From Verrucomicrobiia bacterium (lineage in GTDB: Bacteria > Verrucomicrobiota > Verrucomicrobiia > Verrucomicrobiales > DEV007): a stretch of 47,617 nucleotides of DNA. The position numbers and the translations under genes are program-made. Location: positions 1 through 47,617 of the forward strand of contig JAUICH010000036.1 in NCBI GenBank assembly GCA_030427505.1. Reading direction: 5' to 3'. The notes under the pieces are model-generated. The model did not search any database, had not been told where the DNA came from, and worked only from the letters and a program-made list of their open reading frames with translations. Below are positions 1 to 47,617 of this stretch, one piece after another; the stretch's first letter is position 1, and the number at the start of each line of letters is the position of its first letter.

Positions 1-115
1 GGGGGGATGCGCCGGACCTACGGCCCTCGATATTCATGGGGACCCGTTTTCCTGGGGCTCGCCCCCCAGGCTGGTATGCGCCGGGCCGTTGGCCCTCCGG
101 CCCTGAGACCCCGGT
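1..115. repeat. Extragenic hairpin repeat at the left window edge
   Basis: No gene is supported in 1-208. Two related 22-bp segments lie at 7-28 and 76-97 (both begin ATGCGCCGG and end GGCCCTC). Between them is a hairpin, CCTGGGG (51-57) and CCCCAGG (64-70) with a 6-nt loop. A second hairpin is GGGCC (83-87) with GGCCC (91-95). The layout of short GC stems around GCATACCAGCCTGGGG (reverse strand) resembles extragenic repeats I recall from Planctomycetes and Verrucomicrobia genomes; that likeness is from memory. The element may continue beyond the window. 116-208 shows nothing recognisable. Confidence 0.6.
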
Positions 116-208
116 TTAGCGATTTCATCGGCGATCTGTCAGTGCCAGTCGCCGCCGTCGAAGGGCTCGACTTGACCGGTCGCCGCGCTTAACCGAGTGC
201 CATTCTGC

Positions 209-1573
209 CTAGACCGGATACTCCCACTCTCCCCGGTACTCTCGCTTCAGCAGCGCGTTCGCTTCGTCATCTCCAGGGATGCGTTCTTTCTCTCCATCCC
301 ATGTGATGCTACGGCCCAGCTTCCAGGAAAGCATTCCTAACAAGCTCAGATTTGTAGAGAGGTGACCCACCTCCACGTCCGCCACGGGGCGGCGGCCGGT
401 CTCGATGGCCTCCAGGAAATCCCGCCAGAGGAGTTTCACGTTGTGGCCGTCCTGCTCGTTGTCGAAGTGCGGATCTTCGTGAACCTCCGGTTCGCCTTTC
501 TTGTCCGGGTAGAAAGTCCAACCGTCGCGCCAGCCCATGTGGAAGGTGCCTTTGGTGCCGTAGAAGTAGCAACCTACTTTGCTTTTCTCCGCCTCGTTCC
601 CGCCGAAGCGGCGGTGCTCCCACACGGCGGTGAAGTTTTCGAACTCGTAGGTGGCCACCTGGTGATCCGGCGCGTCGGTGGATTGCGCTTCGTCATTCAA
701 GACCGGTGGTCCCTTGATGGGCCTGCCGCCGGAGCAATGGACGCTCTTCGGATATTTTTCATCCGTCCACCACAGGACCTGGTCCAGCCAGTGCACGCCC
801 CAGTCGCCCAGGGTGCCGTTGGCGAAGTCCAGGAAATTCCGGAAGCCGCCCGGGTGAATTTTACGGTTAAACGGCCGCAGGGGCGCGGGACCACAGTAGA
901 GATCCCAGTCAATCCATTCGGGCACCGGGCTGTTCGGCGTGGGCTGCTCCGGGCCGCCGCCGCCGTGGGCAAACATCCGCACCATGCCAATCTGGCCAGC
1001 GCCACCGTCCTTGAGGAATTTCATTCCGGAGACATGGTGCGGACCGATGCGCCGGTGCAAGCCCACTTGCACCACTCGGTCCGTGGCGCGCGTCGCGTTC
1101 ACCATGGCGCGGCTTTCCAGAATGGTGTGACCGGTCGGTTTTTCCACAAAGACGTGCGCCCCTGCCTGTACGGCGGCAATGGTCTGGAGCGCATGCCAGT
1201 GGTCCGGCGTGGCGATGATGGCGATGTCTACTTTTTCCTTTTCGAGGAGTTCGCGGTAGTCCTTGTATTTCGCCGGTATTTTCCCCGTCATGGCATCCAC
1301 GTCATCCGCCGCGATGTCGAGAGCGTCTTCGTCCACGTCACACAACGCCACGACTTCACAGCCGCCCAAGTCGAGCGCTTCCACCAAAATGTTCTTCCCC
1401 CACCACCCGGAACCGATCAGAGCCACGCGGTAGGTCTTTCCGGCCTTCTCGCTGGCACGCACAAAGGGCGCCCAGCCTGTCTGCCACCCCGCCACGGAAG
1501 CCGCTGCGGCCAGACCGGCGGTGGTGGAGGTTTTCAAAAAATCGCGCCGGTTTGGGGGGAGGTTCTCGCTCAT
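209..1573 (-). CDS. Tat-exported Gfo/Idh/MocA family oxidoreductase
   Basis: Predicted NAD(P)-dependent sugar or polyol oxidoreductase of 454 aa. The N-terminus carries a twin-arginine signal (NRRDFLKTS, residues 8-16) and an Ala-rich stretch, so it is probably exported folded with its nucleotide bound. A Rossmann start (VALIGSGWWGKNI) follows at about residue 50, then ATPDHWHA and the family lysine in VFVEKPTG near residue 145. The C-terminal half has the family's alpha/beta substrate domain with GDWGVHWLDQ. The ATG is preceded by a pyrimidine-rich leader with no Shine-Dalgarno match. It is the first of three family members in the window (others at 9872 and 29379). Substrate unknown. The family is certain; export is inferred from the signal. 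Confidence 0.93.
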   Translation of the reverse strand: MSENLPPNRRDFLKTSTTAGLAAAASVAGWQTGWAPFVRASEKAGKTYRVALIGSGWWGKNILVEALDLGGCEVVALCDVDEDALDIAADDVDAMTGKIPAKYKDYRELLEKEKVDIAIIATPDHWHALQTIAAVQAGAHVFVEKPTGHTILESRAMVNATRATDRVVQVGLHRRIGPHHVSGMKFLKDGGAGQIGMVRMFAHGGGGPEQPTPNSPVPEWIDWDLYCGPAPLRPFNRKIHPGGFRNFLDFANGTLGDWGVHWLDQVLWWTDEKYPKSVHCSGGRPIKGPPVLNDEAQSTDAPDHQVATYEFENFTAVWEHRRFGGNEAEKSKVGCYFYGTKGTFHMGWRDGWTFYPDKKGEPEVHEDPHFDNEQDGHNVKLLWRDFLEAIETGRRPVADVEVGHLSTNLSLLGMLSWKLGRSITWDGEKERIPGDDEANALLKREYRGEWEYPV

Positions 1574-1968
1574 GAGATGGGGAGGGTAGAGGTGAACTCG
1601 TTGGGGGGTAAGGACTCTCCCTCATACACAGACGAAAGAGCCCCTTCAATCAAAACCCATCTCTCATGATCGCCGAACGGACGTGGGAAAACGAACCGGT
1701 TTTTGACCACGGATGACACAGAGAGCACAGATGGACTTGGGGTGAAGCGTTGGCTCTTTGGCTGCTCGAATCACCTCGTTTAAAGCGGATCAAAGCGGCA
1801 CGGAAACCAGATACGCGAACCGATTTTCAACGGCTCTCACAAACCCAAAAAATATCCGTGCCATCTGAGATATCCGTGGTCAAAAATCTCTGTGCCCTCT
1901 GTGTTCTTTGACTTCGTTTCACTCCGTCTCTGTCCGCTTCGCTCCCAGTGTGGTTTTCCATCAACCGT
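1574..1968. repeat. Gene-free spacer with an inverted extragenic repeat
   Basis: No credible gene lies between the two minus-strand genes. The spacer holds a perfect 15-bp inverted repeat, TTTTTGACCACGGAT at 1700-1714 and ATCCGTGGTCAAAAA at 1872-1886. Just inside the left arm is ACACAGAGAGCACAGA, and just beyond the right arm is the near reverse complement TCTGTGCCCTCTGTGT. This CCACGGAT/ACACAGAGGGCACAGA pattern matches a low-complexity extragenic repeat I recall from many environmental bacterial genomes. No transposase is present. It may act as a folded transcript end or a promoter-proximal insertion; no convincing promoter was seen. Confidence 0.6.
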
Positions 1969-3189
1969 TCAGGAACCACTCACATCCAGGCACACCAGGT
2001 CGCCGTCGGCATTGCGGCAGTAGATCTTGCCGTTGGCGAGGACGGGGGCGGTCCAGCATTTGCCGCCGAGGGCCTGCATGCGGAGGGTGGGTTTGAAGCC
2101 TTCGGAGGTGGCCGGGAGCAGGATGAGTTCGCCTTTGGCGCTCAGGACGATGAGGGTGCCGTCCGCGGCGATGACGCCGCCGGTGCCGATGCCGGGTTCT
2201 TCCCACTTGGTGGCGCCGGTTTTCCAGTCCAGGCATTTCAGCGGTACGTTGCGGGCGTTCTGGTCGCCGTCGGTTCCGTAGATGAAGCCATCGATGAGGA
2301 CCGCCGGGTTCATCTGGGTGCGGAGGTCGCGGTTTTGCCAAACCTTCTCGGGCTCGGCGCCGCCCAGTTTGAACAGGCCGCAGCCTTTCCGGTAGCCGGA
2401 GGCGATGAAGAGTTGGCCGTCATGGACGATGGGATCGGAAGCGTTGACGCCGTAGTTCGTTTTCCAGGGCAGGCTCCAAAGCTGGGTGCCGGTGGCTGCG
2501 TCGCGCCCGATGAACTCGCGGCCCGTGCTGAAAATGGCAATGGTCTTGCCGCCTTCCTCATACAGGTAGGGCGTGGAGTAGCCGGCCTCGCCGTTGTCAG
2601 ACTTCCAGACCAGTTCGCCGGTGCTCTTTTTCACCGCCGCGCCGCCGCCGCTGACATTTAGCAGCAAGAGGTCTCCCAAGACCACGGGCGATCCGGAGAA
2701 GCCCCAACTGGGAAGGCTGAAACCGTGCTCGGCCTTCAGGTCGCGGGTCCACACCACGCTGCCGTCAGCGGTTTTCAGACAGTTCAGAATTCCATGACGA
2801 CCCAAGGTGTAAACCACGTCTCCATCCACCGCCGGGGTGGAAGTGGGGCCGCCTTCGAAGAACTTCGGGTCCAGATCGCTGTCGTAGGCGTGTGTCCAGA
2901 GTTCCGCTCCGGAGTTGGCGTCCAGGGCGTAGACGATGTCCTGATTGTCCACGTTCCCCAGGGTAAAAAGCTTTCCGTCCGCCACGGCCATGGAGGAGAA
3001 CCCCGTACTGGTCCGGGCCCGCCAGACGACGGGCGGTTCGCTGTCCGGCCAGTCCCGTTTCCACGCGCTTTCAGTGGAGATACCGTCCTGATGGGGTCCG
3101 CGGAAGCGGGGCCAGTCTTCAGCGAACGAAGCCGCCGCGCTGGAAAGTAGAAGAGAGACCGAAAAGAAGAAGGAAGGGCTGGGTTTCAC
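1969..3189 (-). CDS. Exported PQQ-like beta-propeller repeat protein
   Basis: Secreted propeller of about 406 aa. After a signal peptide (VKPSPSFFFSVSLLLSSA, cut near SFAEDW) come WPRFRGP and repeated blades with the PQQ-enzyme signature: ALDANSGAELW, LKTADGSVVW, VKKSTGELVWKS, RDAATGTQLWSL and LDWKTGATKW. The WPxFRGP opening is typical of propellers in PVC bacteria that are usually not true PQQ dehydrogenases; no separate catalytic or heme domain is present. Start choice: the ORF can open at a TTG at 3207, but GTG at 3189 begins directly with the signal peptide. The ATG visible at 3199 is out of frame. It diverges from the aldose epimerase with about 47 bp between starts. Role unknown, possibly sugar or carbohydrate binding. 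Confidence 0.87.
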   Translation of the reverse strand: MKPSPSFFFSVSLLLSSAAASFAEDWPRFRGPHQDGISTESAWKRDWPDSEPPVVWRARTSTGFSSMAVADGKLFTLGNVDNQDIVYALDANSGAELWTHAYDSDLDPKFFEGGPTSTPAVDGDVVYTLGRHGILNCLKTADGSVVWTRDLKAEHGFSLPSWGFSGSPVVLGDLLLLNVSGGGAAVKKSTGELVWKSDNGEAGYSTPYLYEEGGKTIAIFSTGREFIGRDAATGTQLWSLPWKTNYGVNASDPIVHDGQLFIASGYRKGCGLFKLGGAEPEKVWQNRDLRTQMNPAVLIDGFIYGTDGDQNARNVPLKCLDWKTGATKWEEPGIGTGGVIAADGTLIVLSAKGELILLPATSEGFKPTLRMQALGGKCWTAPVLANGKIYCRNADGDLVCLDVSGS

Positions 3190-3236
3190 GAGGAAACATT
3201 GACCCAAGATTGGGGAATTTCCAAGATGCTTCCACC

Positions 3237-4394
3237 ATGCCCCCCACCCTTACCTCTGGAATTCGCCCGTTTTTTGTGTTTCTCAGCCTCGCTCTTGCCG
3301 CGATTCCCTTCGCTGCGCTGGCACAGAATGTGGAGAGCGAAGTCTTCGGTCGCCTGCCAGAAGCCGAGGGTGGAGCAGAAGTGCACCTCTACACCCTGAC
3401 CAATGCCCACGGCCTGCGGGCCCGCGTCATGGACTGGGGAGCCACGCTGGTGTCCGTGGAGACCCCTGACCGGGAAGGTAAGCTGGACACGATAACCCCG
3501 CGGCTGGAAACCTTCGACGACTACCTGGCCGGTCATCCGCTCTTTGGTTCCGTGGTGGGCCGCTACGCGAACCGGATCGACGGGGGTGGGTTCACAATCG
3601 GAGAGAAACGCTACGATCTGAAAACCGTGAACGCGAAGACCGGCGTTCACATTCACGGTGGCAAGACAGGCCTGCAGCGGCAGCATTGGAAAGGCAAAGC
3701 AGAAACGGGAGAAGGCTTTGTCGCCGTGCGACTGATTCACGAAAGCCCTGATGGTCACGAAGGATTTCCCGGTAATCTAAAAATAAGTGTCACCTACCGG
3801 CTGACCGAGGACAATGCCCTGTGGCTCGAGTACCGGGCGAGATCGGATCGGGCCACGCATGTCAACCTGACGAATCACGCCTATTGGAACCTGGCGGGAC
3901 TCTCCAGCGGCCGGGATGTGCTGGACCACCAGCTGACTCTAAACGCTCACCAAGTCCTGGACGCGGACGAACGGAAAATCCCCACTGGAAAACTCCTTCC
4001 GGTGAAAGGGACGCCTTTCGACTTTCTGAAACCTCACCCGATCGGTTCGCGGCTGGCGGAGGTGGAAGGAGGCTACGACCACTGCTACGTGGTGGACCAC
4101 GGCGAAGGTGCCCTGGAAATGGCCGCCCGGGTGGAGGATCCCCAGAGCGGCCGGTTCATGGAAGTCTGGACCACCGAGCCGGGGGTGCAGCTTTACACGG
4201 CCAACGGCCTGAACGGGAAGCTTCAGTTTCAGGGGCGCGCCTTTGGGCCTCAATCCGCGCTCTGCCTGGAATGCCAGCACTTTCCGAACAGCCCGAACGT
4301 GCCTTCTTTTCCAAGCACCTTGCTCCGTCCAGGGGAAACCTACCGGCAGACCACGGTCCACAAGTTTGGGGTGATGGCGCCGGCCTCCGAATAG
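3237..4394 (+). CDS. galM: Exported aldose 1-epimerase (galactose mutarotase)
   Basis: 385-aa mutarotase that interconverts alpha and beta anomers of aldoses. Residues 1-29 form a signal peptide ending AALAQ, so it acts outside the cytoplasm. Family hallmarks are present: GRYANRIDGG (Arg113), VHIHGG (His138/His140), the catalytic acid His214 in NLTNHAYWNL, and the catalytic base Glu345 in LCLECQHFPN. Length fits the family's usual 340-380 aa. Start: a TTG at 3210 is in frame, but ATG at 3237 places the charge-poor N-terminus directly before the hydrophobic segment. It is divergent from the PQQ-like propeller and probably supports extracytoplasmic sugar handling together with the neighbouring oxidoreductase. 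Confidence 0.93.
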   Translation: MPPTLTSGIRPFFVFLSLALAAIPFAALAQNVESEVFGRLPEAEGGAEVHLYTLTNAHGLRARVMDWGATLVSVETPDREGKLDTITPRLETFDDYLAGHPLFGSVVGRYANRIDGGGFTIGEKRYDLKTVNAKTGVHIHGGKTGLQRQHWKGKAETGEGFVAVRLIHESPDGHEGFPGNLKISVTYRLTEDNALWLEYRARSDRATHVNLTNHAYWNLAGLSSGRDVLDHQLTLNAHQVLDADERKIPTGKLLPVKGTPFDFLKPHPIGSRLAEVEGGYDHCYVVDHGEGALEMAARVEDPQSGRFMEVWTTEPGVQLYTANGLNGKLQFQGRAFGPQSALCLECQHFPNSPNVPSFPSTLLRPGETYRQTTVHKFGVMAPASE

Positions 4395-4523
4395 GTAGAC
4401 ACGGTGGCGCAAATAGCTCCAGCAACCGGATGAAAGAGCGCCCATTCCAGGACTTGCGCTCTGTCTGAGCGATGCCAGCTTCAAGGACCCCGTCTCGCCC
4501 CTGACCCCATCGCCTCAAACCAG

Positions 4524-5177
4524 ATGTCCGACGCCAGAGCAGTCCCCCCTTCTCCAGATTCCCCTCCGGCGGGACCGGCGTCGTCTGGGGATTCGAAATG
4601 GTCGCGGTTTATGGTGTGGACCCGTCCGCTGCGGCGGCACTTTATCTTTCCCGTCCTGCTCTTTATCGTTCTGTCTCTGGTGATTGGAGAGTTTTATCCG
4701 TTTTCTCCGTTCTCCATGTATTCCAATCCCAGCCCGGAACCGCTGCGCTATTGTTACCTGGCGGACGGCGAAGGACAGCCGCTTCCGGTCTTCTTTCACA
4801 CCGGCTACCGGCCCGCCCGGATCACGAAGCAGTACAAGAGTTTCCGAACGGAGATCGCCGAGAAAGAGGAGCGCCGGCAAACCGCCAGTCCGGACTACCA
4901 GCCGCGCTATGTGCTGCCGGATGGGGAAGACAAGCTGGCGGACACCATGGCCGTGCGGGAGGCCAGCGGACTGAAGGTCCTGAAGTTTCTGCGGGAGCGC
5001 TCCTACCAGAAAGCGGACTACCGGCACCTGACCGGAGGACTGCAACTGGTGGAGGTAGCCATCAGCGCGCAAGACAATCGTCTCGTGGAAGGGGCCCGCG
5101 TGGTGGCGACTCTGCCCGCCGTGGAAGGCGCGCCGCCACAACCGCCCTACGAATTTTCCGAAACGGACGAAGAATGA
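4524..5177 (+). CDS. Single-pass membrane protein, partner of the HTTM-like gene
   Basis: 217-aa protein of unrecognised family. A Pro-rich cytoplasmic N-terminus (1-30) is followed by RPLRRH and one transmembrane helix (about 39-58). A PFSPFSMYSNP motif lies just after the membrane exit, and a charged soluble domain of about 150 aa follows. Its TGA stop overlaps the next gene's ATG (ATGA at 5174-5177), so the two are almost surely translationally coupled. Small single-pass proteins with an aromatic, Pro-rich segment just outside the membrane often precede HTTM/DoxX-like genes (recalled pattern), which suggests a two-subunit membrane unit. No catalytic motif was seen. Confidence 0.85.
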   Translation: MSDARAVPPSPDSPPAGPASSGDSKWSRFMVWTRPLRRHFIFPVLLFIVLSLVIGEFYPFSPFSMYSNPSPEPLRYCYLADGEGQPLPVFFHTGYRPARITKQYKSFRTEIAEKEERRQTASPDYQPRYVLPDGEDKLADTMAVREASGLKVLKFLRERSYQKADYRHLTGGLQLVEVAISAQDNRLVEGARVVATLPAVEGAPPQPPYEFSETDEE

Positions 5178-6157
5178 GCCAAGCCCCCGGATGGAAAGCG
5201 CGGGCCGCGCAGTGGTTCCGCGAAGGATTCGTTCCTGTCCCTGCCTACCGCTGGGAGTGGTTCTTCATGCGGCTGTTTTTCGCCGTGGTGGTGGTGCGGG
5301 AGTTCTTGAAAGATCACCCCTATCAGGACACCGACCAGAAAGGCCCGAACGGCATTGCGCAATTCTTTGACCTGACCTGGCTGCACGCCGGCTGGGACTT
5401 TGAGACCCGGTTGGGGAATGGCTGGTTTTTCCACGCCTTTCTGGCCATCGCGGTTGTCTGCATGCTCTGCTACGTGGCGGGTAAAGGGCTGCCGGTGGTG
5501 CTGCCCATCGTGGCTCTGCTGCACACGCTGATCCGCACCTACGCCAACAGCCAGGGCGGCATCGGGCATTCCCACCAGATTGTGACTCTGGGCCTGCTGG
5601 CGCAGGTAGGCGTAGCGTGGTGGGTCTGGGGCTGGCAGCGCTGGCACAAAAAGCCCTACCCTTTCCGGCCCGGGATCGACATCCGTGGATACTACATCTA
5701 CTACACCCAGGCCGTCGTCGCGGCCACCTATGTGGTGGCGGGGCTGAGCAAGCTCTTCAACTCAATGGGGCTGTGGGTGTGGAACGCGCCCTACCTGTCC
5801 TATGACCTGGTAAAGTCCCAGCGCCAGGAATACTACGAACTGCTGAACCCCGCCTACGCGGGCAATCCCTTTTACGCCTTCTGGGTGGTGGAACATCCCA
5901 TGCTGAGCCGGATGATGGCGGGCGGAGCGTTTTTCCTGGAACTGTTCGCCCTGCTGGCCCTGAAGAACCGCCCTTGGGCCCTGGCGATCGGTCTCGGCAT
6001 GATTGTCCTGCACCGTAGCATCTACGCGGTGATGCACCTGGAGTTCGCTAACAACGAGGCGCTGCTGGCCATCTTCCTGGTGAACGTGCCGTATTGGCTG
6101 TGGTGGACCTGGCAAAAGGTGGTGGCGCGGAGGAAGGAGCTGCCGCTACCGAACTGA
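5174..6157 (+). CDS. HTTM/gamma-carboxylase-like polytopic membrane protein
   Basis: 327-aa integral membrane protein with about six to eight hydrophobic helices. The central motif YVVAGLSKLFNSMGLWVWNAP has the AGLxKL...GxxW signature of the HTTM (vitamin K-dependent gamma-carboxylase-like) and DoxX-like membrane group. FFLELFALLAL and MHLEFANNEALLAIF fit its later helices. The open frame extends upstream to 4598, but that part only shadows the previous gene; ATG at 5174 overlaps the upstream stop and gives a normal N-terminus (MSQAPGWKARAAQW). HTTM proteins in bacteria are mostly uncharacterised. Whether this one carboxylates anything cannot be told from sequence. Confidence 0.82.
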   Translation: MSQAPGWKARAAQWFREGFVPVPAYRWEWFFMRLFFAVVVVREFLKDHPYQDTDQKGPNGIAQFFDLTWLHAGWDFETRLGNGWFFHAFLAIAVVCMLCYVAGKGLPVVLPIVALLHTLIRTYANSQGGIGHSHQIVTLGLLAQVGVAWWVWGWQRWHKKPYPFRPGIDIRGYYIYYTQAVVAATYVVAGLSKLFNSMGLWVWNAPYLSYDLVKSQRQEYYELLNPAYAGNPFYAFWVVEHPMLSRMMAGGAFFLELFALLALKNRPWALAIGLGMIVLHRSIYAVMHLEFANNEALLAIFLVNVPYWLWWTWQKVVARRKELPLPN

Positions 6158-6186
6158 GCTTCCCTCTTCACGCCTTTTCTCCCCTC

Positions 6187-6984
6187 ATGCTGGACGGATA
6201 CGAAATCATCGATCTGAGCGTACCGCTTCAGCACGGCGCGGTATCTGAGCCCATGCCGCCAAAGATCCGCTACACGGATCACAAGAAGGGGTTCTGGCAC
6301 TTGAAGTTCCTCTTCGGAGCGAAACGCAAGGACCTGAAAGAATCCGGGGGACTGGGCTGGGCATTGGAGACCGTCAAGGCCATCACTCACACCGGCACGC
6401 ATGTGGACGCCCCCTATCACTACGGCCCGGAGTCGGGAGGAAAACCGGCGAGGCGGATCGATGAAGTGCCGCTGGAATGGTGTTTCGGCCCCGGCGTGCG
6501 GCTGGATTTCCGGCACAAGGCGGATGGCGAGGAAATCACGGTCGAGGATCTGAAGCAGGCCCTGGCAGTGATCGACTATTCGTTGAAACCGGGGGACATC
6601 GTGCTCCTGCAGACGGGTGCGGACGCGCGCCTGGAGTCCAAGGCGTACTTTCAACAGCCAGGCCTGGGACGGGACGGCACGCTTTGGCTGGTGGAACAGG
6701 GCGTGAAGGTGATTGGCATCGACGCCTACACCCTGGACCGGCCCTTTGCCCACATGAAGGCGGACTACCGAAAGACCGGCGACGGCCGTCACCTCTGGCC
6801 GGCGCACTTCGCGGGTCTCACGGCGGAGTATTGCCAGATTGAAAAGCTCTGTCACCTGGACCGCATTCCGATGGCCCATGGGTTTCTGGTGTCCTGCCTG
6901 CCGGTGAAAATCGAAGGCGCCAGCGCGGGCTGGTGCCGCGCGGTGGCGCTGGTTCCGAAGAAGCGTGAAAGGCCTGAGGGATAG
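6187..6984 (+). CDS. Cyclase-family metal hydrolase (kynurenine formamidase-like)
   Basis: 265-aa cytoplasmic protein. It begins YEIIDLSVPL and carries the family's metal motif HTGTHVDAPYHY (HxGTHxDxPxH, about residues 71-82), followed by GIDAYTLDRPF and DRIPMAHGFLVSCLPVKIEGA near the C-terminus, where cyclase-family proteins have a conserved Glu/Gly region. The family hydrolyses cyclic amides, lactones or N-formyl groups using Zn or Mn. The ATG at 6187 is chosen because it sits just before the first family strand; the longer frame from 6094 lies inside the HTTM-like gene. The 29-bp gap to that gene suggests co-transcription. Substrate unknown; nothing here indicates tryptophan metabolism. 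Confidence 0.88.
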   Translation: MLDGYEIIDLSVPLQHGAVSEPMPPKIRYTDHKKGFWHLKFLFGAKRKDLKESGGLGWALETVKAITHTGTHVDAPYHYGPESGGKPARRIDEVPLEWCFGPGVRLDFRHKADGEEITVEDLKQALAVIDYSLKPGDIVLLQTGADARLESKAYFQQPGLGRDGTLWLVEQGVKVIGIDAYTLDRPFAHMKADYRKTGDGRHLWPAHFAGLTAEYCQIEKLCHLDRIPMAHGFLVSCLPVKIEGASAGWCRAVALVPKKRERPEG

Positions 6985-7020
6985 AGGGAAAGTTTGGGGA
7001 GCGGACGTCTTCTTGCTCCC

Positions 7021-7064
7021 AGACAAGGAGACAAGGAGACAAGGAGATGGGGAGATGGGGAGAC
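7021..7064. repeat. 8-bp tandem repeat (5 units)
   Basis: Three copies of AGACAAGG followed by two copies of the variant AGATGGGG (7021-7060) and a partial unit AGAC. It lies between convergent genes (cyclase and MFS) and just after a hairpin GGGAGC (6997-7002) / GCTCCC (7015-7020). Arrays this regular usually expand by slippage. No coding or regulatory role is apparent. Confidence 0.8.
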
Positions 7065-7138
7065 TTTCTGAAGAAGCAGGTATTCCTGGCTGGCGGCGTT
7101 GATTTCATCGCATCAGGGCCATCTGCGTCATCAGTGGT

Positions 7139-8599
7139 TTATTCGGGAGCTTGCAGTGTCCGCTGTGGATTGTCGGCCCAAAGGCTGAGAACTGCCAAGA
7201 CAGCGGGAACGGACACTGAGACGAGCAGGATAAAGTGATAAGAACCTGTCACCTGGGCAGCCGCGCCGAACATGATGGGGCCGAGGCCGCTGGCGATGAC
7301 CATGCTGGACATCCCTACCCCGGCAATGGCGCCCAGCCAGCGGCGGCCGAAGAAGCGGGGCCAGACAATGCTGGTGAGGCAGGAGAAAGCGCCGCCGCAG
7401 ATTCCGTTGCCAGCGACGTAAGCCGGCACGCCAATGGGACTGTTCAAATAGAGCAACCCGATGGCGCCCACCACGGCGCCGAGGTTCATGAGGAAGAGCA
7501 GAAACTTCAGCCGGGTGCGGGCATTGATGGCACCGAAGACGAGGTTTGTTCCCACGCTGACCGTCGCCATGGGCACAAAGAGGGTGATGATGAAGTCTTT
7601 AGAGAAACCAAACTCTTTCCCCAGCGACACAATGTGAAAGGTGAAGGCCGTGGAGTAGAGGGCAAAGAAGGAGAAGGACAGGTTGAACACCCAGAAGGAA
7701 TAGGTGCGCAGGGCATCGCGGCGGGGGTATTCGCGGACGATGCGCATGTCCGGATTTTCCTTCTTCGGTATTGGCGGGTTGGGGCCATCCATCTGAAGGC
7801 CTGCTTCTTCGGGATTGTCCCGCAAGATCAGCCAGCCAAAGGGCGCCATGACGGCGATGCTCAGAATCCCCAGGAGAAGCCAGGCGCCATCGTATTCGAA
7901 GCGCTTGATGAGTTCGTCCAGAAGCTTTGGTGCGACGGAGAATCCGAAGGAAATCGCCAGCCCGCTGATGGAAACGGCTAAGCCACGCCGAACGTCGAAC
8001 CACTTCCCCATGGCGTTCCGGCAAGTCATCGTCAGCACTCCCTGCGCGGAAGCGCGGATGAGGTAGAAGCCCAGGCAGATGGCCGCAAAGGCCACCCCCA
8101 TTCGCCAGGCGTCCGGCAACACCGAGGCGACTCCGGCCGTGATCCTCGCCACTTGGCTCAGATAAAACAGGACCGCGCCGGTGACTAGCGCGGAGGCCAC
8201 CACCATGCGCCGGGCGCCCCAGTGGTCCAGCAGGCGGCCCAGCGCGGGCAGCGTCAGCCCGCTGGCCACGGTGCCCACGCAGTAGGCGGTGCTGAGCGCC
8301 ACCCGGGAGAGGCCCAGTTTTTCCATGAGCACCTCCGTGAACACGCTGAAGCCCATGGTCTGGCCCGGAATGCTGAAAAGCGCTCCAATAGTGGCGCCAA
8401 AGACGATGACCCACCCGTAAAAAAATGGGAACGAAGCGGGCGAAAAGGGAAAGTCCGCCCGCCACCAGCGAGACGGCGCTGGACGATCCGGCACCGGAGA
8501 GGATTCCGGCGGGAGAGGTTCAGCGGCAGGCAGTTGGGAAGAAGCAGGAGGCTGAGATGGTTTTTCCAAATCCGAGGGGCGCACGTAGAGCGCCACCAT
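7139..8599 (-). CDS. MFS transporter, OFA/monocarboxylate-like
   Basis: 486-aa secondary transporter. About 12 hydrophobic segments follow a Pro- and Ser-rich cytoplasmic N-terminus (about residues 1-55). FYGWVIVFGATIGALFSIPGQTMGFSVF at helix 1 and GRLLDHWGARRM at the helix 2-3 loop resemble the OFA/monocarboxylate group of the major facilitator superfamily. An RR/DNPEE-rich central loop separates the two six-helix halves. Start: the frame runs back to 8800, but that segment overlaps the 68-aa gene and is low-complexity Arg/Pro sequence; ATG at 8599 is preferred. It lies 88 bp downstream of the 68-aa gene on the same strand. Substrate unknown; an organic acid is a guess from the subfamily. 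Confidence 0.86.
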   Translation of the reverse strand: MVALYVRPSDLEKPSQPPASSQLPAAEPLPPESSPVPDRPAPSRWWRADFPFSPASFPFFYGWVIVFGATIGALFSIPGQTMGFSVFTEVLMEKLGLSRVALSTAYCVGTVASGLTLPALGRLLDHWGARRMVVASALVTGAVLFYLSQVARITAGVASVLPDAWRMGVAFAAICLGFYLIRASAQGVLTMTCRNAMGKWFDVRRGLAVSISGLAISFGFSVAPKLLDELIKRFEYDGAWLLLGILSIAVMAPFGWLILRDNPEEAGLQMDGPNPPIPKKENPDMRIVREYPRRDALRTYSFWVFNLSFSFFALYSTAFTFHIVSLGKEFGFSKDFIITLFVPMATVSVGTNLVFGAINARTRLKFLLFLMNLGAVVGAIGLLYLNSPIGVPAYVAGNGICGGAFSCLTSIVWPRFFGRRWLGAIAGVGMSSMVIASGLGPIMFGAAAQVTGSYHFILLVSVSVPAVLAVLSLWADNPQRTLQAPE

Positions 8600-8687
8600 C
8601 GATGGGTTCCGGCGAATGGCAAGCTGGAGAGCGGTGGCGACTGAGCCGCGCCGGGTTCTCCACGAAACATGATTCGAATGCGGACCC

Positions 8688-8894
8688 CTACCCCCGCGCC
8701 GCCCAATAGGTCTGCTTATGGCCCGTGGCTTCCAGGGCTTCCGCCCGGCTCCGGGCCTCTGCTTCGGTAAGGCCAGAGGCGACCAGAAAAGTGCCTCCAT
8801 TGTCGTCCTGCCGCCAAACTGCCCACCTGGAAGTGGCGTCCTCTATTTCTTGGGAACGCTCCTCACGGTTCGGGATTTTTCCACGCTCTTCCAT
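8688..8894 (-). CDS. Small soluble protein of 68 aa, SPOR-like
   Basis: Short protein with a charged N-terminal 20 aa and one compact domain: WAVWRQDDNGGTFLVASGL, TEAEARSRAEALEATGH, KQTYW. The beta-alpha-beta pattern with ...DDNGxxF..., an AEA helix and a terminal GHKQTYW strand matches small SPOR-like proteins seen in varied bacteria (recalled, not searched). No signal peptide or membrane segment. It has a clear ATG and shares strand with the MFS gene 88 bp downstream, possibly one transcript. Function unknown. Regular domain spacing and codon choice make it more credible than the overlapping plus-strand frames. Confidence 0.72.
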   Translation of the reverse strand: MEERGKIPNREERSQEIEDATSRWAVWRQDDNGGTFLVASGLTEAEARSRAEALEATGHKQTYWAARG

Positions 8895-9090
8895 CGTTTC
8901 AGCACTGGATCAGGTTAAGCCCCATTTGTATCAGTTTCACCTTGTTTACCCAACGGACCCATCGAATCACAGGCTTTGCCGAGGCTGTCTTTCCTCTAGA
9001 GGAAAAGAACCCGATCGACTAACCGAAATCTTGAACTCCCTCCAATTCGCCGCTTTTCTTACTGAATCTCCGCTCAACCCGAATCGCTCG

Positions 9091-9789
9091 TTGAACCTCA
9101 AAAGTCCACTCAAACGCATCGGCCGCCTGATCTGCCTGCTATTGGCGGCGGCGGGCGTTCTGTTTATTGGCACCCTCTCCGTCAACAGCCATGCTCGCTT
9201 TCAGATTGTGGAGACATGGGCTCACTATATCAGTAAACCCTTTGGCCTTACGGCAGTGGTCTGTGGTGACTCCATTGGAGCCGGTGGACGGCATTGGTGG
9301 TACCGCCTCGGACTAGCGCCTTTTCGGACCCGGAACCTTTCGGGAGGCGGTCAGACCATGCTTTTTATTCGATCACAAGTGGAGACGGCCCTTTCCACCT
9401 ATCACCCTGACACGATCCTCATTTTTGGCGGCACAAATGACGCAATGGCACTGGCGGAAGGACGGACGTCTCTTTCCATGATCCGGGAGGATTTCGCGAA
9501 GCTAATAGAATCCGCGGGCGACGCCGAAGTGTTGTTTGTGCTTCCTGTTGCGGCCAAGGATTTCCCATCGAGCCAAAGCATTCAAGAGGTGCGAGAAATT
9601 CTGTCCGTGGAAGGTCAGAAGCTCGGGGTGAAGCTGATCGATCCGGCGGAAGTTCTGACAGAAAGTGGAACGAACTCTAAAGACGCATTCTTCCTCGACG
9701 GAATTCATCCGGCCCAAGAATCCTACAACCGGATTGGGAAGCTCATTCGGGCGGCATTGTCCGGCGACGGCTCAGAACCGGCGAAATAG
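9091..9789 (+). CDS. Membrane-anchored SGNH/GDSL hydrolase
   Basis: About 232-aa esterase or lipase-like enzyme with all SGNH blocks intact: block I CGDSIGAGG (nucleophile Ser), block II SGGGQTM, block III GGTND, block V DGIHPA (Asp and His). A basic N-terminus and a hydrophobic helix (RLICLLLAAAGVLFIGTL) indicate a signal anchor. No in-frame ATG exists before block II. TTG at 9091 is my preferred start because it leads straight into the basic and hydrophobic region; TTG at 9031 (252 aa) is the alternative. The frame upstream to 8725 shadows the 68-aa gene and its promoter region. It probably deacylates a carbohydrate or lipid outside the cytoplasm; the substrate is unknown. Confidence 0.82.
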   Translation: MNLKSPLKRIGRLICLLLAAAGVLFIGTLSVNSHARFQIVETWAHYISKPFGLTAVVCGDSIGAGGRHWWYRLGLAPFRTRNLSGGGQTMLFIRSQVETALSTYHPDTILIFGGTNDAMALAEGRTSLSMIREDFAKLIESAGDAEVLFVLPVAAKDFPSSQSIQEVREILSVEGQKLGVKLIDPAEVLTESGTNSKDAFFLDGIHPAQESYNRIGKLIRAALSGDGSEPAK

Positions 9790-9871
9790 AATCACGCCAG
9801 ACACCGGAAACCGAGAATCTATCTCGTTCCCGGCTCCGGATTCCCACTAGCCTTCTCTTACCCTATCCAAA

Positions 9872-11185
9872 TCAGCTCAGCTTCCAGTCCCCACGCATGG
9901 GCTGGTCGATCAGGCTGTTGGCTTCGTCGTCGTTGACGAATTTTTCGTTTACCGGATCCCACTCCAGCGGGCGGCGGAGTTGGTAAGCGAGGTTGGTGAG
10001 GTGGCAGATGGTGGCGGTGCGGTGGCCGATTTCTTCGTGGCAGATGCACTTGCCGCGGTCGGCGACGCGTTCCAGGAAGTTCTGCATGTGGCTGACGCGA
10101 TTGGTGCCGCCGGTGTTCTCCAGGTGGATGTCCTGATCCGCGATGGGGTGAGTCTCCCGGAGGTCTTCCGGAACGGTGATGAGCCAGCCGCGATTCACGG
10201 AAACGGAACCTTCCGTGCCGACCCATGTGGTGCCGCCGGGGCCGCCATGGAACATCTCGATCCCGTTTTCGTAGATGAGCTTCAGGCCGCGCTTTTTCTC
10301 CGGGTCCGTGGGCGGAAGGATTTTCACCGGGCCGGTGTCATCGGTGCCTAGTCCCCACTGGGCGATGTCGAAATGGTGCGCGCCAAAGTCGGCCACGCTG
10401 CCGCCGGCATACTCGCGATAGAGACGCCAATGCGGGAAATGGGTATGGACGCCTTTGGGGCAGAGGATTTCGTTGTAGGGCCGGAAAGGGGCGGGTCCAA
10501 GCCACATGTCCCAGTTCGTGTCGTCCGGCACGGTTTCTTCCGGCAGGTCGCAGGGCCGGTTGGGATCGCCCACGCCCACGTGCACGGCCTGGATTTCGCC
10601 CAGCTTGCCATTGCGGACGAGCTCGGCGGCAATGCGGAATTTCCCGTCGTATTCGCTGCGCTGCTGGCTGCCGGTTTGAAAGACCACCTTGTTCGCCTGC
10701 ACGGCATTCACCATGGCGCGGCCTTCGGCGATGGTGCGGGAGATGGGTTTCTCGCAGTAGATGTCTTTCTTCGCCTTGGCGGCGGCAACGGCGATGATGG
10801 CGTGCCAGTGGTCCGGGGTAACGACGAGCACGGCGTCGATGTCGTCCCGGGCGAGCAGTTCGCGGTAGTCGTCATAGCCTTTCACGCCGTCGTAGTCCGG
10901 CTGATTGGTCATCTTGGCGTAAAACTCGTTGGTGATCTTCTTGGCGTTTTCCTTCCGGGAACCGACAACGTCACAGACGGCGACGATCTGAGTCTGGGGA
11001 AACTGCCAGGCCCGCTGCATGTCAGCCAAGCCCTGCTTGCCGACGCCAATGACGCCGATGTTGACGCGGCCGTTCGGACTGGCTGCCTTGGCGTTGAGGG
11101 AAACGGAACCGGCCAGGCCGGAACTGATGAGGGTGGTGGAAACGGCGGCGGCGCCACCGCGCATAAGAAAGTGTCGGCGATCCAT
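9872..11185 (-). CDS. Tat-exported Gfo/Idh/MocA family oxidoreductase
   Basis: 437-aa protein with a short twin-arginine type signal (MDRRHFLMRGG followed by an Ala-rich segment to about residue 35). A Rossmann domain follows: VNIGVIGVGKQGLADM, CDVVGSRKENA, VVTPDHWHAI, and the family lysine in IYCEKPISRT near residue 145. The second half has DFGAHHFDIAQWG, typical of exported PVC members of the family. Clear ATG, no Shine-Dalgarno match. It converges with the SGNH gene; the 82-bp gap contains an imperfect hairpin around 9807-9830. Upstream, across a palindromic element, lies a divergent DUF1080 gene. DUF1080 proteins and this oxidoreductase type often co-occur in PVC genomes, which suggests a shared role in exported keto-sugar metabolism. 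Confidence 0.93.
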   Translation of the reverse strand: MDRRHFLMRGGAAAVSTTLISSGLAGSVSLNAKAASPNGRVNIGVIGVGKQGLADMQRAWQFPQTQIVAVCDVVGSRKENAKKITNEFYAKMTNQPDYDGVKGYDDYRELLARDDIDAVLVVTPDHWHAIIAVAAAKAKKDIYCEKPISRTIAEGRAMVNAVQANKVVFQTGSQQRSEYDGKFRIAAELVRNGKLGEIQAVHVGVGDPNRPCDLPEETVPDDTNWDMWLGPAPFRPYNEILCPKGVHTHFPHWRLYREYAGGSVADFGAHHFDIAQWGLGTDDTGPVKILPPTDPEKKRGLKLIYENGIEMFHGGPGGTTWVGTEGSVSVNRGWLITVPEDLRETHPIADQDIHLENTGGTNRVSHMQNFLERVADRGKCICHEEIGHRTATICHLTNLAYQLRRPLEWDPVNEKFVNDDEANSLIDQPMRGDWKLS

Positions 11186-11341
11186 GGGAAAATTAGAGGG
11201 TTAGCGTGGGATTTTGTTCGGAATCCCTAATGGGACCAGCCCGCCGCTGGTTTGACAAGGTCTGACTGAAGATTTTCCGGGGGATTTCCCCCATGATCGC
11301 GCCGTTGACACAGCGGTCTTTTTCCCCGTTAAGAAGGTTTC

Positions 11342-11553
11342 GGCAGCGTGGACAAATTGGAGAACGAACCGGATATGGAGAAAAGGGAAGAGACGTTAGC
11401 GCCGCGAAGCGGCGAAAGCAGGGTCACGCGGCCCATTTTTCGCCTGGCTTCGTTCCCGCTCACTCTATTGGGGGTAGGCCCAATGCCGTTCGCGGCGCCT
11501 TGCCAGACAAAAATGGCCTCGCGCCGGTCCGCCTCCAATTTGTCCACACTGCC
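11342..11553. mobile_element. 212-bp palindromic MITE-like element
   Basis: The gap 11186-11596 has no credible gene. Inside it, 21-bp terminal inverted repeats (GGCAGCGTGGAC... at 11342-11362; reverse complement at 11533-11553) match at 20 of 21 positions. Nested inside are GCCCATTTTT (11431-11440) against AAAAATGGCC (11509-11518, one mismatch) and a perfect hairpin ATTGGG (11467-11472) / CCCAAT (11479-11484). The whole could fold into one long imperfect hairpin. There is no ORF of its own and no clear target-site duplication. A non-autonomous element or a structured RNA are both possible. Confidence 0.6.
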
Positions 11554-11596
11554 TAGACTAACCCTATACCAACCCACAAAAACCCTGACGATAGAT

Positions 11597-12292
11597 ATGA
11601 AACGGATTCTCACCACCTCCATCCTGGCCCTGGCGCTGAGCGCGGCGAGTGCCTGGGCCGAAGACGCTGACGGCGGCTGGAAAAAGCTGTTCGACGGCGT
11701 ATCCCTGGATGGCTGGACGCAACTGAACGGCACCGCCACCTATCGGGTGGAAGACGGCACCATTGTCGGCCAGACCACCGAAGGCAGCCCGAACTCTTTC
11801 CTCTGCACGAACGACGAATACGGCGACTTCGAGCTGGAGTTCGAAGTGAAGGTGGCGGACGAACTGAACTCCGGCGTGCAGCTTCGCTCCAAGCAAAAGG
11901 AGGAAGACACCGGCAAAGGCAAGAACGAAAAGAAAGGCCGGGTTTACGGACCGCAGTGCGAGATAGAAGCCTCTCCCGGTCAGGCGGGCTGGATTTACGG
12001 CGAAGCCACGGAATTCAAATGGCTGTCCGAAGCGCCGAAGCTGGAAGACCCGGCCAAGAACCAGCACTCCCTCATGAAGAATGGCGAATGGAATAAGTTC
12101 CGCGTGGTGGCGAAGGGCAACAACATCAAGACCTGGATCAATGGCCAGCCAGTGGCGGACCTGACGCACGACGGCATCTACGAAATGTGCCCGAAGGGTT
12201 TCATCGGCCTCCAGGTGCACGGCATCAAAGCCGGAACGGGCCCCTACGAAGTGGCGTGGCGCGACATCCGCATCAAGCCGCTGGCGGAGTAA
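11597..12292 (+). CDS. Exported DUF1080 (3-keto-disaccharide hydrolase-like) protein
   Basis: 231-aa secreted protein. The signal peptide MKRILTTSILALALSAASAWA is followed by WKKLFDGVSLDGWTQLNG, the standard opening of DUF1080 domains (FDGxxLxGW). TNDEYGDFELEFEVKV, NSGVQLRS, GPQCEI and GLQVHG follow, typical of this concanavalin-like jellyroll. Members have been linked to hydrolysis of 3-keto-disaccharides, acting with Gfo/Idh/MocA-type dehydrogenases that make keto sugars. That fits the divergent gene at 9872-11185. The ATG at 11597 begins the signal peptide; the frame upstream runs through the palindromic element and is not coding. Two hairpins, one with a U-tract, follow the stop. Confidence 0.92.
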   Translation: MKRILTTSILALALSAASAWAEDADGGWKKLFDGVSLDGWTQLNGTATYRVEDGTIVGQTTEGSPNSFLCTNDEYGDFELEFEVKVADELNSGVQLRSKQKEEDTGKGKNEKKGRVYGPQCEIEASPGQAGWIYGEATEFKWLSEAPKLEDPAKNQHSLMKNGEWNKFRVVAKGNNIKTWINGQPVADLTHDGIYEMCPKGFIGLQVHGIKAGTGPYEVAWRDIRIKPLAE

Positions 12293-12308
12293 CTCCCGCC
12301 ACGGCTTA

Positions 12309-12334
12309 GTCAGCCGGTCAGGCTATCGGCTGAC
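12309..12334 (+). terminator. First hairpin after the DUF1080 gene
   Basis: Perfect 8-bp stem GTCAGCCG (12309-12316) and CGGCTGAC (12327-12334) with a 10-nt loop, starting 17 bp after the stop codon. Only a short T run follows. It may protect the mRNA 3' end or work with the stronger hairpin downstream. Confidence 0.55.
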
Positions 12335-12355
12335 ACCTTTTCGATTTACGGAAGA

Positions 12356-12390
12356 CCCCGGACCAAGCGGTCCGGGGTTTTTCTTTCTTT
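12356..12390 (+). terminator. Intrinsic terminator of the DUF1080 gene
   Basis: Perfect 9-bp GC-rich stem CCCCGGACC (12356-12364) and GGTCCGGGG (12369-12377) with tetraloop AAGC, followed by TTTTTCTTTCTTTT. It lies 63 bp after the plus-strand stop and just before the 3' end of the convergent MDR gene (12412). This is the clearest Rho-independent terminator in the window. The T-tract polarity favours the plus strand. Confidence 0.9.
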
Positions 12391-12411
12391 TACGCAAAGC
12401 AATCCCCTGGA

Positions 12412-13443
12412 TCAGCCGACCCGGATGACCACTTTCCCAAAGTGCTGGCCGCTCTCCAGGTACTCGTAGGCAGCGGGCGCGTCTTCGAATTCAAAGGTCC
12501 GGTCGATGACGGGGTGTATCTCGTGCTCTTCCAGGAAGGCATTCATCCGGGAGAAAGCGGCGCGGTGCCCGACGTAGATGCCGTGCAGATTGACGCAGCG
12601 GGTGACCAGGGGAAAGAGGCTGCTGTCCGGCGCGCCCTTCCCCGTGAGAACGCCGATGAGGGCGAGGTTGCCTCCGGCGGCGATGCTGTTCAGCGAACGC
12701 GGGAAGGTGCCGGGCCCGCCGACTTCCAGGATGTGTTCCACGCCCCGCTTTTCCGTTTGGGTCCAGACTTCGCGGTCCCATTCCGGATGGGTGCGGTAGT
12801 TGATGCCGTAGTCCGCGCCCAGTTCGCGGGCCCGGTGCAGCTTTTCATCTTTGGAAGAGGTGATGATGACTTTGGCCGCGGCAGCCACGGCAAACTGTAG
12901 GGCGAAGATGGAGACGCCGCCGGTCCCCAGGGCCAGCACCGTCTCGCCGGGTTTCAGTTGGGCGCGCTCGAACAGGGCGGTCCAGGCGGTAAGCCCGGCG
13001 CAAGGCAAGCAGGCGGCCTCCTCCGCGCTGAGGTGCGGCGGCGCTTCGACAACGCCCACCTCCGGCAGGGTGACGTACTCCGCCAGCATGCCGTCCAGCG
13101 AACCGCCCAGGGCGGCTTTGTGGTACTTCATGTCAAAGGGGCCGTCGTCCCACCCGCAAAAGAAACAGCCCGCCACGCGGTCGCCTTCCTTGAATCGTGA
13201 GACATCTTTCCCCACCGCCTCCACCACCCCGGCGCCGTCAGAAAGAGGGATGATGCTTCCTCCACCCCCGGAGCCGGACTGGCCTTTCCTCATCAGCAGG
13301 TCACGATAGTTCAGAGAGGCGGCCTGGACTTTGATGAGGACTTCGTCAGGACCGGGCTCCGGCCGTTCCATTTCCTGAAGCACGGGGGCGAGACCGGCGT
13401 CTTTATCTTTATCTTCCTGGGGTTCGAGGCGGTAGAGTTTCAT
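12412..13443 (-). CDS. Medium-chain dehydrogenase/quinone oxidoreductase (MDR)
   Basis: 343-aa NAD(P)-dependent oxidoreductase, probably cytoplasmic because it has no signal. The N-terminal GroES-like domain shows NYRDLLMRKG, PLSDGAGVVEAVG and FKEGDRVAG. The Rossmann domain has VLALGTGGVSIFALQFA, ITSSKDEKLHRARELGADYGINY and LALIGVLTG. The C-terminus (FEFEDAPAAYEYLESGQHFGKVVIRV) is typical of zinc-independent quinone reductase-like MDR members. Length is standard for the superfamily. It lies 118 bp upstream of the giant FAD gene on the same strand, which is too far to assert an operon. Substrate unknown, likely an aldehyde, enone or alcohol. Confidence 0.93.
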   Translation of the reverse strand: MKLYRLEPQEDKDKDAGLAPVLQEMERPEPGPDEVLIKVQAASLNYRDLLMRKGQSGSGGGGSIIPLSDGAGVVEAVGKDVSRFKEGDRVAGCFFCGWDDGPFDMKYHKAALGGSLDGMLAEYVTLPEVGVVEAPPHLSAEEAACLPCAGLTAWTALFERAQLKPGETVLALGTGGVSIFALQFAVAAAAKVIITSSKDEKLHRARELGADYGINYRTHPEWDREVWTQTEKRGVEHILEVGGPGTFPRSLNSIAAGGNLALIGVLTGKGAPDSSLFPLVTRCVNLHGIYVGHRAAFSRMNAFLEEHEIHPVIDRTFEFEDAPAAYEYLESGQHFGKVVIRVG

Positions 13444-13561
13444 GAAGTAAGGGTGCGTCGTAAGGAGCCGTGCATCGGCATTCCGAAAGAGTTACGAAGG
13501 AACCCCCGGAGCACGGTTTGTCATTATTTAATAGGAAAGAGACGCCGCGACCGTTTCAAGC

Positions 13562-16500
13562 TTACTCCGCGGCCTCCACGATCATCACGCCGTTCATGAT
13601 CTGCCAGTGGCCGGGATACGTGCAGAGAAAGGGGTAACGCCCGGGAGTTTCCGGCGCGTTCACATGAATGACGCCAGCCTCGCTCGGGTTCATCACGGGG
13701 ATGTGGTAGAGCACTTCGGGCAAGTCCGGCACGTAGTCGCGATCCGCGGCGGTGGGGTCGGCGATCATCTTCGTACTGGTGTCGCCGACTTTCTGCAACG
13801 AGCCGGGCGTGACGACCACGAAGTTGTGCGGGATCACGTCCTGATTGACCAGAGACAGAGAAATGCGTTCTCCCGCCTTCACCCGGAATTCGGTAACGTC
13901 AAACCTTAGCCCGGTGATCGCCTGGATGGGTATAGGGCGGCCTTTCTCCACGCCCTTGTTCACGCTGGAGGCGTCAAACTTGGGGATGTCATCCGTGAAG
14001 CGCAGCGCCAGGGTATCGGGCTTTTTCTCTTCCGTGGCCTGGTAGCCGGGAAAGGCAGTGAAGTCCTCACCCAGCCGGAGGATGGTGGGATACAGGTCCG
14101 CGGTGAAGGCGGTGCCGTCCGCGGCTTTCAGCGCGGCATTGAGCTGCATCTGCATAACCGGTATAATGTCCGGAATCTCCACGAACACCGTGCGGCCATC
14201 TTCCAACAGGTGGGCGGAGCGGACCGCCACGGGGTCGTGTCCCACTTCATCCGGGTAGCGCGCGGAAAACTCGGGCGAGCCGTAGCCTTTGGAATACAGG
14301 TAGTTCCACTGCTGACAGAAATAGCTCTTCACGTCCTGGACCGAGGCGGCGTCCAGCGGCTGGGAAAAGGCGATCTTCAGGCCGTTCCGGTGCACCTCGA
14401 ACCCGGTGGGCAGGTAGGCTTTCTTTCCGGTATAGCGCACCCGCTGGAAGCTGCCGTCCTGCTGGGCGTAGTTCCCCCACCCCTGGGAACCGGTCACATA
14501 GAGCTGACCGTCCGCCGGATTGAAACGGGCGCGGTGCGCGCCGGAAAGGAACTCACCCGGCATCGGCACCACGGCGCCCTGGGACCGCTCGCCTTCGGCG
14601 GTGTCCCGCAGAATCATGTAGTAAGAGCAATAGCCAAAGGACAGGCCCAGAAGCTGCCCCTGCAAAGGGCCCCAGCGGTCGCTGGTCACGAAGCACTGGC
14701 CGCCACTGGAGCAATCCACGCCGCGCGGCACATAGACCAGCGGCGGATCGATGTCCTTCTTCGGTGTTTTCCGCATGCCATAGAAGTCGCCCGGTTGCAC
14801 CTCGGCAACGAAGGAAGTGGGGGTCCAGGTGCCTTCCTGCGGCGCGGTGGTGACGATGCCGTCCGGGCTGGCGCCGGTGCCATTGGGATTGCGCAGCCCG
14901 GTGGCAATGACTTCCGCCTTCGTGCCATCGGGCGAGACTTTCCACACGCCCTCGCTGCTGCTGAAGTAGAAGTTCCCGGCGCTATCGTGCTGGAGATCGG
15001 TATTGAAGTCGTGTCCGCCGGCGGAGGATTCGTAGCGGTTGCAGAAGGTCTCGTAGAAATCCGCCTCGCCATCTTCATTGCGGTCGTGGAGGCGGGTGAT
15101 CTGATCTTTCCCTAACACATACACCTCATCGTCCACGATGGCGAGCCCCAGGGCCTGGTGAAGCCCGGTCGCGTAGCGCCGCCAGGTCACGACGTCCAGG
15201 TCTTCGTCGATGCCTTCCACCAGCCAGACATCTCCCATGATGGTGCAGACGGCGGCGGTGCCATCGCTGAAGAAGTCGTGCCCGGACAGGAACATCATGG
15301 AGTGCCAGGGATTCTCCAGCGGCACCGGAATGGTATCCACCACATACGCGCCCTCGCCCGTGCCCAGCTCGCCTTTCAGGGCAATGCTCTCCGGAAAGAG
15401 CGGGGCCGCCGGCGCCACAATGGCTTCCGGCTCCTGCTCAAGGGTGTCCCCGGCAATGGCCTGGCGCACGGCTCCCGCCTTTTCCGGCGCGCCTTTCCAG
15501 GCATAGAGCCGGATGGGGGTGCCCTCTTCATCCGCCTGGAGCCGGAAGGCCAGGTGATCCTCCGGACCCTCGGCCCACTGGGCCGGGCCGCGCAGCGCGA
15601 ACAGCCAGAGCGTGCCGTCCGGGGCGGTCACTTCCTTGCAATCCACGCCGTCTTCTTTCCGGACCACGGTCTTGCCGCCTTTTGGCAGGCGGAAGAATTT
15701 CCCATACGGCTGGCTGGTGCCGGTGGCGTAGAGGGTGCGGGTCAGCACCGCGCCGCTGGCGGTGGGCAGGGTCCACAAGGCGTCCAGCACCTCGGCGTCT
15801 CCCACCCGGTAGTTAAAGATGGCGCGCTTTCCGGCGCGGAAATAGCCGCGATAGGTAAAGTCCTCCGGGTTCAGCTTCCGCTCCCACTTTCCGTCCACGC
15901 TCCAGCCGGGGGCCAGCGCCGCGTCGAACTGCACTGTCCCCTCCATCTCCACGCCCTGGACGATACCCCAGCGGCGGTCGCCGAAGCGGATGAAGCCCCC
16001 GCTCCACGCATCGGACACGCTCAGGGTCAGGGGATCGAAGGCGGCGGAAAACTCCCCCGCCTCTCCCAGGTGGGCGTAGATGCCTTTCACCAGCACCTTG
16101 TCCTGAATCCGCATCACGCCGCCCACCACGGGCCCGACTTCCATCTGGTTCCAACTGTCGTCCACCCAGTCGTTCTGGCTGTAACGGCCCCAGTGGCCGA
16201 ACTTTCCAGCCTCCAGGCCGGGAAAGGGCGAGAGCAGGCGGGGCAGATCGTCTTTCCCCCGGTAGTAGTCCGCTTCCCGGGCGTAGAAATCGTAGAGGCG
16301 GAATTCATTCACCGGGCGATTGGCTAGGGTGTAGCCTTCCCGGCCTTTCGAGGTATCTCCAAAAGACAGCAGCGCCTGGCCGTTTTCGCCTTTGCCCAGG
16401 GGCGCGTCGTCCGTCAGGGCCTTTGGCTGCATCTTGGCGGGCAAGTCCCGCAGCTTCAGCCGCTGGCCGCCGTCCCGCAGTTTTTCCCGCAGCACGCCGT

Positions 16501-18079
16501 AGTCCACCCGCTGCACGGTCAGGTCCGACTCCAGGGCCAGCACGGCGGCGGTGGCGGCGCTTTCACCCAGGAGCATCCACACCGGCTCCATCCGCACGCT
16601 GCCAAAGGCGATGTGCGAGGCGGAAAGACAGCCCGGCACCAGCAGGTTCTCGCACTCGTCCGGCTTCGGCAAAATGGCGCCGTAGGGAATCTCATACGCG
16701 GATTTGCCGACCAGGAAGTTGCCTTCGTTCACCACCTCCCCCTGGCCGTTCACCAGGCGTTGCACGTGGTGGGAATCCACGCCGTAGGAGCCCATGCCGA
16801 TGCTGTCCACCTTCACCGGATGGCCGTAGCAGTCGTGCTCGGTCATCACGTAAAGGCCCACCATGCGGCGCGTTTCGCGGATGTAGAGTTGGTGGCTGAA
16901 GTGGCCGGTGTCTGGGTACTCGTCCTTCGGATAGCCATACTGCTTCATCTCCTCGCGCAGATTTTCCGGCACGCGGGGATCGCTGCTGAGGAACCAGAGC
17001 AGGCCCTTCGTGTAGTCCGCGTGATCTTTCCAGATGGCCTCCCGCGTGGCGTAGTCTCCCTCCGGGTAGTCCCAGTTCGCGCCGATGTAGTCCAGCGAGA
17101 ACGGACCGCCGTCGTTGATGTCGGTCTTCTGGTTCGGCATGGGGTCGATCTTCAGCAGGCCGCCGTCTTTCTGGTGCAGCCCCTTGATCTTTCCGGCGGG
17201 CGTCTGCTGTAACTGCCTGGCCAGCAGTTCGTAACGGCTGGCGTCGTAGCCCTCCGGTTCCGTGATGGGCAGGCGGTGCTCGGGGTCCGTGGTGAGACAG
17301 AGGCGAAAATTGTAGGCCTGAATCTTCGCGTCGCCCGAGCCGTAGGGGCCATAGCCGTCCGCGCTCTGGATGCCGGGCAGCAGGCCGCTGGCGGGATCGC
17401 CGGGCGTTTTGTAGGGATCGACTCCGGGGGCGAAGGTCACCTTGGGTTGCCGGTACTTGGTCATCGCCGGGTCCAGCACGCCGGCCAGTTCTTCGTGGTA
17501 CTGATCGGCGGGCTCGCGGCCCACATGGTAGCTCACGCCCGCCAGGGCCATCAGGTCGCCCTCGTAAGAGGCGTCGATGAACATGGCGCCCTTAAACACC
17601 TCCCCGGATTCGCAACGGATGGAGCGAATGCGGCCGCCCTCTTTCGTCACGCCGTCCTTCAGGTCCAGCCGCTGCCCGCGAAAGAGGCTTTCGCCGTCGA
17701 GCAGCCCCTCTTCTTTCAGCCAGGTTTCGAAAACGTCCGTGGCCACCTTCGGCTCGAACTTCCAGGCCAGGTCCTTTCCGTAGCGCTGACCCACCTTCTC
17801 GAAGAAAGTCCGCGACAGCCCGCCAATGGCTTCCTCCACCCCTTTGTCCGTCTGGCCCAGGCCGCCGGTCACCATGCCCCCAAGTTGCGGCTTCGGCGCC
17901 ACGATGGCGACGCGGACGCCGAGTCGCTTGGCCTGGATGCCGGCGATGAGGGCCGCCGGGGTGTCTCCGTAGATGACCACATCGGCCTCGTGCGTGGCGG
18001 GTTCGGCCCGGAGTGGGACGGCGCTGGAGCCCAGCAGGCAGGAAACCGCCAGGAACAGGGGGAATAGGAGGGTTTTCAT
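13562..18079 (-). CDS. Secreted FAD oxidoreductase-propeller-azurin fusion
   Basis: 1505-aa secreted protein. Signal peptide about 1-27. FAD_oxidored-type flavoprotein about 30-530, opening ADVVIYGDTPAALIAG with FIDASYEGDL further on. A region about 600-890 resembles the linker seen in PVC heme proteins (DUF6797-like: VGGVMRIQDKVLVKGIYAHLG). A sorbosone/glucose-dehydrogenase-like propeller spans about 910-1230 (GTAAVCTIMGDVWLVEG, GHDFNTDLQHDSAGNFYFSS), with a further beta-rich part to about 1335. The C-terminus is an azurin/auracyanin-like cupredoxin with complete type-1 copper ligands: His1418 (IPHNFVV), Cys1486 and His1491 (CTYPGH), Met1495. Cys-x4-His-x3-Met equals azurin spacing. The ATG at 18079 starts the signal; upstream frame to 18262 overlaps the divergent promoter. 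Flavin substrate oxidation with copper as electron exit is inferred. Confidence 0.9.
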   Translation of the reverse strand: MKTLLFPLFLAVSCLLGSSAVPLRAEPATHEADVVIYGDTPAALIAGIQAKRLGVRVAIVAPKPQLGGMVTGGLGQTDKGVEEAIGGLSRTFFEKVGQRYGKDLAWKFEPKVATDVFETWLKEEGLLDGESLFRGQRLDLKDGVTKEGGRIRSIRCESGEVFKGAMFIDASYEGDLMALAGVSYHVGREPADQYHEELAGVLDPAMTKYRQPKVTFAPGVDPYKTPGDPASGLLPGIQSADGYGPYGSGDAKIQAYNFRLCLTTDPEHRLPITEPEGYDASRYELLARQLQQTPAGKIKGLHQKDGGLLKIDPMPNQKTDINDGGPFSLDYIGANWDYPEGDYATREAIWKDHADYTKGLLWFLSSDPRVPENLREEMKQYGYPKDEYPDTGHFSHQLYIRETRRMVGLYVMTEHDCYGHPVKVDSIGMGSYGVDSHHVQRLVNGQGEVVNEGNFLVGKSAYEIPYGAILPKPDECENLLVPGCLSASHIAFGSVRMEPVWMLLGESAATAAVLALESDLTVQRVDYGVLREKLRDGGQRLKLRDLPAKMQPKALTDDAPLGKGENGQALLSFGDTSKGREGYTLANRPVNEFRLYDFYAREADYYRGKDDLPRLLSPFPGLEAGKFGHWGRYSQNDWVDDSWNQMEVGPVVGGVMRIQDKVLVKGIYAHLGEAGEFSAAFDPLTLSVSDAWSGGFIRFGDRRWGIVQGVEMEGTVQFDAALAPGWSVDGKWERKLNPEDFTYRGYFRAGKRAIFNYRVGDAEVLDALWTLPTASGAVLTRTLYATGTSQPYGKFFRLPKGGKTVVRKEDGVDCKEVTAPDGTLWLFALRGPAQWAEGPEDHLAFRLQADEEGTPIRLYAWKGAPEKAGAVRQAIAGDTLEQEPEAIVAPAAPLFPESIALKGELGTGEGAYVVDTIPVPLENPWHSMMFLSGHDFFSDGTAAVCTIMGDVWLVEGIDEDLDVVTWRRYATGLHQALGLAIVDDEVYVLGKDQITRLHDRNEDGEADFYETFCNRYESSAGGHDFNTDLQHDSAGNFYFSSSEGVWKVSPDGTKAEVIATGLRNPNGTGASPDGIVTTAPQEGTWTPTSFVAEVQPGDFYGMRKTPKKDIDPPLVYVPRGVDCSSGGQCFVTSDRWGPLQGQLLGLSFGYCSYYMILRDTAEGERSQGAVVPMPGEFLSGAHRARFNPADGQLYVTGSQGWGNYAQQDGSFQRVRYTGKKAYLPTGFEVHRNGLKIAFSQPLDAASVQDVKSYFCQQWNYLYSKGYGSPEFSARYPDEVGHDPVAVRSAHLLEDGRTVFVEIPDIIPVMQMQLNAALKAADGTAFTADLYPTILRLGEDFTAFPGYQATEEKKPDTLALRFTDDIPKFDASSVNKGVEKGRPIPIQAITGLRFDVTEFRVKAGERISLSLVNQDVIPHNFVVVTPGSLQKVGDTSTKMIADPTAADRDYVPDLPEVLYHIPVMNPSEAGVIHVNAPETPGRYPFLCTYPGHWQIMNGVMIVEAAE

Positions 18080-18206
18080 GACTGTCCCGCACGTTCCGGG
18101 AATGCGCCGGGGAATGCAACCCCGCGGAAACGGTCGCAATCGCGCCAGCACTGGCGCTTGCCAGCCTTTGCCGTCTGTAGCAGGCTGGGGGCGGATCCTC
18201 CCTGGA
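18080..18206. promoter_or_regulatory. Divergent intergenic region
   Basis: 127 bp separates the starts of the FAD/azurin fusion (minus) and the glycosidase (plus), so promoters for both must lie here or very near. The sequence is GC-rich and I found no convincing -35/-10 pair. A CGCCAGCACTGGCG palindrome lies at about 18141-18154 and could be an operator shared by both genes; that role is inference. Confidence 0.4.
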
Positions 18207-19751
18207 ATGAAAACCCTTCCCCTCGTTGTCCTGACGGCCGCGATGCTCGGCGCTTCAGTCACGCCTTCCGCCCTGGCCGCGGAACCTCAGCCCGGCCTGC
18301 GCCTGGAACAGGCGGGCACGGCGCGCGCTTACTTCACCTGGCACGGCCAGCCGCTGCTCTCCTTCGGCGGCATTTCGGACTTCCTCTTTTACGCCGGTCA
18401 GGACGCCTACGACTACAAACTCTGGGCGGACTGGGCGGCGGCGCACGGCATGAACCACGTGCGCGCCTACCCGCCCCTGAGCTGGAAACACATCGAGGCC
18501 TTCATCACCGAAAACGGCGGTTCGGTGGACAACGCCCTCTTTCCCTACGAAGAAACGGAGCCCGGCAGCCGCCAGTTCGACCTGACGAAGTTCAATGAAG
18601 CCTACTGGACCCGCTTTCGCGAGCAGTGCGAATACCTGGAGCAGAAGGGCATCATCATCCACCTCCTGATGTGGAACGGCTGGCAGCTCCGCGCCCCGGA
18701 CAGCAAGGGCGGCAACGCCAACGAGATCGACTGGCTGGGTCACTTCTTCAATCCGGACCACAACGTCAACGCCTTCACCGATTCCCTGGGCGGCGATTTG
18801 AAAAACCGCTACCGCATTTACGAATCCGTGGCGGACGGAAACGCGGAACTGGCCGCCGCCACCACCGCCTGGTTCGAGAAGCTGGCCGAGGTCACCTCCG
18901 GCCTGGGCAATGTCTACTTCGATCTGGTCCACGAAATGGCGGAGCACCAGGGCGACTGGGGAAAGGCGCAGCAATGGATCGAGCACATGGCCAAGGCATC
19001 AGAATCCCGCTGGGATGCCCTGAACCCGGACGATCCCTTCCTCATCGGCATGGACACCGGCGGCCTGAACGATGCCCAGCGCGACTGGGTCTTCACCCGG
19101 CCGTACTTTGACCTCCTCATCTATGGCAAAGCCCACACCGTGCCCAACGCGGTGAACTGGCGGAAGAAATACCAGAAGCCCTACATCCCCCAGGAGAGCT
19201 GGGACGACGACGGCAAAAAATACCGCCTCATCTACGCGGCGGACCGCGTCCCCATCCGCAAATACATGTGGAAATTCATGATGGCAAAGTGCCAGCAGAT
19301 GGACCTCTACATGAAGCCGCTGGGCCGGACGGGAGACGAAAAACTCACCCGGCATCCGCACAACTACGACCCCAACGGCCAGAACCCGTTCGAGGACGAC
19401 GCCGTGCAACTGCGGGCGTTCTGGGACCGCCTGAGCGACTACCCGAATCTGTGGTTTGGCGGGAAGATGGATGGAAAGATCCCGCCCCATCACTACCTCC
19501 TTTCCTCCCCTAGCGAAGCCGTCTTCTACTTCTCCTCCGCCACCGGAGAAGAGAAAGTCAGCTTTCCGCCGCGGCAGATCAAAGTCTCGTCCCTGGCCTT
19601 GAAAGACGGGGAATACACCGCTACGGCTTTCAGTCCCGAGAAAGGGCCCCTGGTCAAAGCCATCGTCAAGGTGTCCGGAGGCCAGTTGAACATGAATCTG
19701 CCAGCCTTCGTGGACGACCTGGCGGTCCATGTTCAGGCCATTGGAAATTAG
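18207..19751 (+). CDS. Secreted clan GH-A-like glycoside hydrolase
   Basis: 514-aa exported enzyme. The signal peptide ends near SALAAEPQ. A TIM-barrel-like domain follows (about 30-410): YFTWHGQPLLSFGG, then HGMNHVRAYPPLSWK. Glu243 in YFDLVHEMAEHQGD sits at the usual acid/base position after strand 4. Glu330 in KPYIPQESWDD sits at the usual nucleophile position on strand 7. The C-terminal 85 aa form a beta-sandwich like the collagen-binding-type domain found behind DUF4038/GH140-like barrels. Exact GH family unresolved. ATG at 18207 is directly before the signal; the frame to 17973 shadows the divergent gene. The SGNH gene follows after 33 bp, suggesting co-transcription through to the cytochrome-bearing dehydrogenase. 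Confidence 0.85.
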   Translation: MKTLPLVVLTAAMLGASVTPSALAAEPQPGLRLEQAGTARAYFTWHGQPLLSFGGISDFLFYAGQDAYDYKLWADWAAAHGMNHVRAYPPLSWKHIEAFITENGGSVDNALFPYEETEPGSRQFDLTKFNEAYWTRFREQCEYLEQKGIIIHLLMWNGWQLRAPDSKGGNANEIDWLGHFFNPDHNVNAFTDSLGGDLKNRYRIYESVADGNAELAAATTAWFEKLAEVTSGLGNVYFDLVHEMAEHQGDWGKAQQWIEHMAKASESRWDALNPDDPFLIGMDTGGLNDAQRDWVFTRPYFDLLIYGKAHTVPNAVNWRKKYQKPYIPQESWDDDGKKYRLIYAADRVPIRKYMWKFMMAKCQQMDLYMKPLGRTGDEKLTRHPHNYDPNGQNPFEDDAVQLRAFWDRLSDYPNLWFGGKMDGKIPPHHYLLSSPSEAVFYFSSATGEEKVSFPPRQIKVSSLALKDGEYTATAFSPEKGPLVKAIVKVSGGQLNMNLPAFVDDLAVHVQAIGN

Positions 19752-19784
19752 AACCTCCAGCAAACGCGCTAAATACCGAACCTC

Positions 19785-20819
19785 GTGAAATTTTCTCTCT
19801 TAGCTACTCTCGTCATGCTGCCGGCGGCCTTCGGCCTCCAGACCCTCCGGGCCGAAAGCACCACCCCGGAAGAAGATCGCGACGCCCTGGCCCGGTGCTT
19901 CAAACCCGCGCCGCCAGAGACCCCGCCCTTCAGCGGAACTTTCTCCGTCCGGCCAAACGAAACCCTGACTCTCATTGGCGGCGCCAGCGTGCATGAAATG
20001 CAGCGCTACGGCTTCTTCGAAACCTTACTCCAACTGGCCTTCCCCGGGCAAAACCTGAAGGTGCGGAACATCGCCTGGCCCGCGGACACCGTCTTTCGCC
20101 AGCAGCGGCCCCTTTACTTTTACACCCCCAAAGGAGACACCAAACAAGGCAGCGTGCCGGACCAGCGCGAAAAGATCGAAGCCGGTATCCTGGTGATGCA
20201 GTTCGGTAAACTGGAATCCCTGGAGAGCGAAGCCGGCCTGCCCGCCTTCAAAGACGCCTACGCCGCGTTGATCGATCAACTCAAGCCGCTCACTCCCCGG
20301 ATCGTCCTGGCCTCTCCCACGCCTTTCTTCAATACCTGGCCCATCGAAGAAGTCTACGCCGCCCGGAACACGACTCTGGAGGCCTACGTCAAAGCCATCG
20401 AAAGCCTGGCCAAAGAGAAGGGTCTCCTCTACGTGGACGTGTTTCACGCCATCGATCCCGCCCTGGCGCCGCTCAGCCGGGACGGCGTGCAGTTGACCGA
20501 AGCCGGGCAGCGCCAGACGGCGGAGGCCCTGGCCAAAGGTCTGGGGGTACCCACGGACTCGGAGAAATCCGGCCCCCTTCTGGACAGCGCCCAGGCGGGC
20601 GACGTCCGCCACTGGGTCATTAGAAAGAACTCCCTCTGGCACCAGTACTACCAGCCCACCAACTGGGCCTTCCTTTTCGGCGACCGCCAGCACGTGCCCA
20701 GCAGCCGCGACCACATCGACACGGACCGGCGCTGGTTCGTGGAGGAAGTCTCCGAGCTACCCGGAATGATAGGCCAGGCGGAGGAGGAAGTGCATAAACG
20801 GTCGCTCTCCGGAAACTAG
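19785..20819 (+). CDS. Exported SGNH-fold protein with degenerate catalytic blocks
   Basis: 344-aa protein with GTG start and signal peptide (cut near LRAEST). The fold matches the SGNH protein usually paired with PVC heme-binding dehydrogenases: ETLTLIGGASVHEMQRYG (block I, Ser68), NIAWPADTV (block II), MQFGKLES (block III), SRDGVQLTEAG (block V), and the C-terminal HWVIRKNSLWHQYY...GDRQHVPSSRDH. The family's usual residues are changed: GxN becomes GAS before the helix, block II Gly is Ala100, the FGxNE Asn is Leu143, and the DGxH His is Gln236. It is probably non-hydrolytic or altered in activity, perhaps a binding subunit. It sits 73 bp before the large dehydrogenase and shares its strand. 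Confidence 0.85.
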   Translation: MKFSLLATLVMLPAAFGLQTLRAESTTPEEDRDALARCFKPAPPETPPFSGTFSVRPNETLTLIGGASVHEMQRYGFFETLLQLAFPGQNLKVRNIAWPADTVFRQQRPLYFYTPKGDTKQGSVPDQREKIEAGILVMQFGKLESLESEAGLPAFKDAYAALIDQLKPLTPRIVLASPTPFFNTWPIEEVYAARNTTLEAYVKAIESLAKEKGLLYVDVFHAIDPALAPLSRDGVQLTEAGQRQTAEALAKGLGVPTDSEKSGPLLDSAQAGDVRHWVIRKNSLWHQYYQPTNWAFLFGDRQHVPSSRDHIDTDRRWFVEEVSELPGMIGQAEEEVHKRSLSGN

Positions 20820-20892
20820 CCTCTTTCCACCTCACCTGGCAGCCGCCCTCTCTACCCCTTCCCTCCCCATTTCAAAACCTTTTCTTTCCCGC

Positions 20893-23800
20893 ATGTCCAT
20901 GTCTCCTTTCCCACAAATCCGGCTGAAAAATCTCTCTCCGCTACTGGCATTGTCAGGGCTGATGGCTCTGAGTTTTGGGCTCCCAAGGATCGCCAGCGCT
21001 CAGTCCGTATCCGCCTCCGTGTCCGATCCTTCGCCAGCGGCGGAGCAGGCCACCTTTACGCTTCACGAAGACTTCGAAGCCAATCTCTTCGCGGACGAGT
21101 CAATGGGCATCGCCAATCCCATCGCCATCCAGTGGGACGAACACGGGCGGCTCTGGACGCTCTGCACGCTGGCCTACGCGCAGTTGGAGCCGGGCCAGGT
21201 GCCGGATGACAAGCTCTACATCCTTTCGGATGAAGACGGCGACGGCAAGGCGGACCGCTCCGCCGTGTTCGCCAGCGGCCTGAACATGCCCACCGGCTTC
21301 GCCCTGGGCGATGGCGTGGCCTGGGGGGCGAAAGGCACGGTGGTCTATCTCGCGGAAGGCCCGGACCTGGTGCTCCTCTTAGACAACGACGGCGACGGCC
21401 AGTCGGACGAACGGCGCGTCCTGCTCACCGGTTTCGGCACGGGCGACACGCACCAGGACATCAGCAACTTCACCTTCGGACCCAGCGGGCGGCTCTACTT
21501 TTCCCAGGGCCTGCACACCCTGTCCCGCGTGGAAACGCCCTGGGGCATCGTCCGCGGAGACACGGCGGGCTTCTGGCGTTTCGATCCCTGGCGCCTGAAG
21601 CTGGAGCCCTTCTGCTTCCCCTCCCTGGCTTCCCAGAACCCCTGCGGCATCGCTTTCGACCGCTGGGGCGCGCTCTTTGTGAAGAGCAACAACCTGGAAG
21701 TCGGCTACGTCACCCCCGGCCTGGTCCCCCCCGATCACCCTAACAATCTCATGGCGCTGGCGAACATCGGCGTTACGCCCGGCAAAAGCATGGCGGGCGA
21801 GGTCGTGGAGTCTGCCCACCTGCCGGACTGGCTGCAACAGCACATCCTGATCGCGGGCTATTACTCCCACCGCGTCACCGCCTTCCCCCTGCTCGAAGAC
21901 GGCGCTGGCTTTCAGAAAGTAGAGCCCGTGCAAATCCTCGCCGCCACGCACGAAAGCTTCCGCCCCGTGGACATCCGCACCGGACCGGACGGCGCCATTT
22001 ACGTGGCGGACTGGTTCAACCCCATCATCGGACACTACCAGGCCTCCCTGCGGCACCCGGACCGGGATAAGGAGCACGGCCGCATCTGGCGCATCACCGC
22101 CAAGGGCCGCGCCCTGAATCCGGCGCCGGATCTTTCCGGGGGGAACTTGATCGAACTTCTGGCGTCGCCGGACGGCTGGACCCGTTCCCAGGCGAAGCGC
22201 CTCCTCGCTCACCGCATGAGGAACGGCGAGGCTCTCGTGGAGTCGGTCCGAAAATGGATCGCGGCCCTGGACGAAAACGAGGAAGCGAACGCGCTGCCTC
22301 TGTTTGAAGCGGTGTCTCTGTTAGGATTGAAGATCGATACGAAGTCTCTGAACAAACTGATCGGTTGCCCTCAACCGCTGGCCCGGGCCTATGCCGGACG
22401 GATCATCGGCATGAACCCGGACGCCATCGACCGTCCCCTGGACAAGCTGGCCTACCTGGTGCGGGACGAACATCCCCGCGTGCGGCTGGAAGCCGTGATC
22501 GCCTGTTCGTATTTCCAGGACCCCGAAGCGCTGAAGATCGCCCTCCGCGCCCTGGACTCGCCGATGGACAAATACATCGACTACTCCCTGAGCCAGGCGG
22601 TGTATGCCCTCGCGGACATCTGGGTGCCCGCCATGCAGTCAGGCACGCTGGAACTGACCATTCCCAGCCACCTCGCCTACACCCTGGAAACCTACGGCGG
22701 CGCGGCGGCCGCTGAAATGGCCCGGAAGACCTTAAAGAAACCGGATCTGCCCGAGGAAACCCGCGACAGCCTGGGGGTGGTCCTGGCCAAAGTGGGTGAC
22801 GCGGACGACCTGCGCGGTTTGCTGGTGGATTCCTCTCACCAAAACACCACGATCCTGCGCGCCCTGAGCGAGACCTGGCAAACCCGCAAGCTGAAGCCCA
22901 AAGGCCCGCTACCCCCTGAACTGACCAAGCTGCTCGACGGGGACAATACGGAGGTCCGCGCCGCCGCCATCGAGCTGGCGGGACTCTGGGACTTGAAACC
23001 GCTCCAGGACCGCATCCAAAAACTGGCCCTGGAAGGCGCCCCCACGCCCGCCGAACGCACCGCCGCCCTGCTTAGCTTTGCCCGCCTCGCTGGCAAGGAC
23101 GCCATCCCCCCGCTGCAAACCGTGGGCCGCGAAGCCGCGGACCCCGCCATCCAGAGCGCGGCGGTGGAGGCCGTCGCCCTGATCGACCTGCCAGCAGCCG
23201 CATCCCTCGCGGCGGAGGGCCTCGCCAAGGTGGAGTCGCCGGAAGCCGCTTCTCAGCTCCTGCTTCCCTTCCTCAGCCGGAAAGATGGGTATTCCGCGTT
23301 GGTGCCCGCTCTGAAAAAGGCGGATCTTTCCGCTGAAGCCGCTCAACACATCCACGCCGCCATTACCAGCGCGGGCCGGGCGAACGTCAGCCTGACGGAA
23401 GTGTTGAACGTGGCCATGGGCTTGCAGAACAGCGTTCAGGAATACAGCGCCGAGTTCGTCGCCACGCTCGCGGAGGAAGTCCGCCAGTCGGGCGACGCCG
23501 CGGCGGGGAAGGAAATCTTCAACCTGCCCCAGGTCACCTGCGTGGCCTGTCACCAGGTGGGCGGCGTGGGCGGCATCCTCGGCCCGCCGCTGGACGCCGT
23601 CGGCGCGGGTCTGCCCCTGGACCTCATCATCGAGTCCGTCCTCTGGCCGCAGCGCCAGTTGAAGGAAGGCTACTTTACCGTCAGCATCACGACCGAGGAT
23701 GGGAGGGTCTTTTCCGGCTATGAAGACCACGTGGCGGACGGCGCCCTCTTCCTGCGCGACAGCGCCACCATGCAGGTGAAGCCCATCCCGAAAGCCGAGA

Positions 23801-23913
23801 TCGCGGACCGCCAGGAAGTCGGCTCCCTCATGCCCTCCGGCCTGACCGCCAGCCTCAGCCGCGAACAACTGCGCGACCTCATCCGCTACCTTTGGGAACG
23901 GAAAGGAAACTGA
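20893..23913 (+). CDS. PVC-type membrane-bound dehydrogenase with HEAT repeats and heme c
   Basis: 1006-aa exported protein. After a signal segment (about 15-38) comes a sorbosone-dehydrogenase-like propeller (about 55-420: IAIQWDEHGRLWTL, DEDGDGKADRSAVFA, GPDGAIYVADWFNPIIGHYQ), as in the TIGR02604-type N-terminus. HEAT-like alpha repeats span about 420-860. A C-terminal mono-heme domain (TIGR02603-type) carries CVACH at 883-887 and the likely axial Met near SLMPSGL. Its role is probably sugar oxidation outside the cytoplasm with electron transfer through heme; the propeller cofactor is unknown. The start has MSM alternatives 6 bp apart. It pairs with the SGNH-fold gene upstream. Confidence 0.92.
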   Translation: MSMSPFPQIRLKNLSPLLALSGLMALSFGLPRIASAQSVSASVSDPSPAAEQATFTLHEDFEANLFADESMGIANPIAIQWDEHGRLWTLCTLAYAQLEPGQVPDDKLYILSDEDGDGKADRSAVFASGLNMPTGFALGDGVAWGAKGTVVYLAEGPDLVLLLDNDGDGQSDERRVLLTGFGTGDTHQDISNFTFGPSGRLYFSQGLHTLSRVETPWGIVRGDTAGFWRFDPWRLKLEPFCFPSLASQNPCGIAFDRWGALFVKSNNLEVGYVTPGLVPPDHPNNLMALANIGVTPGKSMAGEVVESAHLPDWLQQHILIAGYYSHRVTAFPLLEDGAGFQKVEPVQILAATHESFRPVDIRTGPDGAIYVADWFNPIIGHYQASLRHPDRDKEHGRIWRITAKGRALNPAPDLSGGNLIELLASPDGWTRSQAKRLLAHRMRNGEALVESVRKWIAALDENEEANALPLFEAVSLLGLKIDTKSLNKLIGCPQPLARAYAGRIIGMNPDAIDRPLDKLAYLVRDEHPRVRLEAVIACSYFQDPEALKIALRALDSPMDKYIDYSLSQAVYALADIWVPAMQSGTLELTIPSHLAYTLETYGGAAAAEMARKTLKKPDLPEETRDSLGVVLAKVGDADDLRGLLVDSSHQNTTILRALSETWQTRKLKPKGPLPPELTKLLDGDNTEVRAAAIELAGLWDLKPLQDRIQKLALEGAPTPAERTAALLSFARLAGKDAIPPLQTVGREAADPAIQSAAVEAVALIDLPAAASLAAEGLAKVESPEAASQLLLPFLSRKDGYSALVPALKKADLSAEAAQHIHAAITSAGRANVSLTEVLNVAMGLQNSVQEYSAEFVATLAEEVRQSGDAAAGKEIFNLPQVTCVACHQVGGVGGILGPPLDAVGAGLPLDLIIESVLWPQRQLKEGYFTVSITTEDGRVFSGYEDHVADGALFLRDSATMQVKPIPKAEIADRQEVGSLMPSGLTASLSREQLRDLIRYLWERKGN

Positions 23914-24043
23914 GCGGAGAGTTGCTTCGCCTCCAGCCCGTCTCCCGGACTCCATTCCCGCGTTTGCGGGATTGCGTGATGGACCACGTAATCCTTACTC
24001 TCTGCATGGAGGGACGAAACACCCGCGTTCGGTTCCGCTAGAG

Positions 24044-24156
24044 CATCTTAATTTAGGTTGTGGCCACTCGTTCCCAAACTTGCCCCGGACTACCGCCACC
24101 TCCCTGGCGGCAACGGACCACATCTTGCGGCTACAGTTTTTCGAAAACCGCTCTAA
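24044..24156 (+). repeat. 113-bp direct repeat, copy 1
   Basis: Matches 24507-24619 over 113 bp without gaps, with about six substitutions. It begins CATCTTAATTTAGGTTGTGG and ends CCGCTCTAA. It contains a perfect hairpin CCGCCA (24093-24098) / TGGCGG (24105-24110). Confidence 0.9.
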
Positions 24157-24230
24157 GCGAGCGAAGATCCAAGAAATGAGCTTTACCTTCTGCTTCCCAT
24201 TTTCCGGTAGGCTATTGAAGGAGGCGCAGC

Positions 24231-24264
24231 CTCTTTGGACTGCGGCGATTCTTCGCCGCTTTCG
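24231..24264. repeat. Palindromic unit, left arm
   Basis: 34-bp unit that matches the reverse complement of 24382-24415 at 32 of 34 positions. It contains its own hairpin GCGGCGA-TTCT-TCGCCGC. The two differences from the partner fall at paired stem positions, so the hairpin is preserved in both. Confidence 0.85.
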
Positions 24265-24381
24265 CCGCTCAGGCATGGCCGGATCTGTTATTAGCTTCGT
24301 TTTCAGGATCACCAGGTCCGGCGACTCAGAAACCAAGGGGACCGCGGCAGCGTATTCGTTTCCCGCACCCGTGTCCCGTAA

Positions 24382-24415
24382 CGAAAGCGCCGAAGAATCG
24401 GCGCAGTCCAAAGAG
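24382..24415. repeat. Palindromic unit, right arm
   Basis: Inverted partner of 24231-24264, 117 bp away. Its internal hairpin is GCGCCGA-AGAA-TCGGCGC. Compared with the left arm, one stem pair is swapped from G-C to C-G. Confidence 0.85.
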
Positions 24416-24506
24416 CTTCGCTCCCTGGGTAGCTGGGCGCATGAGTTCGCTTATAAGAGATACACGCTTTTGGCCTCGCCGGGCACGGCTCTGGTTGGCA
24501 CTAGGC

Positions 24507-24619
24507 CATTTTAATTGAGGTTGTGGCCACTCATCCCCAAACTTGCCCCGGACTACCGCCACCTCCCTGGCGGCAACGGACCAGATCTTGCGGCTACAGT
24601 TTTTCGGAAACCGCTCTAA
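24507..24619 (+). repeat. 113-bp direct repeat, copy 2
   Basis: Second copy of 24044-24156, offset by exactly 463 bp. It ends 25 bp before the ATG at 24645, so it makes up nearly the whole leader of the glycosidase gene. The CCGCCA/TGGCGG hairpin is kept (24556-24573). Confidence 0.9.
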
Positions 24620-24644
24620 AATACCCTCTGCCCGCGAAACCCGG

Positions 24645-26144
24645 ATGAAGCTTCTTTACCTCCCCTTTCTTTTCCTAACCTTTTTATTAAGCGGAAAGGT
24701 TGCCGCCCAGATTCCCGCCGAGCCTCTCCAGATCGGTCACGAGCCCCAGTTCCTTCACAACCTCTGGGTGGTGGACAACCACTGGGCCATCAAATACAAA
24801 AAAGAAGCCGTGCGGCGCGTCTTTCACCCGGCCCAAAAACATCCCGCCAACCCGGTTCTGAGAGACGGAAACCCCAGCTATGGCTGGGCGGTTTACGATG
24901 AGGAGGCCGGTCTGTTCCGGCTCTACTACCAGAAAAATCTCCTCTTCAATCCTGAGGCTCCCCAGGAAAAGGAAGGCCGCAAGTACCGGACGGAAATCGC
25001 CTGCGCGGAGTCCGCGGACGGCATCCACTGGAAGGTGCCGCATCTCAATCTCTATCCTGACAAAAGCCCCGAACCCAACAACATCGTCATCGAAGTGCCC
25101 GGCCACCCCACTCTGGAAGCCTCCGCGCCGGTGCTGCTGGACGTGCCGGAGAAGGATCGCCATGGATTCCGCTACCTCATGATGTACCGCGCCAAAGGCG
25201 CCGGAGGCGGCGACGCGAATGGCATCCGCCTCGTGGGATCGCGCGACGGCATTCATTGGGATCAGGCCAGCGACACCCAGATCGTGCACCTGCACAGCGA
25301 TCATCATAACTCCATCAGCTATGATCCGGTGAAGGACGACTACGTCCTCTATTGCCGGGCGAAAGACGTTTACCGCGCCCGGGGCAAGGAAATGATCGAC
25401 ACCGGCGCGTCCCGGCGCATCGCCACGATGCGCAGTAAGGAACTGTGGACGAACTGGATGGAGCATGGCCGCCCCCAGACGATCCTCATCCCCGACGAGA
25501 CCGATAACGAAACGAACTACAACTTCTTCTACGGCATGCCCACCCGCTATTTCGCGGGCGTTTTCTGGGGGTTCCTGGAGCCCTTCCGGATGAACGACTA
25601 CATCCACACCGAGCTGGTTTTCAGCCGGGACGGCGTGAACTTCCTCCGCCTGCCCGGACACCCCAAGCTCATCGAATACGGAGAGGACGGCGCCTGGGAC
25701 GATACCATGATCTTCGCCAGCCCCGGCTGGGTGGAGAAAGGCGATCAATGGTATCTCTACTACACCGGCTGGGACGGCCCCCACGGCGGCACGGACCGCT
25801 CCGGCGCCTTCGGCCTGGCCACGGTCCGGAAAGAAGGCTTCGTTTCCCTGCGCGGCCCCAGGAACGGCGGCGTGGTCTGCACCCGCACGATGATCTGGCC
25901 CGGCGGCGATCTCGTCCTCAACGCGGATGCCCACGAGGGCGAGTTGACTGTCCGCGTCAGCAACCGCCTGCGCCAGCCAGTGGAAGGCTTCAACCACGGC
26001 GACGGGGAAGCCTTCACCGGAGACGCCGTGCGTCACATCTACCACTGGGGCGGGAAATCCCTCAATGAGCTAAAAGGCCAGGAGATCCGCCTGGAGTTCT
26101 ATCTCCGCGACGCGGACCTCTACACCTTTCTGGCTGGAGAGTGA
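24645..26144 (+). CDS. Secreted five-bladed beta-propeller glycosidase-like protein
   Basis: 499-aa exported protein. The signal peptide MKLLYLPFLFLTFLLSG ends near KVAAQ. Repeated blades follow the GH32/GH43/GH68 style: SYGWAVYDEEAGLFRLYYQ, IACAESADGIHWKVP, IRLVGSRDGIHWDQ, DDYVLYCRAKD, LVFSRDGVNFLRLP and DQWYLYYTGWDGPHGG. The SxDGxxW pattern is characteristic of five-bladed glycosidase propellers common in PVC genomes. Catalytic acids cannot be assigned with confidence. A C-terminal beta-sandwich ends LRDADLYTFLAGE. ATG at 24645 opens the signal; the frame upstream to 24543 lies within repeat copy 2. Its stop overlaps the GTG of the next gene, so the two are translationally coupled. Confidence 0.85.
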   Translation: MKLLYLPFLFLTFLLSGKVAAQIPAEPLQIGHEPQFLHNLWVVDNHWAIKYKKEAVRRVFHPAQKHPANPVLRDGNPSYGWAVYDEEAGLFRLYYQKNLLFNPEAPQEKEGRKYRTEIACAESADGIHWKVPHLNLYPDKSPEPNNIVIEVPGHPTLEASAPVLLDVPEKDRHGFRYLMMYRAKGAGGGDANGIRLVGSRDGIHWDQASDTQIVHLHSDHHNSISYDPVKDDYVLYCRAKDVYRARGKEMIDTGASRRIATMRSKELWTNWMEHGRPQTILIPDETDNETNYNFFYGMPTRYFAGVFWGFLEPFRMNDYIHTELVFSRDGVNFLRLPGHPKLIEYGEDGAWDDTMIFASPGWVEKGDQWYLYYTGWDGPHGGTDRSGAFGLATVRKEGFVSLRGPRNGGVVCTRTMIWPGGDLVLNADAHEGELTVRVSNRLRQPVEGFNHGDGEAFTGDAVRHIYHWGGKSLNELKGQEIRLEFYLRDADLYTFLAGE

Positions 26145-27481
26145 TTTCAGGCACGAACCCAGCGCCCGCCCCCCTTGTCATCGGGCCGATCCGCTTTACT
26201 CTTTCGGGCATCACCTCCGCTTTCCTCCAGATCTATCGCCTCGCGGTCCTGGTCGCCATTGTCTGGCTGGTCCGGGAACATCACGTACGCCTGCGCGTCC
26301 AGGGGGACCGTCCCATCACGGCGCAGGAGGTGCGGGCCTTCCTGCCGGACACGCATAAGCTGGTGCCGGACGGCGGCCCGCGCGCCGGTCTCTTCGTGCT
26401 GAATGCCGCCGGAGACACCATCGGCTACGCCGCCCGCACCATGCCGCAATGCCGTGACGTCATCGGCTATTCGGGCCCCACGGACGGGCTCATCGTTTTC
26501 GGCCCGGACGAAAAAGTCGTGGGCGTCGCCATCCGCTCCAGCTACGACACGCCCAGCCACGTCGAGGACGTGAAGTTCGACTACCTCTTCATGGAAAACT
26601 GGAACGGGAAGACCTGGGAAGAGATCGCCGCCATTGAGGACCTGAACGCGGCGGGCATCTATGGCGTGTCCGGCGCCACCCGCACCAGCGAAGCCCTGGG
26701 CGAGAGCATCTCCGTTCGCCTCGCTTCCGGCGATGCCTCAGCTCCGGCGGCGGCACGGGCGGGCTGGCGTTTCGGCTGGAAAGACGCCGGGCTCGTCCTC
26801 GTGGTGGCGGGCGGCCTGCTTATGGCTTTCGTGAAACGCCGCGCGGTGCAGCGCCTGCGGCCCTGGTATTCCGTCGCGGTTTTCCTCTACCTCGGCCTGT
26901 TAACCGGTGACCTGCTCGCGGAGTCCCTACTGGTGGGCTGGGCGGAGTCCGGCATTCCCTGGCGCTATTCTCCCGGCGTGGTGCTCCTCGCGGCGGCGGC
27001 CTTCCTCGTGCCCTTGGGCACGCGGCAGCCGCTCTACTGCCAGTACATCTGTCCCCACGGACACGCCCAACGCTGGCTGATGAAGGTCCTGCCCGCCCGC
27101 TGGATGCTGAAGCTGCCAAAGGACGTGAAGTGGCCCGCTCAAGCCATTCCCCTCATGCTCCTGGTGGTAGTTCTGTTAGTCACTTTTCTGGACCTGCCGC
27201 TGGACCTGGCGGGCATCGAACCCTTCGACGCCTACGTCATCCGTTCCGCCGGCGTGGCCACCATCGCCGTGGCGGCGGTGGGCCTTTTCGCCGCGCTTTT
27301 CATTCCCATGGCCTATTGTAAATACGGCTGCCCCACGGGGTTGCTGCTGGACTTCGTCCGCCGCCGCACCGGAGAAACGCGCCCCGGCCTCCGGGACCTC
27401 GTGGCCTTGCTGTTCCTCGGCGCGGCTTTCGTTTTTTACCGTTATTACGACCTCATTCATGGCTGGATTGTCCAGGCTTAG
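26141..27481 (+). CDS. FMN-binding, Fe-S membrane protein (NosR/RnfG-NapH-like)
   Basis: 446-aa polytopic membrane protein with GTG start overlapping the upstream stop (GTGA). Helix 1 is at about 28-45. The periplasmic FMN-binding domain (about 50-195) ends in GVSGATRTS, the S/T-G-A-T-x-T flavinylation motif, with Thr182 the probable covalent FMN site attached by ApbE. About six helices follow, with two CxxxCP clusters: Cys300/Cys304 (CQYICPHG) and Cys393/Cys397 (CKYGCPTG), as in NosR and NapH. The C-terminal ferredoxin domain of full NosR is absent. It probably moves electrons across the membrane to or from extracytoplasmic flavin enzymes. No nos or rnf genes are nearby. Its 3' end overlaps the next gene. 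Confidence 0.88.
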   Translation: MISGTNPAPAPLVIGPIRFTLSGITSAFLQIYRLAVLVAIVWLVREHHVRLRVQGDRPITAQEVRAFLPDTHKLVPDGGPRAGLFVLNAAGDTIGYAARTMPQCRDVIGYSGPTDGLIVFGPDEKVVGVAIRSSYDTPSHVEDVKFDYLFMENWNGKTWEEIAAIEDLNAAGIYGVSGATRTSEALGESISVRLASGDASAPAAARAGWRFGWKDAGLVLVVAGGLLMAFVKRRAVQRLRPWYSVAVFLYLGLLTGDLLAESLLVGWAESGIPWRYSPGVVLLAAAAFLVPLGTRQPLYCQYICPHGHAQRWLMKVLPARWMLKLPKDVKWPAQAIPLMLLVVVLLVTFLDLPLDLAGIEPFDAYVIRSAGVATIAVAAVGLFAALFIPMAYCKYGCPTGLLLDFVRRRTGETRPGLRDLVALLFLGAAFVFYRYYDLIHGWIVQA

Positions 27482-27896
27482 TATCGGAAGCATTCTCCTC
27501 CGCGCGTTCCTCCTGCTGGCCATCGCCGGCGGCGCGGCGTGGCTTCTTTTCGCGCCGTTCCGCGCCATCCGCCGCGAGGCCCAGGTCAAGAATACCCTCT
27601 TAACCATCCAGCAGGCGCTTCAGGCCTACCACGTAAAGGAGGAACTCTACCCCCTGCCCTACAAGATGAAGGGCGCGCAACTCGTGGACCTCCTCCTGGA
27701 GTCCGGCCACCTGAAAGCCCCGCCGCTCAATCCCTACAGCGGCGCACCCTACGGCCACGCCGGAAACGAAACCGCGGACCGCATCTACTACGAAACCGAT
27801 TCCCAGCAAGAAACCTACTCCCTGAAAGCGCTGAACTTCGAAAACGACGAAACCTTTCTCCTCATCGACAGCACGGAGCATCATTCTTTAGAGTAG
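27459..27896 (+). CDS. Pseudopilin (GspG-like) domain protein
   Basis: 145-aa protein with an N-terminal hydrophobic helix (LRAFLLLAIAGGAAWLLF, about 14-31) and a soluble region like type II secretion GspG or type IV pilin: AQVKNTLLTIQQALQAYHVKEELYPLPY, LVDLLLESGHLKAPPLNPYSGAPYG and a final beta strand. The prepilin cleavage site G-F-T-x-x-E is missing, so it is probably a membrane-anchored rather than processed pseudopilin. It overlaps the FMN/Fe-S gene by 23 bp, so it is co-transcribed. Link to electron transfer or secretion is unclear. PVC bacteria carry many GspG-like orphan proteins. Confidence 0.78.
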   Translation: MAGLSRLSIGSILLRAFLLLAIAGGAAWLLFAPFRAIRREAQVKNTLLTIQQALQAYHVKEELYPLPYKMKGAQLVDLLLESGHLKAPPLNPYSGAPYGHAGNETADRIYYETDSQQETYSLKALNFENDETFLLIDSTEHHSLE

Positions 27897-27938
27897 TTCT
27901 CTTATCCCTTTTGTTTCTGTTTCATATCCGAATCCCCC

Positions 27939-29354
27939 ATGACGCCCCCCAACATCCTCTGGCTGTGCACGGACCAGCAGCGTTTCGACACCATCGGCGC
28001 GTTGGGAAATCCCCTGGTCCGCACGCCAAATCTGGACCGCCTCGTGGCGCAAGGGGTCAGCTTCACGAATGCCTTTTGCCAGAGCCCGGTCTGCACGCCC
28101 AGCCGGGCCTCTTTTCTCACCGGCCGCTACGCCCGCACCACGCGCTGCCGCCAGAACGGGCAGCAGATTCCCGCGGACGAGGTGCTGGTCTCGCGCCTCT
28201 TCGCGGACGCGGGGTACCGCTGCGGCCTGGCGGGAAAGCTGCACCTTTCCTCCTGCGCCAATGGCCGGGTGGAACAGCGCATCGATGATGGCTACGATGT
28301 GTTCCACTGGTCGCACCACCCTCAACCGGATTGGGCGGAGAACGCCTACTCTCAGTGGCTTAGCTCCCAGGGCACTTCGTGGGAGGAGCTTTACAACGGA
28401 CCCACCACCGGCTTCGTAAAGGAGGGTGTGCCCGCCGAATTTCACCAGACCACCTGGTGCGCGGAGATGACGATCGACTTCCTGCGCGAAAACGCCGGGC
28501 GACCGTGGTTTTTCAGCTTCAATTGCTTCGACCCCCACCACCCCTTCGACCCGCCGAAGGACTACCTGGACCATTACGACCCGGACCAGATGCCCCTGCC
28601 CAAACGCCGCGAAGGCGAGCTGGCGGAGAAAACTTCCTTCCAGCGTCTCGACGCGGAATGGGCGCACAACAGCCCCGGCGAATTTCACACCAGCGCCATG
28701 ACGGACCGCGACCGGCGCGAAGTGACCGCCGCCTACTACGCCATGTGCGAACTCATCGACACCCAGGTGGGCCGCATTCTCGATGCGCTGGAGGCATCCG
28801 GCCAGGCGGACAACACGCTGGTTATTTTCATGTCCGACCATGGCGAGATGCTGGGAGACCACGGCCTCTATTTCAAAGGCCCCCACTTCTACGACGAAGC
28901 GCTGCGCGTCCCCCTCATCCTGCGTTGGCCGGGTCATTTCAAGGAAGGCCACCAGGTCACCGGCCTGGTGGAATTGACCGACCTCGCCCCCACACTGCTG
29001 GAGGCCTCGGGGCTGGCCGTGCCGGAGCGCATGCAGGGCCGCTCCCTCCTGCCCCATCTTACGGGAGAAGCGGACCCAGCCCATCATCGCGACTTCGTTT
29101 ACTGCGAATACTACAACGCCTGGACCCACCACGACGCCTACGGCACCATGGTCCGCACGCCCACGGAAAAGATCGTCGTCTATCACGGCACGGATCAGGG
29201 CGAACTCTATGATCTGGAGAACGACCCGGATGAGTTCGAGAATCTCTGGGACCGTCCGGAGGAACTGCCGCGCAAAGCCCGGCTGCTGAAGCAGTGCTTC
29301 GACGCCAGCGTCCTGTCCATGGATCCCATGCCCGAACGGCTCGGACCCTTCTAA
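27939..29354 (+). CDS. Sulfatase without signal peptide (CTPSR type)
   Basis: 471-aa sulfatase, probably cytoplasmic because it starts MTPPNILWLCTDQQR with no signal. The formylglycine site is Cys52 in VCTPSRASFLTGRY, the canonical CxPxR. Asp12 and the SDHGEMLGDHGL segment supply metal ligands; the usual first DD pair is D-Q here. The C-terminal half has CEYYNAWTHHDAY and LYDLENDPDEFENLWD, the typical sulfatase tail. The family hydrolyses sulfate esters after Cys is converted to formylglycine; no FGE or anSME maturase gene is in the window. A Gfo/Idh/MocA gene without signal follows after 24 bp, so both may act on imported sulfated sugars. Confidence 0.93.
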   Translation: MTPPNILWLCTDQQRFDTIGALGNPLVRTPNLDRLVAQGVSFTNAFCQSPVCTPSRASFLTGRYARTTRCRQNGQQIPADEVLVSRLFADAGYRCGLAGKLHLSSCANGRVEQRIDDGYDVFHWSHHPQPDWAENAYSQWLSSQGTSWEELYNGPTTGFVKEGVPAEFHQTTWCAEMTIDFLRENAGRPWFFSFNCFDPHHPFDPPKDYLDHYDPDQMPLPKRREGELAEKTSFQRLDAEWAHNSPGEFHTSAMTDRDRREVTAAYYAMCELIDTQVGRILDALEASGQADNTLVIFMSDHGEMLGDHGLYFKGPHFYDEALRVPLILRWPGHFKEGHQVTGLVELTDLAPTLLEASGLAVPERMQGRSLLPHLTGEADPAHHRDFVYCEYYNAWTHHDAYGTMVRTPTEKIVVYHGTDQGELYDLENDPDEFENLWDRPEELPRKARLLKQCFDASVLSMDPMPERLGPF

Positions 29355-29378
29355 CAAACCCACCCCTACCTTTCCATT

Positions 29379-30350
29379 TTGGATAAGATCACCAACATCG
29401 GTTTTCTCGGCGCGGGAGACATTTCCCTGCTGCATGCCGAAGCCATCGCCCACCTTCCCACCGCACGGTTGCGGGGCCTCTGGAGCATCGACGCGGCTCA
29501 GGCCGCCGAAAAAGCCCGGGCCTTCGGCTGTCAGACTTACGAATCCGCCGAGGCCCTGGTGGCCGATCCGGAGATCGATGCCGTCTTCGTTCTCACCAAT
29601 CTAGAAACCCACGCCCGCTACGCCACCCTGGCCATGGACGCGGGAAAGGCCGTGCTGGTGGAAAAGCCGGTGGCCGCGTCCGTCGCGGAACTGGAAGCCC
29701 TCAAAGCCTGCGCCGAGAAAAACGGCGCGCCGCTGGCGCCAGGGCATAACTATATACATGAGCCCGCCCTGCAACGCACCCGCGCCCTGCTGGATGCCGG
29801 AAAGCTGGGCGAACTGGTGGCGGTTTACATTCTCTACAACATCCACCACCCGGAGGACGTGGCCCGGCGCTACCCCGGCGTCATCCGTCATATTCTCACT
29901 CATCATAGCTACATCCTGCTCTACCTCGCGGGCGCGCCGGAGGCCGTCTCCGCCATGAAGTCCGTGGTTCACTACGCGGAGTTCCAGGGCGAAGACCTCG
30001 CCCTCGTAAACCTGCGGCTGAAGAACGGCGCCCTGGCCCACTTCTGCGCGGACTTCGCGGCGGACGATCACGGCGGCGATTCGTGGACCTTCATGGTGAA
30101 AGTGTTAGGCACCAAAGGCAGCGCCCGCTTCAGCTATGGCGACTGGGTGGAAAACGCCCCCGGCCCCGTGCACAGCCACACCTACAGCGCTTACGAATAC
30201 GGCGTCCGCGAAGAGGTTCGCTACTTCGTGGAAGACATTCTCGGCAAGGGAAAGGCTCCCCTCTCCACCATCGATGACGCCATCGCGTGCCAGAAAATAG
30301 TTGAAGCCTGCGAGCGTTCGGCGGACGGGGGTAGAGAGTTCCCGCTCTGA
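29379..30350 (+). CDS. Cytoplasmic Gfo/Idh/MocA family oxidoreductase
   Basis: 323-aa NAD(P)-dependent oxidoreductase with TTG start (MDKITNIGFLGAGDISLLHAE) and no signal, unlike the two Tat-exported members in this window. Family motifs: the Rossmann GAGDIS, VFVLTNLETHARYA, and VLVEKPVAASVAE with the conserved lysine. A His-rich HHPEDVARRYPGVIRHILTHHSY segment probably lines the active site. It lies 24 bp after the cytoplasmic sulfatase and 23 bp before the next sulfatase, so the three are probably one transcript. It may oxidise or epimerise a desulfated sugar; inference. Confidence 0.9.
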   Translation: MDKITNIGFLGAGDISLLHAEAIAHLPTARLRGLWSIDAAQAAEKARAFGCQTYESAEALVADPEIDAVFVLTNLETHARYATLAMDAGKAVLVEKPVAASVAELEALKACAEKNGAPLAPGHNYIHEPALQRTRALLDAGKLGELVAVYILYNIHHPEDVARRYPGVIRHILTHHSYILLYLAGAPEAVSAMKSVVHYAEFQGEDLALVNLRLKNGALAHFCADFAADDHGGDSWTFMVKVLGTKGSARFSYGDWVENAPGPVHSHTYSAYEYGVREEVRYFVEDILGKGKAPLSTIDDAIACQKIVEACERSADGGREFPL

Positions 30351-30373
30351 AACCTAACCGTTTGTTCACTCCC

Positions 30374-31846
30374 ATGAAGCGCCTGTTCGCCCCCTTTCTC
30401 GCCACCGCCCTGGCGGTGTTTGGCCTGCTGATTTTCAACTCTTCCGCCCTCTCCCAGGAAAAGGACGGCGCTAAGAAACTGAATGTCCTCTGGCTCGTGT
30501 CCGATGACTTGGGGGTAGAGGCCGGTTGTTACGGAGACAAAGCCGTTTCCACTCCCAACGTGGACCGCCTGGCCGCGGAAGGCGTGCGCTACACCCATGC
30601 CTACTCCTCCGCGCCGGTGTGTTCCTCTTCCCGCTCGGCCTTCATCACCGGCATGTATCAGACCTCCATTGGCGCGCAGCACCACCGCACCCGGAACCTG
30701 AAGCCGCTCCCGGAGGGTGTCCGCACTCTGCCGGAACTCTTCAAGGAAGCCGGTTACTTCGTCTGCAACATCAACGCCAAGACCGGCAAGGGCATCGGCA
30801 AAGAAGACTACAACTTCATCACTCCCGAAAACCTCTACGACGGCGACGACTGGAGCCAGCGGGCCGAGGGCCAGCCCTTCTTCGCCCAGGTCCAGATCTT
30901 CGAACCCCACCGGACCTTCGATAAAAACGAAGACCCGGACCGCCTCGCGAAGATCGAGCTGCCGCCCTACTACCCGGATCATCCGGTGACGCGGGCGGAC
31001 TGGGCGAACTACCTGGCCTCCGTGGAGGAAATGGACCGGAAAACCGGTGAATTCCTCGACCGGTTGGAGCAGGAAGGCCTCGCGGACAATACGCTGGTGG
31101 TCTTCTTCGGCGACCACGGCCGGCCTCACGTGCGGGGGAAACAGTGGCTCTACGATCCCGGCTTGCACACCCCGCTCATCCTGCGCTGGCCGGGGCACTT
31201 GGAGCCGGGCGAAGTAAGAGACGGCCAAGTCAGCCTGATCGACCTCGCCCCCACCAGCCTGGCCGCCGCCGGGCTGGAGATTCCCGGCTTCATGCAGGGC
31301 GTGGACATTCTGGCGGATGGATTTGAAGGCCGGCCGGAAATCTACGCCGCCCGCGACCGCTGCGGCGATGCCGTGGACCGCATCCGCTGCGTCCGCACGG
31401 AACGCTACAAGTACATCCGCAACTTCATGCCCGAGCTGCCCTACACCCAGCACAGCGGCTACAAAAAGCAGCAATATCCCGTGCTGACCCTGATGGAAGT
31501 CATGCAGGACCAGGGCCGCCTGACGCCGGAGCAGGCCCTCTTCATGGCGCCGGAAAAGCCCGAGGAAGAACTCTACGACCTGGAGGCCGACCCCTACGAA
31601 GTGCACAACCTGGCCGCCGATCCCGCCCACGCGGAGACGCTGAAAACCCTCCGGGGCAAAGTGGAAACCTGGATTGACGAAACCAATGACCAGGGCCGTT
31701 TCCTGGAGACGGACGAGGAAATCAAGGCCATCAAAGAAGAAAAATACGCCACTTTTGAGCGCGGCATGAAGCGCCGTGGTCTGAAAGCCGACATTTCCGA
31801 CCGGAAATACCTGGATTGGTGGAAAAAAGAACTCGGTGTCAAGTAG
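30374..31846 (+). CDS. Secreted sulfatase (CSSSR type)
   Basis: 490-aa exported sulfatase. Signal peptide about 1-26 (ending ALSQEK). LNVLWLVSDDLGVEAG supplies the DD metal ligands (44-45). The modification site is Cys83 in VCSSSRSAFITGMYQTSIGAQHHR, so the third position is Ser, not Pro. This form is common in sulfatases annotated as heparan N-sulfatase-like. FGDHGRPHVRGKQWLYDPG and the C-terminal LYDLEADPYEVHNLA are standard. The ATG at 30374 is preferred over an in-frame TTG at 30362. The substrate is not identifiable. It shares strand and tight spacing with the upstream sulfatase and oxidoreductase. Confidence 0.92.
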   Translation: MKRLFAPFLATALAVFGLLIFNSSALSQEKDGAKKLNVLWLVSDDLGVEAGCYGDKAVSTPNVDRLAAEGVRYTHAYSSAPVCSSSRSAFITGMYQTSIGAQHHRTRNLKPLPEGVRTLPELFKEAGYFVCNINAKTGKGIGKEDYNFITPENLYDGDDWSQRAEGQPFFAQVQIFEPHRTFDKNEDPDRLAKIELPPYYPDHPVTRADWANYLASVEEMDRKTGEFLDRLEQEGLADNTLVVFFGDHGRPHVRGKQWLYDPGLHTPLILRWPGHLEPGEVRDGQVSLIDLAPTSLAAAGLEIPGFMQGVDILADGFEGRPEIYAARDRCGDAVDRIRCVRTERYKYIRNFMPELPYTQHSGYKKQQYPVLTLMEVMQDQGRLTPEQALFMAPEKPEEELYDLEADPYEVHNLAADPAHAETLKTLRGKVETWIDETNDQGRFLETDEEIKAIKEEKYATFERGMKRRGLKADISDRKYLDWWKKELGVK

Positions 31847-31954
31847 TTCTCCTGGTTCGGAATCCTGAAATTCGCGGGCAAAGCCCCATTTTTGAGCTAG
31901 TTTGACTTCCCCTCTTTCGCCGGTTCCGCCGGCTTGCAGCCTCATTCAGACAAG

Positions 31955-34249
31955 ATGAAAAAACCTCTGCTCACCCTGTTTTCCACCGGCCTGCTGCTCA
32001 GCGCCGGAGCCGTTAAATCTCAGGCCGAAACCGTCTTCGTGGAAGCCGAAGCGTTTAAAGACCACGGCGGCTGGGTCTTGGACACCCAGTTCATCGACCT
32101 CATGGGTTCGCCCTACCTCATGGCGCACGGCCTGGGGAACCCCGTGGACGACGCCACCACCACCGTCACTTTCCCAAAGGCGGGCAAATACCAAGTCTGG
32201 GCCCGCACGAAAGACTGGGTAGCCCGCTGGGACGCCCCCGGCATGCCGGGCCGCTTCCAGGTCAAGGTAAACGGCGCTCCCCTGGAGACCGAATTCGGCA
32301 CCGAAGGCGCCCAGTGGCACTGGCAGAGCGGCGGCGAGATCGAGGTGCCCGCTGGCGAAGTGGAAATCTCCCTGCATGACCTGACCGGCTTTAATGGCCG
32401 TTGCGACGCGCTCATTTTCTCCAACGAGCCCGGTTTCGAGCCGGACAACAGCAGCGAGGTCCTGCCCAAGTGGCGCCGCGCCCTCCTGGGACTTTCGGAA
32501 GAACCCATCGAGGAAGGCCCCTTCGACATCGTCTTCGTCGGCGGCGGCTACGCCGGTTCCTGTGGCGCCATCTCCGCCGCCCGCATGGGCCTGAAAGTGG
32601 CCCTCATCCAGAACCGCGGCGTTCTGGGCGGCAACGGCAGCTCCGAGGTCCGCGTCTGGGCCAAAGGCAATACGCCTCCCGGCCTCTACCCCATCGGGGA
32701 CATCATCCAGGAATTTACCGACCAGGCCGAGGCCTCGCCCGGCACTTACGAGGAGTTCGAGGACGACAAGAAAGAAGCCATCGTCCGCGCGGAGCCGAAC
32801 ATTTCTCTCTTCCTGAACCACCATGGCTACGCGGTGGAAATGGAAAACGAGTCGAACATGGAAGCCGTCCTCGCCTTCGACGTCACCACGGGTGAAGTCC
32901 GCCGCTTCACCGGCACCTATTTCTGCGATGCCACGGGCCACGGCACCATCGGCATGATGGCCAACGCGGACCGCACAATGATCGACGGCGGCCGCATGGG
33001 CATGAGCAACATGTGGCGCTGGGAACTGGCGGACGCGCCTCAGACCTTCCCCGAAACCCCGTGGGCCCTGGAACTAAAGGAAGGCGAATTCCCCTACCCC
33101 AAGAAATTCCACGCCGAGTGGTTCTGGGAAAGCGGTTTCGACAAGCACCCCCTGGAAGACTTGGAAGCCATTCGCGACTGGAACCTGCGCGCCAATTTCG
33201 GCGCTTGGAGCGCCATGAAACATGACGGCGTCTATGGCCGCTACGACGAAAGCGGCGGCGCGCACGAAAACGGCCGTCTCATCTGGATGGCCTACGTGGG
33301 CGGCACTCGCGAAACGCAGCAGCTTCTGGGCGATGTGGTCCTGACGGAAGAAGACATCGCGAACCGGCGCCCCTTTGAAGACGGCTGCGTGCTCACCACC
33401 TGGTCCATCGACCTCCACTACCCCAACGAGCAGTACGAAAATGCCTACCCGGAGAATCCCTTCATCTCCAAAGCCGTTCACGGCAAAGGCGTGGACCGGA
33501 AGAAAGGCTACCCGGTTCCCTACCGCTGCTTCTATTCCCGGAACATTAACAACCTCTTCATGGCGGGCCGGAACATCAGCGTCACCCACGAAGCCCTCGG
33601 CACCATCCGCGTCATGAAAACCTGCGGCATGATGGGCGTGGTGGTCGGCAAGGCCGCCGCCGTCGGCAAGAAATACGACCTCTCGCCACGCGACGTCTAT
33701 TACCAGCACCTGGACGAGTTGATCGCCCTGATGCAGCTCCACGGCAACATGCGCCGAGACAATCTGGACGGCGAATTCTACGCCGACCCGAAACTGCCTG
33801 AGCCCTCCGAACTGCCCAGCGACTTCACTCTGTCCAGCAACCTGCCCGGCATCGTGGTGGATGACGACAAGGCCGTCCTCACCGGGAACTGGACGGAGGG
33901 GCACGGTCTCCAGGGCTATGTGGACTACGGCTACCGCTACCACGGCGCGGGCGGCAAAGCGGAGGCCCGCTACGAACTACCGATCAAAGAAGCCGGCGAA
34001 TACGAGATCCGCGTTTCCTGGCAGCCTCACGAAAACCGTTCGTCCAAGACGGCGGTGAAGGTCATCACGCCCGCCGGTGAAAAGACCGTGATCGTGAACC
34101 AGAAGAACGCGCCACCGTTGGAATACGGTTTCTACACCCTGGGCGCTTACAAGCTGGAGCCGGGGCAGCCCGCTTCCGTGGTCTTCACCAATGAAGGCGC
34201 CAACGGAAACGTACACATTGACGCCGTCCAGGCCATCCTGCTGAACTGA
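31955..34249 (+). CDS. Secreted FAD-dependent oxidoreductase with flanking CBM-like domains
   Basis: 764-aa exported flavoprotein. The signal peptide ends near KSQAET. An N-terminal CBM-like beta-sandwich (about 25-180: VFVEAEAFKDHGGWVLD, GKYQVWARTKDW, SLHDLTGFNGRCDALI) precedes the FAD_oxidored domain (about 190-615) with VFVGGGYAGSCGAISAARMGL, NRGVLGGNGSSEVRV and FCDATGHGTIG. The C-terminal part (about 625-764: VDDDKAVLTGNWTEG, AGEYEIRVSWQPHENR, VFTNEGANGNVHIDAVQ) matches the golvesin/xanthan-lyase carbohydrate-binding type. It has no electron-exit domain, unlike the 13562 gene. TTG at 31934 is an alternative; ATG 31955 is preferred. 108 bp after the sulfatase. Confidence 0.9.
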   Translation: MKKPLLTLFSTGLLLSAGAVKSQAETVFVEAEAFKDHGGWVLDTQFIDLMGSPYLMAHGLGNPVDDATTTVTFPKAGKYQVWARTKDWVARWDAPGMPGRFQVKVNGAPLETEFGTEGAQWHWQSGGEIEVPAGEVEISLHDLTGFNGRCDALIFSNEPGFEPDNSSEVLPKWRRALLGLSEEPIEEGPFDIVFVGGGYAGSCGAISAARMGLKVALIQNRGVLGGNGSSEVRVWAKGNTPPGLYPIGDIIQEFTDQAEASPGTYEEFEDDKKEAIVRAEPNISLFLNHHGYAVEMENESNMEAVLAFDVTTGEVRRFTGTYFCDATGHGTIGMMANADRTMIDGGRMGMSNMWRWELADAPQTFPETPWALELKEGEFPYPKKFHAEWFWESGFDKHPLEDLEAIRDWNLRANFGAWSAMKHDGVYGRYDESGGAHENGRLIWMAYVGGTRETQQLLGDVVLTEEDIANRRPFEDGCVLTTWSIDLHYPNEQYENAYPENPFISKAVHGKGVDRKKGYPVPYRCFYSRNINNLFMAGRNISVTHEALGTIRVMKTCGMMGVVVGKAAAVGKKYDLSPRDVYYQHLDELIALMQLHGNMRRDNLDGEFYADPKLPEPSELPSDFTLSSNLPGIVVDDDKAVLTGNWTEGHGLQGYVDYGYRYHGAGGKAEARYELPIKEAGEYEIRVSWQPHENRSSKTAVKVITPAGEKTVIVNQKNAPPLEYGFYTLGAYKLEPGQPASVVFTNEGANGNVHIDAVQAILLN

Positions 34250-34368
34250 GGATGGTCCGGGGCGTCCGGGCCCGGAAATATACCGGTTCGACAGGAAAGT
34301 CCGTCACCCGCGGGGAACCTGCGTTGCGAGGTTTCACAGGTTACTTGGCTATCCTTCAGGAGATTTAA

Positions 34369-34407
34369 TTGACGCAAAGCTGTAATTATCGTATTTTCCG
34401 TAATTAC
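34369..34407 (+). promoter_or_regulatory. Candidate sigma-70 promoter with overlapping palindrome
   Basis: TTGACG (34369-34374), 17-bp spacer, TATTTT (34392-34397), 57 bp before the kinase ATG. A palindrome GTAATTA (34382-34388) / TAATTAC (34401-34407) spans the -10 box, and GTAATTA is also repeated directly 18 bp apart (34382, 34400). The segment is AT-rich in a GC-rich window. Operator function is inferred from position only. Confidence 0.55.
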
Positions 34408-34453
34408 ACGTAATACCTGGCAAGCTATCCCTGGATAACGCCGTCACTCCCAT

Positions 34454-36007
34454 ATGTCGACCAAACCTCACAGGCCGGTCCTTCGCCCCCTTGTTCCGCC
34501 TACCTCCGGGGAGATGAGGTTTGTAGACGAATCGACCAGCCTGGAAGGACAGAACTCCCGGCAGCAGCGGACGCTGGACCAGTTGTCCGCCATCATGAAT
34601 CAGTTCCAGCAGGAACTGCCCGAGCACACGGGAAAGGTCTATCTGGGAAATCCCAACGAAGACCCTCTGGTCACCCGCGTGCGTTCGCTGGTTCGATCTC
34701 TGGATCGCAAAAACCGCGAACTGAGCGCCGCTCACGAGCGAGCGGAAGCCGCCGCCCGCTCCCGGGCTGAATTCCTGGCCAACATGAGCCATGAAATCCG
34801 CACCCCGATGAACGGCATTTTCGGGATGGTGAACCTGGTCCTGGACACAAACCTGACCGACGAACAGCGGGACTTCATTCAGACCATTCAAAGCAGCACC
34901 TCGACCCTGCTGAAAGTGCTCAACGATATCCTGGACTTTTCCCGGCTGAATTCCAGGACCATCCAGTTGGATCAGCGGGTGTTCTTCCCCGCCAAGGTCA
35001 TGGAAGAAGCGCTCCTGACCTTCGCCCCCCTGGCAGAGGAGCGGAATGTCGCGCTGCAGTACACCGTCACGGAGAACACTCCCACCCAGGTCATTGGCGA
35101 CGATTCGCGCATCAAGCAAGTCCTGACCAATCTGATAGGAAACGCGGTCAAGTTCACCCAGGATGGCGAGATAGACGTGGATGTGGCGCTAGTGGAAGAA
35201 GAGAACGGATTCCAGATCCTTCGCTTCAAGATCACCGATACCGGTATCGGCATTCCCGAAGACAAGATCGACAGCCTGTTTCAGCCTTTCACCCAGGCGG
35301 ATGCCTCCATTACCCGGCAATATGGCGGCACGGGCCTGGGCCTGGCCATTTGCAAGGAACTGGTGGGGATTCTGGGCGGAGACATCTGGCTGGAGAGCAC
35401 GCCGGGAAAGGGTTCGATCATTCGCTTTACCGTCAAGGTCCGGCCCACGGCTTTCCGGGCCAATGACGCTTCCAACACCGCGCCGCGCCAGAAAGATTCG
35501 CCCTTCGCGCTCATCAGAGAGATGGAGGAAGAGTCCCCGGAAAAGTCCGGCACCCAGGTGCTTCTGGTGGAAGACAACGAGACCAACCAAAAGGTCGCGA
35601 AACTCACCCTCGAACGGCTCGGTTACAAAGTGACCGTGGCCGGGAATGGCTTGGAAGCCGTCAACGCGGTGCAGAAAGCCGACTTCGACATCATCTGCAT
35701 GGACGTTCAGATGCCCATCATGGACGGCATCGAAGCCACCATCCGCATCCGTGAACTGGGCGTGCCTTCGTCCAACTCGAAGATCATTGCCATGACCGGC
35801 CACGCGTTCAGCGCCGACCGCAGCCGCTGCCTGGAAGCGGGCATGAACGATTTCGTCGCCAAGCCTTTCGACCTGTTCGTTTTGAAGAAAGCGCTCGACC
35901 GCCTCTCCCACGCTTCGGAGGGCCACACCGGCCCCATCCGGCCACCGCGGAATATTCCCGACACTAGCGCTCTGCTAGGTGCCCGGACTCAGCGGATTTC
36001 CGCCTAG
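34454..36007 (+). CDS. Soluble hybrid histidine kinase with receiver domain
   Basis: 517-aa cytoplasmic hybrid sensor kinase with no membrane segment and no recognisable PAS or GAF domain. The N-terminal 100 aa are mostly helical and end in a coiled-coil-like stretch. HisKA: His113 in [15 protein letters not shown]. HATPase: N-box [10 protein letters not shown] (226-235), G1 DTGIGIP, G2 [11 protein letters not shown]. Receiver domain: phospho-acceptor Asp417 in [13 protein letters not shown] and conserved Lys470. There is no HPt domain or dedicated output, so a separate phosphotransfer partner is needed. The likely promoter is immediately upstream. It converges with the NAD(P)-binding gene with 9 bp between stops. 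The signal sensed is unknown. Confidence 0.95.
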
Positions 36008-36016
36008 CGCTCTGAC

Positions 36017-36736
36017 TCAACCTTCCCCTGACGCGTTTCCCGCCGCGTCCGGCCCGTGTTCCCGGGCTGAAGCGGAATTGCGTCCCACAATGGCGGGAGC
36101 CTGGTGGATCAGTTCGTCATTCTCCAGGGCCGCCACCATAAAGAGCGCGAAATCTATCCGGCGCGTCAGGTTGCTTTTCAGGATGGGGTCTCCCACATGC
36201 TCGCTCCAGACGGGCAGGCCTTCGCTTTCGCCTTCTTCCAGATCGCTTCCCCGCACCACGGTCCAGAGGCGGTCGCTGGCGAAAATCCGGCGGCACGCCT
36301 CCACCTGATCGTCGATATCCACCAGGCGAAGCAGCCGCACGATCTTGCCGATGACTTTCAGCAGCGTCAGGAACAGCCAGGAGTACTGGTCCTTCCCGTC
36401 CTTCGTGATGTGCCAGCCACAGGAAAAGATCAGCCGGGAATCCGGCTCCGCGAAGTCGAGCACGGCCTGGGCGGTTCCGGAGGCATAGTCCTCCACGCCC
36501 CATGGGGCCAATACGGTCAGCACCCCATCGCAGCCCGCCACGGCATTTTTGATGACGTCCCGGTCGTTTGTCCGGCCTGGGTAGACCGTTATCCGGTCAC
36601 GAAAGTCATCCAGTTTAGGCACGCTCTCCGCCCGGCATACTCCCACCACCTCGTAGCCCCGGTCCAGGGCATGCTGGATCACGTATCTTCCCAGCTTCCC
36701 TGAAGCGCCGACGATGCAGACTTTCTTACTGGCCAT
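36017..36736 (-). CDS. NmrA-like NAD(P)-binding atypical SDR
   Basis: 239-aa cytoplasmic Rossmann protein. VCIVGASGKLGRYVIQHALDRGYEVVGVCR at the N-terminus carries GxxGxxG of atypical short-chain dehydrogenases (SDR_a5/NmrA-like). VYPGRTNDRDVIKNAVAGCDGVLTVLAPWG follows as the usual second half of the nucleotide fold. There is no clear YxxxK dyad, so it may be a nucleotide sensor or a reductase of unusual mechanism. Its C-terminus nearly meets the kinase gene, tail to tail. Nothing in sequence ties the two in function. Confidence 0.87.
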   Translation of the reverse strand: MASKKVCIVGASGKLGRYVIQHALDRGYEVVGVCRAESVPKLDDFRDRITVYPGRTNDRDVIKNAVAGCDGVLTVLAPWGVEDYASGTAQAVLDFAEPDSRLIFSCGWHITKDGKDQYSWLFLTLLKVIGKIVRLLRLVDIDDQVEACRRIFASDRLWTVVRGSDLEEGESEGLPVWSEHVGDPILKSNLTRRIDFALFMVAALENDELIHQAPAIVGRNSASAREHGPDAAGNASGEG

Positions 36737-36998
36737 TCCGTGAAACCCTCACCTTCCCGAGAAATGCTCCGCCGTCCAGCTTTTGTGGGTGACCCGCGGG
36801 CAGACCGGCTGGCCCCACTCGGCTCCCCGGCACGGCCTGTATGGCGCGTTCCAGCCAGGGTTCCCGGGTATTCCGGCGTTGACCTTCGCCCCGCCTTGTG
36901 GAATGGAGACGGCTGCGAAAACAGGCAAACGCCCCCTGCCGGTGGCGCTTCGTCTTTTCGAAAGCCCGTTCCGAAACCCACCCGCCACGAGATTCCCC

Positions 36999-39743
36999 AT
37001 GGTCAATCCGCTTCGTTCCCTGATCTGCCCTTTCCTGATTGGTCTGGGCCTTGCCACCCCGGCCCTGGCCCAAAAGCCAAAAGCTGAAGAAGAACCGGTG
37101 GTTCCCTTCGACCCCGCGTCCGTGGAACCCGAGAAAGTGCCCCTCGCGCTGTTCCACGCTCCGGAAGGCCTTGAAGTGACCCTCTGGGCCAGTTCGCCCC
37201 AACTTTTCAACCCCACGAATATCGACATCGACAAAGACGGCCGCATCTGGGTGGCTGAAGGCGTTCGCTACCGCAAACACTTCGACCGCCAGCCGGAAGG
37301 CGACCGCATCATGGTCCTGGAAGACACCGACGGCGACGGCAAGGCGGACAGCAGCCACGTCTTCGTCCAGGAAGAAGCCCTGGTCGCCCCCCTTGGCGTG
37401 GCCGTCATCGGGAACAAAATCGTCGTCTCTCAACCGCCGGAACTCATCATCTACACCGACACGGATGGCGACCTGAAGTTCGATTCCGGGGTGGACAAAC
37501 GGGAAGTGCTCCTCACCGGCTTCAACGGAAAGAACCACGACCACAGCCTGCACTCCGTGACCGCCGGGCCGGAAGGGAAATGGTACTTCAACGCCGGGAA
37601 CACGGGTGCCGTCTTTACCGATCGCGACGGCAAAGAATGGGTTTCCGTCGGGCCCTACCGCCCGAAGCTCATCGGCCCCTATGAGTCCCCTTTTGACGCT
37701 GACGCCATGGCGGGCAAGCCGAGCAGCGACGGTCATGTTTACGTGGGCGGCTTTACCGCCCGCATCAATCCGGACGGCACCGGCACGGAGATCATCGGGC
37801 ACAACTACCGCAACAGTTTCGAGCAATCCGTCAATTCCCTGGGTGACGTCTTCCAGAACGACAACGATGACCCGCCGGCCTGCCGCGTCAGCTGGGTCAT
37901 GACCTATGCGAACTTCGGCTTTGCGTCCAATGACGGCCAGCGTTCCTGGCGGGCGGATCAGCGCCCCGGCCAGCCCACCGCGGTGGCGGAATGGCGCCAG
38001 GAAGATCCCGGCATCGCCCCGGCGGGCGACGTCTATGGCGGCGGGTCGCCCACCGGGAACGTGTTTTACGAGAACGGTGCTTTGGGCGACAAATGGACTG
38101 GCACCTTCCTGGCCTGCGAAGCGGGGCGGAACGTGGTGTTCTCCTATCAGCCTCAGCCCGACGGCGCGGGTTTCCGCCTGGAGGGAGAGAACTTCGTCAC
38201 CTCCAATCCCGAAGGCAAATTCGCCGGTTCGGATTTCCTGGGCGGCACCGACAGCGTGAACTTGGACACGCCCACCCTGTTCCGCCCCTCCGACGTGGCG
38301 GTGGGTCCGGATGGCGCCATCTATATTTCCGACTGGTACGACGGCCGCGTGGGCGGTCACCAGGACCTGGACGAAACCTGCTCTGGCGCTATTTACCGGG
38401 TCGCGCCGAAGGGCTTTACGCCGAAGATCCCTGAGTTCGACCTGGCCACCACCGAAGGCCAGATCACCGCCCTGATGAGCCCGGCGGTAAACGTCCGCAA
38501 CCTGGGCTTCGTGGCGCTGAAAGAACAGGGAGACGCCGTCTTGCCCGCGCTGGAAGCAAAAGTCCTGAGCGATCCCAACGAATACATCGCCGCCCGGGCC
38601 ATCTGGCTGATGGCGCAACTGGGTCCCGAAGGCAAAGCGAAGGTGAAAGGCCTCCTGAAAGAAGGTAAGGAATGGCAGCGCATCGTGGCCTACCGCGCCA
38701 TTCGCGCGCTGCATGACGACTTCCTGCCCCTGGCCCGCGAGGCCGTTAAGGACGACTCCCCCGCCGTCCGCCGGGAAGTGGCGCTCTCCATGCGTGATGT
38801 GCCGTTCGCGGGGAACGAAGAGATTTTCGTGACGCTGGCCAAGGGATATGACGGTCTGGACCGCTCTTACCTGGAAGCCTTCGGCACCGGCGCCACCGGC
38901 AAGGAAAGCGAGGTCTATGACGCCGTGAAGGCCGCCCTGCAACAGGACGAGCCCGCCAACTGGTTCCCCTCCTTCGCCCGCATCGCGTGGCGCCTTCACC
39001 CGCCGCAGGCTCTGGAAGCATTGGCCGCCCGCGCCAAGAACGGCAAGCTGCCCGTGGAAGAACGCCACCTCGCCATGGATGCCCTGGCCTTCATTCCCAT
39101 GAAAGAAGCCGCGGACGTCATGATGGATCTGGCCGCCGAACCGGAAAGTCCGTTGCGGGCGGACGCCCTCTGGTGGCTCCTGAACCGCGACACCAATGAA
39201 TGGAAAGAGTTCGGCCTGATGCCTCAACTCGCGCAGCGGGGCATCTTCGATCCCGGTAAGGTCGAGATCATGGAAGTCGTCTCCCCGGACCCCTCGCTGG
39301 TGCCGGACAACCTGCCTCCGGCGGAGGAGGTGCTGAAGCTGGAAGGCGATCCCAATCGCGGCAAACTGGCCGCCCAGCGTTGCCTGATGTGTCACAACAT
39401 CGAAGGCGTGGGCGTCGAGTTTGGCCCCACCTTGACCGGCTGGGGCAGAACCCAGACACGCGAAGTCATCGCCACGTCCATCCTCAATCCCAGCGCGGAC
39501 ATCGCACACGGGTATGACGGCGCGGAGATTAAGACCAAAGACGGCAAGACCATCCACGGGCTGCTGATCAAGGACTCTAATCCCTTTATCATTACCAGTA
39601 TGGGCGGCGTGACTCAGATCGTTCCCGGCGGTAAGATCCAGAGCCGGAAAAAGATGGACCGCAGCCTGATGATGTCCGCCGCGCAGCTCGGCATGACCGC
39701 GCAGGACGTGGCCGACGTGGTGGCCTACCTGAAGTCTATTTAG
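36999..39743 (+). CDS. PVC-type membrane-bound dehydrogenase with HEAT repeats and heme c
   Basis: 914-aa exported protein, second of its type in the window. The signal peptide ends TPALAQ. The propeller (about 40-480) has EGLEVTLWASSPQLFNPTNIDID, DTDGDGKADSSHVFV, DHSLHSVTAGPEGKWYFNAG and VGPDGAIYISDWYDGRVGG. HEAT-like repeats run about 490-770. The C-terminal heme domain carries CLMCH at 795-799, with FGPTLTGWGR and IHGLLIKDSNPFIIT. The likely axial Met lies in the RSLMMSA segment. It is distinct from the 20893 protein in the heme flank and has no paired SGNH gene. ATG at 36999 opens the signal; the frame upstream to 36783 is not convincing. A 9-bp hairpin follows at 39777-39800. Confidence 0.92.
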   Translation: MVNPLRSLICPFLIGLGLATPALAQKPKAEEEPVVPFDPASVEPEKVPLALFHAPEGLEVTLWASSPQLFNPTNIDIDKDGRIWVAEGVRYRKHFDRQPEGDRIMVLEDTDGDGKADSSHVFVQEEALVAPLGVAVIGNKIVVSQPPELIIYTDTDGDLKFDSGVDKREVLLTGFNGKNHDHSLHSVTAGPEGKWYFNAGNTGAVFTDRDGKEWVSVGPYRPKLIGPYESPFDADAMAGKPSSDGHVYVGGFTARINPDGTGTEIIGHNYRNSFEQSVNSLGDVFQNDNDDPPACRVSWVMTYANFGFASNDGQRSWRADQRPGQPTAVAEWRQEDPGIAPAGDVYGGGSPTGNVFYENGALGDKWTGTFLACEAGRNVVFSYQPQPDGAGFRLEGENFVTSNPEGKFAGSDFLGGTDSVNLDTPTLFRPSDVAVGPDGAIYISDWYDGRVGGHQDLDETCSGAIYRVAPKGFTPKIPEFDLATTEGQITALMSPAVNVRNLGFVALKEQGDAVLPALEAKVLSDPNEYIAARAIWLMAQLGPEGKAKVKGLLKEGKEWQRIVAYRAIRALHDDFLPLAREAVKDDSPAVRREVALSMRDVPFAGNEEIFVTLAKGYDGLDRSYLEAFGTGATGKESEVYDAVKAALQQDEPANWFPSFARIAWRLHPPQALEALAARAKNGKLPVEERHLAMDALAFIPMKEAADVMMDLAAEPESPLRADALWWLLNRDTNEWKEFGLMPQLAQRGIFDPGKVEIMEVVSPDPSLVPDNLPPAEEVLKLEGDPNRGKLAAQRCLMCHNIEGVGVEFGPTLTGWGRTQTREVIATSILNPSADIAHGYDGAEIKTKDGKTIHGLLIKDSNPFIITSMGGVTQIVPGGKIQSRKKMDRSLMMSAAQLGMTAQDVADVVAYLKSI

Positions 39744-39776
39744 CGAGGTCTCCTTCCGCGGCGCGAGTATTGAGAA

Positions 39777-39800
39777 AGAGGCAAGTTCACCCTTGCCTCT
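39777..39800 (+). terminator. Hairpin between dehydrogenase and ABM genes
   Basis: Perfect 9-bp stem AGAGGCAAG (39777-39785) / CTTGCCTCT (39792-39800) with a 6-nt loop, 33 bp after the stop. There is no T-tract, so it may attenuate or stabilise the transcript rather than terminate it. Confidence 0.5.
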
Positions 39801-39829
39801 CCCCTCCAGCGCACTAAACCTACGACACC

Positions 39830-40114
39830 ATGATTGCCATCGTCGTCACTTTGGAAGCCAAACCCGGTTGCGCGGATGCTCTGATCGAAGCGCTGGCCGA
39901 AAATGCCCAGGATTCCCGTCAGGAGCCGGGCTGTCTGAAGTGGGAATTTTCCCGCCACCTGGAAAATCCTGACAAGTTCGCCATCTACGAAGTCTATCAG
40001 GACAAAGAAGCCGTCCAGGCCCACTACGACAGCGCTCACTTCAAGCGCTGGTTCGAAAAAGGTCCCGCGCTGATGGCCTCCAAGGAATCTGGCCGCTACG
40101 AAATTCTGGACTGA
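39830..40114 (+). CDS. ABM-family monooxygenase (YgiN-like)
   Basis: 94-aa cytoplasmic dimeric ferredoxin-like protein of the antibiotic-biosynthesis monooxygenase family. The beta-alpha-beta-beta pattern is visible: IVVTLEAKPGCADALIEAL, SRQEPGCLKWEFSRHLENPDKFAIYEVYQDKEAVQAHYDSAHFKRW. Family members oxidise quinols or aromatic substrates without cofactor, or act in quinone redox cycling. The family length (about 95 aa) matches. It lies 87 bp after the dehydrogenase, with a hairpin between. Substrate unknown. Confidence 0.92.
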   Translation: MIAIVVTLEAKPGCADALIEALAENAQDSRQEPGCLKWEFSRHLENPDKFAIYEVYQDKEAVQAHYDSAHFKRWFEKGPALMASKESGRYEILD

Positions 40115-40286
40115 ACCCGGGACGCGGCAGGCGTTTTCTTGTTTTTGCCTTGCGGCAGGCACCCCTTCCCCGCGCGGTCCGCCGGGCCGCGCCAGCGGTT
40201 TTCCACGTTCGCGTACTTGCGGGGCGGGGAACTCCCGGCGTAGGGATAGTCCTCAGAAAGCAAGCTCCCAGGTAAACTCTGTTATC

Positions 40287-41804
40287 ATGAAGAAAACCCG
40301 CTTCGATTCCCTCCGCTCTCGGGCCGCCATCCGTCTCGCAACCGGCATCCTCCTTTTCGTCGCCGCGGTCCTGTCGCCGCCGCAAGCCTTGCGTGCCGCT
40401 GACGATAGCCGTCCCAACATCATCGTCATCCTTTGCGACGACCTGGGCTATGGCGACCTCCACTGCCAGGGGCATCCCACCATCCAAACACCGAACCTGG
40501 ATCAACTGGCCGCGGACGGCATCCGCTTCACGGACTTCTATTCCGCCGCGCCGGTGTGTTCGTCTTCGCGGGTGGGTCTGCTCACGGGACGCACCCCGAA
40601 CCGCGCGGGCGTTTATGACTGGATTCCCGAGGCGAGGCAGAATCCCGCGCGCTGGAATCAGCGTTCCGTGGTGCACATGCGGAAAGAGGAAGTCACCATT
40701 CCTCAGCTCCTGAAAGACGCCGGCTACGCGACCTGCCATTCCGGCAAGTGGCACTGCAACGCCTATTTCAACTCTCCCGAGCAGCCCCAGCCGGGAGACG
40801 CGGGTTTCGACCACTGGTTTTCCACGCAGAACAATGCCTCGCCCTCTCACGAAAACCCGGTGAACTTCGTGCGCAACGGCGAGGAAGTGGGCCCGCTGGA
40901 GGGGTTCAGTTGCCAGATCGTGGCGGACGAGGCCATCCACTGGATGGAGCAGCACGTTGGCAAAAAGCCGGAGCAGCCTTTCTTCATCTACCTCTGCTAC
41001 CACGAACCGCACGAACCCATCGCCTCGCCCCCGGACCTGGTGGCGAAATACGAGAACCTGGGCGCCGCCAATGAGGATCAAGCCCAGTTCTTTGCCAACG
41101 TGGAAAACCTGGACAGCGCCACCGGCAAGGTGCTCCAGAAGCTGGACGACCTGAAGCTGCGCGACAACACCCTGGTGGTCTTCACCTCCGACAACGGCCC
41201 CGAGACACTGAACCGCTACCCCAATGCCAAGCGTTCCTACGGTTCCCCCGGCCCGCTGAAAGGCATGAAGCTTCACACCCATGAGGCCGGATACCGCGTG
41301 GCGGGTCTCATGCGCTGGCCCGCCCGCATCGCCGCCGGCCAGGTTTCCAGCACGCCGGTTTCATCCCTGGACTTCCTGCCCACCTTCGCCTCCCTGGCCG
41401 GGGCAACGGTGCCGGAAGACCTGCACCTGGATGGCGCGAACTTCCTCCCCGCGCTGGAAGGAAAAGCCGTTCCGCGCACGCAGCCGCTCATCTGGGTGTA
41501 TTACAATGCCCTCAACGACGCCAAGGTTTCCATGCGCGACGGCGACTGGAAAGCGCTCGGCATCCTGAACGGCGGCGAGTTTCCCAAGACCGATCACGTC
41601 AACGAAGCGAACATCGGCATGGTTCGCGACGCGAAGATCGACCAGTTCGAGGTCTACCACATCAGCGAAGACCCGTCCGAAGAGAAGAACCTGACGGACG
41701 AGGCCCGGCCCGAAGTGGAAGCGATCAAGGCCAAGCTTCCCGAAATCTATCGCAACGTCCTGGACGGCTCCCACGTCTGGCCGGTGGTGGAAAAGCCGGA
41801 GTGA
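40287..41804 (+). CDS. Secreted sulfatase (CSSSR type)
   Basis: 505-aa exported sulfatase. Arg-rich N-terminus followed by a signal helix (about 19-36, ending ALRAADD). Metal ligands Asp51/Asp52 in VILCDDLGYGD. The modification site is Cys91 in VCSSSRVGLLTGRTPNRAGVYDW, again Ser at the third position. HSGKWH, FTSDNGPE and the tail VYHISEDPSEEKNLTDEA fit the arylsulfatase group. ATG is directly before the signal; there is no Shine-Dalgarno match. An imperfect hairpin lies just after the stop. Substrate unknown. Confidence 0.93.
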   Translation: MKKTRFDSLRSRAAIRLATGILLFVAAVLSPPQALRAADDSRPNIIVILCDDLGYGDLHCQGHPTIQTPNLDQLAADGIRFTDFYSAAPVCSSSRVGLLTGRTPNRAGVYDWIPEARQNPARWNQRSVVHMRKEEVTIPQLLKDAGYATCHSGKWHCNAYFNSPEQPQPGDAGFDHWFSTQNNASPSHENPVNFVRNGEEVGPLEGFSCQIVADEAIHWMEQHVGKKPEQPFFIYLCYHEPHEPIASPPDLVAKYENLGAANEDQAQFFANVENLDSATGKVLQKLDDLKLRDNTLVVFTSDNGPETLNRYPNAKRSYGSPGPLKGMKLHTHEAGYRVAGLMRWPARIAAGQVSSTPVSSLDFLPTFASLAGATVPEDLHLDGANFLPALEGKAVPRTQPLIWVYYNALNDAKVSMRDGDWKALGILNGGEFPKTDHVNEANIGMVRDAKIDQFEVYHISEDPSEEKNLTDEARPEVEAIKAKLPEIYRNVLDGSHVWPVVEKPE

Positions 41805-41814
41805 ATTTGGAGAA

Positions 41815-42072
41815 GGAAAGGAGCGGCAGGTTCCGCCTCTTTCCTAAACCGAAGGTGACAGGGAAAGGTGGAACGCGATCTCCGAGCGCGTTCACGGAAG
41901 CAGGGCTCGGCAGCGGGGTGTCCTTGTTAGGACATTCAATTCGCCAAGACCAACCCCTCCTCGTTCACGTTGGGAGCTAAGCAAGCGCCGGAAATACTCG
42001 CATGCTCGGCTCGCGAGTTCCTCGCCCGGAGGTCGAGGACCACCTGCCCGCGCCGGAAGCTCTTCCTCCGCC
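41815..42072. repeat. 268-bp spacer with hairpins and a recurring motif
   Basis: Between the convergent sulfatase and alpha/beta hydrolase. 41815-41844 forms a 12-bp imperfect hairpin (GGAAAGGAGCGG with CCGCCTCTTTCC; one G-U, one mismatch), without a T-tract. GAACGCG (41871-41877) pairs with CGCGTTC (41887-41893). The core AAGGTGGAACGCGATC (about 41865-41880) recurs with one change at 47093-47107. TGTCC/GGACA (41919-41934) is a further small stem. No gene is visible. Confidence 0.55.
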
Positions 42073-44136
42073 CTACTCCGCCTTCCGCGCCTTGTAGTGC
42101 CACTTCTCTCCGAAGAACCCGGCGTCCACGATGTCGCCGGGCTTTTGTGAGGTGACGGGTTTGGAAATGTCGATCACGGCCCAGTCGGGTAGCTTCGGCA
42201 CCTGGCGGGCGTTGTTCAGGTAGTCGTATTCGCGGTAGGTAAAGCCGCTGTTCACCACCACGTATTTCTCCGGGTTCAGGGGATTGGGGAAGATCAGGGC
42301 CAGGGCGTGATTGCCCACTTCGTAGGTGGTCTCACCCACCTGGATGCCCTTGGACGTCCACTGGATGGGGAAATCGGGAGCGACCTTGGCGAGGACGGAA
42401 TTGCTCTTCGGATCGCCAAAGAGGATCAGGTTGTGCGCGGCAATGTCTTCTTCCGTGACGGCATCGTCTTCTTTCACGCGGGCATCGCCACGGAATTGCT
42501 GACGCCAGTGAGTCACGGCGTGGTCGAACTCTGACGCCGCCCACTTCTTGACCTTGTCGTTCAGGGCCTCGCCCGTGGGTTTCACCATCAGGAAGGAATC
42601 CATGAAGGCGTCATCGATCGGCCCCTGGAGTCCGTGTTTTTTCACCAGGCCTTCTTCTTCGGCGAAGGGCGAACTCACCCGGGTCCAGCTCACTTTGTCA
42701 CCGGCGTGCACCTTGCGGAAATGGCTCACCCAGGAGCGGTCCGTCATGACGGGTAGCCCGGTCACCACGTCGCCGTCGATATCGACCAGCACCTCCCGCA
42801 CCGCGTCCAGCGGGCAACCGCCCGGGGGGATCTCCAGGGTAAAGGCTTCCACCCCTTCCGTCTCTACAAAGACGGCATTGGGCGCTTCCAGACGGGCATT
42901 CACGCGGGCCCGGGCCCAGTGCTCCGTCATGGCGTCCACGCGCACCCAGTTCATGGTGTTGTAACGCAGGGTCCAGGTGGTGAAGCGCACTTGCTTCGGT
43001 ACCACCTGGCGGCCCTGATCGACGATGCTTTTCAGGCGGCTCTCGATCTCCACCAGGGAGTCGGGGTGCATCTTGTGCTCCATGCCAGGGCCGATGATGT
43101 GTACCATGGCGAGGTTCTCCGCCTTCAGCGCCTTCTCCATCATGTCGGCGGCCTGTTTCTGCCGGTCGTTTTCACCGCTGTAGGCGATGGTGGGACAGTT
43201 GAAAAGATTGATGGCCCAGTCCGTGCAGTCGTAGAGGTGCCAGAGCTTCCGCTCGTACCAGGTGGGCTGGAGCGTTTCCTGCTGAAAGGTCTTCAGGAAA
43301 TCTTCCGTCTCGGAAAATCCCGCGCCCGGCTGAGCCGCCGCCCACTGTCCGGCAAAGTGCACGGCGAACTGCCAGCAGGCCGCGCCGCCCATGGAAAAGC
43401 CACGCACCACGGTGCGGTTGGGGTCGATGCGGTAGTCCTGTTTCGCGTGTTCCAGAGCCTCGAACAGATCGACTTCCCCGGCGAATTTATTGGCGTTGGA
43501 GTACCGGCCGTAGGGATGCAGCACGATGGTGTCTTCGGGCTCCAGCTTGCCCGCCACGCCGCGCGCCCGTTGATCGATGAAGGACACTTCGCTCAGGGTC
43601 TCACCCCGGCCGTGAAACCAGAAATCCAGCCGAAAGGGTTGGGCGCCGTCGAAGTCATAGCTCTCCGGGATCTGCAGGCCATAAGGCTGAACCGAGCCGT
43701 CGATCTTGCTGCGGTAGCCGCGCACCACCGCGCCGGTCTGCCGTGTCCAGGGCGCCTTGCCTTCTTTCAACTGCGCGGCGCGTTCCAGGGCCGTGTCCAG
43801 CTGGCCCATGGCGACCTTGATCTCGCCTTCCTTATGGAACTCCTGGTAGCCCAGGGCGTAGCGAACAGCCTTTTCATAAACTTCCACGTCCGGCAGGAGG
43901 CGGAGCAGCTCGGGCTTGTCCTTCAAAGAGGTCTCCAGTTCGCCGATGACCTTCTTGACCTCGTCCAGTTTCTTGGAAATCTCGGCCCGCTGCTCGGCCG
44001 GCACTTCGATTCCCTCCGGTGGAATGCGGCGCACTTCGGCCGCCACGTTATCCGCGGGTCCGTCGGCCAGGGTCATGTTCACGGCGCCACCCGCCAGACA
44101 AATCGCGGCGGCAAGCAAAGGGGTAAGAGGTTTCAT
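42073..44136 (-). CDS. Secreted alpha/beta hydrolase with C-terminal beta domain
   Basis: 687-aa exported protein. The signal peptide ends near MTLADG. Residues 40-130 are helical and charged. The alpha/beta-hydrolase domain (about 145-370) has the oxyanion region FWFHGRG (173-179), the nucleophile Ser248 in RTVVRGFSMGGAACW, Asp324 in YSGENDRQK and His354 in GPGMEHKMHP. This matches prolyl-oligopeptidase-like esterases. A C-terminal 300 aa of mixed strands (VRFTTWTLRYNTMNWVRVD and the final NPEKYVVVNSGFTYREYDY) is found in similar PVC proteins and may bind substrate. ATG at 44136 starts the signal; the frame to 44232 overlaps the divergent gene's leader. Possible acetyl- or feruloyl-esterase; unproven. 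Confidence 0.88.
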   Translation of the reverse strand: MKPLTPLLAAAICLAGGAVNMTLADGPADNVAAEVRRIPPEGIEVPAEQRAEISKKLDEVKKVIGELETSLKDKPELLRLLPDVEVYEKAVRYALGYQEFHKEGEIKVAMGQLDTALERAAQLKEGKAPWTRQTGAVVRGYRSKIDGSVQPYGLQIPESYDFDGAQPFRLDFWFHGRGETLSEVSFIDQRARGVAGKLEPEDTIVLHPYGRYSNANKFAGEVDLFEALEHAKQDYRIDPNRTVVRGFSMGGAACWQFAVHFAGQWAAAQPGAGFSETEDFLKTFQQETLQPTWYERKLWHLYDCTDWAINLFNCPTIAYSGENDRQKQAADMMEKALKAENLAMVHIIGPGMEHKMHPDSLVEIESRLKSIVDQGRQVVPKQVRFTTWTLRYNTMNWVRVDAMTEHWARARVNARLEAPNAVFVETEGVEAFTLEIPPGGCPLDAVREVLVDIDGDVVTGLPVMTDRSWVSHFRKVHAGDKVSWTRVSSPFAEEEGLVKKHGLQGPIDDAFMDSFLMVKPTGEALNDKVKKWAASEFDHAVTHWRQQFRGDARVKEDDAVTEEDIAAHNLILFGDPKSNSVLAKVAPDFPIQWTSKGIQVGETTYEVGNHALALIFPNPLNPEKYVVVNSGFTYREYDYLNNARQVPKLPDWAVIDISKPVTSQKPGDIVDAGFFGEKWHYKARKAE

Positions 44137-44234
44137 CCGCGCACTTTCCGCGATACCCGCCGCGCAATCAAGGCTGGCACGTGGCGCGAAGCGGCCCCAT
44201 GTTCTCAGGGGAGCTTCCCACTGCACTTCCACCC

Positions 44235-45260
44235 ATGATCCACGAGCTTCAGAAGAAAGCCTACTACCCCGTCAGCCCGGAACTGGCCGAATACCTGAGC
44301 GCCTTCCGCCGCGCCTCGGAACTGCCCGTGACCTACAAGGACATGCTGCGGTACTCCGCGCTCTACCCGCTCTTTGACAACGACGGGAACGACACGCTCT
44401 GGAAAACAGTCCACTACGACGCGCCCATCCGGGACAAACTCTACGACGGCCTCACCTGCACCTACAGCGTTCTCAAGACGGGCGGCACCAAGGTCCGCAA
44501 GCACCTCAAGATCGAGCGGGTGGACTTCTGTGATTTTGGCAATTCCCGCCCCTTCCGTGTCCGGGTGGTCAACCAATACAACGACAACTACGATCACTTT
44601 TACGTAAAAATCGCCGACGCCTCCCGCCTTTACGGGCTGGAACTGGAGCACATTCTGTCGCCCAACCGCATCAACTTCATCGTGCATGGCGAGACCCTGA
44701 TCGAGGAGCACATTGCCGGGGTGCCGGGGGACTACTTCATCGATCACTATTTCCAACGGTCTGAAACCAACCGCGTGCGCGTGGCGAAGGAGTTTGTGAA
44801 GTTCAATGAGCGCAGCTTTATCCGCCTGCTGGGCGACATGCGCAGCTACAACTACGTAGTGGACATCACCCCAGACTTTGAGGAAACGCAGTACCGCGTC
44901 CGGGCCATCGACTTCGACCAGCAGTCCTATGAGGGGAACAAGGAGATGTACCTGCCGCAGTTCTTCAAGGAGAACGAAAAGGTGGTGGAACTCTGCACCA
45001 CGCTGCTGAACTACCCCACGATGCAGCAGTACCAGGATGAGGAACGCACCCTCATCCACCAGCGCGTCATCCTGGCCAAACGGCGGCTGGATGCCCTGTT
45101 CGAAACGATGTGCCAAGATGAGCTAAGCCCGCCGGAAAAGGTGGACCAGCTCCGCCACGAACTGAACGAGTATCACCACACAAACCGCTTCGACGATTGC
45201 GAAGGCATGGGCGACCTGGTCAGGACCAATATAGACGTTACCCTCGACAAACTCGAATAA
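44235..45260 (+). CDS. Protein of unknown family with kinase-like fold motifs
   Basis: 341-aa cytoplasmic protein that I do not recognise by family. Motifs fall in protein-kinase/aminoglycoside-phosphotransferase order: Lys125 in HFYVKIADA (VAIK-like), Glu137 or Glu139 in YGLELEHIL (helix C-like), TLIEEHIAG (hinge-like, 155-161), Asp201-MRSY-Asn206 (catalytic loop DxxxxN), and Asp226 in RVRAIDFDQQSYEG (DFG-like). The final 90 aa are helical. Start ATG at 44235 gives MIHELQKKAYYP; two earlier in-frame Met codons (44181, 44199) overlap the divergent leader. It sits 24 bp upstream of a sulfatase. Function unproven. Confidence 0.85.
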   Translation: MIHELQKKAYYPVSPELAEYLSAFRRASELPVTYKDMLRYSALYPLFDNDGNDTLWKTVHYDAPIRDKLYDGLTCTYSVLKTGGTKVRKHLKIERVDFCDFGNSRPFRVRVVNQYNDNYDHFYVKIADASRLYGLELEHILSPNRINFIVHGETLIEEHIAGVPGDYFIDHYFQRSETNRVRVAKEFVKFNERSFIRLLGDMRSYNYVVDITPDFEETQYRVRAIDFDQQSYEGNKEMYLPQFFKENEKVVELCTTLLNYPTMQQYQDEERTLIHQRVILAKRRLDALFETMCQDELSPPEKVDQLRHELNEYHHTNRFDDCEGMGDLVRTNIDVTLDKLE

Positions 45261-45284
45261 ACCCGCTGTATCCTGCTTCAATAA

Positions 45285-47048
45285 ATGAAACTCCCCGCTT
45301 TTCCCATCCGCCGCCTGGCGGGCATTGCGCTTCTCTGCCTGCTCGTTTCTCTTTTACACTTTGACGCCCAGGCTAAGCCGAACATCATCCTGATCATGAC
45401 GGATGACCAGGGCTACGGGGACTTTGGCTCCACGGGGAACCCGGTCATCCGCACGCCACGCATCGACAAATTCGCCGCGCAGAGCGCCCGCCTCACGGAC
45501 TTCTACGTGAGCCCTGTCTGCTCCCCTACCCGCGCCAGCCTGATGACGGGCCGCTTTCACTACCGCACCCGAGTGGTCGATACCTTCCGGGGCCGTTCCA
45601 TGATGGACCCGGAGGAAACCACTATCGCGGAGATTCTCAGCGGCGCCGGTTATGCCACCGGCATCTTCGGCAAGTGGCACCTGGGCGACTGCTACCCGAT
45701 GCGCCCCCAGGACCAGGGCTTCCAGGAAGCGCTGGTGATCAAGGGCGGTGGCCTGGCGCAAAACTCCGAGCCGCTGGAAAACGACCGGCGCTACACGGAC
45801 CCCATTCTTCTCCACAATGGCGAGCAGGTTCAAACCCAGGGCTACTGCACGGACGTTTACTTCGACGCCGCGCTGGATTGGATTGGCCAGCAGGCCGAAG
45901 CCGAAAAACCCTTCTTCGTTTACCTGCCCACCAACGCGCCGCACGGTCCCTTCCACGATCCACCCAAGGCACTTTACGAAGAGTACCTGAAGAATCCGGA
46001 TGCCTTGAAGGGCCTCTACATCAAGGAACCGGGCACGAAGAAAGATCGCGACGGCATGGACCCGGTGGAGGTGATGGCCTCCATCGCCGCCATGATTACG
46101 AACGTGGACGAGAACGTGGGAAAACTGCTCGACCGGCTGGACGCCCTGTCCATCGCGGACAACACCATCGTCATTTTCATGGTCGACAACGGTCCCGCCA
46201 ACGAACGCTACGTGGGTCCTTTCCGGGGCAAGAAAAGTCAACCCCTGGACGGCGGCGTACGCAGTCCGTTTTTCTTCCGCTGGCCCGGGAAAGTGGAGCC
46301 CGGTCATACCTCCAGGATGCTGGCGGCGCACATCGATGTCCTGCCGACCTTGTTGGCCGCGGCTGAGGTGCCCCTGCCCGAAGGGCTGAAGATTGACGGG
46401 CGCAACGTGCTGCCCCTGCTCCAGGGAGAAGAGGTCAAATGGCCTGGGCGTTACATCGCTCTCCAGTGCCATCGCGGCAACACGCCCATCCAGTATCACA
46501 ACTTCATGATCCGCAATCAGCGCTGGAAGCTGGTCTGCCCCAGCGGATTCCAAGAAGCGCCCAAGTCTCCGGAAACGCTTTTCGAACTCTATGAAGTCGC
46601 GAACGATCCGGCTGAAATAAACGACGTGGCGGCGGACCATCCCGGCGTGGTGGCGGAGATGAAGGCTGCGTACGAGGCCTGGTTCCAGGATGTCGGCACG
46701 ACACGCCCGGACAACTACGAGCCGCCGCGCATCTTCATCGGCAGTTCGCACGAAAATCCCGTGGTGCTGACGGGTCAAGACCTGCGGACGACCGAGGTCT
46801 CTCCCGGCTGCTGGCTCGTGGACATTCGCAGCGAGGGCCCTTACGCCATCAATCTCATGTCTCCCGACACGTTTGATGACGCGGAAGCGATCGTGAAAGT
46901 GGATGGTCAGGAGATCGTGGACTTCCAGGATACGGCACAGGTCACTGGGGTGAACCTGCCCACGGGACCGCACTATCTGGAGATCATGGTTACGCGCGGA
47001 AAGCGCACCGCACCGGTTTACCAGGCGGCGATGTTGCTTCAGGAGTAA
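45285..47048 (+). CDS. Secreted arylsulfatase with C-terminal extension (CSPTR type)
   Basis: 587-aa exported sulfatase. Signal about 1-30 (ends FDAQA). Metal ligands Asp40/Asp41 (LIMTDDQGYGDFG). The modification site is Cys79 in VCSPTRASLMTGRFHYRTRV, the canonical CxPxR. FGKWHLGD, VDNGPANERYVGPFRGKK and FELYEVANDPAEIND follow in family order. The final 100 aa (VLTGQDLRTTEVSPGCWLVDIRSEGPYAINL to the stop) form an extra beta-sandwich, seen in PVC arylsulfatases. It follows the kinase-like gene by 24 bp. No maturase nearby. Confidence 0.94.
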   Translation: MKLPAFPIRRLAGIALLCLLVSLLHFDAQAKPNIILIMTDDQGYGDFGSTGNPVIRTPRIDKFAAQSARLTDFYVSPVCSPTRASLMTGRFHYRTRVVDTFRGRSMMDPEETTIAEILSGAGYATGIFGKWHLGDCYPMRPQDQGFQEALVIKGGGLAQNSEPLENDRRYTDPILLHNGEQVQTQGYCTDVYFDAALDWIGQQAEAEKPFFVYLPTNAPHGPFHDPPKALYEEYLKNPDALKGLYIKEPGTKKDRDGMDPVEVMASIAAMITNVDENVGKLLDRLDALSIADNTIVIFMVDNGPANERYVGPFRGKKSQPLDGGVRSPFFFRWPGKVEPGHTSRMLAAHIDVLPTLLAAAEVPLPEGLKIDGRNVLPLLQGEEVKWPGRYIALQCHRGNTPIQYHNFMIRNQRWKLVCPSGFQEAPKSPETLFELYEVANDPAEINDVAADHPGVVAEMKAAYEAWFQDVGTTRPDNYEPPRIFIGSSHENPVVLTGQDLRTTEVSPGCWLVDIRSEGPYAINLMSPDTFDDAEAIVKVDGQEIVDFQDTAQVTGVNLPTGPHYLEIMVTRGKRTAPVYQAAMLLQE

Positions 47049-47617
47049 AGGCAACGGCCGCTTGTCCCTGCGGATGTATCAAGTCCAGATGGAAGGTGGA
47101 GCGCGATCGTCCCGCCTGTCCGGCGGGAGAAGGAATTAGAGATGTATCCGTTTTGCCAGCCGCTCCGGTCCCGCCAAGGCAACCGCGCGGAGGGCTGAGC
47201 GCTGAGGGATCAATTTCCTCCTTTAGCCTGGAAAACCGTTCTCGCAGAGCCCCCCCCTCGCGGACCGCGCCCTGACAAGGGCGCTCGCGAAGGTGGCCTT
47301 CCCCGCGTCCCACCGCCCGCGCATCACGCATCACATGAGGGCTGAAGGTCCAGACCCTGGCCTCTTGTACCCATCCTTGGGCAGGGCATTGGACCCACCT
47401 GAAACCGGCGGGCTCAAACGTCTCTCCACGCCCGCGAGCGGGCCTTCAGCCCGCGACTTCCGGGAGGGGCGGAATTTCCAGGCCTTAAGGCCTTTCATGA
47501 GAAGGCAGTCAAAAAGAAAATCAAAAATTCATTTTTGGTAGATCCAAAGAGCCAGGCGTGGATTGAGGTTTAAGGATGGGGTCATGACCAGAACAACGGA
47601 ATCCTGCTTTCATTCGC
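47049..47617. repeat. Gene-free right edge with extragenic hairpin repeats
   Basis: 569 bp with no supported gene. 47093-47107 repeats the AAGGTGGA-CGCGATC core found near 41865. It is followed by hairpin CCCGCC (47111-47116) / GGCGGG (47122-47127). 47337-47455 resembles the PVC GGGCTGAAGG-type repeat (recalled): GAGGGCTGAAGGTCC, a CCTTGGGCAGGGC core, and GCCCGC (47430-47435) / GCGGGC (47438-47443) with an alternative pairing to 47449-47454. An AT-rich hairpin CAAAAAT/ATTTTTG is at 47522-47537. Two short plus-strand frames here look non-coding. Confidence 0.55.

Follow-up and report, generated by a model that had tools for sequence, protein, structure and literature searches.

How does a flavin domain come to share one chain with a beta-propeller and a predicted blue-copper site, and do these parts form a single electron path? 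The question is raised by a gene on contig C1 of genome G000, a verrucomicrobial assembly of 6.4 Mb in 56 contigs (96.49% complete); the entire contig, 47,617 bases long, is the stretch of DNA analysed here and is referred to as the window. A first-pass annotation had read the gene product as a self-contained enzyme that oxidises its substrate at the flavin and exports the electrons via copper.

The answer matters beyond this locus. Many redox proteins of this bacterial group contain the functionally uncharacterised parts DUF6797 and DUF7133, and the comparison presented here points to a platform with an exchangeable enzyme front and an equally exchangeable electron-carrier end, offering testable hypotheses for both families that start from one chain. 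The window protein should hold a flavin as well as a blue copper, the latter being traceable by its colour. In the open-licence literature (i.e. outside subscription journals and preprints), no paper was found for 'DUF6797', nor for cupredoxin, ThuA and Verrucomicrobi* together, and a search by title and abstract start returned nothing on the combination of FAD_oxidored, DUF6797, propeller and cupredoxin. Copper, ThuA and FAD do not occur in the accessible part of PMC11495043.

Four modules in one reading frame

The gene occupies positions 13562–18079, as first annotated, and is read from the minus strand, with its ATG at 18079 and its stop codon ending at 13562. The stop-to-stop frame around it comprises 1574 uninterrupted codons, and the single 1505-aa ORF with its Pfam matches bears out the view that flavin domain, DUF6797, propeller and cupredoxin reside on one polypeptide:

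13562..18079, minus strand: whole gene, FAD_oxidored, DUF6797, propeller and cupredoxin, 1505 aa
18005..18079, minus strand: probable signal peptide, residues 1–25, read by eye
16478..17983, minus strand: FAD_oxidored (PF12831), residues 33–534, from Pfam and a fold model
16364..16444, minus strand: module junction, residues 546–572, from the homology limits on both sides; GC3 0.85
15782..16045, minus strand: DUF6797 (PF20601), residues 679–766, from Pfam
14045..15469, minus strand: DUF7133-like beta-propeller and the region after it, residues 871–1345, from profile comparison
13574..13915, minus strand: cupredoxin (PF00127), residues 1389–1502, ligands H1418, C1486, H1491 and M1495, from Pfam and alignment

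The flavin domain does stand in front, and its Pfam match is far over cut-off (337.1 bits against 27, E 2.5e-100, profile positions 1–416 of 416); DUF6797 (63 bits against 24.9, E 4.9e-17) and Copper-bind PF00127 (29.6 bits against 21.2, E 9.2e-7) follow. The protein is probably secreted.

Of 161 columns with at least 80% conservation in 16 relatives, the flavin domain keeps 147 and departs at 14. One departure, A43, lies in the nucleotide loop, where 14 of the 16 relatives have G, while a later GG pair is kept. In a structure model of residues 26–800, which fails from about residue 553 on, 235 residues of the domain reach a pLDDT of at least 90 and another 189 lie at 70–90. Fold matches of this model were flavoproteins akin to fumarate reductase, thioredoxin reductase, Thi4 and GidA and mainly covered the nucleotide-binding fold; all 1000 listed chains had Z >= 8, with many flavoproteins at nearly equal Z of 15–17 over ~150–310 aligned residues, so that the search indicates a fold class only and no substrate. 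The modelled fold is flavoprotein-like; FAD binding and turnover of a substrate are putative. A profile of the FAD domain run against the PDB recovered only the shared nucleotide-binding part and the Golvesin region of the xanthan lyase 6f2p.

At the other end of the chain, the ligands had been numbered correctly as His1418, Cys1486, His1491 and Met1495, and the translation has the azurin-like spacing C-x4-H-x3-M. In an alignment of the window protein with 39 relatives, all 40 rows retain H1418, C1486 and H1491, and 39 retain M1495. Ligand set and profile argue for a type-1 copper domain. Its best solved sequence matches are auracyanin A, a blue copper domain protein and auracyanin B, followed by azurins, and it scores 25 bits with the azurin equivalog TIGR02695, below the cut-off of 105.1. 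It has the ligand set and spacing of auracyanin and azurin; these are free carriers, whereas the cupredoxin here is the C-terminal part of a 1505-aa chain. A structure model of residues 560–1505, computed from the window protein and one relative, had a mean pLDDT of 31.1.

The propeller was harder to place. Its earlier label, 'sorbosone-dehydrogenase-like', found no footing, as the window protein gave no GSDH match at E<=1. DUF7133 scores 14.6 bits on it, below the cut-off of 27, and recurs at E<=1 in all 18 aligned propellers of the same kind and at E<=0.1 in 11 of 11 propellers of a wider set, six of which are common to both sets; the profile evidence suggests a propeller of the DUF7133 type. 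GSDH (PF07995) appears in one of the 11 propellers of the wider set, from the same genome, at 18.4 bits, below the cut-off of 25. Against the PDB, a profile of the 18-propeller kind (A5) yielded three chance-like rows at E<=10. The wider profile (A6) matched NHL-type propellers and, weakly, Drp35 (E 0.038) and the glucose/sorbosone dehydrogenase 2g8s (E 0.24), and a related same-genome propeller, on contig C40, searched alone, matched designed NHL-type propellers. PqqE over cut-off was absent from the genome, yet this is a weak test since none of 14 control genomes passed it either; PQQ could possibly be acquired by uptake.

The join and its distribution

We refer to DUF6797, propeller and cupredoxin (residues ~560–1505) as the chassis. 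Searches with the full protein returned matches in 14 of 74 genomes of the family (E<=1e-200), 18 of 386 of the order, nine of 384 of the class (1e-185) and four of 387 of the phylum, and among the matches listed in each set, both halves were covered only in the protein's own genome. These counts include that genome, come from overlapping sets that are mostly samples, and refer to the best 2–7 candidate places per genome. A query spanning the join (residues 441–780) matched 58 of 386 order genomes at E<=1e-30 and four of 305 class genomes at 1e-38; among the matches listed, only the protein's own crosses the join. Of 72,556 plasmid records, 17 matched this query and none over 80% of its length, the best five of the 17 all lying on the flavin side. 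Among the genomes searched, only the window protein shows a flavin front.

The two homologies meet within a narrow stretch: flavin-side matches reach to about residue 561 at most, those of the chassis start from about residue 553, and chassis homology sets in within ~30–40 residues of the flavin domain. A natural split pair was also considered and rejected, as none of 27 chassis loci (~5–16 kb, some cut by contig ends) contained a gene with the FAD domain and none of 13 FAD loci a chassis gene.

Such isolation, with the joined form in no other genome searched and FAD genes beside chassis genes in 0 of 27 loci, is also what would favour a chimeric assembly in which two genes were falsely joined. 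However, the join is in frame and lies at a module border, the window is free of N, GC3 stays at 0.82–0.86 across all modules, and the codon usage of the two halves correlates at 0.908 (0.857–0.931 against four neighbouring genes). The gene is, moreover, 13.5 and 29.5 kb away from the contig ends. We regard an assembly error, the caveat attached to the first reading, as very unlikely, and take the fusion to be real.

The flavin half can be compared with its paralogues. The genome has at least nine FAD_oxidored matches, and five of the six paralogues scanned end in Golvesin_C; these oxidoreductases share the flavin domain that forms the N-terminal third of the window protein, but there the chassis follows in place of Golvesin_C, which Pfam did not find in the window protein. 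In our reading of these sequences, loss would have removed the Golvesin end from the flavin half and the leader from the chassis. FAD_oxidored occurs in other company as well: L091:1052-4132 (G028:C48) encodes the domain together with a sulfatase in one 1027-aa frame, and L097:4843-9411 (G033:C457) is a 1523-aa frame with Golvesin_C at the end and ~870 residues ahead of FAD_oxidored that have no Pfam match at E<=0.001. In a collection of viral contigs (viral_contigs), the FAD half was found at 15 loci; the chassis had no match there.

Exchangeable fronts and carrier ends

Unlike the fusion, the chassis is widespread. Matches at E<=1e-30 occur in 49 of 57 genomes (the protein's own included), and the top-listed matches in other genomes span residues ~573–1503 or 890–1503, i.e. 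propeller and cupredoxin together; such matches are common in the family, the order and the class, other families of the class included. A scan of the genome_contigs collection added one relative, spanning residues 590–1501.

After removal of rows with identical ends, 44 relatives with propeller and cupredoxin were compared for what precedes the chassis. Assigned by BLAST against reference fronts, ThuA stands in front in 10, ThuA with LamG in one, a xylose-isomerase-like TIM barrel in five, a TIM barrel with LamG in 12, another front in three and none in 13, with no case of FAD. The frame start lies outside the sequence in 16 of the 44, and 14 of these, judged by frame length, miss at most 298 codons, which could not accommodate a flavin domain of ~500 residues; L017 (counted as front-less) and L038 (counted as other) are cut by contig ends, where a front could be hidden. 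Ten of these relatives were also scanned with Pfam: ThuA exceeded its cut-off in two of them and fell short of it in L043, AP_endonuc_2 exceeded its cut-off in two and narrowly missed it in L054, and Laminin_G_3 passed in three. The ThuA- or TIM-barrel-fronted proteins L042, L043, L044, L052 and L053 are 44–49% identical to the window protein over residues 560–1505 and have the same copper ligands, but carry another N-terminal enzyme, and no flavin domain was seen in them, where the window protein has FAD_oxidored.

On a midpoint-rooted tree of propeller and cupredoxin with 45 rows, built by a quick method with SH-aLRT as the only support measure, front types cluster: they require 13 changes against a shuffled mean of 26.5, and none of 200 shuffles gave as few as 13. 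The ThuA+LamG protein L044 groups with the TIM-barrel proteins and not with the remaining ThuA proteins. Next to the ThuA and front-less groups, the window protein forms a branch of its own that is not included in any well-supported smaller set. Judged by these alignments, DUF6797, propeller and cupredoxin are a conserved unit that stands alone or behind different fronts.

The carrier end appears to be exchangeable too. The window protein's paralogues L008 and L009, encoded in its own genome, combine DUF6797 and a propeller with a terminal cytochrome c, with four CxxCH motifs and one, respectively, and further loci carry either carrier in split or related forms:

L126:4030-6962 (G000:C40), adjacent same-strand frames: cupredoxin with sub-threshold DUF6797 (428 aa), then propeller (551 aa)
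L127:3589-6878 (G000:C4), adjacent same-strand frames: cytochrome c, PA14 and sub-threshold DUF6797 (582 aa), then propeller (572 aa)
L130:5889-8807 (G000:C22): DUF7133-HEAT with terminal cupredoxin, 973 aa, Copper-bind over cut-off
L131:5119-8376 (G000:C19): GDSL-fronted DUF7133-HEAT with terminal cupredoxin, 1086 aa, Cupredoxin_1 just below cut-off

Two further propellers, on C56 and C15, adjoin cytochrome c frames without a DUF6797 match. In L130 and L131, a cupredoxin takes the place of the CxxCH domain of PVC-type proteins, and that of L131 is 36% identical to the window cupredoxin. With heme- and copper-ended forms side by side in one genome, the earlier remark that copper replaces heme is right but general: L008 and L009 do carry cytochrome c at that position, whereas the suggestion that the replacement is unusual does not fit a propeller-cupredoxin pair that is common in family, order and class. 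PVC-type CxxCH proteins (TIGR02604/TIGR02603, DUF7133) share with the window protein a propeller and a C-terminal one-electron carrier, but they end in heme, while the window protein has copper and a flavin front. Its score with TIGR02604 is 16.6 bits, below the cut-off of 122.2, and its translation contains no CxxCH heme motif.

Neighbouring genes and candidate electron paths

The genes around the fusion are as follows:

9872..11185, minus strand: GFO/IDH/MocA oxidoreductase, best NCBIfam model BT_2158 glycoside 3-dehydrogenase
11348..12292, plus strand: 3-keto-disaccharide hydrolase (PF06439), E 1.6e-45
12412..13443, minus strand: zinc-type alcohol dehydrogenase (ADH_N, ADH_zinc_N), directly downstream
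18207..19751, plus strand: apiosidase-like protein, divergent neighbour, 20.8 bits, below the Pfam cut-off of 26.5
20893..23913, plus strand: PVC-type heme protein, DUF7133, HEAT and CxxCH domain

The alcohol dehydrogenase, 3-keto-disaccharide hydrolase and GFO/IDH genes all lie within 4 kb downstream, the last scoring 149.9 bits with the BT_2158 model, far below its cut-off of 750. These neighbours and the TIM-barrel fronts of the relatives both point to 3-keto-glycoside chemistry, to which the ThuA fronts presumably belong as well. For one TIM-barrel protein with the annotation 'sugar phosphate isomerase', cleavage of a 3-keto-glycoside through beta-elimination is described (PMC10628242), and levoglucosan is handled by a four-enzyme 3-keto route (PMC7676230).

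The reading that we favour, tentatively and with slightly less than even confidence, is that of a multi-module carbohydrate oxidoreductase in which the propeller would feed the copper and the flavin domain, as a swapped-in module, would work on the same sugar. It builds on the module order, the kept copper ligands, the modular relatives, the exchange of heme and copper, and the neighbouring genes. The protein would be secreted or periplasmic, with DUF6797, propeller and cupredoxin as its constant redox unit. The propeller would oxidise a sugar, or present it for oxidation, and the type-1 copper would accept electrons singly and pass them to another carrier—the role that cytochrome c would have in the heme-ended paralogues. 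Ahead of this unit, the N-terminal position would act as a socket for different catalytic modules, i.e. ThuA, a TIM barrel or, here, FAD_oxidored, and the flavin module would most likely further oxidise or reduce the same sugar, probably within a 3-keto-glycoside route. With three COX1 matches over cut-off, the genome would also supply a terminal oxidase. Several findings count against this proposal of location, substrate class and electron path: a sequence search with profile A5 gave no solved relative of the propellers at E<=10 beyond chance-like rows, GSDH is below cut-off and limited to one of 11 propellers, no PqqE passes its cut-off in the genome (a weak test), the model of residues 560–1505 has a mean pLDDT of 31.1, FAD and chassis genes are not neighbours in 27 + 13 loci, the dehydrogenase is far below the BT_2158 cut-off, and the place in the tree is unsupported.

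The same chain can be read differently. In the enzyme originally envisaged, FAD would oxidise the substrate and the electrons would travel intramolecularly to the type-1 copper, leaving the propeller as a scaffold or substrate-binding part. The well-kept and well-modelled flavin domain, the kept copper ligands and the presence of both domains on one chain are in its favour; but in 44 relatives, two of them cut by contig ends, cupredoxin accompanies the propeller and no flavin domain was seen, so the copper site also occurs apart from the flavin and the cupredoxin needs no flavin donor there. This speaks against self-contained flavin-to-copper export, and we consider that path rather unlikely. 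A flavo-cupro-enzyme in which flavin and copper would form a direct electron-transfer pair, set on a platform with exchangeable front and carrier end, is likewise doubtful in our estimate. In the flavocytochromes cellobiose dehydrogenase and p-cresol methylhydroxylase, a flavin enzyme is paired with a one-electron heme carrier. The window protein resembles them in joining a flavin enzyme to a putatively coupled one-electron carrier, but it differs in having copper instead of heme and an extra propeller in between. Equally improbable, in our view, is that the modules work independently on one polymer: the flavin enzyme would pass its electrons to oxygen or a different carrier, and the propeller-copper unit would be no more than a tethered neighbour. 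FAD_oxidored is indeed also tethered to non-redox parts, namely Golvesin_C in the own-genome paralogues and the sulfatase of L091; nothing speaks directly against independence, yet coupling is plausible given that the chain also contains a one-electron carrier.

Elsewhere in the window, positions 26141–27481 encode a protein with FMN_bind and Fer4_5 that is NapH/MauN-like below cut-off. A sulfatase-type gene was found by Pfam at 27939–29354, and two more, below the NCBIfam cut-off, lie at 40287–41804 and 45285–47048.
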